Source: Leptobrachium leishanense (Eukaryota; Chordata; Amphibia; Anura; Megophryidae). From it: a DNA stretch of 64,000 nt. The position numbers and the translations under genes were made by a program. Each line of letters starts with the position of its first letter. Position 1 is the first letter of the stretch. The notes under the pieces are model-generated. The model did no database searches. It was not told where the DNA came from and saw nothing but the letters and a program-made list of their open reading frames with translations. Positions 1 to 64,000 of this stretch are shown piece by piece. Location of the stretch: NCBI GenBank assembly GCA_009667805.1, contig CM019064.1:271107662-271171661 (forward strand), given 5' to 3'.

Positions 1-746
1 GCCCCGCTGTCTCTAACCTATATTTAGTTCATCAGGTTTCCTTCTACTCTCGTTATCTGTTCTACCCTAGTCCGCTACTTTTCGGTTTCGACCGTGTGTC
101 TAGCGCCCTTCCAGTCTCCTCCCTTTTATGTTCTGTGGCTTATTATTGTTTCTGTATTTTCTCTGTGTTGCTAATTAAACCTTTCCTTGCTCCCTGTAAC
201 TGGTTTGGCCCCCTGTCTGTAATTGCCATAAACCAAACTCAAACCAGCTCCCCACACACAGCACCCTGACAGCTATTCTCTGGCTGCCTTAACATTAATA
301 CTTCCTGTACTTGGTATAGGAAGCACTAATGTACAGTAATGTGCTGTAACAGCCGAGCTGCAATGATTGGGCTAGCAGGATAGACATTAGTACTAATGAG
401 TGTTTCTGTTAGCATTATGGAGTGAGCCATCATGTTTAACGGGCCAAAACGGGAATCAGTCTCAAACCGTTTCTATTTCATGTTTTCCATGGCAGCATAA
501 TAATGAGTTGGTCCCCTCACTCAGACTTGCATTCATGTGCTCCTACAGCAGAGTTGGGAACCAACCGAAGAAAGCAGGACCTAAAGCGGGGAGTGGTGCG
601 GGTGATAGTAATTTTATTCATGGGAAAAGAAACCCCCACAAGTCAGTGACGTTTCGGCCTAGAGGCCTTAATCATACATAAACGTTAGAAACCATCGGAG
701 GACTATGGCAATCGTCATATGAAGCTCCCATAGAAGCAGGGGACAC
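1..746. other. Repeat-derived flank without a recognisable gene
   Basis: No coding exon is seen. The first ~270 bases are pyrimidine-rich, contain an AATTAAA-like signal near 172 and end in a CCTGACAG, resembling the R-U5 half of an LTR, but no partner LTR is in view. Bases 549-680 contain a GAAGAAAGCAGGACCT block that recurs in similar form near 5080 at the 5' end of the Penelope-like element, followed by a GACGTTTCGGCC motif, so this may be a detached terminal piece of that family. Inference only. Confidence 0.35.
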
Positions 747-1531
747 ATGACACCATACCCTCACATCGAAAAACTCTCATCTAAACTTTACCCCAAACTA
801 GGCGCCCTGTACAGAAACAAATCCTGCCTGAGCCCCGCAGTAAGAAAGCAGATTGTACAACAAATGCTTATGCCGGCTATTGATTACGGAGATGTAGTGT
901 ACGCAGCCGCCCCGCAAACACATCTTCAGAAACTTACTACATTGTATAACTCATTCTGCCGCTTTGCATTACAATGTAACTACATGACCCACCATTGTGA
1001 CATGTTAAAAGAGCTAATCTGGCCATCGCTGGAATCTAGACGCACCCTTCACCTTTCCAGCCTGGTGTTTAAGAGCTTTTCTGGGAAGCTGCCACCCTAT
1101 CTGAATAGACTGCTTCCCCCAGCAGCTCCCTCATTCTATAACCTCCGATCCAGGACCAGCACCTTACTTGCAATACCACAATACAAAAAGACAGTGGCTC
1201 GATCCTCATTTTCCTACAAAGCACCACAAATATGGAATAACCTCCCAGACTCCATCAAATCTTCCTCCAGTCTTAAGTCACTCAAGAGCTCCTTACTAAC
1301 ATACCTCAATACAGAATGCACCTGTAAACATGTAACATAATGACTATTTCCTACATATTTATTTTATGTTAATCTGTATATTTGTGTTCTTAATACCTTA
1401 CATTGTATTACTTTATATTTCTGTAACTAACACTTCAATGTTCTTGAACCCAGGACATACTTGAAAACGAGAGAAATCTCAATGTATACTTCCTGGTAAA
1501 ATCCTTTATAAATAAATAAATAAATAAATAC
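747..1531 (+). mobile_element. 5'-truncated non-LTR retrotransposon (L2/CR1-like), C-terminal RT region and 3' tail
   Basis: An open frame of 197 codons (747-1340) reads as the end of a jockey/CR1/L2-type reverse transcriptase protein. It has the LMPAIDYGDVVY stretch of the thumb region, then SLVFKSFSGKLPPYLNRL and NNLPDSIKSS near its end, as in vertebrate LINE polyproteins where this part follows the catalytic core. The first ATG is probably an internal Met, because the catalytic YADD part is absent, so the copy is truncated. The 3' UTR ends with CAGGACATACTTGAAAACGAG, TTCCTGGTAAAAT and a (TAAA/AATA)n tail at 1506-1531, the usual end of this LINE type. A second copy of this tail lies at 58828-58883. 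The frame itself has no stops, so this copy is not very old. Confidence 0.75.
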
Positions 1532-1661
1532 TAAGGGGACAAAAATAATAAGTAATTCTAGATTACATCAAGAAACCTATAAAGACAGTTGCAACCATCA
1601 CTAGAAACAAACATTAAGGTCAAACACCCAGTTTAATCCTTTTGGCCATAGCGTATCCAAT

Positions 1662-2084
1662 TTATATATACATCTTTTTCTCCCTTTGTTTCAATAGTCG
1701 TACACGGTCACCCCCTCTTCTGAGGGTCGGGAGATGATCATTTGCCTGGAACCACAATTGTGCTACACTATGTGAACAATTTACAAAATACTCCGCTACA
1801 GGTAGTTCCATCCGTTTCGTACGAATTGTGGATTTATATTTACTAATCAGTTTTTTTACCTTTTGTGTGGTCTCCCCTACATAGAGGAGACCGCAGGGGC
1901 ATTTCAAGACGTAAATAACGAAGGAAGAGTTGCAAGTATAAAAATCCCAGATAGGAATTTTACAGCCTGTGTGCGAATGTAACAATGATTCACCTTTAAT
2001 AACTGCATCGCATGAAGAGCAATGTAGACAATGAAAAGTGCCGCATTTACGCGGTGTAAAAACAGTTTGTGTAGTGGTCTTCAA
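1662..2084 (-). pseudogene. PLE GIY-YIG endonuclease domain (fragment)
   Basis: A 140-codon open stretch contains a Cys-rich approach (FHCLHCSSCDAV) and the nuclease signature VIYVLKCPCGLLYVGET, in which the second Tyr-Val-Gly of GIY-YIG is intact and the first is altered to VIYVL. In this family the domain nicks target DNA for target-primed reverse transcription. It is the C-terminal part of the PLE polyprotein and is separated from the RT by several stops and frameshifts (the intervening pieces are at 2130-2576), so it is not expected to be made as a working enzyme. Confidence 0.8.
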
Positions 2085-2634
2085 GGAGACTATGCCAGCT
2101 TTAACAAGAGAATCCCTAAGATTTCTATTTCATCTACATGCGAACATTACAACCTGTAGAGAAGGAATGTCACTGTATACTCTTTGTAGAACCTGCCAAT
2201 AGGTATGGAGAATATGACTAACTGATCTACTCGCTTTGTTAAATTTAGACACAAAGGGGATACAAATCCCCTCCTGTCTATTAGGACTCCTACGTGAAAT
2301 AATAGGGGACTGATCCAACGATTTTGCCCACACACTCTTCCTTCAGGAAACTCTCCGGACAACCTTTTGAAGGAATTTTTTATTCATCTGCTGTAGTCTC
2401 TTGTCACAGATATGAGGATCCGTGACGTTCTGGACAACCCTAGTAAACTGACTCCGAGGCAGAGACTTAAGTGTATTTACAGGATGGAAACTACTGTAAT
2501 GAAGGAGGCTATTCCTATCAGTGGGTTTAGTGTAGAGGTCACTGACTAGATGTCCTGCTGTAAACATCAAAGTCAAGTCAAGGAAATTGATTTCTGACCG
2601 ATTTTATATGTCATTGTAAACTTGATATGAGGGA

Positions 2635-3565
2635 TTACAGTATTGATGTCATTAAAAAAATCTCTAAATCAGCTTCACTAGCTGTACAGATGCAAAAAAA
2701 AATTATATATTGATGTGTATATACATGGTGATTCTCAAAGGCATCCATGAATAGGTTAGCATAGACTGGGGCCATATTTGAACCCACGGTTGTTCCACTC
2801 TGTTTATAAACCGTGTCACCAAACAAAAATAAGTTATTATGGAGAACCAGTTCCTCTAGTTTCATCACAAAATGAATCTGTTCAACTGGTAAGGAATGTC
2901 CAGAAAGGGTTACACGTACAGCCACCATACCATACCCTCAGCATTAGGGATGGAGGTGTATAAACTGGTGACGTCCCAGGTGAAAAGTATAACAGGACCC
3001 TCTATTGTGAGATCAATGAGGTGCCCCAGTACAACCTTACTATCCCAAAGAAATGACTTGGTTTGAAAATCCAACGACTGGAGAATCCTATCCAGGAAGA
3101 CCAATATAGGTTGGAGCACCGAATCTGTGTTTGTCACAGATTGGCGGACTCTCCAGATTTTTGTGAATTTTAGGTATTATATAAAAGACTGGTAGAATGG
3201 CATGTTCTTTTCTGAGGTATCTAGACAAATCAATATCAATGTGGTGTTCTCGTGCCTCCACAATCAGCTCCTCAATCTCCTTAACAACCATCATAGCAGT
3301 CCTCATATTACTAACACTATATGTGCTAGTGTCACTTAGTTGTCTATCCACTACCTTGAGGTAATCCCTGACATACATCACTACCAATGCCCCACCCCTT
3401 ATCTGCAGGTTTACAGATCAAATCCTTATTCTCTTGTAGATCTGTCAACGCTTTATGTTCAATTGACGAGAAATTTGGATTTTTACCATCCCTAAAGTTA
3501 CTCAATAGACAGTCAATGTCCTGTTTCACAAATTGTACAAATGTTTCAATAGGTGGAGTAATCAC
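2635..3565 (-). pseudogene. PLE reverse transcriptase core (broken)
   Basis: Overlapping minus-strand pieces (3344-3565, 3088-3387, 2910-3137, 2635-2928) carry successive RT motifs: a PADKG box, PVFYIIPKIHK, DVTSLYTSIPNAEGM (first catalytic Asp present) and the GTTVGSNMAPVYANLFM block just before the active-site loop. The YxDD loop is not preserved. Each motif sits in a different frame from its neighbour, so at least three frameshifts have accumulated. This agrees with an old insertion that has been hit by a later DNA transposon. Confidence 0.8.
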
Positions 3566-3583
3566 TTGTATTCCAAAGCCTTA

Positions 3584-4423
3584 AGGCTGGCCGTCCACTG
3601 GATCCTTAGTCGGACGACCAACTTTTTCATCAGACAATGGACGACATTGGTCGTGCGACCAGGTCCGACTAGGGTCGTCCACTGCGTGCGATCTGTCGTG
3701 CGACCACAGACGATCCAGATCAAAAATCAGACAGAGGTGGAGTGCAGAGGCTGCCAAAACCAGAATGAACTGGTTTTGTATATAAAATCATCACATCCTG
3801 CTTTTTGAAACACTCAGTCCTTTTTTTTTTTTTTTAAATTATAATATTGTTCAGAAGAAAAAAATATGGTTTTAAAAAAAAAAAAATGACATTTAAAACC
3901 TATGGGATCCGCAGTTTCATAGTAGTGATTGGTCACCTGGTATTCCTTTTTTATTTATCTGCAGTGTATGGATTCTACATGTTGGATGGTGACACTTTTC
4001 ATGCAATGCCCATCAGCTTGAATAAGTGAAACATGGCCAACTTGGTAACCCTAGTGTCTGCATATATATATAATTTGTTAAGTCAGTAAGCAGGTGGGAA
4101 GGCAGAACATGTTAAAATAACCTGCAGCCTCCATCTACCACTTCCTTTGACCTTTCCAGATCAAAATCAATCCAAATCACTCCTTTGATCAGCTTGTCCA
4201 CATCCATCTTCTCTCCAGGGATCGGTCAGATGTCTGCGATTTTCCCTTCAAATGGAAGGCATCACACATCTGATGGCATCTTTCTCCCTCGCTGGAAGTC
4301 TGACGACGGACGCAATGGACTATGGTCCATTCACCTGCATGTTGTAGGATCGGTCGGACGACGAGACGCGATATCGGATGATCGCACCGTCACACAAATA
4401 CGGATCCAGTGGACGGCCAGCCT
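3584..4423. mobile_element. Non-autonomous TIR transposon (Harbinger-like) inside the PLE
   Basis: The ends are a perfect 22-bp inverted repeat beginning AGGCTGGCCGTCCACTGG. The PLE reading resumes on both sides, so the block is an insertion of 840 bp. Flanks are TTA on the left and AAA on the right, compatible with a decayed TWA target duplication as in PIF/Harbinger elements, but this is inference. No transposase is seen inside. It has short homopolymers and an internal inverted copy of the ACGACC/GGTCGT motif near each end. Confidence 0.75.
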
Positions 4424-5220
4424 AAATCCTTTGTCTGGAAGAGCACATTAGAAACCCCATCTCCAGTCATATCCTCTCTCCCGTGAAAGAAGACTTTGAA
4501 AAAATCTTTCCAAGTCCACCCTTAGGGAGAAAAAGTCAATAAATGTGGTCGGGCAAAAAGAAAGACCCTTCAACAGTACCTGCAATTCCATATTCGAGAG
4601 TTGATGGTCGGAGATATTGACCACTAGCGGCAGCGATTCGAGTTGTACATCTTCGGATAATAGATTTTCTTTATTCGCCATGATTTTGTGCCGCCTCCTC
4701 CTGTGTCTGTTCCTTGTTGACCTGCGTCTAAAAAAGAGGTAGTAGGGACAGACTGGGTAAACAGTTGATCATCGGAGGTCTCTAGATCTGTATCAGTGGA
4801 ATCCTCTCCCTGGTTGTTCCTATGATTCTTTTTCTGAAAACGTGGTGTCTGGTGTGATGTCTGTTTCCTAAAAGTATTACCAAATGTGGGTCCCCCTCGG
4901 TACCACTTATTAACTCGACCCTTAACATAATCTTCCAGATCCCTGGCAAACTTAATCCTTTTGGTATTCGCAATTTGTAATCTCATATCCTCCATTTGTT
5001 TATTTAATTGGGTGTGGAACACTGCAAGGTCACCTCCAAGATGGGGTGCCGTAACCCCAAAAACTGTAAACCGACCAAAGAAAGCAGGACCTCCTCCAGT
5101 CCGCTGACGCGCGGTGCTGTCATTGGCCGCAGGGGTCACCCTGCCGCAGCCAATGGCTAGCACCAACTGATGGGCGTGACTACATAGGCCCATTGAAGCT
5201 AACGTGGCGTGCAATGTCAC

Positions 5221-5640
5221 CCCGCAGCTTCATGGCCCACCTGCCACTGGGACGGCATAGTACGCCCCGCAGCAGGAAATGGTTACGCTCCCTGTCTTAT
5301 CTCATTCAGCTGCTATCTCTCATCTCAGTTAGCCTGGAGAACAATAGCCTCCTGCCGCTTTAACTGTTTATTGCTGTTATTTATTTAATCTACAGTATTT
5401 AAGTAAAGTTTTTGCACAGATTTTGGTTGCTTCAAATGTTACATCATGGGAAAATCCACAAAATGGAAACAGGAGATAAAAAAATCTAATTTTGTTTTTC
5501 CTTTTTACATGCCATTACTTAAAAAAAAAAAGCAGCATGCTTCATAACGTGTTTTTATTTGTAATTGACAAGTAATCTAGTTACAGTTTAAGTAAGTTGT
5601 AGTGTCCGTTTAACAAACAGGACCAAGATGGTGCTGTATA
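5221..5640. other. Non-coding stretch, no recognised feature
   Basis: Between the PLE and the Tc1 composite. AT-rich towards the right, with a poly(A) run near 5520. No exon, RNA gene or inverted repeat was recognised. Confidence 0.4.
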
Positions 5641-5896
5641 TACAGTCAGGTCCAGAAATATTGGGACATCGACAAAATGCTAACATCTTTGGCTCTATAC
5701 ACCAGCACAATGGATTTGGAATGAAACAAACACAATGTGCTTTAACTGCAGACTGTCAGCTTTAATTTGAGGGTATGTACATCCAACTCAGGTGAACGGT
5801 GTAGGACTTACAGCAGTTTGCAGATGTGCCTCCCACTTGTTAAGGAACCAAAAGGTAATGGGACAGAATAATAATCATAAATAAAACTTTACCTTC

Positions 5897-6169
5897 TTAA
5901 TACTTTGTTGCAAATCCTTTGCAGTCAATCACAGCCTGAAGTCTGGAAAGCATAGACCTCACCAGACGCTGGGTTTCATCCCTGGTGCTGCTCTGCCAGG
6001 CCTCTACTGCAACGGTCTTCAGTTCCTGCTTGTTCTTGGGGCATTTTCCCTTCAGTTTTGTCTTCAGCAAGTGAAATGCATGCTCAATGGGATTCAGGCC
6101 AGGTGATTGACTTGGCCATTGCATAAAAGACCCGGGAGACCACGGAAAACAACTGTGGTGGATGACCAA
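5897..6169 (-). pseudogene. Tc1 transposase C-terminal fragment (left copy)
   Basis: The minus-strand frame reads SPGLNPIEHAFHLLKTKLKG and runs to the family's normal C-terminus GFATKY. This is the part of a Tc1 transposase holding the third catalytic residue (Glu of the DD34E triad). Comparison with the intact copy at 6953-7987 shows Asp-to-Gly change just before LNPIE. Upstream of about 6125 the sequence switches orientation, so the remaining two thirds of the gene are missing on this strand. Confidence 0.85.
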
Positions 6170-6485
6170 AGAATTCTTTCCCTGGTGAAGAAAACACCCT
6201 TCACAACAGTTGGCCAGATCAAGACCACTCTCCAGGAGGTAGGTGTGTGTGTGTCAAAGTCAACAGAGTGAATACAGAGGGTTCACCACAAGATGTAAAC
6301 CATTGGGGAGCCTCAAAAACAGGAAGGCCAGATTAGAGTTTGCCAAACAACACCTAACAAAGCCTTCACAGTTCTGGAACAAGATCCTATGGACAGATGA
6401 GACCAAGATCAACTTGTACCAGAGTGATGGGAAGAGAAGCATATGGAGAAGGAAAGGAACGTTATGTTGGCCAGACACGAGCAGG
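6135..6485 (+). pseudogene. Tc1 transposase N-terminal/central fragment (inverted piece of left copy)
   Basis: Plus-strand sequence nearly identical to bases 7132-7470 of the intact neighbour: the KKTPFTTVGQIK stretch, QSEYRGFTTRCKPL and the first catalytic motif LWTDETKINLYQSDGK. It lacks the bases encoding STIKRRL (a deletion near 6262) and ends abruptly at the MITE fragment. It has no start and no C-terminal part. Confidence 0.8.
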
Positions 6486-6714
6486 GTCTGACGTCTCCAA
6501 ATCACACACACACACCGCTAGCGGGCGCAGCGCACTCTGTACGTCCGTACTAGAGGTTCTGAGTTCTCGAAAAAATGCGTTCATTTTCCACGGCCGGACT
6601 TTCGTGCGACCGTACTTAGTATATTGGCCGTCATTGCCCGTCATTTGCTGCTAGTGCGGCCGTAATTAAGTGCGCTAGAACGCACGTTAAAAGTGCGCTG
6701 GTCTGACCCCAGCC
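6486..6714 (-). mobile_element. Truncated Harbinger-like MITE (GGCTGGGGTCAGAC family)
   Basis: The right end GGTCTGACCCCAGCC followed by TAA matches, in inverse orientation, the left end of the copies at 31014 and 32272. The internal blocks (GTACGTCCGTACTAG, AAAATGCGTTCATTTT, GGCCGTCATTGCCCGTCATTTGCTGC) recur in those copies. The left end is cut off at about 6486. Confidence 0.7.
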
Positions 6715-6952
6715 TAATTTGAGGGTATGTACATCCAACTCAGGTGAACGGTGTAGGACGTACAGCAGTTTGCAGATGTGCCTCCCACTTGTAAAGGGGC
6801 CAAAGGTAATGGGACAATTGGCTTCTCAGCTGTTCCATGGCCAGATGTGTGATATTCCCTCATTACCCCAATTACAATGTGCAGATAAAAGACACAGAGT
6901 TCATTTCAAGTGTGCTATTTGCATTTGGAATCTGTTGCTGTCAACTCTCAAG

Positions 6953-7987
6953 ATGAGATCCAAAGAGTTGTCACTATCAGTGAAGCAAGCTATCATTAGG
7001 CTGAAGAAACAAAACAAACCCATCAGAGAGATAGCAAGAACATTAGGCGTTGCCAAAACAACTGTTTGGAACATTCTCAAAAACAAGGAATGCTCCGGTG
7101 AGCTCAGCAACACCAAAAGAACCAGGAGCCCACAGAAAACAACTGTGGTGGATGACCGAAGAATTCTTTCCCTGGTGAAGAAAACACCCTTCACAACAGT
7201 TGGCCAGATCAAGAACACTCTCCAGGAGGTAGGTGTATGTGTGTCAAAGTCAACAATCAAGAGAAGACTTCACCAGAGTGAATACAGAGGGTTCACCACA
7301 AGGTGTAAACCATTGGTGAGCCTCAAAAACAGGAAGGCCAGATTAGAGTTTGCCAAACACCTAACAAAGCCTTCACAGTTCTGGAACAAGATCCTATGGA
7401 CAGATGAGACCAAGATCAATTTGTACCAGAGTGATGGGAAGAGAAGAGTATGGAGAAGGAAAGGAACTGCTCATGATCCTAAGCATACCACCTCATCATT
7501 GAAGCATGGTGTTGGTAGTGTCATGGCATGGGCATGTATGGCTGCCAATGGAACTGGTTCTCTTGTATTTATTGATGATGTGACTGCTGACAAAAGCAGC
7601 AGGATGAATTCTGAAGTGTTTCAGACAATATTATCTGCTCACATTCAGCCAAATGCTGCAGAACTCATTGGATGGCGCTTCACAGTGCAGATGGACAATG
7701 ACCCAAAGCATACTGCAAAAGCAACCAAAGAGTTTTTGAAGGGACAGAAGTGGAATGTTATGCAATGGTCAAGTCAATCACCTGACCTGAATCCCATTGA
7801 GCATGTATTTCACTTGCTGAAGACAAAACTGAAGGGAAAATGCCCCAAGAACAAGCAGGAACTGAAGACAGTTGCAGTAGAGGCCTGGCAGAGCATCGCC
7901 AGGGATGAAACCCAGTGTCTGGTGATGTCTATGCATCCCAGACTTCAGGCTGTGATTGACTGCAAAGGATTTGCAACCAAGTATTAA
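6953..7987 (+). CDS. Tc1/mariner transposase, intact (344 aa)
   Basis: Cut-and-paste transposase acting in the nucleus on TA-flanked TIRs. The open frame runs on from upstream, but the Met at 6953 (MRSKELSLSVKQ) is the family start: it gives 344 residues, the normal Tc1 length (~340). Residues 5-50 form the first helix-turn-helix (IREIARTLGVAKTTVWNIL). A second DNA-binding region follows with an Arg-rich hook (NTKRTRSPQK), then the catalytic domain: WTDET (first Asp), MDNDPKHTAK (second Asp) and [15 protein letters not shown] (Glu). All three DD34E residues are present and there are no stops or frameshifts, so the protein could be active. The copy lacks its own 5' TIR because of the MITE junction at 6715. 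What it could still act on is the outer pair of ends of the composite or related copies elsewhere. Confidence 0.92.
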   Translation: MRSKELSLSVKQAIIRLKKQNKPIREIARTLGVAKTTVWNILKNKECSGELSNTKRTRSPQKTTVVDDRRILSLVKKTPFTTVGQIKNTLQEVGVCVSKSTIKRRLHQSEYRGFTTRCKPLVSLKNRKARLEFAKHLTKPSQFWNKILWTDETKINLYQSDGKRRVWRRKGTAHDPKHTTSSLKHGVGSVMAWACMAANGTGSLVFIDDVTADKSSRMNSEVFQTILSAHIQPNAAELIGWRFTVQMDNDPKHTAKATKEFLKGQKWNVMQWSSQSPDLNPIEHVFHLLKTKLKGKCPKNKQELKTVAVEAWQSIARDETQCLVMSMHPRLQAVIDCKGFATKY

Positions 7988-8242
7988 GAAGGGAAAGTTT
8001 GATTTATGATTATTATTCTGTCCCATTACCTTTGGTCCCTTAACAAGTGGGAGGCACATCTGCAAACTGCTGTAAGTCCTACACCGTTCACCTGAGTTAG
8101 ATGTACATACCCTCAAATTAAAGCTGACAGTCTGCAGTTAAAGCACATTGTGTTTGTTTCATTCCAACTCCATTGTGGTGGTGTATAGAGCCAAAGATGT
8201 TAGAATTGTGTCGATGTCCCAATATTTCTGGACCTGACTGTA

Positions 8243-9213
8243 TGTGATCAGGATTAATTTTATTGTAAAATAATAAATAACTGCCAAGATTGCTCTACTT
8301 TATGGAACACCAGCATATTCTACAGTTCTGTGCAACAAGGGGATGATGCATTAGAACAACAAACCTATAGCAAACAGGTACGTTAGGATTGTGGGACCTT
8401 GTTCTTGAGGGAACTTACAATCTCTAAAGAAATATATACTGTATATAGAGAGGTAGGTGTGTACATATCACAAAGCGTCTTGCTCAAGGTATTCTGACTG
8501 AGATGGGAATCTGCTTTCCACGGTGGCAGAGAAGAAACATGGTGGTAAGGTTGTACCTGCCCTTACCTCTACTCTACACAGCCAGCATTGTGTGGGCGGC
8601 GCATATGTCCCAAACATACTTGGTACTGGACACTTAGGGAAGAGGTGCGCAGGGAGGTTTGAACTGGTCTCTATACTGTTGTAAAGCATTATATAGTACC
8701 AATTAAACATAACACACACACACAAATATATATATATCCATGAGAAAAGCAGAAATCTGTATACAAAAGGTGCAAGAGGTGCTTTTATGTTATTTTGTGG
8801 TGTTGTAAAAGGGCCGATTGCAAGCCATTGCCCCCAGGCTGAAATTTGTCAGCCCTCTTCTGCTTGTGGGCCAAAGGAGATGTCCTGACAAGCATAATTT
8901 CTGATCGCTGTCTTGAAAATAAAGAATTGACTTTGAGGATATCTAAAGCCCAACTACCTGTATGTCCTATGGGAACCAACCTATGAAGCTACTACATGCA
9001 CTCTCAAAGTATTCAGAGTCCCAATGCAAGAGAAAAGGAAAATGCAATGCAAAAATGGACAAAGAGCGCAGGACTCTAAGTAAAAGCTATCCAAAACCAA
9101 TAAAGGTACCCCATCCTCTAGAAATTTCACATGACCTACTATCATCAGCTCCTCTCACTGCAGATCAAGATTTCTTCCAGTTCTGTGGAATTTCCTTCCC
9201 TGTCTCAATAACG
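8243..9213. other. Non-coding stretch, no recognised gene
   Basis: Contains short (CA)n/(TA)n runs near 8710-8735 and otherwise unique-looking sequence. No exon with splice sites or conserved protein similarity was seen on either strand. Confidence 0.4.
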
Positions 9214-9700
9214 CAGTGGTCCCCAAACCTGTCCTCCGGACCCTCTAACAGGCCAGATTTTACAGGTCACCTTGGGGAGATGCAGACTTAGTGCGTTCTT
9301 GTGACCACTCCTCCCTGTGTCCGTCGCAGCGTTGTGAGGTTTCTAAGGAGTGGGCTACATGGTGTAGCATGCGTACTAGTTGCACGCGCTACACTGGTTG
9401 TGCTGAAACCCTCCCCGTCGAAAAGCTACGACGCATGTTCGACGTGGCTACAAAGCGCGATCGATTGCACTTTGTAGCGCTGAACACACTAAATGCACTC
9501 AGTGAGGTGGCCAGACGAGCATCAGAGTGGAAGGAACGTAAACGGTCACAGATTTTCCTTCCGCTCTCAAGAACGCCGGTGTGACACTGGCCTGAAACCT
9601 GCAATCACTGAGCAGCAAATTATATCACCTGTGCTGTGCTTCAGATATCCTGCAAACCTGGCTTGTCAGCAGGACCTGAGGACAGGTTTGGGAAACACTG
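9214..9700. mobile_element. hAT-like MITE (CAGTGGTyCCCAA family) split by a second MITE
   Basis: The outer part (9214-9287 and 9592-9700) matches the ~185-bp repeats at 34388, 37111 and 37925: inverted ends CAGTGGTCCCCAAACCTG / CAGGTTTGGGAAACACTG and the shared core CTGCAATCACTGAGCAGCAAAT. It is interrupted at about 9288-9591 by a ~304-bp element that also occurs at 35858-36175 (shared GTGGCTACAAAGCGCGAT and CATCAGAGTGGAAGGAAC-type blocks). Confidence 0.75.
9288..9591. mobile_element. Nested MITE (second copy at 35858-36175)
   Basis: The block begins TAGTGCGTTCTTGTGACC and ends GGTGTGACACTGGCC. Its GC-rich, CpG-rich interior matches the 35.9-kb copy over most of its length. It interrupts a hAT-like MITE whose uninterrupted sequence is visible in three other copies in this window, so its limits are defined by comparison. 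Confidence 0.65.
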
Positions 9701-10167
9701 CATTAACATGCCCCCGAATATTCACTCAAACGCTCCCTTAAAATACCTCTCTTCACCTGCAATCTAACAGTAGAACTACTTCAACCAGATCCAAAAGACG
9801 GGCCTAGATTTAGTGAAGCCTTATTTGTGGTTATAATTAGAGGCTACTCTTAATATAAAGAGATAAATTAGCCTAATACATTTTAAAAGCTTTCTGTGTA
9901 GATGGGAGTATATGAAAGGCATATATTTGTGTGGAATCTCATGTGTATGCCAGTGTTCCACAAGAGGCCTCTGTTTGAGTGAGACCATAGGTGACTGCCA
10001 ACTTTACGTAATAGAGCCACCTCTGCCTACATCACTAGAATAAAAAAAAGGGTCTGGGGAAGCAAAAGGTAACCTGGGTGATACATCCACAGAACTGCAA
10101 AGGCATTGGTGGCCATTGTTAATGCGTTGAATCTCCTTAAAGAGCGAAGGAGTTGAGTGAATGCTCT
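9701..10167. other. Flank of ERV1, no recognised gene
   Basis: No coding potential with support. Its last four bases (CTCT, 10164-10167) are the left target-site copy of the provirus. Confidence 0.45.
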
Positions 10168-10843
10168 TGTAACCGGAGTCAATCAGGTTCACTTCATTAA
10201 CGGCGCCGGACCAGACACAAGCAAGGATTGTCCAAACACTAGTCTCTTCAGGAAAGGCAAGAGTTTATTGTGTCGTCACACAAGTGCTCACACAGGATTG
10301 AATCGCTTAGAGTGAGCCCCGATTACACAGAGACATGAGGTTTTATGCCCCAAATACATAATTAGGTACATCCCCATTAGCCCACCTCCCTATGACACTC
10401 TATTCTACCCCACGTGGGTTAATACCTCCCATCATTAATTCGAACACAAAGAACATTCCACATATAACTATAAATTGATACACTTCTCGTTAGTTTGACA
10501 GTCTGTGATTTGTTTGTGCTGTCTTTCTCCGGGCAGTGCCTCCCTCCCTATCGGCTATGTTTATTCAGATGGCCTGGGGCCCGGTCTTCTATACTCCTTC
10601 GTCTTTCCGCGGGCCCCACCGACCTTTGAGTCGCTTTTCTCCTCCGTGCCAGGAACAGACAGAGATCTTTCATAAAACTTTAATTGCTTTTCTGCTAATC
10701 TAAACGCATTCCTAAGTTTCTACGTATACCTCATTCTAGTCTCAGCTACAAACCTGTCTATTTATATACAAGTGAACCAATATTCTGAACAAGATGGCCG
10801 CCTGTGTACAATGGCGGCCGTCTTTCAGCCTATTTCCACTTCA
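10168..10843 (-). repeat. ERV1 3' LTR
   Basis: 676 bp. On the coding strand it starts TGAAGTGGAAATAGG and ends CCGGTTACA. A TATA-like CATAAAA lies at 10341-10347 and AATAAA at 10264-10269, about 75 bp apart, marking the U3/R and R/U5 borders approximately. Its U3 start (GGCCGCCATT...GGCGGCCATCTTG) is clearly related to the ERV2 LTRs. It is the twin of 18541-19216 apart from one seen difference. Confidence 0.95.
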
Positions 10844-10853
10844 TTCCCCCCTT
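10844..10853 (-). promoter_or_regulatory. ERV1 polypurine tract
   Basis: On the coding strand AAGGGGGGAA lies directly before the 3' LTR, the expected site and composition of the plus-strand primer. Confidence 0.8.
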
Positions 10854-10902
10854 GGCTCAAGTGTCAGGATCTTTTCCTGGCACTTGTAGCCATTACACTC
10901 CA

Positions 10903-12510
10903 CTATTCTGAAACTACTGAAAAAGGGGGGTTTCTTTCACTGGGAACATACCCTGTGGAATTATCAGTGGTATCTTCTGTGTTTGTGTAGATATCAGTGC
11001 TGTTTTGCACAGTGGCCATAAACATAGCCCTATACGGTATCAGTATCCCTATGATCAAAATCACCACTATCATAAGTATCATGGATCCAATCCTTGAGAT
11101 AAATCGTAAGATAGAACCAAACCATTCTCCCATTGCTCCAAACCCACGGAGCAGATTCCAGCCTTCGGCAGCAATCCTTCTGGCTGTGCCCTGCAACTGT
11201 GCTACCTTCTCCTGATGATCTTGAATTACCTGGTAATAGTTTGGGACTTCGTGTGTAGTGTTTCTGATGAAGGTGCAACATTCATAGTGCATTGTCATTT
11301 CACACAACCCATTCAAGGCCGCACTGATCTGCTCAAGCGCCATTTCATATATCATTTGCACCTTTCGTAACTCACGCATTTCCAGATTCAACAGCTGGAT
11401 ATCCATACTGGTCCTATTCAGAATCTCATCCATCAGATTGACATAGCTATTCAATCTCCTCATCATCTCTCCTCCCCATCCAGTCCATGCTGGCAACCAT
11501 GTCCATATTCGATCCATCTTCGCAAACAATTCTCTCTTTGGTCTTTCAAACACCAGTGGGTACCTAGGGTGCAGTTCCGTGTCTGTGTTTGTGTCTTCTC
11601 CCCTTAGTCTCTGGATTGGGACCAGCTTAGCCAAATAACACATTCCCGTTATTGTTGGTGGTACCCATGTGTAACACACCCTTTCACAGCACACCTGGTA
11701 CCCTCCTGTCACTATAAATGGTGACGAATGTAGTGTTCCCTTTGATATCTCTATCGCAAGGTGTCTCAGCCGTCTCATCATATCCACTGCACCCTGCCTC
11801 CCATTGGTCACATTCCCAATCACCGCCTCTTGGTCTCTAGTGAGTTGCCTGCATCGTATGTATAAATAAATCGCCTTTTGTCCTGCTTTAAATATATAAA
11901 TATATGATGTCCAGTTGAACTGACTTGAGTTACATAACCCACCCTCGTTATTTGTTTCTTTATCTGGTCCTAGTTGAAAACACCATTCTGGTGGATACAC
12001 TGGTCCTATTATGGGGTACCCGGGACTGACTGATTCTGTCTTTTCCCTTTGTGCATCGACAGCATGTATTGTGATATTCCCTGATACAAACATACTCAAA
12101 TTCATTGGAACAGAGGCAAATGGTATATGAATTGTCTCTGGGTGCAGTCTACTACACACCCAGCATGCAGTTTGCCCAGACTTTTTAGCATAGTCATATT
12201 TGAATTGCACAAGTAAATGTCCTCTTGGGTTGGTTCCAGATAGCGCCTCTCGTTTTTGTCTCCACATGGTACGGTTCTCCATCACCGGGTGCGTACTATT
12301 CCAGATATGGGAAATATCCACTTTCCCCACATTGCCCGTACAATTAGAGCATACTCCACGCGAGAGTCCATAAATCAAATTAGCAAAATATAAAATCAGC
12401 ACCACAAATGCCCCGAGTGTCAGAATTCCTTGGGCAATTCTTTTTACAGTCACATAAACCCAATCCCTCCCCACCGGAATTTCAAAAGTAAAAAATTTCT
12501 GGATAATCAA
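10903..12510 (-). CDS. env: ERV1 envelope glycoprotein, long open frame (535 codons)
   Basis: Surface/transmembrane envelope precursor of a retrovirus, made on ER membranes and cleaved in the Golgi. Seen: hydrophobic segment at residues 25-47 (signal region); a CWVC motif at 116-119, like the SU CXXC of gamma-type Env; about ten N-glycosylation sequons; an RPKR cleavage site at 323-326; a helical stretch 365-400 before a CX7CC motif (403-412), one residue longer than the CX6CC of typical gammaretroviral TM; a membrane anchor at about 474-493; and a ~40-residue tail. No stops. The frame begins at a TTG with no in-frame ATG before residue 77, and an ATG-started reading frame at 12482-12703 overlaps it in a different frame, so initiation is unclear: either a one-base frameshift after an acidic leader or a non-canonical or spliced start. 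Annotated as found. Confidence 0.85.
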   Translation of the reverse strand: MIIQKFFTFEIPVGRDWVYVTVKRIAQGILTLGAFVVLILYFANLIYGLSRGVCSNCTGNVGKVDISHIWNSTHPVMENRTMWRQKREALSGTNPRGHLLVQFKYDYAKKSGQTACWVCSRLHPETIHIPFASVPMNLSMFVSGNITIHAVDAQREKTESVSPGYPIIGPVYPPEWCFQLGPDKETNNEGGLCNSSQFNWTSYIYIFKAGQKAIYLYIRCRQLTRDQEAVIGNVTNGRQGAVDMMRRLRHLAIEISKGTLHSSPFIVTGGYQVCCERVCYTWVPPTITGMCYLAKLVPIQRLRGEDTNTDTELHPRYPLVFERPKRELFAKMDRIWTWLPAWTGWGGEMMRRLNSYVNLMDEILNRTSMDIQLLNLEMRELRKVQMIYEMALEQISAALNGLCEMTMHYECCTFIRNTTHEVPNYYQVIQDHQEKVAQLQGTARRIAAEGWNLLRGFGAMGEWFGSILRFISRIGSMILMIVVILIIGILIPYRAMFMATVQNSTDIYTNTEDTTDNSTGYVPSERNPPFSVVSE

Positions 12511-12703
12511 GGGTGGGGGCGGGGCCCCTAAAAAGCACCCTGTGGTTATCCCCCGTTGGCAGGTGGTCAGGGTCTGTGCCCATCAAAACACCCACTTGTT
12601 GATCCTCTGAATCATCAGGGTTAGGATCATTTAGGTGCTCGTGACTGTGGTCTTTGTCAGCTTCAGCCTCAGCGGATTGGTCTCGTTGGCGACGACCTTC
12701 CAT
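12482..12703 (-). CDS. ERV1 env leader frame (acidic, 73 aa), overlaps pol end and env
   Basis: Starts with an ATG (MEGRRQRDQ) inside the last codons of pol, where retroviral env genes usually start, and ends 28 bases into the env frame. It is hydrophilic and rich in Asp/Glu/His (DPNPDDSEDQQ). The most economical reading is that it is the N-terminal leader of Env, now separated from the main env frame by a one-base offset in the G/C-rich run near 12515-12530. Long hydrophilic Env leaders are known in several retroviral genera. It could instead be an independent small accessory frame. No relative in this window retains env for comparison. Confidence 0.5.
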   Translation of the reverse strand: MEGRRQRDQSAEAEADKDHSHEHLNDPNPDDSEDQQVGVLMGTDPDHLPTGDNHRVLFRGPAPTLDYPEIFYF

Positions 12704-13420
12704 GTTAGCTCAGGACTGGCAGCTGCTTTTACTCTGGAGTGATGTATCCACGGGACCACCTCGGCAACCTTTACTGCTATAGGGGTTGATAACAGGACAA
12801 AATAAAAACCTCTCCATTTTGGACCTAGTGGATCATTTTTCCACTCTTTTACCCATCATTACTACCTGATCATTTAGTTTAATTTCTCCCAATGCCCGAA
12901 GGTCCCCCCTTAGTCCATTAATCAGAGGGGTTGGCCGTCCAAACATAAGTTCGTACGGACTTAGCTTCAATTGGGGGGTTGGTCTGCACCTAATGTGCAA
13001 AAGGACTATCGGCAGCAAGTCCAACCAGCCCAGTGACGTCTCTTGGCACAGTTTGGACATCAAAGTCTTTAGAGTACGGTTCATTTTTTTTCAACTTTTC
13101 CCGAACTTTGGGGCCTGTAGGCGGTATGTAGCTTCCAGGTGATGCCCAGTAGCCGGGCAAGTTGTTGCAAACAGTTCTGGATAAATGCAGGGCCATTGTC
13201 TGACCCTATCTCGCGTGGAAGCCCGTAACGTGGTATTATTTCTTTCATCAGGCTCTTTACCACTTCTGTAGTCTTTTCAATTCTTGTTGGGAAGGCTTCC
13301 ACCCATCCTGTCAAAGTGCACACCATCACTAGTAAATAGTTGTATCCTTTGCAGGGTGGCAGCACTGTAAAGTCTATTTGTAATAATGCCCTTGGGGATA
13401 GCCCGATGGGCCTGTTCTCA
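12627..13420 (-). pseudogene. pol: ERV1 integrase: catalytic core and C-terminal domain, frameshifted, no N-terminal zinc domain
   Basis: Integrase joins viral DNA to host DNA. On the minus strand: RPIGLSPRALLQIDFTVLPP (first catalytic Asp, near 13378), then YNYLLVMVCTLTGWVEAFP, then GSDNGPAF (second Asp, near 13205), then YRPQSSGKVE (Glu region, near 13090). At a run of eight A (minus strand; 13084-13092) the frame shifts, and MNRTLKTLMSKLCQE continues in another frame. The C-terminal part reads LGPKWRG and PWIHHSRVKAA and ends at about 12627, typical of gammaretroviral integrase. The HHCC zinc-binding N-terminal domain that should lie between RNase H and the core is absent. The OGFr-like segment occupies exactly that place. 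Confidence 0.85.
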
Positions 13421-13972
13421 AAATAACAAATCCTGTCTGTCTTGTGAATCTCTTACTGCTGGTATGAAAAAGTTCATTACACTTTTCTTCATTCTTGGCA
13501 GTCTGTTCTTGATAAGGATCTCCTTGAGGAAGAACCTCACCAGTGGGACTTGATATTCTTCTGCTCCCAATTCTCCCAGACTGTGCAGTATTCGTGTGAT
13601 TCGTAGATTATTGTGAGAATTGATTGTCAAATTTTCAAAACGTGACGCGAAATTTTCTGCTCGTTCAACTTCAGTTATTTCTTTGTCTTCCTCCTCCCCC
13701 ACTATTTTTACGCCGAAGAATTTCAGCATCATCTTGTAAGCTCTGCGTAGTCTTTGCTGAACTTCTGAGGTGTTGATCATTAGACGTGTTTCTTGCGGGT
13801 TTAGGGGAGTAGAGTAGAAATTCCGGCCTTGTGTCCTTGTTGGAAAAAGCCATTGGATATAATCATGATTGAGTTCTAACAGTTCATAATCATCTTGCTA
13901 TTTGTTCAATATTATTTCAATGAACTCCCCGTGGGGTTCAAATTTTGTTTTTTTTAAATTCATATAGAACTC
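13418..13972 (-). pseudogene. Captured opioid growth factor receptor (OGFr) N-terminal domain within ERV1 pol
   Basis: About 184 codons on the minus strand read as the conserved N-terminal domain of OGFR/OGFRL1 proteins, a host family of nuclear-envelope-associated opioid growth factor (Met-enkephalin) receptors. Signature stretches in order: GEFIEIIL (near 13920), LNHDYIQWLFP (near 13860), RAYKMMLKFFGVKIV (near 13730), NLTINSHNNLRITRILHSLG (near 13600), VPLVRFFLKEIL (near 13530). Exons are joined without introns, as expected if taken from spliced RNA. One in-frame TAG (13900-13898) stands where the family has a Trp. A TAA (13975-13973) separates it from the RNase H frame, with which it is in phase. 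After its stop (13418) the integrase core continues in another frame. It replaces the integrase N-terminal domain. The OGFr reading is very firm; capture by the virus, rather than later insertion, is inference from its clean fit inside two near-identical LTRs. Confidence 0.88.
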
Positions 13973-14875
13973 TTAATTTGGCATGGAAGATTGAGGCTCT
14001 TGCTTGCAGATCAATACTTTAGCTTGAGCTTCTGTTTGCGGTGGTGGTTTCGCAGCTGCTTTTGCGGCCTCGTCTGCGCGTCTGTTACCTTTTGGAATTT
14101 CATCATGGCCTTTTTGGTGGCCACGGCAGTGCCTGATGCTGACAGCACTTGGTTTCCACACTGCTTCCAGGAGGGCCGTGATTTCTGCAGCATATTTAAT
14201 TTGTTGTTCTGAAGACGTGAGTAGGCCTCTTTCTTTTTAGAGTGCACCATGTGCATGGACTGTCATAAAAACGTATTTGGAGTCTGTATAGATATTTACT
14301 CTTTTGCCTTCAGAAATTTCAAGGGCTCTGGTTAAGGCTGTTATTTCAGCTAGTTGTGCTGATGTATGGCCTGGCAGTGGCTTTGCTTCGATGACTTCTT
14401 CTGTTGAGACTACTGCATAGCCGGAGACTTTCTTCCCATCATCCATGTAGCTGCTTCCATCAGTGAATAGCTGTAGATCGTATTTGTCTAGGGGTACGTC
14501 TTTCAAATCCGGCCTGCTACTGAACCAGTAACCTCCTGTCACATCCAGCAGAGCCTTGACAGCGTGGGGCACCTTGACATGAAGAACTTGTCCAAGGGTC
14601 AGTTTGTCTGCTTCTGCTATTAGCATTGCGGTGGCAGCCACTGCTTTCAGGCATGGGGGTAGGCCGCAGGCCACAGGGTCGAGTTGCTTGGAGCTCCTGG
14701 TCTTTGGTTGGGGTATGCGGCACACTGCTTCTTTTCTTTCTGCCCCCAGTGCACGTTTGGTACCTGTTAACTGGAAGCCCAGGTATTTTACACTCTGTTT
14801 ACATATTTGTGCTTTCTTTTTAGACACTCTGTAACCTGCTTGGCTTTCTGGGATATAATATTGTCTTAGAGCCAC
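13973..14875 (-). pseudogene. pol: ERV1 RT remnant (connection) and RNase H
   Basis: Minus strand from 14875. A short RT start (QYYIPES) is fused at about 14840-14844 to the post-catalytic part ([26 protein letters not shown]). Then comes the connection region and RNase H: LFTDGSSYMDDGK (Asp), HTSAQLAEITALTRALE (Glu), VNIYTDSKYVF (Asp), and, after a frameshift near 14200, GNRRADEAAKAAAK (Asp). The RT palm with its YVDD loop, present in ERV2 at 46372, is deleted here. The break lies in a GCCAA shared by both flanks in ERV2, which fits copy-choice deletion during reverse transcription. RNase H residues look conserved but the frame is broken. Confidence 0.85.
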
Positions 14876-15110
14876 CGTGTTGCGCCGGGCTGTGATTCAA
14901 CTCATCTGGGCGGGTTTTCCTCCGCCCCCACCTCAGGAATTCCAAGGAGTAGTGCGTGCGGGGACAACAGGCAGAGTAGGTGCCGTGCGCCATTCTTCTT
15001 CCTTTGACATAACTACTGCGATTTTCACAGATTGGGGGTTGTGCGGGCTGGCTGGATTATACTACCGAACAAAACTGCCACTCTCCGGCAGGTTTAATTG
15101 AACGTGACCC
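14876..15110 (-). pseudogene. ERV1 start of RT region (matches ERV2 44836-45110)
   Basis: Minus strand resembles ERV2: the CTGCCGGAGAGTGGCAG, ATAATCCAGCCAGCCCG, GAAGAAGAATGGCGCAC and TGGCTCTAAGACAATATTA blocks align with bases 44851-45110 of ERV2, which precede the polymerase fingers. Small deletions leave several frames, so it is non-functional. It anchors the right edge of the RT deletion and the left edge of the AT-rich block. Confidence 0.75.
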
Positions 15111-15189
15111 CCGGAAAAAAAAAAAAAAACATAATTTGGGCTTGCAATTTGCAAAAAATATCCCGCCCCAGGAGCTGGATGGGACATTC

Positions 15190-15885
15190 GGGCATATACA
15201 TATACACATTATATAAATAATATTCTCAGAAATATTTTCCCATAGCCCAAAACAGACTCTTAATACTACATCAAAAAAAAAAAAAACAATAAATCATTCC
15301 ATCAAAAATCAAACAAAAACATACCTTTTAAAAACAGTAACCATATTTCAATTTGTTAATAAATTTCATATTTTGGTAGACAATTTTGTATACCATTACA
15401 TACTTATTATTGTTTAAATGTAATAATATAAAAACCAGGAATCCCTTTTCTTTTCTTTTTTTTTTTTTAATTTAATTCTAGCTCTGAACAAAACTAAAAC
15501 TTTCGGACTAATATTTAACACAAAGTATAAACATATATCTTGCACTCAGACTTCAGACAAATATTCTATTGTAACACACATTAAAATTAGCTAAGCATAG
15601 TACGCTGCACAGATACACAAAGGGTTAGCTATCAGAGAGCAAAGAAAAAACATCCTCCCTTGGCATATTTTACTGACTCCCTCCCTTCCCCCTTCTCTCT
15701 TGCAAACAGTCTGTCAGAAGCACTGCCTATACACCAGAGACGACGCTCAATCTCAACTTTTAATTGAACAGTTTAATAATCAATTAAAAAACACAATCGG
15801 ACAAAATCAGTCTGAATCACACACACACAAACTATACAGCACCGCAACCATCTCACTCCGTAAAATATTAATTTATTTTATGCTC
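15190..15885 (-). other. AT-rich foreign block between ERV1 protease and RT
   Basis: ERV2 has ~80 bp between the protease GATATTATGGG(T/A)GCA and the ATGCCTGAATGTCTGATCC block. ERV1 has ~690 bp here instead. It is strongly AT-rich, has poly(T)/(A) runs at 15270-15285 and 15457-15470 and no coding potential seen. It is unlike the rest of the provirus in composition, and looks like an untranslated host or repeat sequence taken up by the virus. Origin not recognised. Confidence 0.6.
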
Positions 15886-16050
15886 CCATAATATCAACCT
15901 TATTTCCCATTGGAGATGCAATTTGCTTTGTTACAACAGAATATTCGGCACCTGTATCAACTATAAAAACTTCATCTTTATTTCCCACTCTCATTGTGAC
16001 CGTGGGCTCGTGGCTACCGAGCGGGATGGGCCCAGATCCCCGTCAATATA
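15886..16050 (-). pseudogene. pro: ERV1 aspartic protease (fragment)
   Basis: The minus strand reads VTMRVGNKDEVFIVDTGAEY SVV with the active-site DTGA triad at 15947-15961 intact, followed by NKVDIMGA and then a stop at the border of the AT-rich block. A retroviral protease is ~100-125 residues; only its first half is present, so it is truncated. ERV2 has the matching region at 44557-44680, with DTG altered to DTQ. Confidence 0.75.
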
Positions 16051-16105
16051 CATCCTGCCCTTCAAATGATGTCCCCGCCAGTCCCACAAACCCCGCTCCA
16101 TTCCT

Positions 16106-17418
16106 TCACTTCTTTATCTCCTCTAAATCCCGGTTATGATACACCTTATTAGCGATCTCAACTAATTCACTAATACCTTTCCCCAAAAACCCATCTATTC
16201 TCTGTATTTTGTTCCGTATATCCCTCTTTGACTGACCCACAAACGAGGAGTTAATTAACCTCTGATTCTCCGTTGTTTCAGGATCAATAGGACTATACAT
16301 CCTGTACGCATTCAGCAATCTCTCTAGAAACGCACTTGGGGATTTTTTTTTTTTTTTTTTTTAATCTCTTGCATCACATCTGCTATTTTTTTCCATGTTT
16401 GTGGGTTTCTTCCCTCCCGCTTTAACACCCATAATTACAGCAGTTCTGTATGTCTGCAGATGGGCAACTCCTTCAACTGTATTGTACGGCCATTTAGGAT
16501 CTGTTTTGGGGTAATGTTCCTCTGCCCATGCTTCTGGATGAGGCTTAGCATCTGCTACAGCTTGGGCGAGTAAAATCTTTCGCGCGCTACTATTTATCCG
16601 GGCTCTTTCCTCTGTGGTAAACATTGTCAACATTAATTGCTGACAATCTGCCCATGTGGGGTTATGTGTGAGCATAACTGACTCTATCATACTGGCCACT
16701 GCTGCGGGATTTGTGGAATACAGTGGTGTGTGTGTTTTCCAATTAAAAAAATCCGTTGTCGTGAACGGGACATATGTGTATTGCATTGGCCCTGGATTCC
16801 CATCCGCCAAGGGGGGGGCCTGGCACCTCTCGCAAAGGCAACTGCATAGCATTCTTGTAGGGATTGTGTTGGTACGGATCCCGGGGTTTATATATACTAT
16901 TCGCTGCGCGTGTGGTAACTCCCTGGTTCTCATCTTCCTCTTTATCATCACTATTCCCGTGGGGCACTAATTTATATACACTCCCATCGGGCATCTCAAT
17001 CTTCTCTGGCTGCCCCATAACATAATAGATAGAACGGGGGCAAAACATCACTCTCTCTCTCTTTCTATTATTTTGGGGGTCCTGTTTCTTATTTCTCCCC
17101 GCTATCATTATAAAATAACTCTTATTTTTAATACAATATCTCCATATATCTATATACGGGTATTCTTCAGGATATCTGTACTGCTCTGTAACCTGGGAAT
17201 ATACCTTCTGTACCAACTCCGGGTCTATTGACCCCTGCTCTGGCCATCCTGGGACTAATAACGGCCACACAACTGTACACATTACTTTTAATTTCTCTTT
17301 TGTCAATTCTACACCATAATCATACGTTTTTATATAATGCTTCAAAATCTCGCACCATATATTCTAGGGGCATCTTACCCTCCTTTACCTTCTTGGGCTT
17401 AGATGACCTGTTACCCAT
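16106..17418 (-). pseudogene. gag: ERV1 gag (matrix and capsid), frameshifted, no zinc knuckle
   Basis: Structural polyprotein. It starts at an ATG at 17418 (MGNRSSKPKK), with the Gly-2 of an N-myristoylation signal and basic residues for membrane binding. Matrix continues at 17345-16743 after a one-base shift (YDYGVELTKEKLKVM, YPYIDIWRYC). A proline-rich linker follows, then capsid at 16951-16361 (FNWKTHTPLYSTNPAAVASM, TWADCQQLMLTMFTTEERAR, AEEHYPKTDPKWPYN), and the major homology-type region (AFLERLLNAYRMYSP) after a run of ~19 T (plus strand; 16343-16362) that breaks the frame. Capsid ends with FLGKGISELVEIANK. The Cys-His nucleocapsid box seen in ERV2 at 44304 is deleted, so the RNA-packaging domain is missing. 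Frame breaks appear at a minimum of three places. Confidence 0.85.
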
Positions 17419-18517
17419 TGTCACTCTTGAAAACAATACTTTTTGCGATACAATTATCTTATTTCAATAACAGTTAAAATCTACAGTCTGATACTTCAGT
17501 CAACAATTTATCCGCATCCACATACGCTTCCCCCTTCAGTAGCCGACTGCAGTCGCCTGAGCCGAAACCGTACGTTCCAGGGTCCACTCTCGAATTTGCT
17601 TCCTCGCGGAGCGAGTAGGCGCACGTTCACTCACAGCACTCAAGTCAATTCATTCACAACACATTCCGTATCAGATACTTTCAGCATAATATAGAACATA
17701 TATCACTTCAACTCTTTCCATTAGCCGAGGACGTATTCCCTCCTTAGTGGCTCCTTATACCCCGTAATTTGAACTCTAACTCTTGACTGCTTGTGGCTAT
17801 GTGCACCCCGTTCCTTGTCTACACTTCCGTCTGCAATTCCAATCTGCTTTATGGATAATCTACCCACTCAGCACCACTATCTCTGCAGCTATCGTTGGCT
17901 TCACTATAAGCCCTTGTCACTATACGACGTACACACTAGGCACTGACTCAGGCTCTCAGCCCAGTCACAGAAAAATCCTCCTCCTTTCCCGTTTACCCAC
18001 GTGGTGAAGCTCTATTTACAAACACTGAACTATGCAACTCCACGCAGCTACTTTCTCCCTCTCATACAGAACTACCCTTTGATTGGCATTCAATTCCCCC
18101 GAATCCAGACGCCCGCTAGCCACTCTGGCTCCTTAGCAATGTCAGCGCTACCAGCGGCGGGAAAGATATGCCAATAGGATGGTGGCCATCGCATCCTCTT
18201 ATCCGTCTATCGCAGTCGGACGTTTCCCTTAGATACAGGTATTTCCTTTAGACATACAAAACATAGAAGACACGTTACCTATCGCCGGCGCTGCTTGCTG
18301 TTTCCTCAGACTCGTTGGTGTCCCAGTTTTCCCGGGTCAGGGGGGTCTGTTTGGGACGAGATGAGGTCCACTGTACAGGAAATCCTGCTTGGCGCCTGCA
18401 GATGTCAGCTCACCTTCAACGGGCGCCCCCAACCATCGGGATTCTGGCACTGCTGCAGTCAAGCGCCGCACTGTGTTCAGCAGCCGTTGCCTGTGTCTTG
18501 GCAAAAGGCCCGTTATC
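17419..18517 (-). promoter_or_regulatory. ERV1 5' leader (packaging-signal region)
   Basis: ~1.1 kb between primer site and gag, similar in length to the ~1.0-kb leader of ERV2. No long frame is supported. Gammaretroviral leaders of this kind hold the splice donor and RNA packaging signal. Neither was pinned down here. Confidence 0.5.
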
Positions 18518-18536
18518 CCGGCTATCGAGACCCCAG
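18518..18536 (-). promoter_or_regulatory. ERV1 primer-binding site (divergent)
   Basis: On the coding strand, five bases after the LTR end (TTTTC), TGGGGTCTCGATAGCCGG appears. ERV2 has a classic tRNA-Pro site here. ERV1 shares TGGGG, CTCG and CCGGGAT but differs in the middle, as though three bases had been inserted. The cognate tRNA is not recognised. Confidence 0.6.
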
Positions 18537-18540
18537 AAAA

Positions 18541-19216
18541 TGTAACCGGAGTCAATCAGGTTCACTTCATTAACGGCGCCGGACCAGACACAAGCAAGGA
18601 TTGTCCAAACACTAGTCTCTTCAGGAAAGGCAAGAGTTTATTGTGTCGTCACACAAGTGCTCACACAGGATTGAATCGCTTAGAGTGAGCCCCGATTACA
18701 CAGAGACATGAGGTTTTATGCCCCAAATACATAATTAGGTACATCCCCATTAGCCCACCTCCCTATGACACTCTATTCTACCCCACGTGGGTTAATACCT
18801 CCCATCATTAATTCGAACACAAAGAACATTCCACATATAACTATAAATTGATACACTTCTCGTTAGTTTGACAGTCTGTGATTTGTTTGTGCTGTCTTTC
18901 TCCGGGCAGTGCCTCCCTCCCTATCGGCTATGTTTATTCAGATGGCCTGGGGCCCGGTCTTCTATACTCCTTCGTCTTTCCGCGGGCCCCACCGACCTTG
19001 GAGTCGCTTTTCTCCTCCGTGCCAGGAACAGACAGAGATCTTTCATAAAACTTTAATTGCTTTTCTGCTAATCTAAACGCATTCCTAAGTTTCTACGTAT
19101 ACCTCATTCTAGTCTCAGCTACAAACCTGTCTATTTATATACAAGTGAACCAATATTCTGAACAAGATGGCCGCCTGTGTACAATGGCGGCCGTCTTTCA
19201 GCCTATTTCCACTTCA
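18541..19216 (-). repeat. ERV1 5' LTR
   Basis: 676 bp, twin of 10168-10843. TATA-like CATAAAA at 18714-18720 and AATAAA at 18637-18642 on the minus strand. This is the promoter-bearing LTR of the provirus. It is followed on the plus strand by CTCT, the second copy of the target duplication. Confidence 0.95.
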
Positions 19217-19355
19217 CTCTCTTTCAAGATGAACCACCATCTGGAGCCGCACATGCAACTAAGCTTAAATCAATGGTTCTTTTAATAAAAATAAAAAAAA
19301 CTGGTTCTTGGTTCTACCTGAAGCTCATGAAATTATGGAGCAGATTATTAGAAAC

Positions 19356-19976
19356 TTAAAGGGATACTCTAGGCAACATGACCACCTAAGCTTTTTTAGG
19401 TGGTCATGATGCCCTGAGTATGCCCTCGCCTTTTCCCCCTCCCTCCGCTCAGCAGATCAGCAGAAAACAGCTGAGAAACACGGAGAACTTTATTCCGCCC
19501 TCCCAGCTGTCAGTCAGCAGAGCGGGATTCATATTTCCCGCTTCTGCCGACTATTGCCGAGTAGGAGACGTCATCGTGCTTTCAGCGCGATGAAGTCTCC
19601 AACTCGCCGCAGTAGCTGGCGGCAGCGAGCCGCCAGCATAGCCTGTGGCTCGGATTAGTGTTGCGCGCATCCTCTTGCGCGCAACACTAATCCTCAGCAA
19701 ATGGAGCCGGGAGGAAGCCTGCCGATTGGCTGGCTTACGTGAGAGGTGCGCATGCGCGCTTCTCACGTAAACCATTAGCCAAGTGAAAGTAACAAGGACG
19801 GGAGCGGAAGAGGAGTATAAAAAATAAAAAAGACGCTGTTGGAAACCAGTGGATTTTAGGGTAAGTATTACAGTTAAAAGAAAAAAAGGAAATCCCTACC
19901 TAGTTAGTGAGGGAATAGGGATAGTTTAATGTAAAAAAACGGGGGAGGGGGATTTTTGATTAGAGTGTTCCTTTAA
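19356..19976. mobile_element. TTAA-flanked non-autonomous DNA transposon (piggyBac/Kolobok-like)
   Basis: The left end TTAAAGGGATACTCTAG and right end CTAATC...AGTGTTCCTTTAA are imperfect inverted repeats, each with TTAA at the border. An internal hairpin (CCACCTAAGC/GCTTTTTTAGGTGG) lies near 19382-19408 and a GCGCGCAACACTAATCC palindrome pair at 19655-19695. No transposase frame. Class assigned from TTAA only. Confidence 0.6.
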
Positions 19977-20942
19977 CATTTTTAGTAACTCTTTTAATTT
20001 TTGATAGAGACAAAAGGGGGGTTATGCAGTAAGGGGTGAACTTGGAATCAAATTTCACTATAGGAGCTATTTCGTGGCAGTCTATTCACTAAGCGGTCAA
20101 TTCGCCAAATACTGGCGAACTGACAGCGAAATACGGTGCAGTTTGCCACCAGCAAAATTGTCCCATAGAAAAGTAATGGTTAATCCATTCAGAGACCGCC
20201 GAACTGCACCGAAAGGTCAGTGAAATGCCCAGATTCAGTGGTTCCGTCCGAAAGGTTTAAAACAGGAGCATTTTTTCTTTCTTCTGGCAACCTAAAGTAT
20301 AATCAAAAGGTTATATTATAAAAGTTTTTTTTTTTTTAAAGTTTTCATTTGCCTCACAAACACACTCTGTCCCGTCTCATTTTGCGGGGTTGCGGATTTG
20401 AGCCCAGAGCGTGGTTACACAAACTGAGAGAAGCAGGTAAGTGGGGTTTGACCAGAAATAAAGATTTATTAAATGAGGAAACAGAAGTAAACCAGGTAGG
20501 GGACACTGGATAAATAACAACAAGTATAGGAGCTGGCTGGGTGAGACCCTATATACACAGGACAGGGTATATTGAGCAGATGGGATAGGAAGGGGTGGAC
20601 AGGACACTGAATAGCACAATAGGGCTAACAGGACAGGCATTGGACTGGACACTGAATAAACAAATAACACAATAAGGGTTAATTGAACAGAAATGAAGGC
20701 ACAGGTAAACTAAAGACACTTAATGGATAAACAGAGGGCGGAGGACCAGGAGACACAGAGGGCAAAAGGAATAACAATATCAAGCGTGGTATCAGAAGGG
20801 GAATGGTCAGATCAAGCATAGGTATTGGCAGGCAGTAGGCAGAGGGTGGTCAAAGTCCAGAGCAGAAGGTCATACACGGGAGGTCAATCACTATACGGAT
20901 CTGGAGCAGTGATAGGAGTAGCAAATAAGAGTCCAGGAAGGA
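19977..20942. other. Repeat-like flank of the minisatellite
   Basis: No supported gene. 20380-20940 is purine-rich with repeated AGGACA/GGACACTGGA motifs and looks like part of the same large repeat unit that contains the minisatellite. Its far side, near 22927, has TGTCACGGTC on the minus strand, an LTR-like beginning, but no matching second end was found. Confidence 0.35.
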
Positions 20943-22585
20943 GGATTGCAGACAGGAGGCAATGGAGGGTCACGACGGGTACTGCAGACAGGAGGCAATG
21001 GAGGGTCGCGACGGGTACTGCAGACAGGAGGCAATGGAGGGTCGCGACGGGTACTGCAGACAGGAGGCAATGGAGGGTCGCGACGGGTACTGCACACAGG
21101 AGGCAATGGAGGGTCGCGACGGGTACTGCAGACAGGAGGCAATGGAGGGTCGCGACGGGTACTGCAGACAGGAGGCAATGGAGGGTCGCGACGGGTACTG
21201 CAGACAGGAGGCAATGGAGGGTCGCGACGGGTACTGCAGACAGGAGGCAATGGAGGGTCGCGACGGGTACTGCAGACAGGAGGCAATGGAGGGTCGCGAC
21301 GGGTACCGCAGACAGGAGGCAATGGAGGGTCGCGACGGGTACCGCAGACAGGAGGCAATGGAGGGTCGCGACGGGTACCGCAGACAGGAGGCAATGGAGG
21401 GTCACGACGGGTACCGCAGACAGGAGGCAATGGAGGGTCACGACGGGTACCGCAGACAGGAGGCAATGGAGGGTCACGACGGGTACCGCAGACAGGAGGC
21501 AATGGAGGGTCACGACGGGTACCGCAGACAGGAGGCAATGGAGGGTCACGACGGGTACCGCAGACAGGAGGCAATGGAGGGTCACGATGGGTACCGCAGA
21601 CAGGAGGGTCACGATGGGTACCGCAGACAGGAGGGTCGCGATGGGTACTGCAGACAGGAGGCAATGGAGGGTCGCGATGGGTACTGCAGACAGGAGGCAA
21701 TGGAGGGTCGCGATGGGTACTGCAGACAGGAGGCAATGGAGGGTCGCGATGGGTACTGCAGACAGGAGGCAATGGAGGGTCGCGATGGGTACTGCAGACA
21801 GGAGGCAATGGAGGGTCACGATGGGTACTGCAGACAGGAGGCAATGGAGGGTCACGATGGGTACCGCAGACAGGAGGCAATGGAGGGTCACGATGGGTAC
21901 TGCAGACAGGAGGCAATGGAGGGTCACGATGGATACCGCAGACAGGAGGGTCACGATGGTACTGCAGACAGGAGGCAATGGAGGGTCACGATGGGTACCG
22001 CAGACAGGAGGCAATGGAGGGTCGCGATGGGTACTGCAGACAGGAGGCAATAGAGGGTCGCGATGGGTACTGCAGACAGGAGGCAATGGAGGGTCACGAT
22101 GGGTACTGCAGACAGGAGGCAATGGAGGGTCACGATGGTACCGCAGACAGGAGGCAATGGAGGGTCGCGATGGGTACTGCAGACAGGAGGCAATGGAGGG
22201 TCACGATGGGTACTGCAGACAGGAGGCAATGGAGGGTCACGATGGGTACCGCAGACAGGAGGCAATGGAGGGTCACGATGGGTACCGCAGACAGGAGGGT
22301 CACGATGGGTACCGCAGACAGGAGGGTCACGATGGGTACCGCAGACAGGAGGGTCACGATGGGTACCGCAGACAGGAGGGTCACGATGGGTACCGCAGAC
22401 AGGAGGGTCACGATGGGTACCGCAGACAGGAGGGTCACGATGGGTACCGCAGACAGGAGGGTCACGATGGATACCGCAGACAGGAGGCAATGGAGGGTCA
22501 CGATGTGTACTGCAGACAGGAGGCAATGGAGGGACACAATGGGTACCGCAGACAGGAGGCAATGTAGGGTCACGATGGATACTGT
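20943..22585. repeat. Minisatellite: 36-bp unit with an interspersed 27-bp variant
   Basis: Tandem units of the form GGTACYGCAGACAGGAGGCA plus ATGGAGGGTCRCGAYG (36 bp). A 27-bp form lacks the nine bases CAATGGAGG; it occurs near 21600-21640, once near 21945, and as a run of eight or so at 22285-22475. Variant bases (C/T in TACYGC, A/G in GTCRCG, C/T in CGAYGG) fall in blocks, showing local amplification. Both unit lengths are multiples of three and stop-free in most frames, so very long open frames appear on both strands. These are not genes. Confidence 0.95.
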
Positions 22586-23422
22586 AGCTATGAAGGGTCT
22601 CAGACAGGATACAGCGATGAGGGGTACCAAAGGATGCAGCGAAGAGTGCAGCAAAGAGGGGTCACAACAGGATGCAAGTAGCAGACAGATGATGAGCTAG
22701 CACACAGGTCAGACAAGCAATGCGACTTCTAAAGAAGATGCAGAAGCCTTGACTGAGGGGTGAGGCATGATTATATGGGCAGTCCAGGCCTAGCCCACAC
22801 CTGAGGCTGGAGAGGTGAGTGGAAACCTGAAATGGATCCCTAAGTGCCTGGACAACAGACCAGGCAGAGGTAAGATCTGGACTGGAACGGTACCTTACTT
22901 GCCCTTCCTCCGGCGAAGACCGTGACACTCTGGGCTACTACACAGCCGAACAAAGCTGCTAGCATGTGTGTACCATAACCTAAAGCAACAACCAGGAGAT
23001 AAACAGAGAATGCATGCACATAAAGGGAAAAAACAGCCATATGGACACAATTAGCAGAATAATTTTATTTTATAATAAATAGGACAGTTGCACTTCTGTA
23101 GGAGAAAATTACAGGGAATAGGTTTGAAATAAAAACTGCAAATACTTGTTACCTACACCCTTGTTATGCATACCAGCAGTGCTAAAGAATAAAAACAAAG
23201 CAAACGTGATTGTGAACAGATATGAAGTAACATGCTAAAATATTCCGAAAGGGGAGATACATGTGGGTTTTTTTTTTTTTGACAATGGAAAACGCTTTAT
23301 TTGCAAGCTAATGAAAAACCCATAAAATGTTTTCTAAATATGGATCAATATGGTGTCTGGAGATGGCGGAGAATATAAACCGCCCCAATGGGTGGAAGAC
23401 TGTGCACCAAGCACCTAGGTTA
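22586..23422. other. Non-coding stretch right of the minisatellite
   Basis: Decayed minisatellite edge to about 22690, then unique-looking sequence with a poly(T) run near 23270. No exon recognised. Confidence 0.4.
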
Positions 23423-23870
23423 GGGCCGTGTCAGACGAACGCAGTGATCACGTCCGTGTTGCCGCACATTTTAACATCCGTCGTAGCATAAAATTATGAT
23501 CAATAGAGACCCACACACGAAGTACGTCCGCACAGAAGTGCAGACGCACAACACACGTGGCACCGGACGCAATTTAGGCAAGAACGTAAAACCGCTAGGA
23601 CGGACGCACAGAGTGCGCCACGTCCGCGTAGCTTTGTGTGTGAGTGATGGAACGTAGTCAGACGGACTGCATTTTTGACGTCCAGCATTTTTAACCGACA
23701 AAATGGTTTTTCATATCATGTATGAATTTTTTTTCATTTTACATATTAATTTTATTTCCCATCTACATCAGTCAAAAAAAAAAAAACAGACCGTGTGGTG
23801 TCTACAGTATCATCAGTCAGAAAATACGTCAGTTGTGCACGGACGCACAGTGTGCGTTCGTCTGACAGCC
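23423..23870. mobile_element. Harbinger-like MITE with TTA target duplication
   Basis: Ends GGGCCGTGTCAGACGAACGC and GCGTTCGTCTGACAGCC are inverted copies, flanked by TTA on both sides (23420-23422, 23871-23873). Same family as 31014-31439 and 32272-32658 (shared AGACGAACGC end, ACGTACAGAGTGCGC-like core). It lies about 390 bp downstream of the CEP97 stop codon, possibly in its 3' UTR. Confidence 0.75.
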
Positions 23871-24255
23871 TTAGGGCTTTGACTCCAGACATTCTTGACT
23901 ATAAATGTTATTTTTGTATATAGCACCTGGTGAAAAATATGCTGAAAATTCCCTACTTCATTGTTGTCTGCACTTCTATTTACATGATACCTGACCGTAT
24001 ATATTATCTCTGTATAAAAATGAATATTCCAATAAATAGTTAATACACAGTGCTGTAAAATAGGTTTTTATGTCCCCAAGTACCTAGGAAAAGACTGTGG
24101 AACCATCAGATCAATTTAATTTCACAGAAATAAGAATGTAGGGACATTTACAGCATTGCTGTGGCAAAGTGCATACCAGATGTAGAGGCTATACAAACTC
24201 AATTACACATCAAGAATGTGTAATTTAATACTTTAATAGCTTTTCATCCCTCCAA

Positions 24256-24927
24256 TCAGAGAACCAAGTCCACGGATGACCCTGAAAAGATTAAGTCATG
24301 TCTATCTTGACCACGATGTTCTTCATCTGACGGTATGCCGTTATCCTGGACTGCATGGACATCTTGCTTACAATCGTCATGTTCTAGGAGTGAGAGGCCA
24401 CTGGACAGAAAGTCAGAGTTCGCCGAGTGGTTATTTGATTCTGGTTGGCTTTCTTCAGGCTCTTCATTATAGCTTATGTTCTCTGCCTCTTCCAGTTGCT
24501 CTACAGTATGTAAATACTGTTGAAGGAGACTGCTGTCTTGGTCAGTGCTGGAGCTGTCCTTGCTCTGTTCGTCCATTGCTCCTTCGTGTTCTGTTGGGGA
24601 ATTTGGGGCTCGTTCCTTGTACTGTTTGACCGTTTCCAGAGAAGGCTCTGAAGACTCACTATCCTCTGTGGAATTCTTCTCAAAACTAGTACGTTCCTTT
24701 GGAGATTCATGACTTATGATGGAGTGGAAACCAGAATCTGGGATGTCCGGGGTGGCCTTTCTTTGCAGATTTTGTAGCCTGAACATACATGAAGATTCAT
24801 CTTCAGACGCTTTGGTGAAAGACATTGGAATATGCGTCAGTGACTTGCTTGATGTAAGCATGCCTCGTTGGGAGCTGGCAGAAATCTGAATATTGACATT
24901 ATTTTGCCATTGTTGAATAGAATGAAC
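24256..24927 (-). CDS. cep97: CEP97 terminal coding exon
   Basis: Begins at the acceptor TTTTTCAG (phase 0) with VHSIQQWQNNVN and encodes 223 residues to the stop at 24256. It is an acidic, Ser/Glu-rich tail containing the conserved PDIPDSGFHSII block, STEDSESSEPSLETV, and DQDSSLLQQYLHTVEQLEEAE, all recognisable from vertebrate CEP97. The tail is the fastest-evolving part of the protein, so similarity outside these blocks is low. In 24000-24255 there is no AATAAA on the minus strand; an ATTAAA (24115-24120) is a possible weak poly(A) signal. An apparent plus-strand frame at 24276-24629 is only its shadow. Confidence 0.93.
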   Translation of the reverse strand, partial: VHSIQQWQNNVNIQISASSQRGMLTSSKSLTHIPMSFTKASEDESSCMFRLQNLQRKATPDIPDSGFHSIISHESPKERTSFEKNSTEDSESSEPSLETVKQYKERAPNSPTEHEGAMDEQSKDSSSTDQDSSLLQQYLHTVEQLEEAENISYNEEPEESQPESNNHSANSDFLSSGLSLLEHDDCKQDVHAVQDNGIPSDEEHRGQDRHDLIFSGSSVDLVL

Positions 24928-27125
24928 CTGAAAAAGAAAGTAGTATAAATCGTTGGCTTTGTTTAAAGTCCGTTATAAATTCCACTCGTGAGGAAACACT
25001 AGTGGTCTGAGTAGACACCGGTGAACTGATCATTATATAACAATATATTAAACAATTAAAATCCAATATTAATTAAAATATTGTCAGGTAACGACAATGA
25101 AGGCTTCTTATCGGTGCTCTATCTAGGAGCTTGTATCTTCCAGTAGACGAAACCTATAGTTGTCCCAAGCAGATATTCGAACAGGGTTGACATTTAAACG
25201 AAGGTCTATATCCTTATAAACCATGTTGATAAAATACTGTTACAATTCTCAAACTAAGACATAAAAATCAAGATTTATGTGCCAAAACAAAATGCATGAG
25301 AACAGATAGTGTGCGCTGTGATCAGCTCCCATTAAAGTCTCCTATGCACAGGCATACAACAACCCTGGTTGGTTGTTTTGGATGCAAGTCTTGTAAAGCT
25401 ATCTAGTGGATACCCCAATATGGTTTTAACCCCTTCACTGATAAGCCATTTCACCTCTGTGTGCGGAGATCATTTTAACGTTTTTGGTCATCATGTGTAA
25501 ACGCAATTTGAAGTCATGTTTTATTGTAAGTCCCAGACAAATTATATATCCTTTTTTCGGCAGACTCAGCAGATACAGAATATATTATTATTATTATCAT
25601 CATTAGTATACATCATGCCCTGCCAGAATGCTAGAACAAATAATGTAAAAAAAATGAATTTCCAATCATTTACAGCGTTTAATTTTTTTCACATTTTATC
25701 ATCCGAGCCTTTGTGGTTATATATTCTATGGGGAGAGCTTGTTAAAAGAATTAGAAATGGGACACAGTTACTTTATTTCTCAGAGAAAATATGCAATTTT
25801 AGCCAAAAATGAAAAAAAAAAATTTGTTATTGCAGCATCATTGTTCACATTATAAATGATATGTGAACAATAGTGCTGCAATAAATGAATAAAGATTTAA
25901 AAATCTGCAGGTTTTATTTATTTTTACTCCTAAAATGGTCATGTTTGAGATCAGTGGAAAGGCCGTGCTCTGGCCTTTCCAAGGATACCAATCATGACTC
26001 TCTAGCTACCACCAGTTGGGAGATACGGGTCCGAAGGCGGGGAGGCGCCTGAAGAGGGTATCAAAGTGTAGTCCAACTTCAAAGAAGTCAGACCACCACG
26101 GAAACCCGGAGAGGGGAGTATTCCGAGGAATACCCCTCTTTTCGGATTATGGGTCGGGAACGTCCTCCACATATCGCGTGGAATCCCCATGACATTCCCC
26201 ACACGTCGCCCGCATCAGAGGAAATAAAAATTTAAAGGATACCCCTAGCTATAATATATTATCCACCTCTGAATTTGTCCGAGTCTGCACAGACAACAAC
26301 TAGATAACGTCTTGCAAAAACTGTACAGGTTATGAAAATACTAGAATTTGAAGCAATGTATCAGAATGACACAGAAGCTTAGATTGTACATCCTAAAAAG
26401 TTCAAATGAACATTGAAATAATTCAAAGCCATTCAAATAAAAGACCAGTAGAATTATTAAAGGGATACTCTATTGAAAAGAGTTCCCTTTTATTGTCCTT
26501 AAATAATTGGCCAGATGATGCCGTCAGCCTATGCTCAATTATTTTATTTTTTTTGGTGATTTTACTCCTCTCGCCACATGCTGCTGCTCCTCCTCTTTGG
26601 CTCAGACACTCCCAATCCCAGAAGTCCTTTAAGCTTTTCTATGCAAATTACGCTCCTATGGAACTTCCACAGCGTACGAACCACAAAATGGGCATTTCTA
26701 CAGACTTGCACACTTTATGTACACAAGTTCTGTAGCGCCCGTGCAGAACGATGGATTGGAGCGGCGCATGAATGCAAAGATTCAGCCAGTCGGCTGCCTG
26801 TCTGTGCATGCTCACTATCTTGGATGGGCTCAGAGTTACGTCAGTTTGCCCTCTCTCTGCATGCCGTCTTCAGTAGTGCGAGATCTAGAGACTGGCAGCT
26901 GGTGACACTAGGTGTGGTGGCGGAAACTCCTTTGGGCAGCAGGGAGTGGGGGCATTCTTTACATCTTGGCCACTTTAAACTGATACAGTTGCCAGATTGA
27001 GTAGAGTGTACATAGTCAGCAGGTCAGCACATTCATTACTCAATTCTGGACTCCCATCTGTAGGTGTCGAGCTAAGCTGGGTGTGATGCAATTATCAGCC
27101 ACTGGATGGCGAGCTCTGGGTTTAC
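24928..27125 (-). other. CEP97 intron with an old repeat
   Basis: 25430-26240 is one of three copies of a ~0.8-1-kb repeat (others 29772-31452 and 61276-63715) sharing ATTCTATGGGG, CAGCATCATTGTTCACATTATA and GGAAAGGCC(A/G)TGCTC blocks. 26457 starts a TTAAAGGGATACTCTA repeat end. No extra exon seen. Confidence 0.6.
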
Positions 27126-27201
27126 CTGTTCCCATAGATATCGCATGGCTTCTTCTTGCACCAGCCTCTGCATACGCTCTTCCTCTTTCTCTTTTTTCAG
27201 C
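27126..27201 (-). CDS. cep97: CEP97 exon (coiled-coil, 76 bp)
   Basis: Acceptor GTGATACAG and donor GTAAAC. It completes an Arg codon with the previous exon and reads LKKEKEEERMQRLVQEEAMR YLWEQ, the charged helix that follows the IQ motif. It ends in phase 0. At 76 bp it would be missed by simple frame scanning; the phase match with both neighbours and the conserved sequence support it. Confidence 0.92.
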
Positions 27202-28550
27202 CTGTATCACAAAAAAATGTTTGAAAAACAACATTAACTTTCAGTGACTTCTTCCTTGTAGAACAATATGTGTGCACGTCTACAAAATAGACATTGGTGG
27301 GGACATATATTATGCAGATCCATGTACTCCCCACTGTGAAACCCAATTCCTCATAATATACGCAGGAAGCGGAACTGCGCAGTGACTGTAATGTAACCAA
27401 CAGTAAAGGTATTCAGGGTTTACAAATCCAGGGGCCTGAAAGCCACCGGGCCCCAAGATTTTATAACTCTCTAAATATCTGGGTTATGCTATTAAATCCA
27501 TAAACAAACCTTTGCCTGGTACCTAAAAATGTACAGTTTACTACTAGTCTTCTTACTGGCCCCTAAAATTTATGTAAATTCGTCAAACCCTGCAGTAAAT
27601 AGTAAAAAAATGTAAGAAGATTCATACAAAACATACTCAAGAACCGTAATGCTTTAGCAAGCTAGCAATGTAACTGGATCGTTTCAGCAGTGTATATGGC
27701 ATCATGCAGGCCAGAAATATTTGGACAGAATTACATTTTGCTCTATATTAGAACACACTGGCAGTTGAAAGAATGGGGATTGTGAACATCTATTGGCTAA
27801 CATTTGCAATCTAAATCAAGGGATACTCTCTCGGTGCTGTGGTTATATGAGGTGCAAGTCTCAGGGGTCTGATTCAGCCCTCCGTGTACGAGGGATTAGT
27901 CCCGCCCAGAAGCAGAGATCAGAAAGTACAGATATCAGCTTCCTCGGGATTGGATGTTTGCTCCATCAATCTCAATGAGTTTGGAATTGAGCCACTGGAT
28001 GGACTGGATGCTCGGCGCCGGTCAAGTGACAGCTACATCTTCAGAGGAAGCAGCATTAAATCATATCCGGCCAGTACAGAGGAAGCCTGATTTTGGATTA
28101 ACTAAATTGTAAAACAAACTAAAGGGTTGAAACAGGAGGACACAAGTGGAGCGGGTCAGGAGGAGTTAATGTTTAATCCCTTTTGTTTCTCGTTTTAACC
28201 CCAAAGTATCCCTTTAAGGTGCACATTAATGGAATATTACAAACAAGAATAAAACCAGTGTGCATAAAAAAAGATGTAGATTAAAAAACAAAGCCTATCA
28301 CAATCTGATTGTTAATAATCAAACATAAAACTATCAATGATCATGTTCGCTCTGTTGTGAATGAGATATGCTGCACCCAAAAAGATTACGTACAGATCAA
28401 AATGTAGAAAAGGCACCAAATTATCCAGGCATTATGAGGCGTCTGTGCTCCTCAGACAACATGCTTGCATACTACTACACTGTAGTCACCTCCAATTTAA
28501 TATAATGACATACATAAACTTCAACCTAAGTGAATTGTATTCTGGTTTCA
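27202..28550 (-). other. CEP97 intron, no recognised feature
   Basis: No coding or structured feature was supported. A TTAAAGGGATACTTTGG-type end, in inverse orientation, lies at 28200-28216. Confidence 0.4.
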
Positions 28551-29045
28551 GAATAGCTCCCATGTTACTAAACCATAGAAACATAGAAAATGTCAGCAGA
28601 TAAGAACCTTTCGGCCCATCTAGTCTGCCCAATTACATGGATACTTTACCTGGATTTATCTTTTGTTTAGGATAGCCTTATGCCTATCCCATGCCTGCTT
28701 AAATTCAATTACTGTTTTAGCCTCTACCACTTCTACTGGAAGGCTCTTCCACCACTTCTACTGGAAGGCTCTTCCACCACTTCTACTGGAAGGCTCTTCC
28801 ACCACTTCTACTGGAAGGCTCTTCCACCACTTCTACTGGAAGGCTCTTCCACCACTTCTACTGGAAGGCTCTTCCACCACTTCTACTGGAAGGCTCTTCC
28901 ACCACTTCTACTGGAAGGCTCTTCCACCACTTCTACTGGAAGGCTCTTCCACCACTTCTACTGGAAGGCTCTTCCACCACATCTACTGGAAGGCTGTTCC
29001 TTATCTCCACCACCCTCTCAGTAAAATAACACTTCCTGATGTCAT
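28551..29045 (+). repeat. Interspersed frog-type repeat with an internal 25-bp minisatellite
   Basis: The repeat begins ACCATAGAAACATAGAAAATG and continues TTCGGCCCATCTAGTCTGCC and CCTTATGCCTATCCCATGCC. At 28728-29000 the piece CCACTTCTACTGGAAGGCTC plus TTCCA is tandemly repeated about 11 times with a 25-bp period, almost without variation, then the parent repeat resumes with CTCAGTAAAATAACACTTCC. The near-identity of units indicates recent expansion. A 25-bp period cycles through frames and gives a spurious open frame. Confidence 0.85.
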
Positions 29046-29771
29046 GACATGAAGCAGAGACCTCACGAGTCGTAGGAAATGTTCTCTGGCCAGCATTGCT
29101 ATCAACTTCTGTCCCAGTTTGGTTTTGGGGAATTCCTCTCTCACATGCATTTAATCTTAGTCATGGTTTCACTTCAAATCCAGTGTAAAGTCAAGAGGAG
29201 AAACTACATGTTGCGTCACAGCTCAGAGGGGAAATTAGCAGAGTCACTCTACTGGTGTCATGTGGAATGTACAGGCCGAGTCACCGAAGGAGGCAATCAC
29301 GAAAGTCCAGGCTGAAGTCATGGGGCACTCACCATGCAACGGTTTGGGTATTCAGAAGCAGTAAGGGCTTATATAGCCGAGCGTCGTTCAGTGGCCGGGC
29401 AAGTCCGGGAATATATTCAAGTTTGTGGATTGTGATTAATTGATCTGAAGCCGAGCAAAGCAGATCATCTCTGAACAGACCCCTAATCTTTTCAGAATAA
29501 CGTCAGAAGAAGATGGAGAGCGAGCATGTTGGAATAGCTCGTTCACCAGCTGGGGCCACCATTAGTGTCTCCCATGCAAAGTATAAATCAACGACAATAT
29601 GCAGTAACCAAACATCACATAAAGGGACGCAAGCTGAGCTTTTGTCTTGGATGTAATATTGTTAATTTTTTTTTAAAAAAGCACAGTGCACGAGCCACTC
29701 TACTGTATTCTACATAAGAATAGAGCCCCATGTGATCACTGCATGAGATTATTATTATTGACAAAAAAGGG

Positions 29772-31452
29772 CCTAACCCCTTAAGGACGGGGCAATTTTA
29801 CAAGTTAGGCACTCGTTCTAAAAGTAGAAGTGTGCCAAGCTCATTTTGACCGTTTTTGCTAATCATGTTTAAATGAGATTTTAAGTCACGTTTTATTGTA
29901 TGACCCAGACAAATTATATATTTTTTTTTTGCAGACTCGGCAGATTCAGAATTCATCATTATTATATGTATACGTCATGTCCTGCCAGAATGCTATAACA
30001 AAAAATGAAAAAAAGAGGTGAATTTTCAATAAAATTTCAATCATTCACAGTGTGTAAAGTATTTTTTTTTCTTTATTTCATCATCCGAGCCTTTGCGGTT
30101 ATATATTCTATGGGGTGCGCATGTTAAAAAAAAAAAAAAAAATTAGACCTGGGAACCCATTACTTTATTTTTCGGAGAAATTACGTGATTTTAGCGAAAC
30201 CCCCTCTCAAAAAAACAAATCATTAGTGCAGCATCATTGTTCACATTATAATTGAAATGTGAACAATAGTGCTGCATTAATAATATTTTTTTTTAAAAGA
30301 AGCATGATTTCTTTAAAATTATTTTTTTATTAGTTTTATTTTTTAAAATTTTATTTTTACCTTGCAACATGGTCATGTGTGGCATCATTGGAAAGGCCAT
30401 GCTCATGCCCCGCTAGCTGCCACCGATCAGGAGATATGGGGGTTCAAAGAACCCCCCTATCTGCTCTATAGGATTTTCTTAGGAAATCCCTGGGCAGCCA
30501 GGTGTTCCCCTTTTAACCTCGAGCCACACTCGGGAAAACCGTGAGGTGGGGGTTAACTTTTTGTACCGAAAGCGGCATCCCCGAGCCACACTCATGCTGG
30601 ATACTTACATGTCCTGCGCTTCCTCGCTGACCTCCGCATTTTCCTCCAGCCGATCTTCTCGCGAGGAGTGAACCAGGAAGTGTTACGTCACGATTGGCTG
30701 GATTGTGACTGCGGGGGACAGCGAGGGAGTGCAGGGACATGTAAGTATCAGCCTGAGTGTGGCTTGGGGATACCGCTTTCAGCATTGAAAGTTAACCCCG
30801 AGCCACACTTATACCGCCAGGGGGCCAGAGTAATAATTACCGATTCTGACATATAAAATATGTCAGAATCGGACCACCAGGGAGGTTAACTGACGTCATT
30901 GCGCCATGAGTCAGTTGACGAGGGGGGGGGGCAGATGTGGGGCTGCCATCCAAGTTGTGGCCCCCACTGGAAATGGGCCGCGATCCAGCGCCTGATCGCT
31001 ACCCGACGACTAAGACTAGGGTCAAACGAACGCAGTACGAACGAGCGTGCAGCCGCACTTTATCGCGGCCGTAGTAGCAGCAAATGACGGCCAATGATGG
31101 GCAATATACGAAGTACGGCCGCACGAAAGTGCAGCTGCGCAACGCAAGCGGCAAACAAACGCATTTTTTCGAGAACGTGATACCGCTAGTACTGACGTAC
31201 AGAGTGCGCTGCGTCCGCTAGCGGCGAGTGTGCGTGATTAGGAGACGTCAGACGCTGCTAAAGTCCAGCCAACATAACGTCCAGACGCAAAAAGTGTTTT
31301 ATTGATGATCCGTACAAAATCACGGACGAAAATGCGCATCCTATGACCGCTATTGCGTATTCCGTGAAAAAATACGTCCATTCGTTCGAACGCACTTTTT
31401 CACGGATGACGCAAAAAATGCGTTTGTCTGACCCTAGCCTAAGGGGTTAACA
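29772..31452. mobile_element. Long TTAACCCC-ended repeat, carrying a nested MITE
   Basis: Starts TAACCCCTTAAGGACGGGG and ends CTAAGGGGTTAAC (with a MITE at 31014-31439 just inside). The interior repeats the blocks of 25430-26240 and 61276-63715, including an inverted CAGCATCATTGTTCACATTATA / TTATAAT-like pair near 30230-30270. No transposase recognised. Ends are approximate. Confidence 0.55.
31014..31439. mobile_element. Harbinger-like MITE with TAA duplication
   Basis: Ends GACTAGGGTCAAACGAACGC and GCGTTTGTCTGACCCTAGCC are inverted, flanked by TAA on both sides (31011-31013, 31440-31442). Shares its interior with 32272-32658 (GTACTGACGTACAGAGTGCG, GTGTGCGTGATTAGGAGA). Confidence 0.8.
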
Positions 31453-32271
31453 AAATACATCACTGGAAGGGTCAGACTGAACTTTCCAGGGATGCCTGGC
31501 ATTCCCTTTTACCCCCGGCGATGGGGAGATAGAGGGATACAAAGGAAACTGACGTCATCTCGTCCGACGATGACATCAGTGCGCCGGGAGGGTATAAAAA
31601 CGCAGATCTGGCTTCATGGAAGCCAGATCTGCATTGGAATCGCCAGGGGAGGTAAGTATAGGTGACGGGTGGGCTTCAAACTCCCAGGGCGCACCATGCC
31701 GTCCTGTACGCGTTAAAGCCCGCCTAATGCAGGATGGCATGGCACGTCTGCTGTTCTAAGGGGGTTAATCATAAAACAAAGGATAAAGAGAACAATGTAG
31801 GGGGAAAACAGAAGAAGATTATCTTTGAAAATACAAAATGTACATCCTGATGCAATCAATGTTTGTGGGTTGGGTTCTGAAACCTGTCGTACTGCTTTGC
31901 CCCATTCAAATAACTAAAAACAACCTCAAGCCTAAAATAGAAAACCGATACAGTATATGCTAAATATAGCAGGGACTATAAATAAGCTCATTAGTTATAA
32001 AGGAAAATGTTCATACCTTGAAGGTGGTATGATTACGCACACAGTAATACATCCAAGGCGGACCTTGGGGATGGGAGATGAAGCAACAGGTTCACATTCT
32101 TGGGTATATTAATTTCACGATTCAGACATCAATAAATATTTTGCGGGTTCATTTTCAGATTTCACCACTCCTACCTGAACTGGGTTTTAGTTTAATCTGC
32201 TCAGAAGATTAAGTCTAGCTTTTTGTCCAATTTTTTAAGTGGGGAAGCATTTTTTTTTCTCTTCAGATTTA
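31453..32271. other. Non-coding intron stretch
   Basis: An inverted pair CAGATCTGGCTTCATGGAAGCCAGATCTG forms a strong hairpin at 31603-31631. 31690-31770 ends in AAGGGGGTTAA, like the ends of the preceding repeat. No exon. Confidence 0.45.
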
Positions 32272-32658
32272 GGCTGGGGTCAGACGAACGCATTTTTAAC
32301 GTTTAGACGCACTTAATCACGGCCGCAGTAGCAGCAAATGACGGGCAATGACGGCCAATACGCAAGCGGCAAACAACCACATTTTTTCAAGAACGCGACA
32401 CCGCTAGTACTGACGTACAGAGTGCGCTGCGTCGGCATAGCGACGGGTGTGCGTGATTAGGAGATGTCAGACGCTGCTCATGTCCGGCCAACATAATGTC
32501 CAGACACCCAAAGTTTCCTGGTTTGGATCCGTAACAAATCATGCACGAAAATGCGCATCGTATGACCGTTTTCGCGCATTAGTGAAAAGATACATCAATG
32601 CATTCGGAGGCACTTTTTGACATGTCGCTGCGAATAATGCGTTCGTTTGACCCTAGCC
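32272..32658. mobile_element. Harbinger-like MITE (GGCTGGGGTCAGAC)
   Basis: Ends GGCTGGGGTCAGACGAACGC and GCGTTCGTTTGACCCTAGCC are inverted; borders TTA / TAA (TWA target). Third full-length member of the family in this window. Confidence 0.75.
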
Positions 32659-32661
32659 TAA

Positions 32662-32975
32662 GGCCCCGTTCACACTGTGCAATTTGAAAATTGCGTGACT
32701 TTCCTGGCGTGATTTTCATATTCGTGACATGGTGCGATAATGTCACGTGACACCACTGTTTTGTGCGATTTTTACAAAGCACCACCAATACAAATCGCAA
32801 AATCGCAGATAGCAAATCGCAGAAAAAGGGTCATGTACCTGCGACATGCTTCTGCGACGTCGTGCGACATGCGACGGCAAGAGGTGAACAGCTCCAATGA
32901 AATGCATTGGAGACCCTACACAGCGCGACGTCGCGGCAAAATCCGCACGATAAATCACACTGTGTGAACAGGGCT
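32662..32975. mobile_element. Second MITE family, GGCCCCGTTCACACTG ends
   Basis: Left end GGCCCCGTTCACACTGTG and right end CACTGTGTGAACAGGGCT are inverted, with TAA left and TTA right. It starts directly at the TAA that closes the preceding MITE, so the two are back to back. The interior is rich in GCGAC/GTCGC and ATCGCA motifs. Confidence 0.75.
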
Positions 32976-32978
32976 TTA

Positions 32979-34387
32979 GTCATTACTTTTAACCTCTAGA
33001 TGGTGTCCCTTATCTTACACAATATCAAATGGGGTCTGCATTATTATACAGACAGAAAAGACCTTTATGTTAGATACAGTAACTGTGATGAAGATAAATA
33101 TGGTGAGATCTCCTGCTTATGGGGGTTTGTAATGATCATAATGAGACTATTAGAAATGCAGCTTCCACAAAATACCATCAGAATATAAAAATAATATCGG
33201 TGACATAATGCCTGTGTATGGAAATTACAGTAACACCTTTTATCTGTACTGTACAGGGATTTTAAAATCATTATAAACCCCTGATATATATCCTTGTATA
33301 GCAGTGAGTGACACCACAAATTTCCCTGTATTCTGCCAAAACCTGGCAGCTATAATTCAACAGTAATCCATTTGTACTTTTTGTTACAGGGAGGCTTAGG
33401 GCTGCTATTTGCAGCTGGTTTTAGGTCTCTCAAGGGTGCTCGGAGAGACCTAAAACAAAAGTTTTATTTCTCCGCAAGGGACACACCAATCTGGCTTTAA
33501 AAAGGTGTGAAAGTTGTCTTTTGATATACTGCTAAGTGCTTTTCAATGCATTACAATGCAAAAACGAGATCTCTCGATTTAGGGTATGAAAGGGTTAAAA
33601 GGACACGTAGATTGTTGTCTCACTTGGTGGTCCTCTGACCGATCCATGCAGCTTATGTGTCAGCCCCCTTATGACTAAAGCACAGGTGGCGAATCAGAGG
33701 GTGCCTCTTAAGGCTTCTGAGACTCATTCCACCATGTCCAGCCAATTAAAAAGAGGAAAACTCGGCAGTATGAGCATTCCATGCAGATTAAACCACCCGT
33801 GTGAGGTATAGCTCTGCCCACAAAGCCGAGATCCGTTAGTAAACCATTATTTTTCTTAACCTACTTCCTGCTAATCTCTTCTAATTCACTCACATTGAGA
33901 TTCATTGGATTTGCTGGACGCTCCTGAGTATCCAACCTCACATAAGTCACATGACCGTAAAAAAGGGTACATTTTATATTAACTATAGGGTTAAAAATGG
34001 AGTGGGCAAGGAGCAGGGATGTTCTGGAAACATTATTTAACCCGTTTCCCCTTCCTCCCATTTTAATCCTAGGGTATCCTTTTATGTTGATGTGGTCATT
34101 GAGGCTACAGTGTATGTCTAAATAATTTAGGGAGGACAATCCAAGGGTATAAAAAAAAAAAAAACAGTATTAACGTTTTGGCTTTTGTCATCTTGCTTAT
34201 TATTTGATCCTGCAATCTTGCTACCTATTGCTTTGTTAAAATCTAGTATGACAAATGACATCCTTTCCATGTCATACCTAGTGCATCACAAGTAGGGCTG
34301 CAATTAACGATTATTTTCGTATTCGATCAGTCTATACATCGCATAAAACAAAAACAAAAAAAAACACACACCTTTGTTTACTTCAAG
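32979..34387 (-). other. CEP97 intron, no recognised gene
   Basis: No exon or structured RNA was supported. 33590-34090 has TTAAAAGGACAC and GGTATCCTTTTA at its limits, a possible decayed relative of the 19356 element. Confidence 0.35.
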
Positions 34388-34571
34388 CAGTGTTTCCAAA
34401 GCCTGTCCCCAGGACCCCCTAACAGGCCAGGTTTGCCAGATATCTGAAGCTCAGCACAGGTGATATGATTTGCTGCTCGGTGATTGCAGGATTCAGTCTG
34501 CATTTCCCCCCAAGGTAATCCCTAAACTCTGGCCTGGTTGAGGGTCTCAAGGACAGGTTTGGGAAACACTG
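34388..34571. mobile_element. hAT-like MITE, ~185 bp
   Basis: Ends CAGTGTTTCCAAAGCCTGTC and GACAGGTTTGGGAAACACTG; interior shares GCTCAGCACAGGTGATATGA with the copies at 37111 and 37925. Target duplication not clear here. Confidence 0.75.
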
Positions 34572-35801
34572 GCTTAAAAGGAACACTATAGTACACCAGC
34601 GACACGTTTTTGGTGGAATATTTACAGTTTGAGACGGTCGCTAGCACCAGAGAAAACCGCACACCATCATGCAGTGCTGATCTTGTAAGACAGAAAAGAG
34701 TAAGGTGCAGCGCCTCAAGCGGTAACAATATATTACACACATTGATCAAAAAGAGCTGTAAAAAAACATAAGTGCGAGAGATCTTTGGGCAATTGTTCAT
34801 GAGAGCCTCTAAGGAATGTTTTCCTTGCTTTTAAAGTAGAACAAAACCTCTGCAGTATTTTATGTCAATTAATTACATCATAAAAACAAGGAAATTATGA
34901 AAAACATTGACTATATACAGCTGATAGTACGAGGGGCAAGTAAGTTGACAGTACAGCAGGGTATAGAAAAAAGGTAATGTTTTTAAACTGTCCAAGCAGC
35001 CTCTTTTGGGAGTTACCCTGCTGCACTCTGCGACTCGCTGATTTAGGCCCCTTCTCCACCGTTCTTGTCTGGCCAAGGAAGTGTAGGTCCTGCACAGACA
35101 CCCTGAACATGCCCTCTCCTTCAGCACCCCTGGGAACCATCCGGGAACTCCCTGGCAGTGGGGTGTACCCACTCAGAAGCTTGGGTCTCCCGTGTCTGCA
35201 TCCTCCCTAGAAGGGAGCATTCTACTCAGGTCGCCAGGGATGGCACCCTGCCTCCTGGACCCTTTGTAAGGAGGCGTGATCTTTGGAGAACGTAGATGCG
35301 GCAACCTCCCCTCAACCTACGAGCAGGGTCGTCTCTTGTTCATGTATCATGTCTTGCGTTTGTGGTCCTCCATTGTAAAGAGCTGCGAAATCTGTTGGCA
35401 CTATATAAATGCTGCTGTAATTATGTGGGTTATTTGGGAAGAAAAAGGTCCCTTCCTGGCCTCTTGTATCCTCAGTGAGGTAGGTGCCAGGTTTGGTCTC
35501 CTAGTGCTGCTCTACTTGGTGTCCATGTTTCCACCACTTTCCAGCTTATTGACCACAGCTTGTTTACTGTACAGAACCGGCCTGAACCAATCCATTGGCT
35601 TTCCTCTACTACCTCACTATGAACTCATTTACCGCAAAAAAAGGTACTGCATATGGAGATCTACTAAAGAATCGTGTGTCAGATCTGTAAGAAACAACAA
35701 ACGTGACTGCCCCTTGGATAAATAAGATACATCTGCATCCTCCGATAAACGCATTCCCCTTCAAGTGTAAATCACAAACAGCATATAAACATAAGCATAG
35801 G
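34572..35801 (-). other. CEP97 intron, repeat tails only
   Basis: 35322-35425 resembles the 3' tail of a LINE/SINE (GAGCAGGGTCGTCTCTTG...TGTTGGCACTATATAAATGC), related to 39342-39440 and 39876-39980. No exon was seen. Confidence 0.4.
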
Positions 35802-36468
35802 AGATGTATCTGAAACACAGAAAATCAGATACATAGTGCAGAACGTTCTTCGGCCCCTTGGACTGCGGTCACACGAGCACACTGAGTGCGTCCATGAGAC
35901 TGCACTTCCCTGCGTCAGTCGCAGCTTTGTGATGGATCGACGAGGAGGGCCACACGAAGTAGCGGGCGCACGATTGCACGCTACCACCGGATGTCAAAAA
36001 GCCCTGTCAAAAAGCTACAACAGACGCAGACAGGGCTACAAAGCGCAATCCTCCATAGGAGGATCGAGCCTTGCAGCGCTGAGTGCACTAACTGCATTCA
36101 GGGAAGTGGCCACACGGGCGTCAGAGTGGAAGGAACATCATCTTGTGAGTGCGATTCCTTAGGCTGCGGGCACACAAGATAAATAATGACTAATCGCATA
36201 TCAGTTGTTACCACTACATAGTATTCCTTAGGATCAGTTTGCCGTGGTACCTCCATCTTGGATCCGACTGCCACCCAGATACTCCGTGATGCATCAACGC
36301 ATGCAGAAAACAGCAAAGGTAAATACTAATAAAAATCTATTTAAATGGTAATAATATAAAATCCAACGCAATTAGTCTTCTAAAATTTGAATTAAGACTT
36401 CATCCCTGAAATGATTTTTTAGAACGTTCTGCACTATGTATCGGATTTTCTGTGTTTCAGATACATCT
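35802..36468. mobile_element. TIR element with 48-bp inverted ends, interrupted by a MITE
   Basis: Arms 35802-35849 and 36421-36468 are inverted copies matching at 47 of 48 bases (AGATGTATCTGAAACACAGA ... AGAACGTTCT). A MITE of the 9288 family is nested at about 35858-36175. No coding frame. Class unknown. Confidence 0.8.
35858..36175. mobile_element. Nested CpG-rich MITE (same family as 9288-9591)
   Basis: Ends TTGGACTGCGGTCACACGAG and, in inverse, CTTGTGTGCCCGCAGCCTAA. Shared interior GCGTCAGAGTGGAAGGAAC and CAGGGCTACAAAGCGCAATC with the 9.3-kb copy. Confidence 0.7.
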
Positions 36469-37110
36469 TGCCTTTATATTTATATGCGATCGCATCTATA
36501 AGAATTAGGAACCTTAGTTTCCACAACTCTTCAGAGAACTGTCAGCCCACCTTTAAAAACCCACTGAGCTGAGCCAGTCTGATTCCTCCCGTCAGCTCAC
36601 CATGACCATTTAAACTAAATTAAGTGATCATGGTGGTTACAGAGCATTTTAACACATAAAGCAGCATGGCAGTTCTTAGAACCATATATGAAAGCAGCTC
36701 GAATACACTTTATATCAAAAGAAAAAAGCGTGCTTATGGTGAAAATAAAGCCACGCAGTAAGGGTCTGTAGAAAATGTTCATTGTAAACCCAGGAACTAT
36801 TTTTTACTATTTTTATGAAAATTTCTACACCTGGAAATACCTGATCTGGGATCTGCCCATTCCCCTCCCCATGGCGGTTCGGGTAGATCTATTTTAGTCA
36901 GATACTATAATTAGATTGGCAGGCCAAGAATGTGTTAAACAAGCCGTAGGATAAAAATAGCAAACCTGAAAGACAAGGACATATTTTGCTTTCATACATA
37001 CTAATAATAGCATTGCCTATTTAAAGATACACAATCCAAACAATGTCACGAGTGTGATCATCCCAGGGTAAACCGTGATGGATCAACAAATTGCTTGCCA
37101 TCATCTAGTG
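36469..37110 (-). other. CEP97 intron, no recognised feature
   Basis: Nothing supported on either strand. Confidence 0.4.
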
Positions 37111-37294
37111 CAGTGGTTCCCAACCGCGGTCCTCAAGTACCCCTAACAGGCCAGATTTTGCAGATCACCTTGGGGAAATGCAGACTGAATCCTGCAATCA
37201 CTGAGCAGCAAATCATATTACCTGTGCTGTGCTTTGGATACATGGAAAACCTGACCTGTTGGGGGTACTTGAGGACCGTGGTTGGGAACCACTG
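37111..37294. mobile_element. hAT MITE with exact 8-bp duplication
   Basis: Ends CAGTGGTTCCCAACCGCGGT and CGTGGTTGGGAACCACTG are inverted. The target duplication ATCTAGTG is identical on both sides (37103-37110, 37295-37302). 184 bp, no coding. Confidence 0.92.
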
Positions 37295-37924
37295 ATCTAG
37301 TGCAAGGTTATTGTGCCAAAGTGAATCTGCTTACCCATGGTTCAGCGGTTGTTAAAATCTGTGTACCAAAGGTTTGCTGAACAGTTGTATACATACATAC
37401 ATAATATTAAAAACCACTCTAGTCGCCACATCAACTTAAAGTTTATTTACGCAGTTACGGCAAAATCTATAATTATTTCAGAGAGCTGTCATTGTTGCCC
37501 TAAAAACAGTTTGTTAGGGGCCACAGGACAGTTTTCAGGAGTTGGATTAATGTGGATCAAAAAAAAAAAAAAAACACATCAGTGCACTTTGATTGGCTGC
37601 ATGTGTGCCAACAGTGTAAGCATGTAAGCACCGATTGTCACCGGCCATCATCCAGGGACTTCCTGGATTTGAATGTTTGGCACAGGAGAGAATAAAGAAA
37701 ATGGAGAAGATGGCTACAAAACTGGAATAACGATTACTACTACTACTACCCTAGAATTATATTATTAAGGGGGCATTCCCACAATGTATGCTTATTGAGC
37801 AAGCTATGGTGCTGCAATCTCTCAGCAAAAATACAGAATTATTAGAATATTGTGCAATAATGTTTAGTGGATTAATAGACTGCATTGATTGAGTCAGCCA
37901 TTCAAGTCTGGTTACAGCCTACAC

Positions 37925-38107
37925 CAGTGGTTCCCAACCCTGGTCCTCAAGTCCCCCTAACAGGCCAGGTTTGCAGATATCTGAAGCACAGCACAGGTGA
38001 TATGATTTGCTGCTCAGCGATTGCAGGATTCAGTCTGCATTTCACCAAAGGAGTCCTTACCATCTGGCCTGTTAAGAGTACTTGAGGACCGGGGTTAGGA
38101 GCTACTG
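37925..38107. mobile_element. hAT MITE with exact 8-bp duplication
   Basis: Starts CAGTGGTTCCCAACCCTGGT and ends CGGGGTTAGGAGCTACTG. The duplication GCCTACAC is identical on both sides (37917-37924, 38108-38115). 183 bp, lying close to the donor end of the large CEP97 exon. Confidence 0.92.
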
Positions 38108-38300
38108 GCCTACACCAATGCAAGCAAAGTAGTCTCAAGCTCGTAAGACTTATACCTCTAGCTCCTAAATGTTTGGGAGCCACTAAACATTCTCTACAAA
38201 CGGTTAGCTGGCTCTCAGGATAAAAGTAAGGAATACTAAGTTTAATACAATTGGGAAATATTTCAATAGTTTCTAGATCAGAGGTTAGACAGGAACCTAC

Positions 38301-38973
38301 CTTGTAACTTCCTCCGACAGGAAGACAATATGCTCCTGCATTCGTCGCAGTCTGATCTCATAGCGCACAGATCTAACCAAAGGATGATTATTCCTTGCAT
38401 GGAAGCCTCTCCAGCAGGACTGAAGTTTTGTTGCCGCTTTGTTCATACTGTTTAGACTGTCTACATCATATACCGGTGCAGAAGAAATGCCGCCTGTCTC
38501 CATCACATGGTTACTAGGTTTCATGCTCTCAGCGTTGGCAAGGGGTGATGGTTGATCATTTGTAAAGCTTGGTGTCACATTCTCATTTGGCATTACTGGA
38601 TGAATGCAGCCAAGTGTATCAGCCGTCATTCCAGTTCCAGCCTCTGTTAGCTTCATCATCTCGGGTGTTTCTGCCTTTACGTTTTCATTACAGTCATTGT
38701 AAAAGTCGATTAGACTTTCATTGGTACCCAGCGTCCGCAGTTCCACGCTGGGTGATACAGGGGACAAACCATGAGCAACAGGCATGAAGGTAGACTCAGA
38801 GGAAAGGAGACTACAGTTCAGTTTGTCCTCATCTGTTTGTATGTCTTCCAAATAGAGACTATTGTAATGTGATGGCCCAGAAGGACTGAAGCCAGAGCTG
38901 GCATTTCTTGTAGCATAGGAATGGCCTTCAGAATTACCTGTTCTGACCCAATTGTCCACGCAGATCAAAGGCT
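38301..38973 (-). CDS. cep97: CEP97 large internal exon with IQ motif
   Basis: 673 bp, acceptor ATGTTTAG, donor GTAGGT. It begins EPLICVDNWVR and contains the highly conserved LEDIQTDEDKLN CSLLSSES and TFMPVAHGLSPVSPSVELR segments. Near its end is the IQ calmodulin-binding motif AATKLQSCWRGFHARN, followed by VRYEIRLRRMQEHIVFLSEE. Together these identify CEP97 (older name LRRIQ2) beyond doubt. In the human protein the segment before the IQ motif contributes to CP110 binding. The open frame continues upstream into the intron to 39166 by chance; the phase and acceptor set the border at 38973. Confidence 0.95.
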
Positions 38974-39341
38974 CTAAACATGGGAAACAAGAATATGCCG
39001 TTATAGTACTGATATCCAACCCCCCCCCAAATTGCAAGACTACCCAAGAACACTGATAAATAGCAACAAAACAATCCATAACCAAGAATCCAGGGGTCAG
39101 GAAGCTAGGGGCTCCATGTAACCGTACACCATTGTGTCTGGATGCTGAATAACCAACTGGCTCCAAAAGGTTATTTATATATAGTTAGTTATACTCCAAT
39201 AACAAATTTGAGATCTATAAATGGTTTTGAATATATATTAAAAACTACATTACTATAATCAAGCATTAGAAATTAAATATCTTTAAATTGAAACAGACGA
39301 GTTAACCCATGATCCTGAAATCTACAATACCAGCTCTTCTT

Positions 39342-39980
39342 AGATTGTAAGCTCTTGAGCAGGGTCCTCTCTCGTACGGTTCTGTGTGTTCAACATTAAT
39401 ATTGTTCAGTCTCACCCATTGTACAACTCTACAGAACTTGTTAGCGCTTTATAAATACTTTTAACTGTAACAACACTTTGATAGATCTGCTTTGGTAGTC
39501 AGCTAGGGAGCTTCCAATCTAAAGCTTATAATGGGAAGTTTAACCAAAAGGTTATAAGTAGGGCTGAAACAACTTACCGATTAAAATCGACAACTAATCA
39601 ACTAGTTATAGTTAAAACATTAACCTCAGACACTACTTTGGAGAATAAGTGCCAGCTTCTTTATGATTTAGTTGTAGAGATTTAGGTCAGACATAACCTG
39701 TTAGTTCTGATATTGTTGTAAACTATATAAAAACAATCACACAGACCGTGAGGTTATCGGCTCACTCCATAATTTCCCACAGTAGATTTCTTACTCGATC
39801 TCCCCCACAGCCCACATTCAACCCACTACTCCACATACTCCGCTATTACCCTCACCTAGTGAGTCATCCCTCTCAGATTGTAAGCGCTCGTGCAGGGTCC
39901 TCTCTCCTACTGTTCTGTGTGTGTAACTTGTACTATATCTGTTATTCTGTCTCACCTATTGCACAATGCTACAGAACCTT
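39342..39980 (+). repeat. Two LINE/SINE-like 3' tails in one small CEP97 intron
   Basis: 39342-39440 and 39876-39980 share GATTGTAAGC, GCAGGGTCCTCTCTC and GGTTCTGTGTGT-type blocks, and the first ends in GCGCTTTATAAATA. Such tails are common in frog genomes; the parent family was not determined. Confidence 0.5.
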
Positions 39981-40007
39981 TAGAAGTTCTTGTAACAGCT
40001 TTCTTAC

Positions 40008-40138
40008 CATTTTCAGGAGATCTTTGCCCTGTCCGAGGTGGGCTTTTCCGTTCACTAGGTGGTGTTGGCCTTTTATTTGGTGTAGATGAAAGGTGACCCT
40101 CACCAAGAACCTGGTGTAATAGCTGCCTCTGATGTAGT
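40008..40138 (-). CDS. cep97: CEP97 exon (131 bp)
   Basis: Acceptor TTTCCTTAG, donor GTAAGA. It completes AGA (Arg) from the previous exon and reads LHQRQLLHQVLGEGHLSSTP, then a basic Pro/Ser-rich linker (KRPTPPSERKSPPRTGQRSP). HQRQL directly after KILSKQR is conserved in vertebrate CEP97. The linker is variable in the family. Confidence 0.9.
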
Positions 40139-40388
40139 CTAAGGAAATTAAAAAATTAAAATTAAATTAAAAAGAAGACCAGTAATTCATGTTTAGAACT
40201 GCCATGCAACGATTGAAGGTTTCCATTTGATGTTGATGCACACGCCTTGAATATACGTTCTATAATCTTTACACTGTTCTCAAAAAGGTGATCTGAAAAC
40301 CTGCATATAAAAAAAAAAAAAACCTCATAAAAACAAAGTAGATATGCTTTCCCTAGATTAAAGTCATACTGTTATAACATACATAGTA

Positions 40389-40996
40389 TAAGGGAATCAG
40401 GCCAGAAATAGGTCGCCATGATGTTCATGGCAGCCATCTTGAGCAGAACTTTGGTTCACGTAAGTGTAAATAGCGAGAAATAGTTGAATTAGAAGTGTGT
40501 CTTTGCATAGAAGTCAGGCATTCCAGATATTCTCTGGCAGAGCAATTAAAATAAACAAGATCCGGCCAAGAGTGGGCAGCAGAGACAGGACGTTGATTTA
40601 GTAACAACAAGGCCACCGAGCTAGAGAACAGAACAAAAGCCTGCCTTAAGACCATCTGCAGTCTTATCAGAAGAAATTGTAAACAAACTAACAGGGCAAG
40701 GAAGAGGCAGGATCTGGCTTAGTGTAAATTACCCAATTGTCAAAATACAATGTGAAAGCTGCCAATTTACTGCCAATTTGTGGAATGTCTTTGTATTCTG
40801 TAAGGGGAAGGTACAGACCCACGTGGGGTAGGAGTGTGTCACCGTGGGGTGGGCTAATTTGGATGTACCTGATTATTCACTGTATAAAATGCTATGTTGG
40901 AATGTACTCGGGGCTCAGTCTTTGCGATTCAATCCTGTCTGAGCGTTGGTGACGTCACAATAAAGTACGCCTTTCCTGAAGAGACTTGTGTCCAAG
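40389..40996 (+). repeat. ERV2 partial LTR (lacks end of U5)
   Basis: Aligns with the full LTR at 40997-41692 from AGGGAATCAG to GAAGAGACTTGTGTCCA, then is cut and followed at once by the TG of the full LTR. AATAAA at 40959-40964. It lacks a 24-bp block (near 41400) present in the full LTR. Either an older solo LTR hit by ERV2 or a recombination product. Confidence 0.85.
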
Positions 40997-41692
40997 TGAA
41001 AGGGAATCAGACCAGAGACAGGCCGCCATGATGTCCCGGGCGGCCATCTTAACCAGGACTTTGGTTCACGTGAATATACATAGCGAATATTAGCTGAATG
41101 AAGACGAGTTTGCATAGATTCTTTGGAATTCCTTAAACTAACAGGCAGAGCAATTAAATTAACAAGATCCGAGCAGACGCTGGCAGAAGTGACAGGTTGG
41201 AGATTAGTTACATCAAGGTCACAGAGCTAGTGGACAGAACAATGATGAATGTGAAGCCAGCTGGGGCCTTATCAGTAATATGCAATAAACAAGTTCCAGG
41301 GAGGTAGGCACAAATAGAGAATTTAACACTCGGCCAGATCCTAATTGTCAAAATACTGTGAAAGCTGCCAATTTATTGCCAATATGTGGAATGTCCAGCT
41401 TTCTATGTTTCTATGAATGTCTTTGTATTCTGAGAGGGGAAGGTACAGACCTACGTGGGGTGGGATAGGGTCACCGTGGGGTGGGCTAATTGGGATGTAC
41501 CCGATTATCTATTCAAGGTATAAAATGCTACATATGGATGTAAACGGGGCTCAGTCTTTGCGATTCAATCCTGTCTGAGCATCGGTGACGTCACAACAAA
41601 GTTCGCCTTTCCTGAAGAGACTCGTGTCCAGTCAGTCATTGTCCGTGCCGGGCTGGTTTTCTCCCGAGTGAGCCAGGTGGATTCCGGTAACA
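40997..41692 (+). repeat. ERV2 5' LTR
   Basis: 696 bp, TGAAAGGGAATCAGACC to GATTCCGGTAACA. TATA-like GTATAAAA at 41519-41526. The poly(A) signal is mutated to AACAAA near 41594. The U3 start with the GCCGCCAT...GCGGCCATCTT pattern is shared with ERV1. Confidence 0.9.
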
Positions 41693-41696
41693 TTTC

Positions 41697-41714
41697 TGGG
41701 GGCTCGTCCGGGAT
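41697..41714 (+). promoter_or_regulatory. ERV2 primer-binding site, tRNA-Pro
   Basis: TGGGGGCTCGTCCGGGAT, four bases after the LTR, is the 18-base tRNA-Pro site known from murine-leukaemia-type gammaretroviruses. Confidence 0.95.
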
Positions 41715-42709
41715 CTGACCGCTTCCGGTTCGGCAACGGCTGCTGGACAGCATAGCGGTTGACTGCAGGTATGAGTGATCCCGAAGGTTGGGCGTCCGTT
41801 GAAGGTGAGCTGACATCTGCAAGGCGCCAAGCGGGATTTCCCATAACGTGGACCTCGACTCGTCCCAAACGGACCCCCGACCCGGGAAGCTGAGACGCCA
41901 TCGAGTCCGAGGAAGCAGCGATTGGAAAAGGTACCGTATTGTTTTGTAAACTGGTAGAGAGTAAGACGCCCGACCATAGTTGGGTAAGGGGACCCCCGTA
42001 CATGGTCTCATTGGTATACTGGACCCACCGCCAAAAGCACGGGAACCAGTGAGTTGCACCTCAATGACTACTGGTTAGCGCGTGACTGGACCCGGTGGGC
42101 TGGATATCAATTTGGTTTGTTTTTAATTGAATTGAGGTGTTGTATTGCCACGTGGTGCAGTGTTGATATTGTGATTTTCAGAACTGCACGTGTGTAAAGA
42201 GGAGGAGAGATTTCTGTGGGTGGGCTGAGAGCCCCGCATGAGGGTTATTGCATATCCCAGTTAGATTAAGGGGCCGGCAGGAGAAGCTGGGCCATTGGTA
42301 GCTGCAGATTAAGGGTGCTTGGGTGGGCTAAGAGTCCCGGAGCAATAGGAGAAGCAGACGTGTTGCTAGGAACGGGATGTGCATAGCTAGATAGAGAGAG
42401 AGAGAAAAATAAGATCGAGAAAGTCAGAATATTGTGTTGATTTCTGCTGAATGTATCTGGTATAGTACGTGTTGTGACTGCTGAGAGTGATGTGAGTGAA
42501 CGTGCGCCTACTTGCTTAGCAAGGAAGCAAATCTGAGAGTGGACCCTCAAAGTGCATTTCCGGACTGAGGCGACTCAACCGGTCACTGACGGGGGAAGCG
42601 AATACGTCACGATTGAACTGTTGATTGAAACACCAGACTGTCAATTTAAATTGGTTCGGTCAAAAGTGCTATTTGCATTGTGAAGAAATTACTGCTAAAA
42701 AGGGTAATC

Positions 42710-44165
42710 ATGGGTAACGAGTCATCAAAACGAAAGAAGGCGAAGGATGGTGAAACACCTCTAGAATATATGGTGCATAATTGGTATAATTATAATATAT
42801 GGTGCTGTACGAAAAGGACCACTATGGTGTAGAATTAAGTAAAGAAAAATTACAAATTTTGTACACTATAGTCTGGCCAATATTAGTCCCCGAGTGGCCA
42901 GGGCAGGGATCTATGGATCCAGTGCTTATACAGAAGATGCAGTCCCAGATCACCGGGAGATATGGACACCCAGACCAGTACCCATATATAGATATCTGGC
43001 GGTACTGCATGAGAGATAAGAGACATTTTGTGATACTAGCAGGTCAAAATAAGAAAAGGGTGTCCCCAGAGAATATTAAATTTGAAGATGAATGTAAACC
43101 GGTGTTGGTAGAGCATCCCGAGGAGTCTGATTCTCTCCCACTGCCTTATCCGTCCTGCTACGGGGCGGCCCGGCAGGCTTTGGATGCCGCGGCTGCGCAG
43201 GCGGGGTTGAGGGGGCAGGCTGCTGCTAGTCTTTCGCTTGCACCCTCGGCCCCGGCTGGTAGTGGCGGAATGGGGGAGGCTGAGGGGGGAGAAGATGGTG
43301 ATCTGCCCGCCGATAAAATCGAGATGCCAGATGGGACAGTATATCGATTAGAAACTCCACGGAGGGAGGGGGTGATGCAGACCCCAGAGTTGTATCCCGT
43401 GCTGATAATAATATTGTTAAGCCCCGAGTAATGTATCAGCATAATCCCAGTAAACTACAACTCCCATTACGAGACGTGCCGGGTCCCCTGCTGGAAAATG
43501 AGGAGCCAGGGCAAACACAGTTCACGTAAGTCCCGTTCAACACCACAGATTTGTTTAATTGGAAGACCCATACCCTTCCTTACTCTGCAAATCCTGCAGC
43601 CGTGGCTAGCATGGTAGAATCTGTCATGCTCACGCACAATCTCACATGGGCAGACTGTCAGCAGCTACTGCTGACAATGTTTACTACTGAAGAAAGAGCT
43701 CGTATAAATAGCAACGCCCGCAAACATTTATTCGCCCAAGCAGTTGAGGACCGTAAACCAAATCCAGAAGCATGGGCCGAGGAACACTACCCTAAAACTG
43801 ATCCCAAATGGCCATACAATACTGAAATGGGTATAATTCATCTTCAGAGTTACTGGGCGGCAGTGTTAATGGGAATTAAAGCAGGAGGAAAGAAGCCCAC
43901 AAACATGGGAAAAATAGCCGAAGTAATGCACGACCCAAAAGAGTCCCCGAGTGCATTCTTAGAGAGATTGCTAGATGCATTCAGGATGTATAGTCCGATG
44001 GTTCTCCGTTGCCTCTGGATCTAACGACTAGTTAACTCCTCCTTTGTGAGCCAGGCCCAGAGAGATTTACGCAACAAGATACAGAGAATGGATGGGTTTT
44101 TAAGCAAAGGGATTAGTGAATTAGTGGAGATCGCTAATAAAGTTCATCATAACAGAGATCTATAA
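42710..44165 (+). pseudogene. gag: ERV2 gag (matrix, capsid), broken
   Basis: ATG at 42710 (MGNESSKRKK) keeps the Gly-2 myristoylation signal. The frame stops after ~40 codons and matrix goes on at 42799-43431 (YGVELSKEKLQIL, YPYIDIWRYCMRDK) with a Gly/Ala-rich linker that is longer than in ERV1. Capsid is at 43551-44024 (FNWKTHTLPYSANPAAVASM, EEHYPKTDPKWPYN) and the major-homology-type region SPSAFLERLLDAFRMYSP is complete, without the poly(T) expansion of ERV1. A frameshift follows at about 44000 and capsid ends near 44165. Several stops make it non-coding. Confidence 0.85.
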
Positions 44166-44238
44166 GAAAAGTGGGAGGAGATACGAAGACAGAGAGGGCA
44201 GACCGGAGTAGTTGCCATAAACATGGGAAGAGGTAGGG

Positions 44239-44436
44239 GTGGGCATGATGGAGACAGGTGGCCAAGGCAAGGGTGCCCCCCGGAATGGATTGGGGCACAA
44301 TCAGTGCGCATTCTGTAAAGGTGAAGGTCACTGGCGCAGGGACGGTCCCGTATTACTTGTGAAAAATGGGGGGGGGGCACAGTGGCCAGGCATAGTCGGG
44401 GACGTCAAATGGTCAAGTGACAAACGGGAGGTATGA
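44239..44436 (+). pseudogene. gag: ERV2 nucleocapsid remnant with one damaged zinc knuckle
   Basis: The frame reads GHNQCAFCKGEGHWRRDG at 44292-44345. The CX2CX4H part of a CCHC box is intact but the fourth ligand (Cys) is Gly. It is basic and Gly-rich, as nucleocapsids are. This region is completely absent from ERV1. Confidence 0.75.
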
Positions 44437-44529
44437 GAGAAATGATGCCGCTGATCCTGGGTTTGTGGGTTTGGCGGGAACTTCTTTTGAAGGGCAAGGT
44501 GCATATTGACACAGACCTGGGTCCAGCCC

Positions 44530-44690
44530 ACTCGGTAATCACGAGCCCACGGTCATTGTAAGAGTGGGGGATAAAGATGAAGTTTTCATGGTTGACACAC
44601 AGGCTGAACATTCTGTTGTAACGCAGCCAATTGCACCACCGGTGGGTAATGAGGCGGATATAATGGGTGCAATGGGTGTATCTGCTAAGT
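44530..44690 (+). pseudogene. pro: ERV2 protease fragment, active site altered
   Basis: VIVRVGDKDEVFMVDTQAEH SVV: the DTGA active-site triad is DTQA (44593-44604), a loss expected to inactivate the enzyme. The downstream part runs into the RT linker through stops. Confidence 0.75.
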
Positions 44691-44801
44691 ATCCTTTTCT
44701 CGCATCACGTAAATGCAGCCTGGGAGGACACAATGAAGAACACCAATTTCTATACATGCCTGAATGTCTGATCCAACTCCTGGGGGGACATTCTCTGTAA
44801 A

Positions 44802-45584
44802 TTGCAAGCCCAAATTACGTTCCTTCCCAGGGGTCACGCTAGACTAGACCTGCCTGAGAGTGGTGGCTCTATTCGGCAGCATAACCCAGCCAGCCCGGAG
44901 ACCCAACCAATAAAAATTGCAGTTATTATGCATAGAGAAGAAGAATGGCGCACAGCACCAACCGCGCCGGCTGCACCAGACCCATATGCACTACTGCTGG
45001 GCAGTCCTGGAGTGTGGGCGGAGGACAACCCATCCGGCTTAGCAGTGAATATTCCCACAGCATATGTTAATTTGAAACCTGGTGCAACGCCTGTGGCTCT
45101 AAGACAGTATCACATTCCACAGAAAGCCAAACAAAATATCCAGATACATTTACAAAAAGACTGAAAGATCACGGGATATTGAAATTTTGTGTGTCTCCAT
45201 GGAATACACCGTTCTTGCCAGTACAGAAAGAAGGGACTCAGGAGTACCGTCCAGTCCAAGATTTAAGGGCAGTTAATGAGGCTACGGTAACCTTACACCC
45301 GGTTGTCCCCAATCCATACAATTTATTGGCATTAATCCCCGGAGATATAAAATATTTCACGGTGCTTGATTTAAAAGACGCTTTCTTTTGCATCCGCCTT
45401 GCTCCCGCAAGTCAACCCCTTTTTGCATTTCAGTGGGAGGATTCCAAGTCAGGAGCGCGTCATCAGATGACGTGGACATGCCTTCAAGATTTCAAGAACT
45501 CGCCCACGATTTTTGGCTGCGCGCTCAGCCAGGATCTCCTGTCCTTCAACGCTCAGCCAGACAAAAGTGGTCTTATTACAGTAT
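44802..45584 (+). pseudogene. pol: ERV2 reverse transcriptase, first part
   Basis: Two frames: the pre-RT linker to [10 protein letters not shown] (44802-45164), then [28 protein letters not shown] and the palm motif [16 protein letters not shown] (first catalytic Asp), ending SGLI at 45584. This is gammaretrovirus-like RT. A stop lies at 45162. The frame is cut by the 780-bp insertion just before the YVDD loop. Confidence 0.88.
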
Positions 45585-46364
45585 ATAATGCCGTAGGTAG
45601 AGTCCTCGCGCTTGCACAAATAATCCAGTGAGTGAGTGGTGCTTCAAGTAATCTAGAAAACATAACAGGAAACGCACATTGCGCAGTACATCCTTAGGAC
45701 ACCTGGATTCTAGAAAGTTTAGTAATCCACTCACTTGTTTCTGAGCCCCATTAAGTCGGCTCTGAACTATACAGGCATGAATATGTAGATATGATCTCAC
45801 CAGCCCGTCCTACCAGCGACCATCCGCGGTGATAGATGAAATACTGGATCCTCGGAATATATCACAAGCGAAACGTAAGCAGGATAAATAAATTTATTGC
45901 AGCACTAACGCGTTTCGACCTGTTGGTCTTTATCAAAGTGCAAAAAATACATAATACAATGCAATACATAACATTCATTTATACCAAGAAGATGGTGGTA
46001 ATAGGCGGCGTCATGCCACAGCCTCGTTATCTCAATTGGTATCGGCACACCCTACTTCCGGTCGTTCAGAGACCCAGCACCGGCGGATGTTCGACATACA
46101 AACGGGCGCACAGTAATTGCGTCCATCTGCCTCAACCTCCGCCAGTCTGAGTCATCGAGCGCCATTTTGGAAGAGGGAAAAAGGATATTCAGAATACGTC
46201 CCGCCCTCACAGCATTACAGCCTCATTATTCCAGCAGACGTTAGCAGACTTGTTTTTGACCGTTCTGGGTCCCGAACCAGCAGGTCCCCACTATCCAATA
46301 GGCGCACAGAGATAATGTTCACACGCATAAACCTACGTCATCTCGAATCTCCAGGCGCCATTTA
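45585..46364 (-). mobile_element. 780-bp insertion in ERV2 RT with 12-bp target duplication
   Basis: TTATTACAGTAT is repeated exactly on both sides (45573-45584 and 46365-46376). RT reads through when the insert is ignored. The interior has ACGCGTTTCGACCTGTTGGT, resembling terminal sequences of Penelope-like elements in frogs, and no coding domain was recognised. Class uncertain. Confidence 0.75.
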
Positions 46365-46585
46365 TTATTACAGTATGTTGATGATTTATTGCTTGCTTCT
46401 CCCACAGAAAAAGACTGTTTATCAGCTACCGAGGCGCTTCTATTTCTGCTATGCCAAGCAGGATACAAAGTTTCCAGAAAGAAAGCACAAATATGTAAAC
46501 AAAGTGTGAAATATCTAGGTTTTCAATTAACAGGTACGAAGCGTGTTCCCCGCCCCCGAGGAAAAGAGAAAGATCCTACAACTGG
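46365..46585 (+). pseudogene. pol: ERV2 reverse transcriptase, second part (YVDD and thumb)
   Basis: Begins with [15 protein letters not shown], the catalytic loop with both Asp residues present, then [15 protein letters not shown] and [13 protein letters not shown]. The latter matches the sequence to which the RT start is joined in ERV1. Similarity to ERV1 ends around 46545. What follows is unrelated. Confidence 0.85.
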
Positions 46586-47190
46586 GCTGGGAGAAGGATG
46601 ATCCGACTACATCCATCATAAAAACCACAGCCAAATGAGAGAAGAAGCCAGGGCAAATTGTACCCAACGCCCTCAAGCAACCCCAGTGAGATGGCGTATG
46701 TGATCATGTCCAACAGCAGAGACATGCAAAACACACGCTCTGCTGAGAGTCCCCTGGCTCTCCAGCAATGCAGACACATGCTGCTCTCCTACGTGTCTAA
46801 AGCCATCAGAAAGGCAGCCGAGCGCGTGTCTGATTACTGGTGGAATATCGTCAAGGAAATCCATCACTTGGCTGAACGCTGCCACACCTACATTCGGGAA
46901 TTTGCGGATCGCCTGTACGAGTTGGCATAGATTGATCCTGGGAGAAATCCGGTTGCTGCTGTGGAACAAAAAATGATTTTTTCCCCTCTTTTGGGCACAT
47001 TTGGATAATGCACCATAAGGGTTTTTTTTTGCCTTCTTTTGGTTTAACAGCAATGGAACCGAGAAGGAATTTTTTCCCCTTTTGGGCACAATTGCATAAT
47101 GCACCAAGAGGGTTTTTTTTTGCCTTCTTCTGGATCACCGCATCCATAGAGATACGTGGAAGGTTGAACTGATGTATGTTAAATAAAGCA
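46586..47190 (+). CDS. Unrecognised open frame with a poly(A) signal, in CEP97 intron
   Basis: A frame from 46658 (first ATG near 46691, [13 protein letters not shown]) to the stop at 46930 encodes ~80 residues. The C-terminal two thirds look like amphipathic helix ([39 protein letters not shown]). A CCCCAG precedes the first ATG region and could be a splice acceptor. After the stop there is a UTR-like stretch and AATAAA at 47182-47187. This combination suggests a terminal exon or a retrocopy of a small helical protein, perhaps apolipoprotein-like, but I do not recognise it. It lies immediately after the truncated end of ERV2, in antisense to CEP97. A chance frame remains possible. Confidence 0.4.
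46960..47135. repeat. Tandem duplication of ~85-100 bp
   Basis: TTTTTTCCCC..TTTTGGGCAC, then TGCATAATGCACCA-like, then GGGTTTTTTTTTGCCTTCTT occurs twice in direct order (about 46975-47045 and 47078-47132). Confidence 0.7.
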
Positions 47191-47862
47191 TGTGACTTTA
47201 AACACAGAATTTTCGTTTCGGTGTCTCTGCTTGAAATCCTCTGCATAGTCTACACCAAGGTTGATAAAAATGGATGATGTTCAAAAACATTGGTTTCCTT
47301 ATGCAAAAGAGATTTTTGAGATTTAAAAATCAGATTTAAAGAAATTTTTTAACTAAGTATCGATCGAATGATAGCTTTCTATTTAACAAATGTTACAGGT
47401 GACAGATTATTCTTCATGAAAAGGGATTAGTTATGTGGCAAGAGGTTGTATATTCATGCGATGTTTACATTCTTGGTAATAATTTCCATTAATCTAAGTT
47501 ACTTGAACATTCTTGTGCATAATATGCCCCGTTTCACAGCAAAAATGATACAAAACAAGCAAGAGTTCGGAAAAAGACCTTTACCTCATTGTTACTCTGC
47601 AAATATAGGTAGACCTAATGAACACTATAACTGTTAAATGCAAAGTTTCTAGAAGCGCTGTTAATAGAAGGCTGCTTGGAGCGGAATAGATCTGCACAAG
47701 GAGCTCAGTGAAAAGGAGGACAAGCAAAAAAAAACCAAAAAACAGTGAAACCTTGGTGCTCTCCACTTGGTTCGTTGGGTCTATTTTATTATTAATAGTC
47801 TTTATAAAGCGCCTACATATTCCGCATCACTGGTCAATGGGGGAGCACAAACATGAGACGTA
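47191..47862. other. Non-coding intron stretch
   Basis: Contains a LINE-tail-like piece at 47790-47855 (AGTCTTTATAAAGCGCCTACA). It is interrupted by the adjacent Tc1 element, whose right flank at 49486-49590 continues the same tail. No gene. Confidence 0.5.
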
Positions 47863-49484
47863 CAGTTGTGTTCAAAATTATTCAACCCCCAAAGCTGTAA
47901 AGGGTTTTAGGGAATTTAGTGTACATTTGTAATTGTATTCAGAATGAAATCCTACAAGGACTTTTTAAAGAACCATATGCAACTAAAATGACATCAATTG
48001 GTTTTGTAATACAGTAGTAAATGTTTCTTTTGTGAATTCTTCATTGACACAATTATTCAACCCCTTAAAGACTACCACTCTGAAGAACAGAGGTTCATTC
48101 AAGTGTTTTCAATCAGGTATTGAAAACACCTGTGGATGTCACGGAGCAGCAATAAAGCATAATAAGCACCAATTAGGCAGCTTTAAAATGACTGTGATAC
48201 TCCGTTCCTTCTAGACATTTACTGGTGTGGTTACAAACATGGTGAAGTCAAGAGAATGGTCCAAGAAGACCAGAGAAGAGGTGACTACTCTTCACAGGAA
48301 GGGCAATGGCTATAAGAAGATTGCAAAGATGTTAAACATACCAAGAGAGACCATAGGAAGCATCATTCGCAAATTCAAGGCAAAGGGCACTGTTGAAACG
48401 CTACCTGGTCGTGGCAGAAAGAAGATGCTGACTTCGACTGCTGTGCGCTACCTGAAGCGTAGAGTGGAGAAAAGTCCCCGTGTGACTGCTGAGGAACTGA
48501 GAAAAGATTTGTCAGATGTGGGTACTGAAGTTTCAGCTCAGACAATACGGTGCACACTGCGTAATGAAGGCCTCCATGCCAGAACTCCCAGGCGCACCCC
48601 CCTTGCTGTCTCCAAAGAATAAGAAGAGTCGACTGCACTATGCCAAAAGTCATGTGGACAAACCACAGAAGTTTTGGGATAGTGTTCTGTGGACTGATGA
48701 AACAAAATTAGAACTGTTTGGGCCCATGGATCAACGCTATGTTTGGAGGAGGAAGAACAAGGCCTATGAAGAAAAGAACACCTTGCCTACTGTGAAGCAT
48801 GGCGGGGGGGGGGTCAATCATGCTTTGGGGCTGTTTTGCTTCTGCAGGTACAGGGAAGCTTCAGCGTGTGCAAGGTACCATGAATTCTCTTCAGTACCAG
48901 GAGATATTGGATGACAATGTGATGCAGTCCGTCACAAACCTGAGGCTTGCGAGACGTTGAATCTTTCAACAGGACAATGATCCCAAGCATACCTCCAAGT
49001 CCACTAGAGCATGGTTGCAGATTAAAGGCTGGAACATTTTGGAGTGGCCATCGCAGTCACCTGACTTAAATCCGATTGAGAACCTCTGGTGGGACTTAAA
49101 GAAAGCAGTTGCAGTGCGCAAGCCTAAGAATGTGACTGAACTGGAGACTTTTGCCCATGACGAATGGGCGAAGATACCCATAGATCGCTGCAAGACACTT
49201 GTGTCAAGCTATGCTTCACGTTTAAAAGCTGTTATAACTGTAAAAGGATGTTGTACTAAGTACTAAGATTGAATGTCACTTGTTGGTTGAATAAAACTGA
49301 TAATGATGTGAGCACAGAAAAGACATTTGTGGTTATTTCATTATAAATGTTATGTTATATTTGTCTGACCTACACGTGCCTCTTTTATTTAATTGTAAGC
49401 AAGATGACTGAATGATCAAAATCAATGTCAAACTGGCCAAAACACTCAATTTCAGTGGGGGTTGAATAATTTTGAACACAACTG
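47863..49484 (+). mobile_element. Tc1 element, family B, copy 1
   Basis: TIRs CAGTTGTGTTCAAAATTATT at both ends, inverted, with TA duplications at 47861-47862 and 49485-49486. 1,622 bp, the normal Tc1 size. The transposase gene lies inside with frameshifts. Confidence 0.93.
48239..49266 (+). pseudogene. Tc1 family B transposase, frameshifted
   Basis: MVKSREWSKKTREEVTTLHR with helix-turn-helix (YKKIAKMLNIPRETIGSIIR), a GRGRKK hook, then WTDETKLEL (first Asp), [12 protein letters not shown] (second Asp) and [15 protein letters not shown] (Glu), ending GCCTKY. All three catalytic residues remain, but frames change at a C run near 48600 and at a G run (GGGGGGGG) near 48804, and a stop lies near 48958. 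Non-functional. Confidence 0.9.
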
Positions 49485-49486
49485 TA

Positions 49487-49860
49487 CATGATAAATAAGG
49501 AAAAGACAACCCTGCCCGTAGGACAGCTTGTCTAGGAAATACAGCACTTTAACCAAGTGCTCAGCCAGACATCCTGTGAGCTTACAATCTAAAGGACGGG
49601 GGTAAATGACACAGATGGGAGCAGAGGGAAGGTGAAGCTGGTTGCTAGAATGAATGTAGTGGCATATTGTTGTTGAGATTGCGGGGAAATGTGATACGTG
49701 TGTAGGAGATAGAAGGAGAGGGAAATTGTGGACTTGTGGGGCCAGGGTTAGGAGAGATGTCACCAGTAACAGCAAGAGAGTGAGAATTGGATTTGTGTGC
49801 GTGGGGATGATTGTAAACCAGCGAATTAGAGGGAGACCAGTTTCTGAGGAAACACAGAAG
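49487..49860. other. Intron sequence, continuation of an interrupted repeat tail
   Basis: 49487-49590 continues the LINE-tail-like repeat interrupted by the Tc1 copy (GAGCTTACAATCTAAAGG). The rest is unique-looking. Confidence 0.45.
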
Positions 49861-49985
49861 CTCGTATGAGGCGATCATGAGGGAGAGCGAGCGCGAGAGC
49901 GCGGGGAGAGAGAGAGTGCGAGCGGGGGAGAGAGAGAGAGAGGGAGAGAGAGAGAGCGGGAGAGAGAGAGAGAGAGCGAGACACA
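49861..49985. repeat. GA-rich microsatellite
   Basis: Imperfect (GAGA)n with interspersed GCGAG/GCGGG units. Followed near 50025 by a run of ~13 G. Confidence 0.85.
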
Positions 49986-50500
49986 CAGCTGGGAAGGATG
50001 CCTGAAATTAGATCCCGGTCCTGGGGGGGGGGGGGGTGCTGAGTGTGTGTGAATGGATCCTGGTCTGTGCGTTTCCGTGGAGAGTTCTCAAGCTGCTTGC
50101 TGCAGGGAGATCAGTGTGTGAATGGTGGTCCATTTGCATAAATTGTACCCCTTCTATAAAAAAAATCTTTCAAAATTTGATACAATTTATTTTTTTATGT
50201 TTATTTCGCCTCCATTTGTCTTCCCACCATCTCTCTGCTTTATCTACGCTGGTCTCACATCGTCTCCCCTGCTTCTCCTCATCTTCATCTTCTCCCCTGC
50301 ATTTCCCTGTCTCCTCACTAGCTTTTCACATCTCAGCCCCAGCTTCTTCGTCTCTTCCATAGCTTCTCATTATCTCCTTCCAGCACCCAATCACCTCCAC
50401 CCCAGCTTTTCCTCATCTTCTCCCCTGCATCGTCTCCTTATCTCCAACCCTGCACCTCCCAATTTCCTTATCTGCTCCCCAGCTACTCACACTTATTAGA
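49986..50500. other. CT-rich low-complexity stretch
   Basis: 50210-50490 is rich in CTTCTCC/CATCTCC motifs. No exon supported. Confidence 0.5.
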
Positions 50501-50502
50501 TA

Positions 50503-52111
<1,609 letters not shown>

Positions 52112-52113
52112 TA

Positions 52114-53050
52114 TATTTACGGCTGTTACTCACCTTCTCATGTCCCACGCCGCAAGCAATGTCAGTGTTTTATACAGAGTTATATTAAAATATTAAATAA
52201 TATTCATAAAATTTATAATATTCATAAAACAAAATGCGCCAAATAAAAGCAAATTTTTTTAGCCTTTTTCCGTTTTAGAAAAATGCAGTAACAGGTTCCC
52301 CGTGAAATATAAAAGCACAAGGTCTGGATGATAAAATGTGGAAAAATAATTTTACAGACTGAAAATGACTGACATCTGAATAGAAATGTACATTGTTTTT
52401 GCTATAGCACTGACATGCCCAAACATGCGGTCACACACATGGATTTGTGACTGTGTGGTGGGATATGTGGAACACTGATACATTCATACACACTGCACAT
52501 TACTGGAGAGATTTATTGCTGTGGAGCTCTGTACACTAATGTGCGGTGTGTCTGAGCGAATCACAGAGCCCCACAGTAACACGCGGTGTGCGTGTATCAC
52601 AGGGCTCCACAGTAACGCGTGCGTGGTTGCTGCCCGGTGGGTGCAGAGCTCCTCTCCCGAGCCTGCACAAGCTTCCCGCGCTAGCTGTTGACCGCACCTC
52701 CCCGTAATGTCCAGGCCGGGTCAGCAGGAGCCGCAGAGCGACCAGGGGGTGGGCATGCTCTTAAACAGGATGTGAGGAGAGCGTTGCCAGCACTAAGGAG
52801 GTCCCCGTGACGCTCCCCTCTGTTGTCGTCATCATAGGGGGCCGGACAGAAGCCAGCCAAATGAGCCTGGCAGGTGGTTAACTAAAACAAATTGTAATGG
52901 CAGACCCCTCTGTGCCGAACAGAACAGAGGTCCGCAATTACGTTTTTCTTCCTCGTGTACCCCCCGGAGTCCTCGTGCGTACCCGAGGGTGCGCGTACCA
53001 CAGGTTGGGAACCGCTGCCCTAATAGAACAACGGTGACCTCTAGTGGCGA
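52114..53050. other. Intron stretch with a hAT-like end
   Basis: 52530-52740 is CpG-rich with (GTAACACGCG)-like repeats. 52975-53017 ends with CACAGGTTGGGAACCGCTG, a hAT-type terminus, but the opposite end was not found. No gene. Confidence 0.4.
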
Positions 53051-53099
53051 TCACGCATTTTAATGCTTCGTATTCAACATCATTCAAACTGACAGAGCC

Positions 53100-54640
53100 A
53101 AAGCAAACCAAGTGCCCTCTACAGACAGTTCTTACTCCTACTCTGCATCCTGACTTCAAATGCCATTTTTATATGTCCTGTTCCATCGAGGAGCATAGGG
53201 TCGAAGTGAAGGACTCCCACTGCCGACAGATCTCAGCTTTTGCTTTGACGTGCAGCCAGTTCAGGTTCCCATCAACAGCCTTGTTAATCGCCATGAATTC
53301 TGTGCTGTCAGGAATATCTAGGTGTGCCTCTCCTGCGCTGTCTTTGGGGACGGCAAGCGAGTGCCTGCCTAGAGATCTCGTTTCATATGGCATTTCCAAA
53401 CCATCTCCGCTTATGCCCTCAGAGCTCTGTTGGAACCATCGGAGTAGCTCCGTAGTGGACATTTTTGTGGCCACCAATCATGAATGATGTAATTGCAGGC
53501 AGCAGTTTAAGAAACTTTTGAGTTTTTAGAGGTTTCAGATGAGATGTTCCATGCATCACTCGCACAAAGCAGCACAGATTTCACGCTAGAATTGAAGATT
53601 TGAATCTTTAAATGAAGGCTAATCAGCTTCAAAACGCCATATGTTGCAGAGACCCTTGAAAGTGCCTCTGGTCTTCCTAATCAGTGTGGATAGATCAGTT
53701 TTGGTTCCACTATCCAATGTAATCTAGCTCCCAAGATATTGAAAGGTATTGACTTTTTCAACTTGGTCAGATATAGTAAAGCTGGGGAGGTCAACCATAT
53801 TTACGTTCCATCGACATGGCCTTGGTGACAATAATTAGACCTGCAACTGTGGAGCTTTCAATGTTGTTATCAAGCTTGCTTTACATATATGTGTTATTTG
53901 CAAAACATGGCACCAAGTGGTCAGCAAAGTCACGGTCATACAATTGTTCCACGCCGATTGTAAATGAAATGCATTCATAGAGGATCTCCGATTACTACAC
54001 GAAAACTAGCGGTGATAAGCTACATCTTGCCGACATCAGTGATGACCCGAATGAGATTTGACAAGACGCCGCCATGCAAAACTCTGCATACAAAAGCCTC
54101 TTCCAGTGTTTCGATAAGGTAAACAATCTTCTCCTGTACTCCCCTATGCTATAAGCATTCCAGATGTTGTGGTGATTGTGAAAAAGGGTTTGACTCAGTC
54201 TACGAAAACCATGTGACGAGGCGCCTACAATTTGGGGAATTTACCCAGAATGATACAGAGTGCAACAATGTGATCTACACAAGATATTCTGCCATGGAAA
54301 CCAACTTGTTACCGGAGAGTGGCATCAACCTTCTCCTTGATTCAATTCAGCATCACACTGCACAAGTTTGAAAGTTATACATAGGACCCCCTTCTGTGGG
54401 ACTTTACCAAGACGCCCTGCATCCAGTCAGAAATATTCTGGTGTCCCAGATATTGCTAAAGAGATGATGCGCCAGATTTGAGCATCTCAGCTGCGATTTG
54501 GTAGATTCCTGATGCTTTGTGCTTCATGGTCTTGATTGCCGAAATCGATTGGAGCCTGAAAGTTGACAAGGTTAATGCTGAAGGTCTTAGGCAGATGGCA
54601 TTGCTGTTTGTTTTGTGTTGAGCAGTCGATGCCGGTAGCA
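53100..54640 (-). mobile_element. Ancient LINE relic (RTE/L1-like reverse transcriptase)
   Basis: Minus-strand translation shows scattered RT landmarks in order: IKTMKHKASGIYQIAAEMLK (near 54500; cf. the KNGKAPGxDxIPAE block), a CVDHI...MVFVD segment (near 54250-54200; cf. DQIFxLR...VFVDFEKAFDS), VNTFQYLGS (near 53750), and a distal RRW(F)GNA-like segment near 53400. At 53169-53477 a 102-codon frame ends with AEICRQWESFTSTLCSSMEQ. Every part is interrupted by stops and frameshifts, so this is an old copy. Confidence 0.7.
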
Positions 54641-56298
54641 GCTGCTCAAATTATTCAAACCATTGTTTGAGCAGATCAGTTGAGTTTATGTTTAGTTGGC
54701 CAGGTTTGTTCTTGAAAGGTATTCTTCCATGATTCCTGGCACCACTTAGATTGCTATACTGCACTTATTGAGGACACCAAGGAGGCTCCTTCTCCGGTTA
54801 GACCATGTTGTTGATACCACAGAATTCAACAAACCGCTTTTTTTCTCGTTTCTCCGAGTCCTTGGCACCCCATGACATGTTTGAACGCTTATTTGAGCCA
54901 ATCATTGTGTTGAAGTCACTTTTTTTTATTTTATTTTAAAAGGAGAATGTCACTGTTTGGACTCTTCTGGATCACACAATTCATTTTACTTGCTGTAAAA
55001 TGTATCTTCAGCTTGTAAGTCTGCAGGGTCGATTGGGACCATAGTAAGGTTATGCACCCATGTCCTAAACCTGGCTACATTTATTCTCGCAACGATCGTG
55101 TAATGTTTTCCACAAACCTGTTTATTTTCTTACTTTATTGGTTGACTTGTAATAAAAAAAATAAAAAAATAAAAAAATCAGTCACTTACTTCTGGATAAC
55201 CAAGTTGTACTTTATTAATCTGTGTAACACAGTTTCCTCACAGAGCTGCTTCATAACATTGCTCTGCTTCAGTAGCCATTTTACATCTCTCAGAACAATC
55301 CCGCCAACATGAAAGGAGTAATCACCTCAGAGCAGAACAGGAAGTCAGAAGAAAAGCAATGCATCATTCACAACCAACAACAGTCGATACCTCACAACAC
55401 ACACACACAATATATTCTTACACAGTCTAACAACCCATACATCACAGATCGGTTCCCACTTAGCAGGAATCAAACTTCACAATCTCAGGAGCATTATCAC
55501 TTTGTAAGCCATAATACAGCAAGGCTTGTCTGGTGGGGGATCTGCGATCTCCAAAGTTTGGGCAACGGGACACTCCGTCCCAGGATTTAACCTATGTTTT
55601 TTTTTAATTTGACAATTTTCATTGCGCATACATTAAGGATATAAAAATGACATCTGTTCTACAATAAAGTCAAAGAATAAGAAGCATAAAGTGGTCTTAA
55701 GGGATAAAGATTAAGAAATATCCGATGCATTTTCATACAAGTGACAAAATGGTGGGGACCCTTTGTTAGCGCCCATTTCGCCGAGTGTTATTCTGCGTGC
55801 TGCTGCCTATCTAGGACTTAGGTTGAAGTGCAAAGTTGGGATTTGTCCTTGATTGGGCGCTGCCTGCAGGTGAAGATCTGGAATTGGGGTGTAGCCCTTC
55901 CGTTATTTGAAGACGGAGTATTTCCGTTATTGGGACGGAGTATTGCACCCTGTTCAAAGATATGCTTGGAACATATGAAGATACTACTTTTTTAGTATTG
56001 CGGATAGTTAGACCATGCGAATATGTGCAAATCTTCCAATTAAATCAACAATAATTGTTGCAGACTTCTATATAAAAATACATGCAGAAACAATTCCATG
56101 GGACTAATATAAATCATAACGTCATATAATTCATACAAATTGATCGAATAAGATGAAATAATTGATAGAGAATTGATAAGATATTGCTAAAAATTCATAG
56201 AAAACTCAAAAAAAAAAATCATAAAAATGCATAAACAGTTCTAACCACTTAGATGTAAACTCGTTAGGAATTAATTGAAAATTCCCATAAAGTGCAAG
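54641..56298. other. Intron sequence without recognised gene
   Basis: (AAAAAT)n near 55150 and a poly(T) near 55600. 55750-56000 looks repeat-derived. No exon. Confidence 0.4.
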
Positions 56299-56706
56299 AG
56301 GAGTACAGGTAGGTTCTGGCCCAATACCCAGCTGGATCTTTTAAACCCTACATATAGAAGACCTGATTATTCCTGCATAGTCTTGTCCTGGCCACTAGAT
56401 GGCATTGGAACACAAGGAATAAACTGTAAGCTAATGCCAAAACCAATGGCCATTGAAACAAACAAAAACCTCATAGTGTTTTGTTGTACATGGAATACAT
56501 AGAAACGAGCACAGATGACACTTTTTTTCCTTGTTATGTTTTATACATTAACTGGGCTGTTACTCCTGGTAGTTGCTGCCGCTCCGGTGAGTATGGGTGC
56601 GACGCCATTTTTTCTGTATTAATGCCAAAACCAACACTACCAATAAAGCAAGAGGAGGAATACTACTATATTTCTGGGTATTGGGCCAGAACCTACCTGT
56701 ACTCCT
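56299..56706. mobile_element. 408-bp element with perfect 33-bp inverted ends
   Basis: 56299-56331 (AGGAGTACAGGTAGGTTCTG...) and 56674-56706 are exact inverted copies. Inside, AATGCCAAAACCAA occurs twice in direct order (near 56433 and 56621). No coding. Family not recognised. Confidence 0.8.
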
Positions 56707-57389
56707 GGACTCTCACGCCTTTCTCCAGTAACCTTAGCCGCAGCTTAAAGACAGGTGCATGTAGAGAGCCTGATTAGCCTCCCCCAGAAATACGCCAAAG
56801 CTGTAGACCTGGAGCCTTTCGTTGGCACAGCGAGCAGAAGATGACTGTTACCCCAAAACATGAGCCGTGACTTAAGTTTGGTCAGAACTGAACTGGTTTA
56901 ATCAAATGACAAGCACAGATTTTAATGGGGACAGACAGGGATCATTCAGATATTAAAAATAAAAAAAATAACAGCCTCTTCTAGGAGGACCCAATCACAC
57001 GGATACAGATAATTGCACAAACATTGACTTCGTGGAATGAGAAATCTAATTGCATTTCGGTAGACAGTTACAGTAAACACTACTTAACATTTCTTAACTA
57101 AGACAATGGGTGATCCTGATTGACAAATAGATTACAAAATATACACAGTTAACAGCCACACACATATATATAATGAGGCAGTAGTCTTGCATAATCCAGA
57201 TTACGCAAACCTAATTACATTATACTGGTTCAACACAGAAATACTTTAAACCAAATTACAAACAGTTTGGCAATGCCCATGCAGTATGAACATTCTCTGC
57301 CATAATTATCCATAATCTGCAGGCACAAGGCTGGCATCCACTCTTCTCCAAGGGGCACACAGTCTGTTGTGTAGGCATTGCTGTGAGTG
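56707..57389. other. Intron sequence, no recognised feature
   Basis: Nothing supported on either strand. Confidence 0.4.
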
Positions 57390-57755
57390 CCCGCACCCAG
57401 TGGCGTCACTAGGGTTGGTACCACCCGGTGCGGTAACTCATGTCGTCAACCCCCCCCCCCCGGTTTTACGGTTTATTTTTACTACTCTTACTCTTAAGTC
57501 AGTACTCCCATATAATACTGAATGCTCGTAATACACGCCGCACATTACTGAGGTTTAATGCTGTGGAGCTCTCTCATATACGCACACACAAATTTTGGTG
57601 AACTGCCAGCAAGTACGGTGCCTGCTCGACGGCAGTGAAAGACCCAATAGAGCAATAGAGAAGTAATGGTAAACCTGTTCAGAGACATCGAACAGCAGAG
57701 AAATGTCCTGATGTTCAGTGGTTTCATTAGACAGGTTTATTCAGGCAAACACCAT

Positions 57756-57934
57756 CAGGGCTATTCAGAGAGAGGTGAAAACCTTGAATTGCCAGGAGAA
57801 TGAACAATCTAGACCAAATAGCCAATTTGGAAAGTGAGATAAATGGGAGAATTTGTCTGGTTTGACTATTTTGCCCTAGAATTTTCAATTCTACAGTCAT
57901 TCTCAAGGTTTTCACCATTCTCTGAATAACCCTG
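57756..57934. mobile_element. MITE nested in the hAT element
   Basis: Ends CAGGGCTATTCAGAGAGAGG and, in inverse, CAGGGTTATTCAGAGAATGG; inverted repeats continue through GTGAAAACCTTGA. Confidence 0.8.
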
Positions 57935-58025
57935 CATAGGTTTCAATGTTAAAAATATTCCTGTTTTTATCCAATATCTAATAAAACGTTTATTCCATTA
58001 ATCTGTAGTACAAAATCTCTTTTTT

Positions 58026-58447
58026 TAGGGATGTGCGTTTCGGACCGATTCGTTTTTTTTTCACAAATCGGCTTCGGCTGATTTTCCGAATCGAAAAGGA
58101 TTTCCTATTCCGAAAAATGTTTCGGATCCGATCCGAAAACTTTTCGGATCCGGAAATCATTTTCATTTTCAAAAAATGCTTAAAAGATCCTAAAAAAATA
58201 TCTAAAAATAGAGAGACTCTTTACTACAGAATATAATCATAAACGGTTTATTAGATATTGAATTAAAACGAGAATATTTTTAACATTGAAGTCTATGGGG
58301 CAAAACATTTCCCACACCGAATACACGAAAATGTCAGAAATCACGAAAAAAAAGCCGATTCGAAACGAAACAGAAATCAGCCGAAACGATCCGAAATGAA
58401 AATTGTCGAATTACGAACGAAAAAAAAAAAATTGGTGCACATCCCTA
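58026..58447. mobile_element. MITE with TAGGGATGTGC ends, nested in the hAT element
   Basis: TAGGGATGTGC at the left and GCACATCCCTA at the right, 422 bp. The interior is built of GATTCG/CGAATC/CCGAAA motifs and is close to self-complementary. Confidence 0.85.
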
Positions 58448-58827
58448 GTCTCTTTATTTGTAGTTTTTGTTTTCTTAGTATCTATTACGCATTTTTTTTT
58501 AAAAAATTTTTTCTTTCCAATAGCTTTTTTTTCTGTAACAGCCCTTTTTATTATCATTCATAGGATCTTATATGTTAGTTCCAGACATTTTCGTTCAGTA
58601 GTTTTTTAGAAAACAGCGGGGGACGGAATCGCGTTGGCATTCGGTGGCTGATTCCCTGCACTTCAGGGACCCTGCGGTGAATTCACCAGGGAAATTTGAT
58701 TCCAAAGTGCGGGGAACAACAGAACACTGAAATGTCTGCGTCATGTCGGTGCTCTGTGAATATCCCCTTTAGTGGTGTTTTTTTTGCTGCCCCCTGGAAA
58801 GTGCCAGTCTAGGCCTTGCCTACCCAG

Positions 58828-58883
58828 GACATACTTGAAAAGGAGAGAATTCTCAATGTATCCTTCCTGGTAAAATAGTTTTG
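58828..58883 (+). repeat. LINE 3' tail (same family as 747-1531)
   Basis: CAGGACATACTTGAAAAGGA ... TTCCTGGTAAAATAG, followed by a poly(A)/(TA) run at 58888-58910. Confidence 0.8.
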
Positions 58884-59290
58884 AGTTAAAAAAAAAAAAA
58901 AATATATATATATTTTTTTTTTAGGGTGTCACCCTAGGGGGTGGTGTCACCCGGTGCGGGCTGCACCCCTGCCCCCACCTAGCGACGCTAGTGCCCGCAC
59001 CAGCCAGTCCCAGACACTTGGAGCACAAGTCACTGAAAAGGTGGCGGAGGCCTCCATCACATGTGTAGTTGCAGTACAGTTAGTACAAATCAAAATTGGC
59101 AAAGTTTACTTCAGCACAAATGCAACCATGTTGACTGAAGAACAATAGGAGGCTAGGAGCACCACTACAATGGAAGCTATGGATTCCAAATCTCATCTCA
59201 CCTTTACAGCTAGGATAACAAATGCAATATAACTCAATACATATTATATACACATAAAAATAAAAAATTTAAAAAACACAAAAGACATAC

Positions 59291-59455
59291 CTCTGTTTAC
59301 TTAATATTTTTTCCAGCTTTGCATCTTCTTCAGTTTGAAGACCAACAGCTGATGTTAGAGGACATACGGATGATAAATATTGCACAAGAGGAACATGCTG
59401 GCCAGGTCTATATGATCTTCCTTTGCCTTGGCTGTAAAGCCATTCTGCCTTCAAA
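59291..59455 (-). CDS. cep97: CEP97 exon (165 bp, after the LRR cap)
   Basis: Acceptor TGCTCCTAG, donor GTATGT. It reads [40 protein letters not shown] and [15 protein letters not shown], all strongly conserved in the region just C-terminal to the leucine-rich repeats. Phases match both neighbours. The 19-kb intron that follows holds ERV2 and most of the DNA transposons in this window. Confidence 0.95.
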
Positions 59456-60585
59456 CTAGGAGCACAATAAGGCTGATTAAAAACAAACCACAGTGATTGA
59501 TCTATCAGTTTTGAAAGACATTTGTAAAATAAATAAAAAGCCAAAACATGAATGAAAGAATGCTGTTCGGATCATTCCGAACGGGTGTTTTTCCATATTT
59601 GGGTTTTAAAATTATTGTCACATAAAGCAAAGTGTAAACGGTCAATCTCCAATAATTTTAAAAATTCTAAATATGTTCTCAGTAAAAATTATTACCTTCT
59701 TTAATGCTAATGTATTTGGAAAGTAGAGGGCTTATAGGGCCACCTGTGCGACAGTAGGTTTAGTTATGTTTAAGAAGCCAAGGGTTTAAAGGATTCCTCC
59801 ATCCTCTGGCCCCGCCAACTGTCTGTGAACCAATCATATTATGACAATCTACAAACGACCAGCAGTGGACAGCACCTGGGATTACAGCAGTTCAAAACGG
59901 AGTCACTAGATTGTAGTAATGTGACATATTAAATATACAGGATTGAGCTGTATGCAAAAAAAAAAAAAAAAAAAAAAAAACACAACCAAAAAACAACAGT
60001 TTCTCAAAACTTTATAAACAAAACAAAAATAACCATTTGCTGCAATGTGTAACAATGAGGTCAAGAGGCTTGTGAGGACAGGTATATGCTATGTAACTGG
60101 TAAGACTTGGTAAACCAGTTACAGGCAATTATCAAATTCATAGGAAGCACAACAGAAACTGCCCTTTGTGATATTGATAGAGCTAGAATAACGTACTGCA
60201 GTGGCTTAAGCGCAGCAAACAGTCATTTATGATCATTAGGTTACAAGTAAAATATTTATAAAAAAAAAAAAGGTCACAACTTAATGTAGTCTTAAATTAA
60301 AAGAAAAAGTCAAGTATAGGCTGGTGCAGATTTTAGGATCAGAAACATAACTAAAGTTGGTTTTACATATTTTTGATTTCTATGTTTAAACACAGCTTGA
60401 ATAATTCTTATGAGGACATCAATGCTCAGATATTGATGCATACCACCATCGTCACGGATAATAGAGGAAAACACCAAAAGAGTCCCTATACCATTATAAA
60501 ACACCTGCGTGCAAAGCATAAAACGTTGACTCAGTGGATATATGTTACATTTGTACTTATCTGCAACAAGAAAATCCATTCTTAC
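59456..60585 (-). other. CEP97 intron, no recognised repeat
   Basis: AT-rich with a run of ~24 A at 59958-59981. No other feature supported. Confidence 0.5.
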
Positions 60586-60752
60586 TTTTCTTTTTGAGAA
60601 ACTACATATCCGTCCAAAACCTTAAGATTCAAGCACCAGCTCACAATGTAAGGCCTGTAGTCAAAACCAGGAATGGATGGGGTGGCCATCACACAGGGAT
60701 TGTTCATGATTGACAGCTGTTCTAGAGTGGCAAGACTTGAAAGGAAGGACAC
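60586..60752 (-). CDS. cep97: CEP97 exon (167 bp, last LRR and cap)
   Basis: Acceptor TTTTATAG, donor GTAAGA. It starts in phase 0 with [20 protein letters not shown], the final leucine-rich repeat, followed by [20 protein letters not shown] and [10 protein letters not shown] of the repeat cap. This is the most upstream exon identified. No earlier exon could be recognised in 60753-64000. Confidence 0.95.
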
Positions 60753-61275
60753 CTATAAAACGAAACCTTTTCCATTAATGGCAGGTCTGAGATAAAAAGT
60801 ATTAAATCAAACAAAAAACCCCAAAATTGGTTCTCTCAAAAAAAAGACATTATCAAAAACAGACAGATATTAATATTAAAAGGTAAGGCTATCTACACAC
60901 AAATACAATTTATTGTGCACCCGTCATGCAGAGCAGAAATTTGGCTCATTTGATATTGAGTCACTCCCTATAAATGTGTGAGTTTTTTGTTAACACATAT
61001 TTGAAGAAACAAAAATTTAGTTATTCACACAGTCAAGTTTTGAGGTCTCTCATTCTTGAGGCATTACATTGAGGCAAGTGACAAGGCTACAGAACACACT
61101 CCAACACACTCTGGTCCACCTCACTGCAAGCCGTCAAGCTGTCAAGTCACCACGGAAGACCAATCACACAGCAGCCCACAGATGCCTCCACCCATGTAGG
61201 GTGAAAACAGCCATTGCTGAAACAGGTTAAGGATCAGCCCTGATATCTTAACAAAAAAGAGGATATATTGCATTG
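60753..61275 (-). other. CEP97 intron upstream of first visible exon
   Basis: No earlier leucine-rich-repeat exon could be recognised here on the minus strand. Confidence 0.45.
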
Positions 61276-61399
61276 ATCTTTAACCCTTTCGCTGCGGAGG
61301 CATTTTACGCCTGTGTGCGGAGCTCATTTTTACTGGTTAAGCTCATCATGTTTAAACGCGTTTTGAAGCCTTATTTTATTATATGACACAGACATATTA

Positions 61400-63015
<1,616 letters not shown>

Positions 63016-63711
63016 TATATATTGTTCTTTCCGGCAGACACGCCAGATTCATAATATATCATTATTATATGTATACATCATGTCCTGTCAGTATATTATA
63101 ATAAAAAAAATGCAATAAAATTTGAATTTTCAATAATTTACAACGTGTAAAGTGTTTTTCCCCCCACATTTTAACATGCGAGCGTTTGCGGTTATATTTT
63201 CAATGAGTTGCGCTTGTTAAAAAAATTAGAAATGAGGGACTTGTTACATTTTTTGGGGGAAAATTACACAATTTTTAAGAAACTCACCCCATACAAAAAT
63301 CGTTAGTGCAGCATCATTGTTCACATTATAATTGAAAAGGGAACAATATTGCTGCATTAACAAAACAAAAAAATAATCTTTTATTTTTAATTTTTTTGAT
63401 AATTTTTAACATAGTCATGTTTGGTATCGTTGGAAAGGCCATGCTCTGGCCGATCCAACGATACCAAACATTAACCCCTATATGCCACGGATCGGGAGAT
63501 GGCGGTTCCAATGAACCCCGTATCTCCACCATTGGTGACAGCTAGGGGTTAACTCCAGAACTGACGTCATCGCGCTATGCACGATGACGCCAGTCATCAG
63601 GCGGAGATCCCGGAAGCTTGGCCGCCATCCAAGATGTCGGCCAGCTCCGGGAGAGGATCGTGATCGGGCGCCTTTCGGTGCCAAATCACGATCTGGCCCC
63701 CAAGGGGTTAA

Positions 63712-64000
63712 AGAAGTACAACGGATGCTTCCAAATGACATCTTTTGGAGCAAGAGAGGTGAAGGAGCAAATTTTTATGCCAACAGTCAAAATGCAGGGG
63801 CAGGTCTACCACAGGATAGGGAGTATCATGTCGGGGCCACAGCAGAAGCCATTTTCATACCCAGAATTCTCTGATATCAGACTACCACTCCGAGTTCAAA
63901 GATCTACAATTTCCTGTTAAGGTGTGCTTCTCCATCACCATCAATAAGGCACAGGGAGAGACTTTGAAAGTGGCTGGTGTGCATCTGACGGGTGACTTTC
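63712..64000 (+). pseudogene. Helitron protein fragment, internally deleted, runs off the window
   Basis: One frame reads KMQGQVYHRIGSIM, a conserved block of the Helitron-like N-terminal region. In another frame shortly after comes LQFPVKVCFSITINKAQGET LKVAGVHLTGDF, the C-terminal motifs of the Pif1-type Helitron helicase. In an intact Helitron these are roughly a thousand residues apart, so the copy has a large internal deletion plus a frameshift. It belongs to a rolling-circle transposon. Confidence 0.75.

What the first reader, a model, noticed from the sequence alone, without database searches (positions are those of the whole stretch)
13418..13972. A host OGFr domain captured inside a young endogenous retrovirus
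Within pol, between RNase H and the integrase core, about 184 codons read as the conserved N-terminal domain of opioid growth factor receptor proteins (LNHDYIQWLFP, HNNLRITRILHSLG, VPLVRFFLKEIL), intron-free, in the same orientation as the virus. It takes the place of the integrase HHCC domain. Seen directly: the OGFr motifs and their position between viral genes. Known: retroviruses can transduce spliced host genes. Inferred: capture from mRNA of an OGFR/OGFRL1-like gene. I know of no described OGFr-carrying retrovirus, though OGFr_N-like copies are numerous in some vertebrate genomes and may turn out to spread with such elements.
Basis: partly seen in the sequence, partly recalled or inferred. 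Interest (0 to 1): 0.9.

Follow-up and report, generated by a model that had tools for sequence, protein, structure and literature searches.

The report
Retroviruses carrying a captured toad gene
A large family of retroviruses living in the genome of a moustache toad (Leptobrachium) carries a piece of the toad's own opioid growth factor receptor gene inside its enzyme polyprotein, and selection has kept that piece intact through long virus evolution, which suggests the virus uses a host growth-control protein.

Summary
A Pfam OGFr_N domain (PF04664, E=1.8e-57) lies at window 13418-13981, minus strand, between RNase H and the integrase core of a 9.05-kb gamma-type provirus whose LTRs differ at 1 of 676 sites. 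It is no private accident: of 40 relatives picked by reverse transcriptase, 37 carry OGFr after RNase H, and the best 150 scored genome hits match at 96-100%. Database proteins of Leptobrachium leishanense read RNase H, OGFr_N, integrase HHCC, core, C-terminus. So OGFr is an insert in pol and does not replace HHCC; the window copy belongs to a deleted subfamily. All 27 viral domains sampled form one clade, sister to Leptobrachium OGFR (100/99; AU rejects two alternatives). That host gene is split into five pieces across the domain, and some older proviruses keep its N-terminus. The domain is under purifying selection (median dN/dS 0.15, neighbours about 0.08). I read it as one old capture of spliced OGFR mRNA, kept as an extra Pol protein where non-primate lentiviruses carry dUTPase. 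What it does for the virus is inferred.

The parts
10168..10843 (-). 3' LTR (676 bp)
   Evidence: 1 mismatch in 676 to the other LTR
18541..19216 (-). 5' LTR (676 bp)
10164..10167 (.). target-site duplication CTCT, left copy
19217..19220 (.). target-site duplication CTCT, right copy
18517..18535 (-). putative primer binding site (begins TGG, 5 nt inside the 5' LTR); tRNA not identified
   Evidence: sequence; inference
10844..10853 (-). putative polypurine tract next to the 3' LTR
   Evidence: sequence; inference
16743..17363 (-). gag matrix ORF (Gag_MA PF01140, E=3.2e-8)
16361..16966 (-). gag capsid ORF (Gag_p30 PF02093, E=1.1e-30)
15878..16042 (-). protease remnant (RVP PF00077, E=2e-4)
14657..15079 (-). 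reverse transcriptase remnants; most of RT (roughly P0039 residues 104-264 and 332-407) has no match here
13976..14896 (-). RT tail and RNase H in two ORFs, 14237-14896 and 13976-14236, separated by a stop
   Evidence: PF00075, E=3.3e-15 and 9.9e-8
13418..13981 (-). captured host OGFr_N domain; last ~19 residues missing; stops at 13973-13975 and 13898-13900
   Evidence: PF04664 E=1.8e-57
13413..13421 (-). deletion junction: end of OGFr, linker and integrase HHCC domain (P0024 residues 452-590, about 411 nt) are absent here
13081..13452 (-). integrase core ORF
   Evidence: PF00665 E=1.5e-17
12634..13090 (-). integrase 3' part and C-terminal remnant, frame-broken
10903..12582 (-). open frame of 559 aa, uninterrupted, no Pfam hit; called env-like from its place and by eye

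Best explanation
A gamma-type retrovirus of Leptobrachium toads (or their ancestors) once packaged and recombined with spliced mRNA of the host OGFR gene. The captured part ran from near the start codon to the end of the OGFr_N domain and was fused in frame into pol between RNase H and integrase, without loss of a viral domain. The virus lineage kept it, and some lineages, the window's among them, later lost the host N-terminus. It amplified to a very large family by itself and through deleted copies, such as the one in the window, that were presumably mobilised in trans. Shown: domain identity, position, recurrence, donor clade, spliced state, purifying selection. Inferred: OGFr is made as part of Gag-Pol, enters the particle at Pol stoichiometry and is released by the viral protease or stays joined to a neighbour, as dUTPase does at the same place in non-primate lentiviruses. 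Inferred and least sure (about 0.35): lacking the host protein's C-terminal half, it acts as a competitor of host OGFR and lifts that receptor's brake on the cell cycle, which would help a gamma-type virus if it needs dividing cells; next likely (about 0.25), it helps the pre-integration complex reach the nucleus or chromatin.
For: PF04664 match E=1.8e-57. Domain order in database protein P0024: RNase_H 102-243, OGFr_N 265-468, Integrase_H2C2 526-581, rve 597-691, MLVIN_C 799-852; P0039 has RT, RNase H and OGFr. 16 of the 19 Leptobrachium proteins among 33 hits carry a retroviral Pfam domain besides OGFr_N; the P0024 cluster has 49 members. In genome DNA, 145 of 150 best copies have no stop in the domain, with open frames of up to 1,440 aa around it (chosen by OGFr similarity). 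37 of 40 copies chosen by RT carry OGFr, 36 of 39 if the identical pair L057/L064 is counted once. Host gene in five pieces across the domain. Tree: 27 viral rows one clade (100/99), sister to Leptobrachium OGFR (100/99), AU p=0.0017 and 0.00097 against two alternatives. L031 and L037 keep the host N-terminus in frame between RNase H and OGFr; genome matches to the host protein mostly end at its residues 275-278 of 290. Median pairwise dN/dS 0.149 (IQR 0.106-0.237, 30 of the 40 copies, 433 pairs) against 0.079, 0.084 and 0.075 for RNase H, IN NTD and IN core. dUTPase precedent: PMC4531489 (passages).
Against: OGFr evolves about twice as fast as its neighbours, and lineage B has a long OGFr branch (0.59) against 0.14 in integrase, so its role may be dispensable or changing. 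10 of 30 RT-chosen OGFr copies carry a stop, against 5 of 38 for RNase H, 5 of 30 for IN NTD and 8 of 29 for IN core. Without the older copies the tree could not settle the donor (AU p 0.08-0.18). The database proteins may come from gene models that skip over breaks, so their full length is weaker evidence than the open frames in DNA. No expression, processing or binding data exist here. No structural relative gave a functional clue. No relative with an RNase H-integrase joint lacking OGFr was found among the 40, so the state before capture is unseen.
Confidence: 0.88

Rival explanations
1. The OGFr block is a recent processed pseudogene that happened to land inside this one provirus.
For: It is intron-free and carries stops in the window copy.
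Against: OGFr recurs after RNase H in 37 of 40 RT-selected copies and in frame with RNase H and integrase in database proteins; purifying selection; no poly-A tail or separate duplication at its borders by eye (not tested further).
Confidence: 0.01
2. The domain was gained several times: independent captures gave the different OGFr lineages.
For: Lineages A and B share only about 56-58% identity in OGFr, B has a different linker to RNase H, and OGFr branches are longer than integrase branches.
Against: All 27 viral rows form one clade against 33 host rows (100/99); OGFr is before the integrase in all 12 diverged copies (9 of 12 also show RNase H upstream); the groups L030+L032, L031/L035/L037, A and B also appear in the integrase tree, though with weak support.
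Confidence: 0.06
3. The domain is a passive spacer or passenger that does no harm and hitch-hikes with pol.
For: It evolves faster than its neighbours and carries stops more often; an in-frame passenger must avoid stops because integrase lies downstream.
Against: Selection only for an open frame would not hold dN/dS at 0.08-0.28 between lineages with dS up to more than 2 (one recent pair of broken copies gave 0.50); the 16 columns that the tool reports as invariant across 35 host, viral and metagenomic rows include 13 viral rows; the domain is predicted mostly above pLDDT 90.
Confidence: 0.08
4. OGFr aids nuclear entry or target-site choice of the integrase, like a chromodomain, rather than acting on cell growth.
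For: It sits directly before the integrase N-terminus; OGFR is described as a nuclear-associated protein (recalled).
Confidence: 0.25

Closest known systems
dUTPase of non-primate lentiviruses (FIV, EIAV, visna, CAEV), encoded in pol between RNase H and integrase (PMC4531489, passages)
   Same: Extra domain at the same place of pol, in frame, with RNase H before it and integrase after it.
   Different: A different, enzymatic domain in another retrovirus genus; here a host OGFR-derived helical domain in a gamma-type ERV; release by protease is not shown here.
Crocodilian ERVs with captured KIT-ligand (CrocERV29) and nectin3 (CrocERV31) mRNA (PMC4299795, passages)
   Same: Spliced host mRNA captured by an ERV, viral copies sister to the host gene, purifying selection; KIT-ligand without loss of an ERV domain.
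   Different: KIT-ligand is described there as an additional ORF and nectin3 as replacing env; the OGFr part is fused inside pol, is retained in several deep lineages and is present in 37 of 40 copies sampled.
Acutely transforming retroviruses and walleye dermal sarcoma virus cyclin (recalled, from no call)
   Same: Host growth-control gene carried by a retrovirus.
   Different: Oncogene captures usually cost viral genes and are short-lived, and the walleye virus cyclin is a separate accessory gene (recalled); this one is an old, widespread pol domain.
Host OGFR (P0070, Leptobrachium; P0123, Pelobates)
   Same: OGFr_N domain and, in some old proviruses, the acidic N-terminus.
   Different: The host gene is in pieces and, in Pelobates P0123, the protein has a long C-terminal half that the virus lacks.

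Membership tests
OGFr_N domain family (PF04664) | profile match above the curated cut-off | tested here: met
   194.6 bits against 22 in the window ORF; 225-249 bits in seven of the eight viral database proteins scanned, 155.5 in P0039, which ends inside the domain
OGFr_N domain family (PF04664) | residues invariant across host, viral and metagenomic members | tested here: met
   16 invariant columns reported for a 35-row alignment with 13 viral rows
Class I (gamma-type) endogenous retrovirus | gammaretrovirus-type capsid and integrase C-terminus | tested here: met
   Gag_p30 E=1.1e-30 in the window; MLVIN_C E=1.8e-17 in P0024
Class I (gamma-type) endogenous retrovirus | paired LTRs with short target-site duplication | tested here: met
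   676-bp LTRs, 4-bp CTCT
Class I (gamma-type) endogenous retrovirus | RT phylogeny inside class I | not tested
   no reference RT tree was built
Host-gene-capturing retrovirus | captured gene derives from spliced host mRNA | tested here: met
   host gene in five pieces across the domain at L041 (exact splice sites not checked one by one); the viral domain is a single-frame piece in 27 of 28 loci
Host-gene-capturing retrovirus | viral copies nest beside the host gene in a tree | tested here: met
   100/99 with Leptobrachium OGFR, AU p=0.0017 and 0.00097; not settled before diverged copies were added
dUTPase-type extra Pol protein (non-primate lentiviruses) | extra domain between RNase H and integrase | tested here: met
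dUTPase-type extra Pol protein (non-primate lentiviruses) | dUTPase fold or motifs | tested here: not met
   Pfam finds OGFr_N and no dUTPase; it is not a dUTPase, only placed like one
dUTPase-type extra Pol protein (non-primate lentiviruses) | released by the viral protease | not testable with these tools
   needs virion protein analysis

The most novel reading that the evidence does not exclude
A whole clade of gamma-type retroviruses confined, as far as sampled, to Leptobrachium toads has a permanent extra Pol protein made from the host's OGFR N-terminal domain, delivered into cells with the particle as a competitor of the host's growth-restraining receptor, so that the virus overrides host cell-cycle control from inside the core.
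Probability: 0.3. Interest if true: 0.92.

Novelty: new variant of a known kind. Interest (0 to 1): 0.82.

Why it matters
Long-term retention of a captured host gene inside pol is rare (judged from recall and the papers cited). This case has a large copy record in one genome, a donor gene in the same genome, intermediate forms that keep more of the host protein, and measurable selection, so the steps of capture, trimming and retention can be read directly. It also offers a natural selection record for OGFr_N, a domain for which the window ORF found no sequence relative among solved structures beyond a chance-level hit, and it warns that many Leptobrachium proteins named as OGFr-containing are retroviral. 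I found no report of an OGFr-carrying retrovirus in the paper searches that were answered, all in one open-licence library.

Full report
WHAT IS THERE. The window carries a 9,049-bp provirus on the minus strand (10168-19216) with 676-bp LTRs that differ at one site and a CTCT duplication. Its genes read gag MA and p30, a protease remnant, RT fragments, RNase H, the OGFr block, integrase core, integrase C-terminal remnant, and a 559-aa open frame that I call env-like from its place and by eye. The OGFr block is a strong PF04664 match (E=1.8e-57) in the virus's orientation. The pol of this copy is dead: stops lie inside RNase H (14237-14239), at the RNase H-OGFr junction (13973-13975) and inside OGFr (13898-13900), and three large parts of pol have no match.

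NOT A PRIVATE ACCIDENT. A search with the OGFr ORF gave 5,748 first-look candidates; the 150 scored all match at 96-100% identity, and 145 of 150 have no stop in the domain (these are the best by OGFr similarity, so a biased sample). To remove that bias I searched with the RT of a second ERV in the window (17,372 first-look candidates, 150 scored) and fetched the region downstream of RT for 40 of the 149 other hits: the 20 best and 20 picked by hand down the rest of the list. 37 of 40 carry OGFr; of the other three, L060 matched only RNase H, L067 matched nothing, and L084 had RNase H and a weak integrase-like hit on the other strand. L057 and L064 are identical over 2,790 bases and may be one place assembled twice, which would make it 36 of 39. 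In 29 of the 37 the OGFr piece is at least 150 residues long; 32 of the 37 also match the integrase N-terminal region, 30 of them over at least 60 of 94 residues. I found no copy among the 40 with an RNase H-integrase joint lacking OGFr.

INTACT FORM. Database proteins of Leptobrachium leishanense show the arrangement: P0024 (882 aa, cluster of 49) is RNase_H, OGFr_N, Integrase_H2C2, rve, MLVIN_C in that order; P0039 has RT, RNase H and OGFr. Such proteins may come from gene models that skip breaks, but the genome search lists unspliced open frames of up to 1,440 aa around the domain. So OGFr was inserted, not exchanged for HHCC. The window copy lacks P0024 residues 452-590. Locus L002 on another chromosome is collinear with the window copy over 3.48 kb at 98.65% and shares the deletion; L005 and L006 share a different one at the same spot. 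The deleted forms therefore spread after the deletions, presumably in trans (inference).

DONOR. The host OGFR gene lies within G000:C12:9495500-9505400 (L041). Its OGFr_N region is in five pieces, hence four introns (exact splice sites not checked one by one), while the viral domain is one single-frame piece in 27 of 28 loci. A tree of 60 domains puts all 27 viral rows in one clade (100/99) and that clade beside the two Leptobrachium OGFR rows (100/99); the AU test rejects Leptobrachium hosts with Pelobates to the exclusion of the virus (p=0.0017) and virus with Pelobates (p=0.00097). The alternatives were named after the first tree was seen. An earlier tree without the diverged copies also put the virus beside Leptobrachium OGFR (96/84), but the AU test did not reject alternatives (p 0.08-0.18). 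Diverged proviruses L031 and L037 keep the acidic host N-terminus, in frame, between the RNase H tail and the domain; L032 keeps it in a broken frame and L029 about 1.3 kb upstream (4 of 12 diverged copies at E of 0.001 or better). This shows direction, host to virus, and that the first capture began near the host start codon.

AGE AND SELECTION. The window insertion is young by its LTRs, but the capture is old: OGFr from 14 copies (6 of them with stops) gives dS of about 0.5 to more than 2 between lineages, with dN/dS 0.08-0.28 in the pairs that could be computed (saturated pairs gave none) and 0.50 for one recent pair of broken copies. On the RT-chosen sample the median pairwise dN/dS is 0.149 for OGFr (30 copies; 10 of 40 left out for absent or short pieces), against 0.079 for RNase H (38), 0.084 for the integrase N-terminal domain (30) and 0.075 for the core (29); stops occur in 10 of 30, 5 of 38, 5 of 30 and 8 of 29. 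OGFr is thus constrained, about half as tightly as its enzymatic neighbours.

STRUCTURE. In P0026 (mean pLDDT 67.5; the RNase H and integrase parts are poorly modelled) the OGFr domain is predicted mostly above pLDDT 90 as a helical fold with one short two-strand loop. PDB comparison found no significant relative. The 16 columns reported as invariant across 35 host, viral and metagenomic rows include the 13 viral rows.

HOW IT LIKELY WORKS. By position the domain is an extra Pol product, as dUTPase is in non-primate lentiviruses, where it is a proteolytic product of Gag-Pol encoded between RNase H and integrase (PMC4531489, passages). OGFR is described as a growth-restraining nuclear-associated receptor (recalled). 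The virus kept the conserved domain and lacks the C-terminal half, which fits a competitor; nuclear entry or integration targeting is the main rival. Neither is shown.

NOVELTY. The answered literature searches found no OGFr-bearing retrovirus (titles and abstract starts seen). A survey of 2004 vertebrate genomes names L. leishanense among threatened species with ongoing retroviral invasion, and its main text has no occurrence of OGFR (PMC10435555, passages and section 9). Crocodilian ERVs with captured KIT-ligand and nectin3 are the nearest published parallels that I saw (PMC4299795, passages). I call this a new variant of a known kind: host-gene capture, but fused inside pol and kept across a deep clade.

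LIMITS. In some searches every listed hit with a retroviral Pfam domain is L. leishanense, but one search listed only 120 of 327 hits, so presence in other frogs is not excluded. Copy numbers are lower bounds.

Noticed in passing
window 40776-46547, + strand: Second, related ERV (gag p30 76% identical over 144 residues; RT similar), broken after RT and without OGFr inside the window.
   Followed up: partly
window ~15200-15880: About 600 bp of A/T-rich sequence between protease and RT of the first provirus that the second ERV lacks (alignments); probably an insertion inside the provirus.
   Followed up: no
window 20820-22700: Minisatellite with 36-bp and 18-bp periods that stays open in several frames (592-aa and 581-aa open frames).
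   Followed up: no
window 6707-7987, 48215-48914, 50693-51577, 61902-62662: Several Tc1/mariner-type transposase frames (named by eye), one of 426 aa uninterrupted.
   Followed up: no
phage record LR756511.1, 178710-179066 (hit H1); proteins P0009-P0023: OGFr_N-like proteins of about 150-260 aa occur in unnamed metagenomic records and in one large uncultured phage record, so the domain may be much older than vertebrate OGFR.
   Followed up: no
P0055: Metagenomic protein joining OGFr_N to a calcineurin-type phosphoesterase domain.
   Followed up: no
P0057 (Phyllobates), P0059 (Ranitomeya): Poison-frog host proteins with two OGFr_N domains in tandem.
   Followed up: no
P0025: Leptobrachium protein in which OGFr runs directly into env-like sequence, another internal deletion form of the same family or a gene-model join.
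   Followed up: no
P0040/P0041 lineage: OGFr branch about four times longer than the integrase branch in the same lineage, which suggests a burst of change in OGFr there.
   Followed up: no
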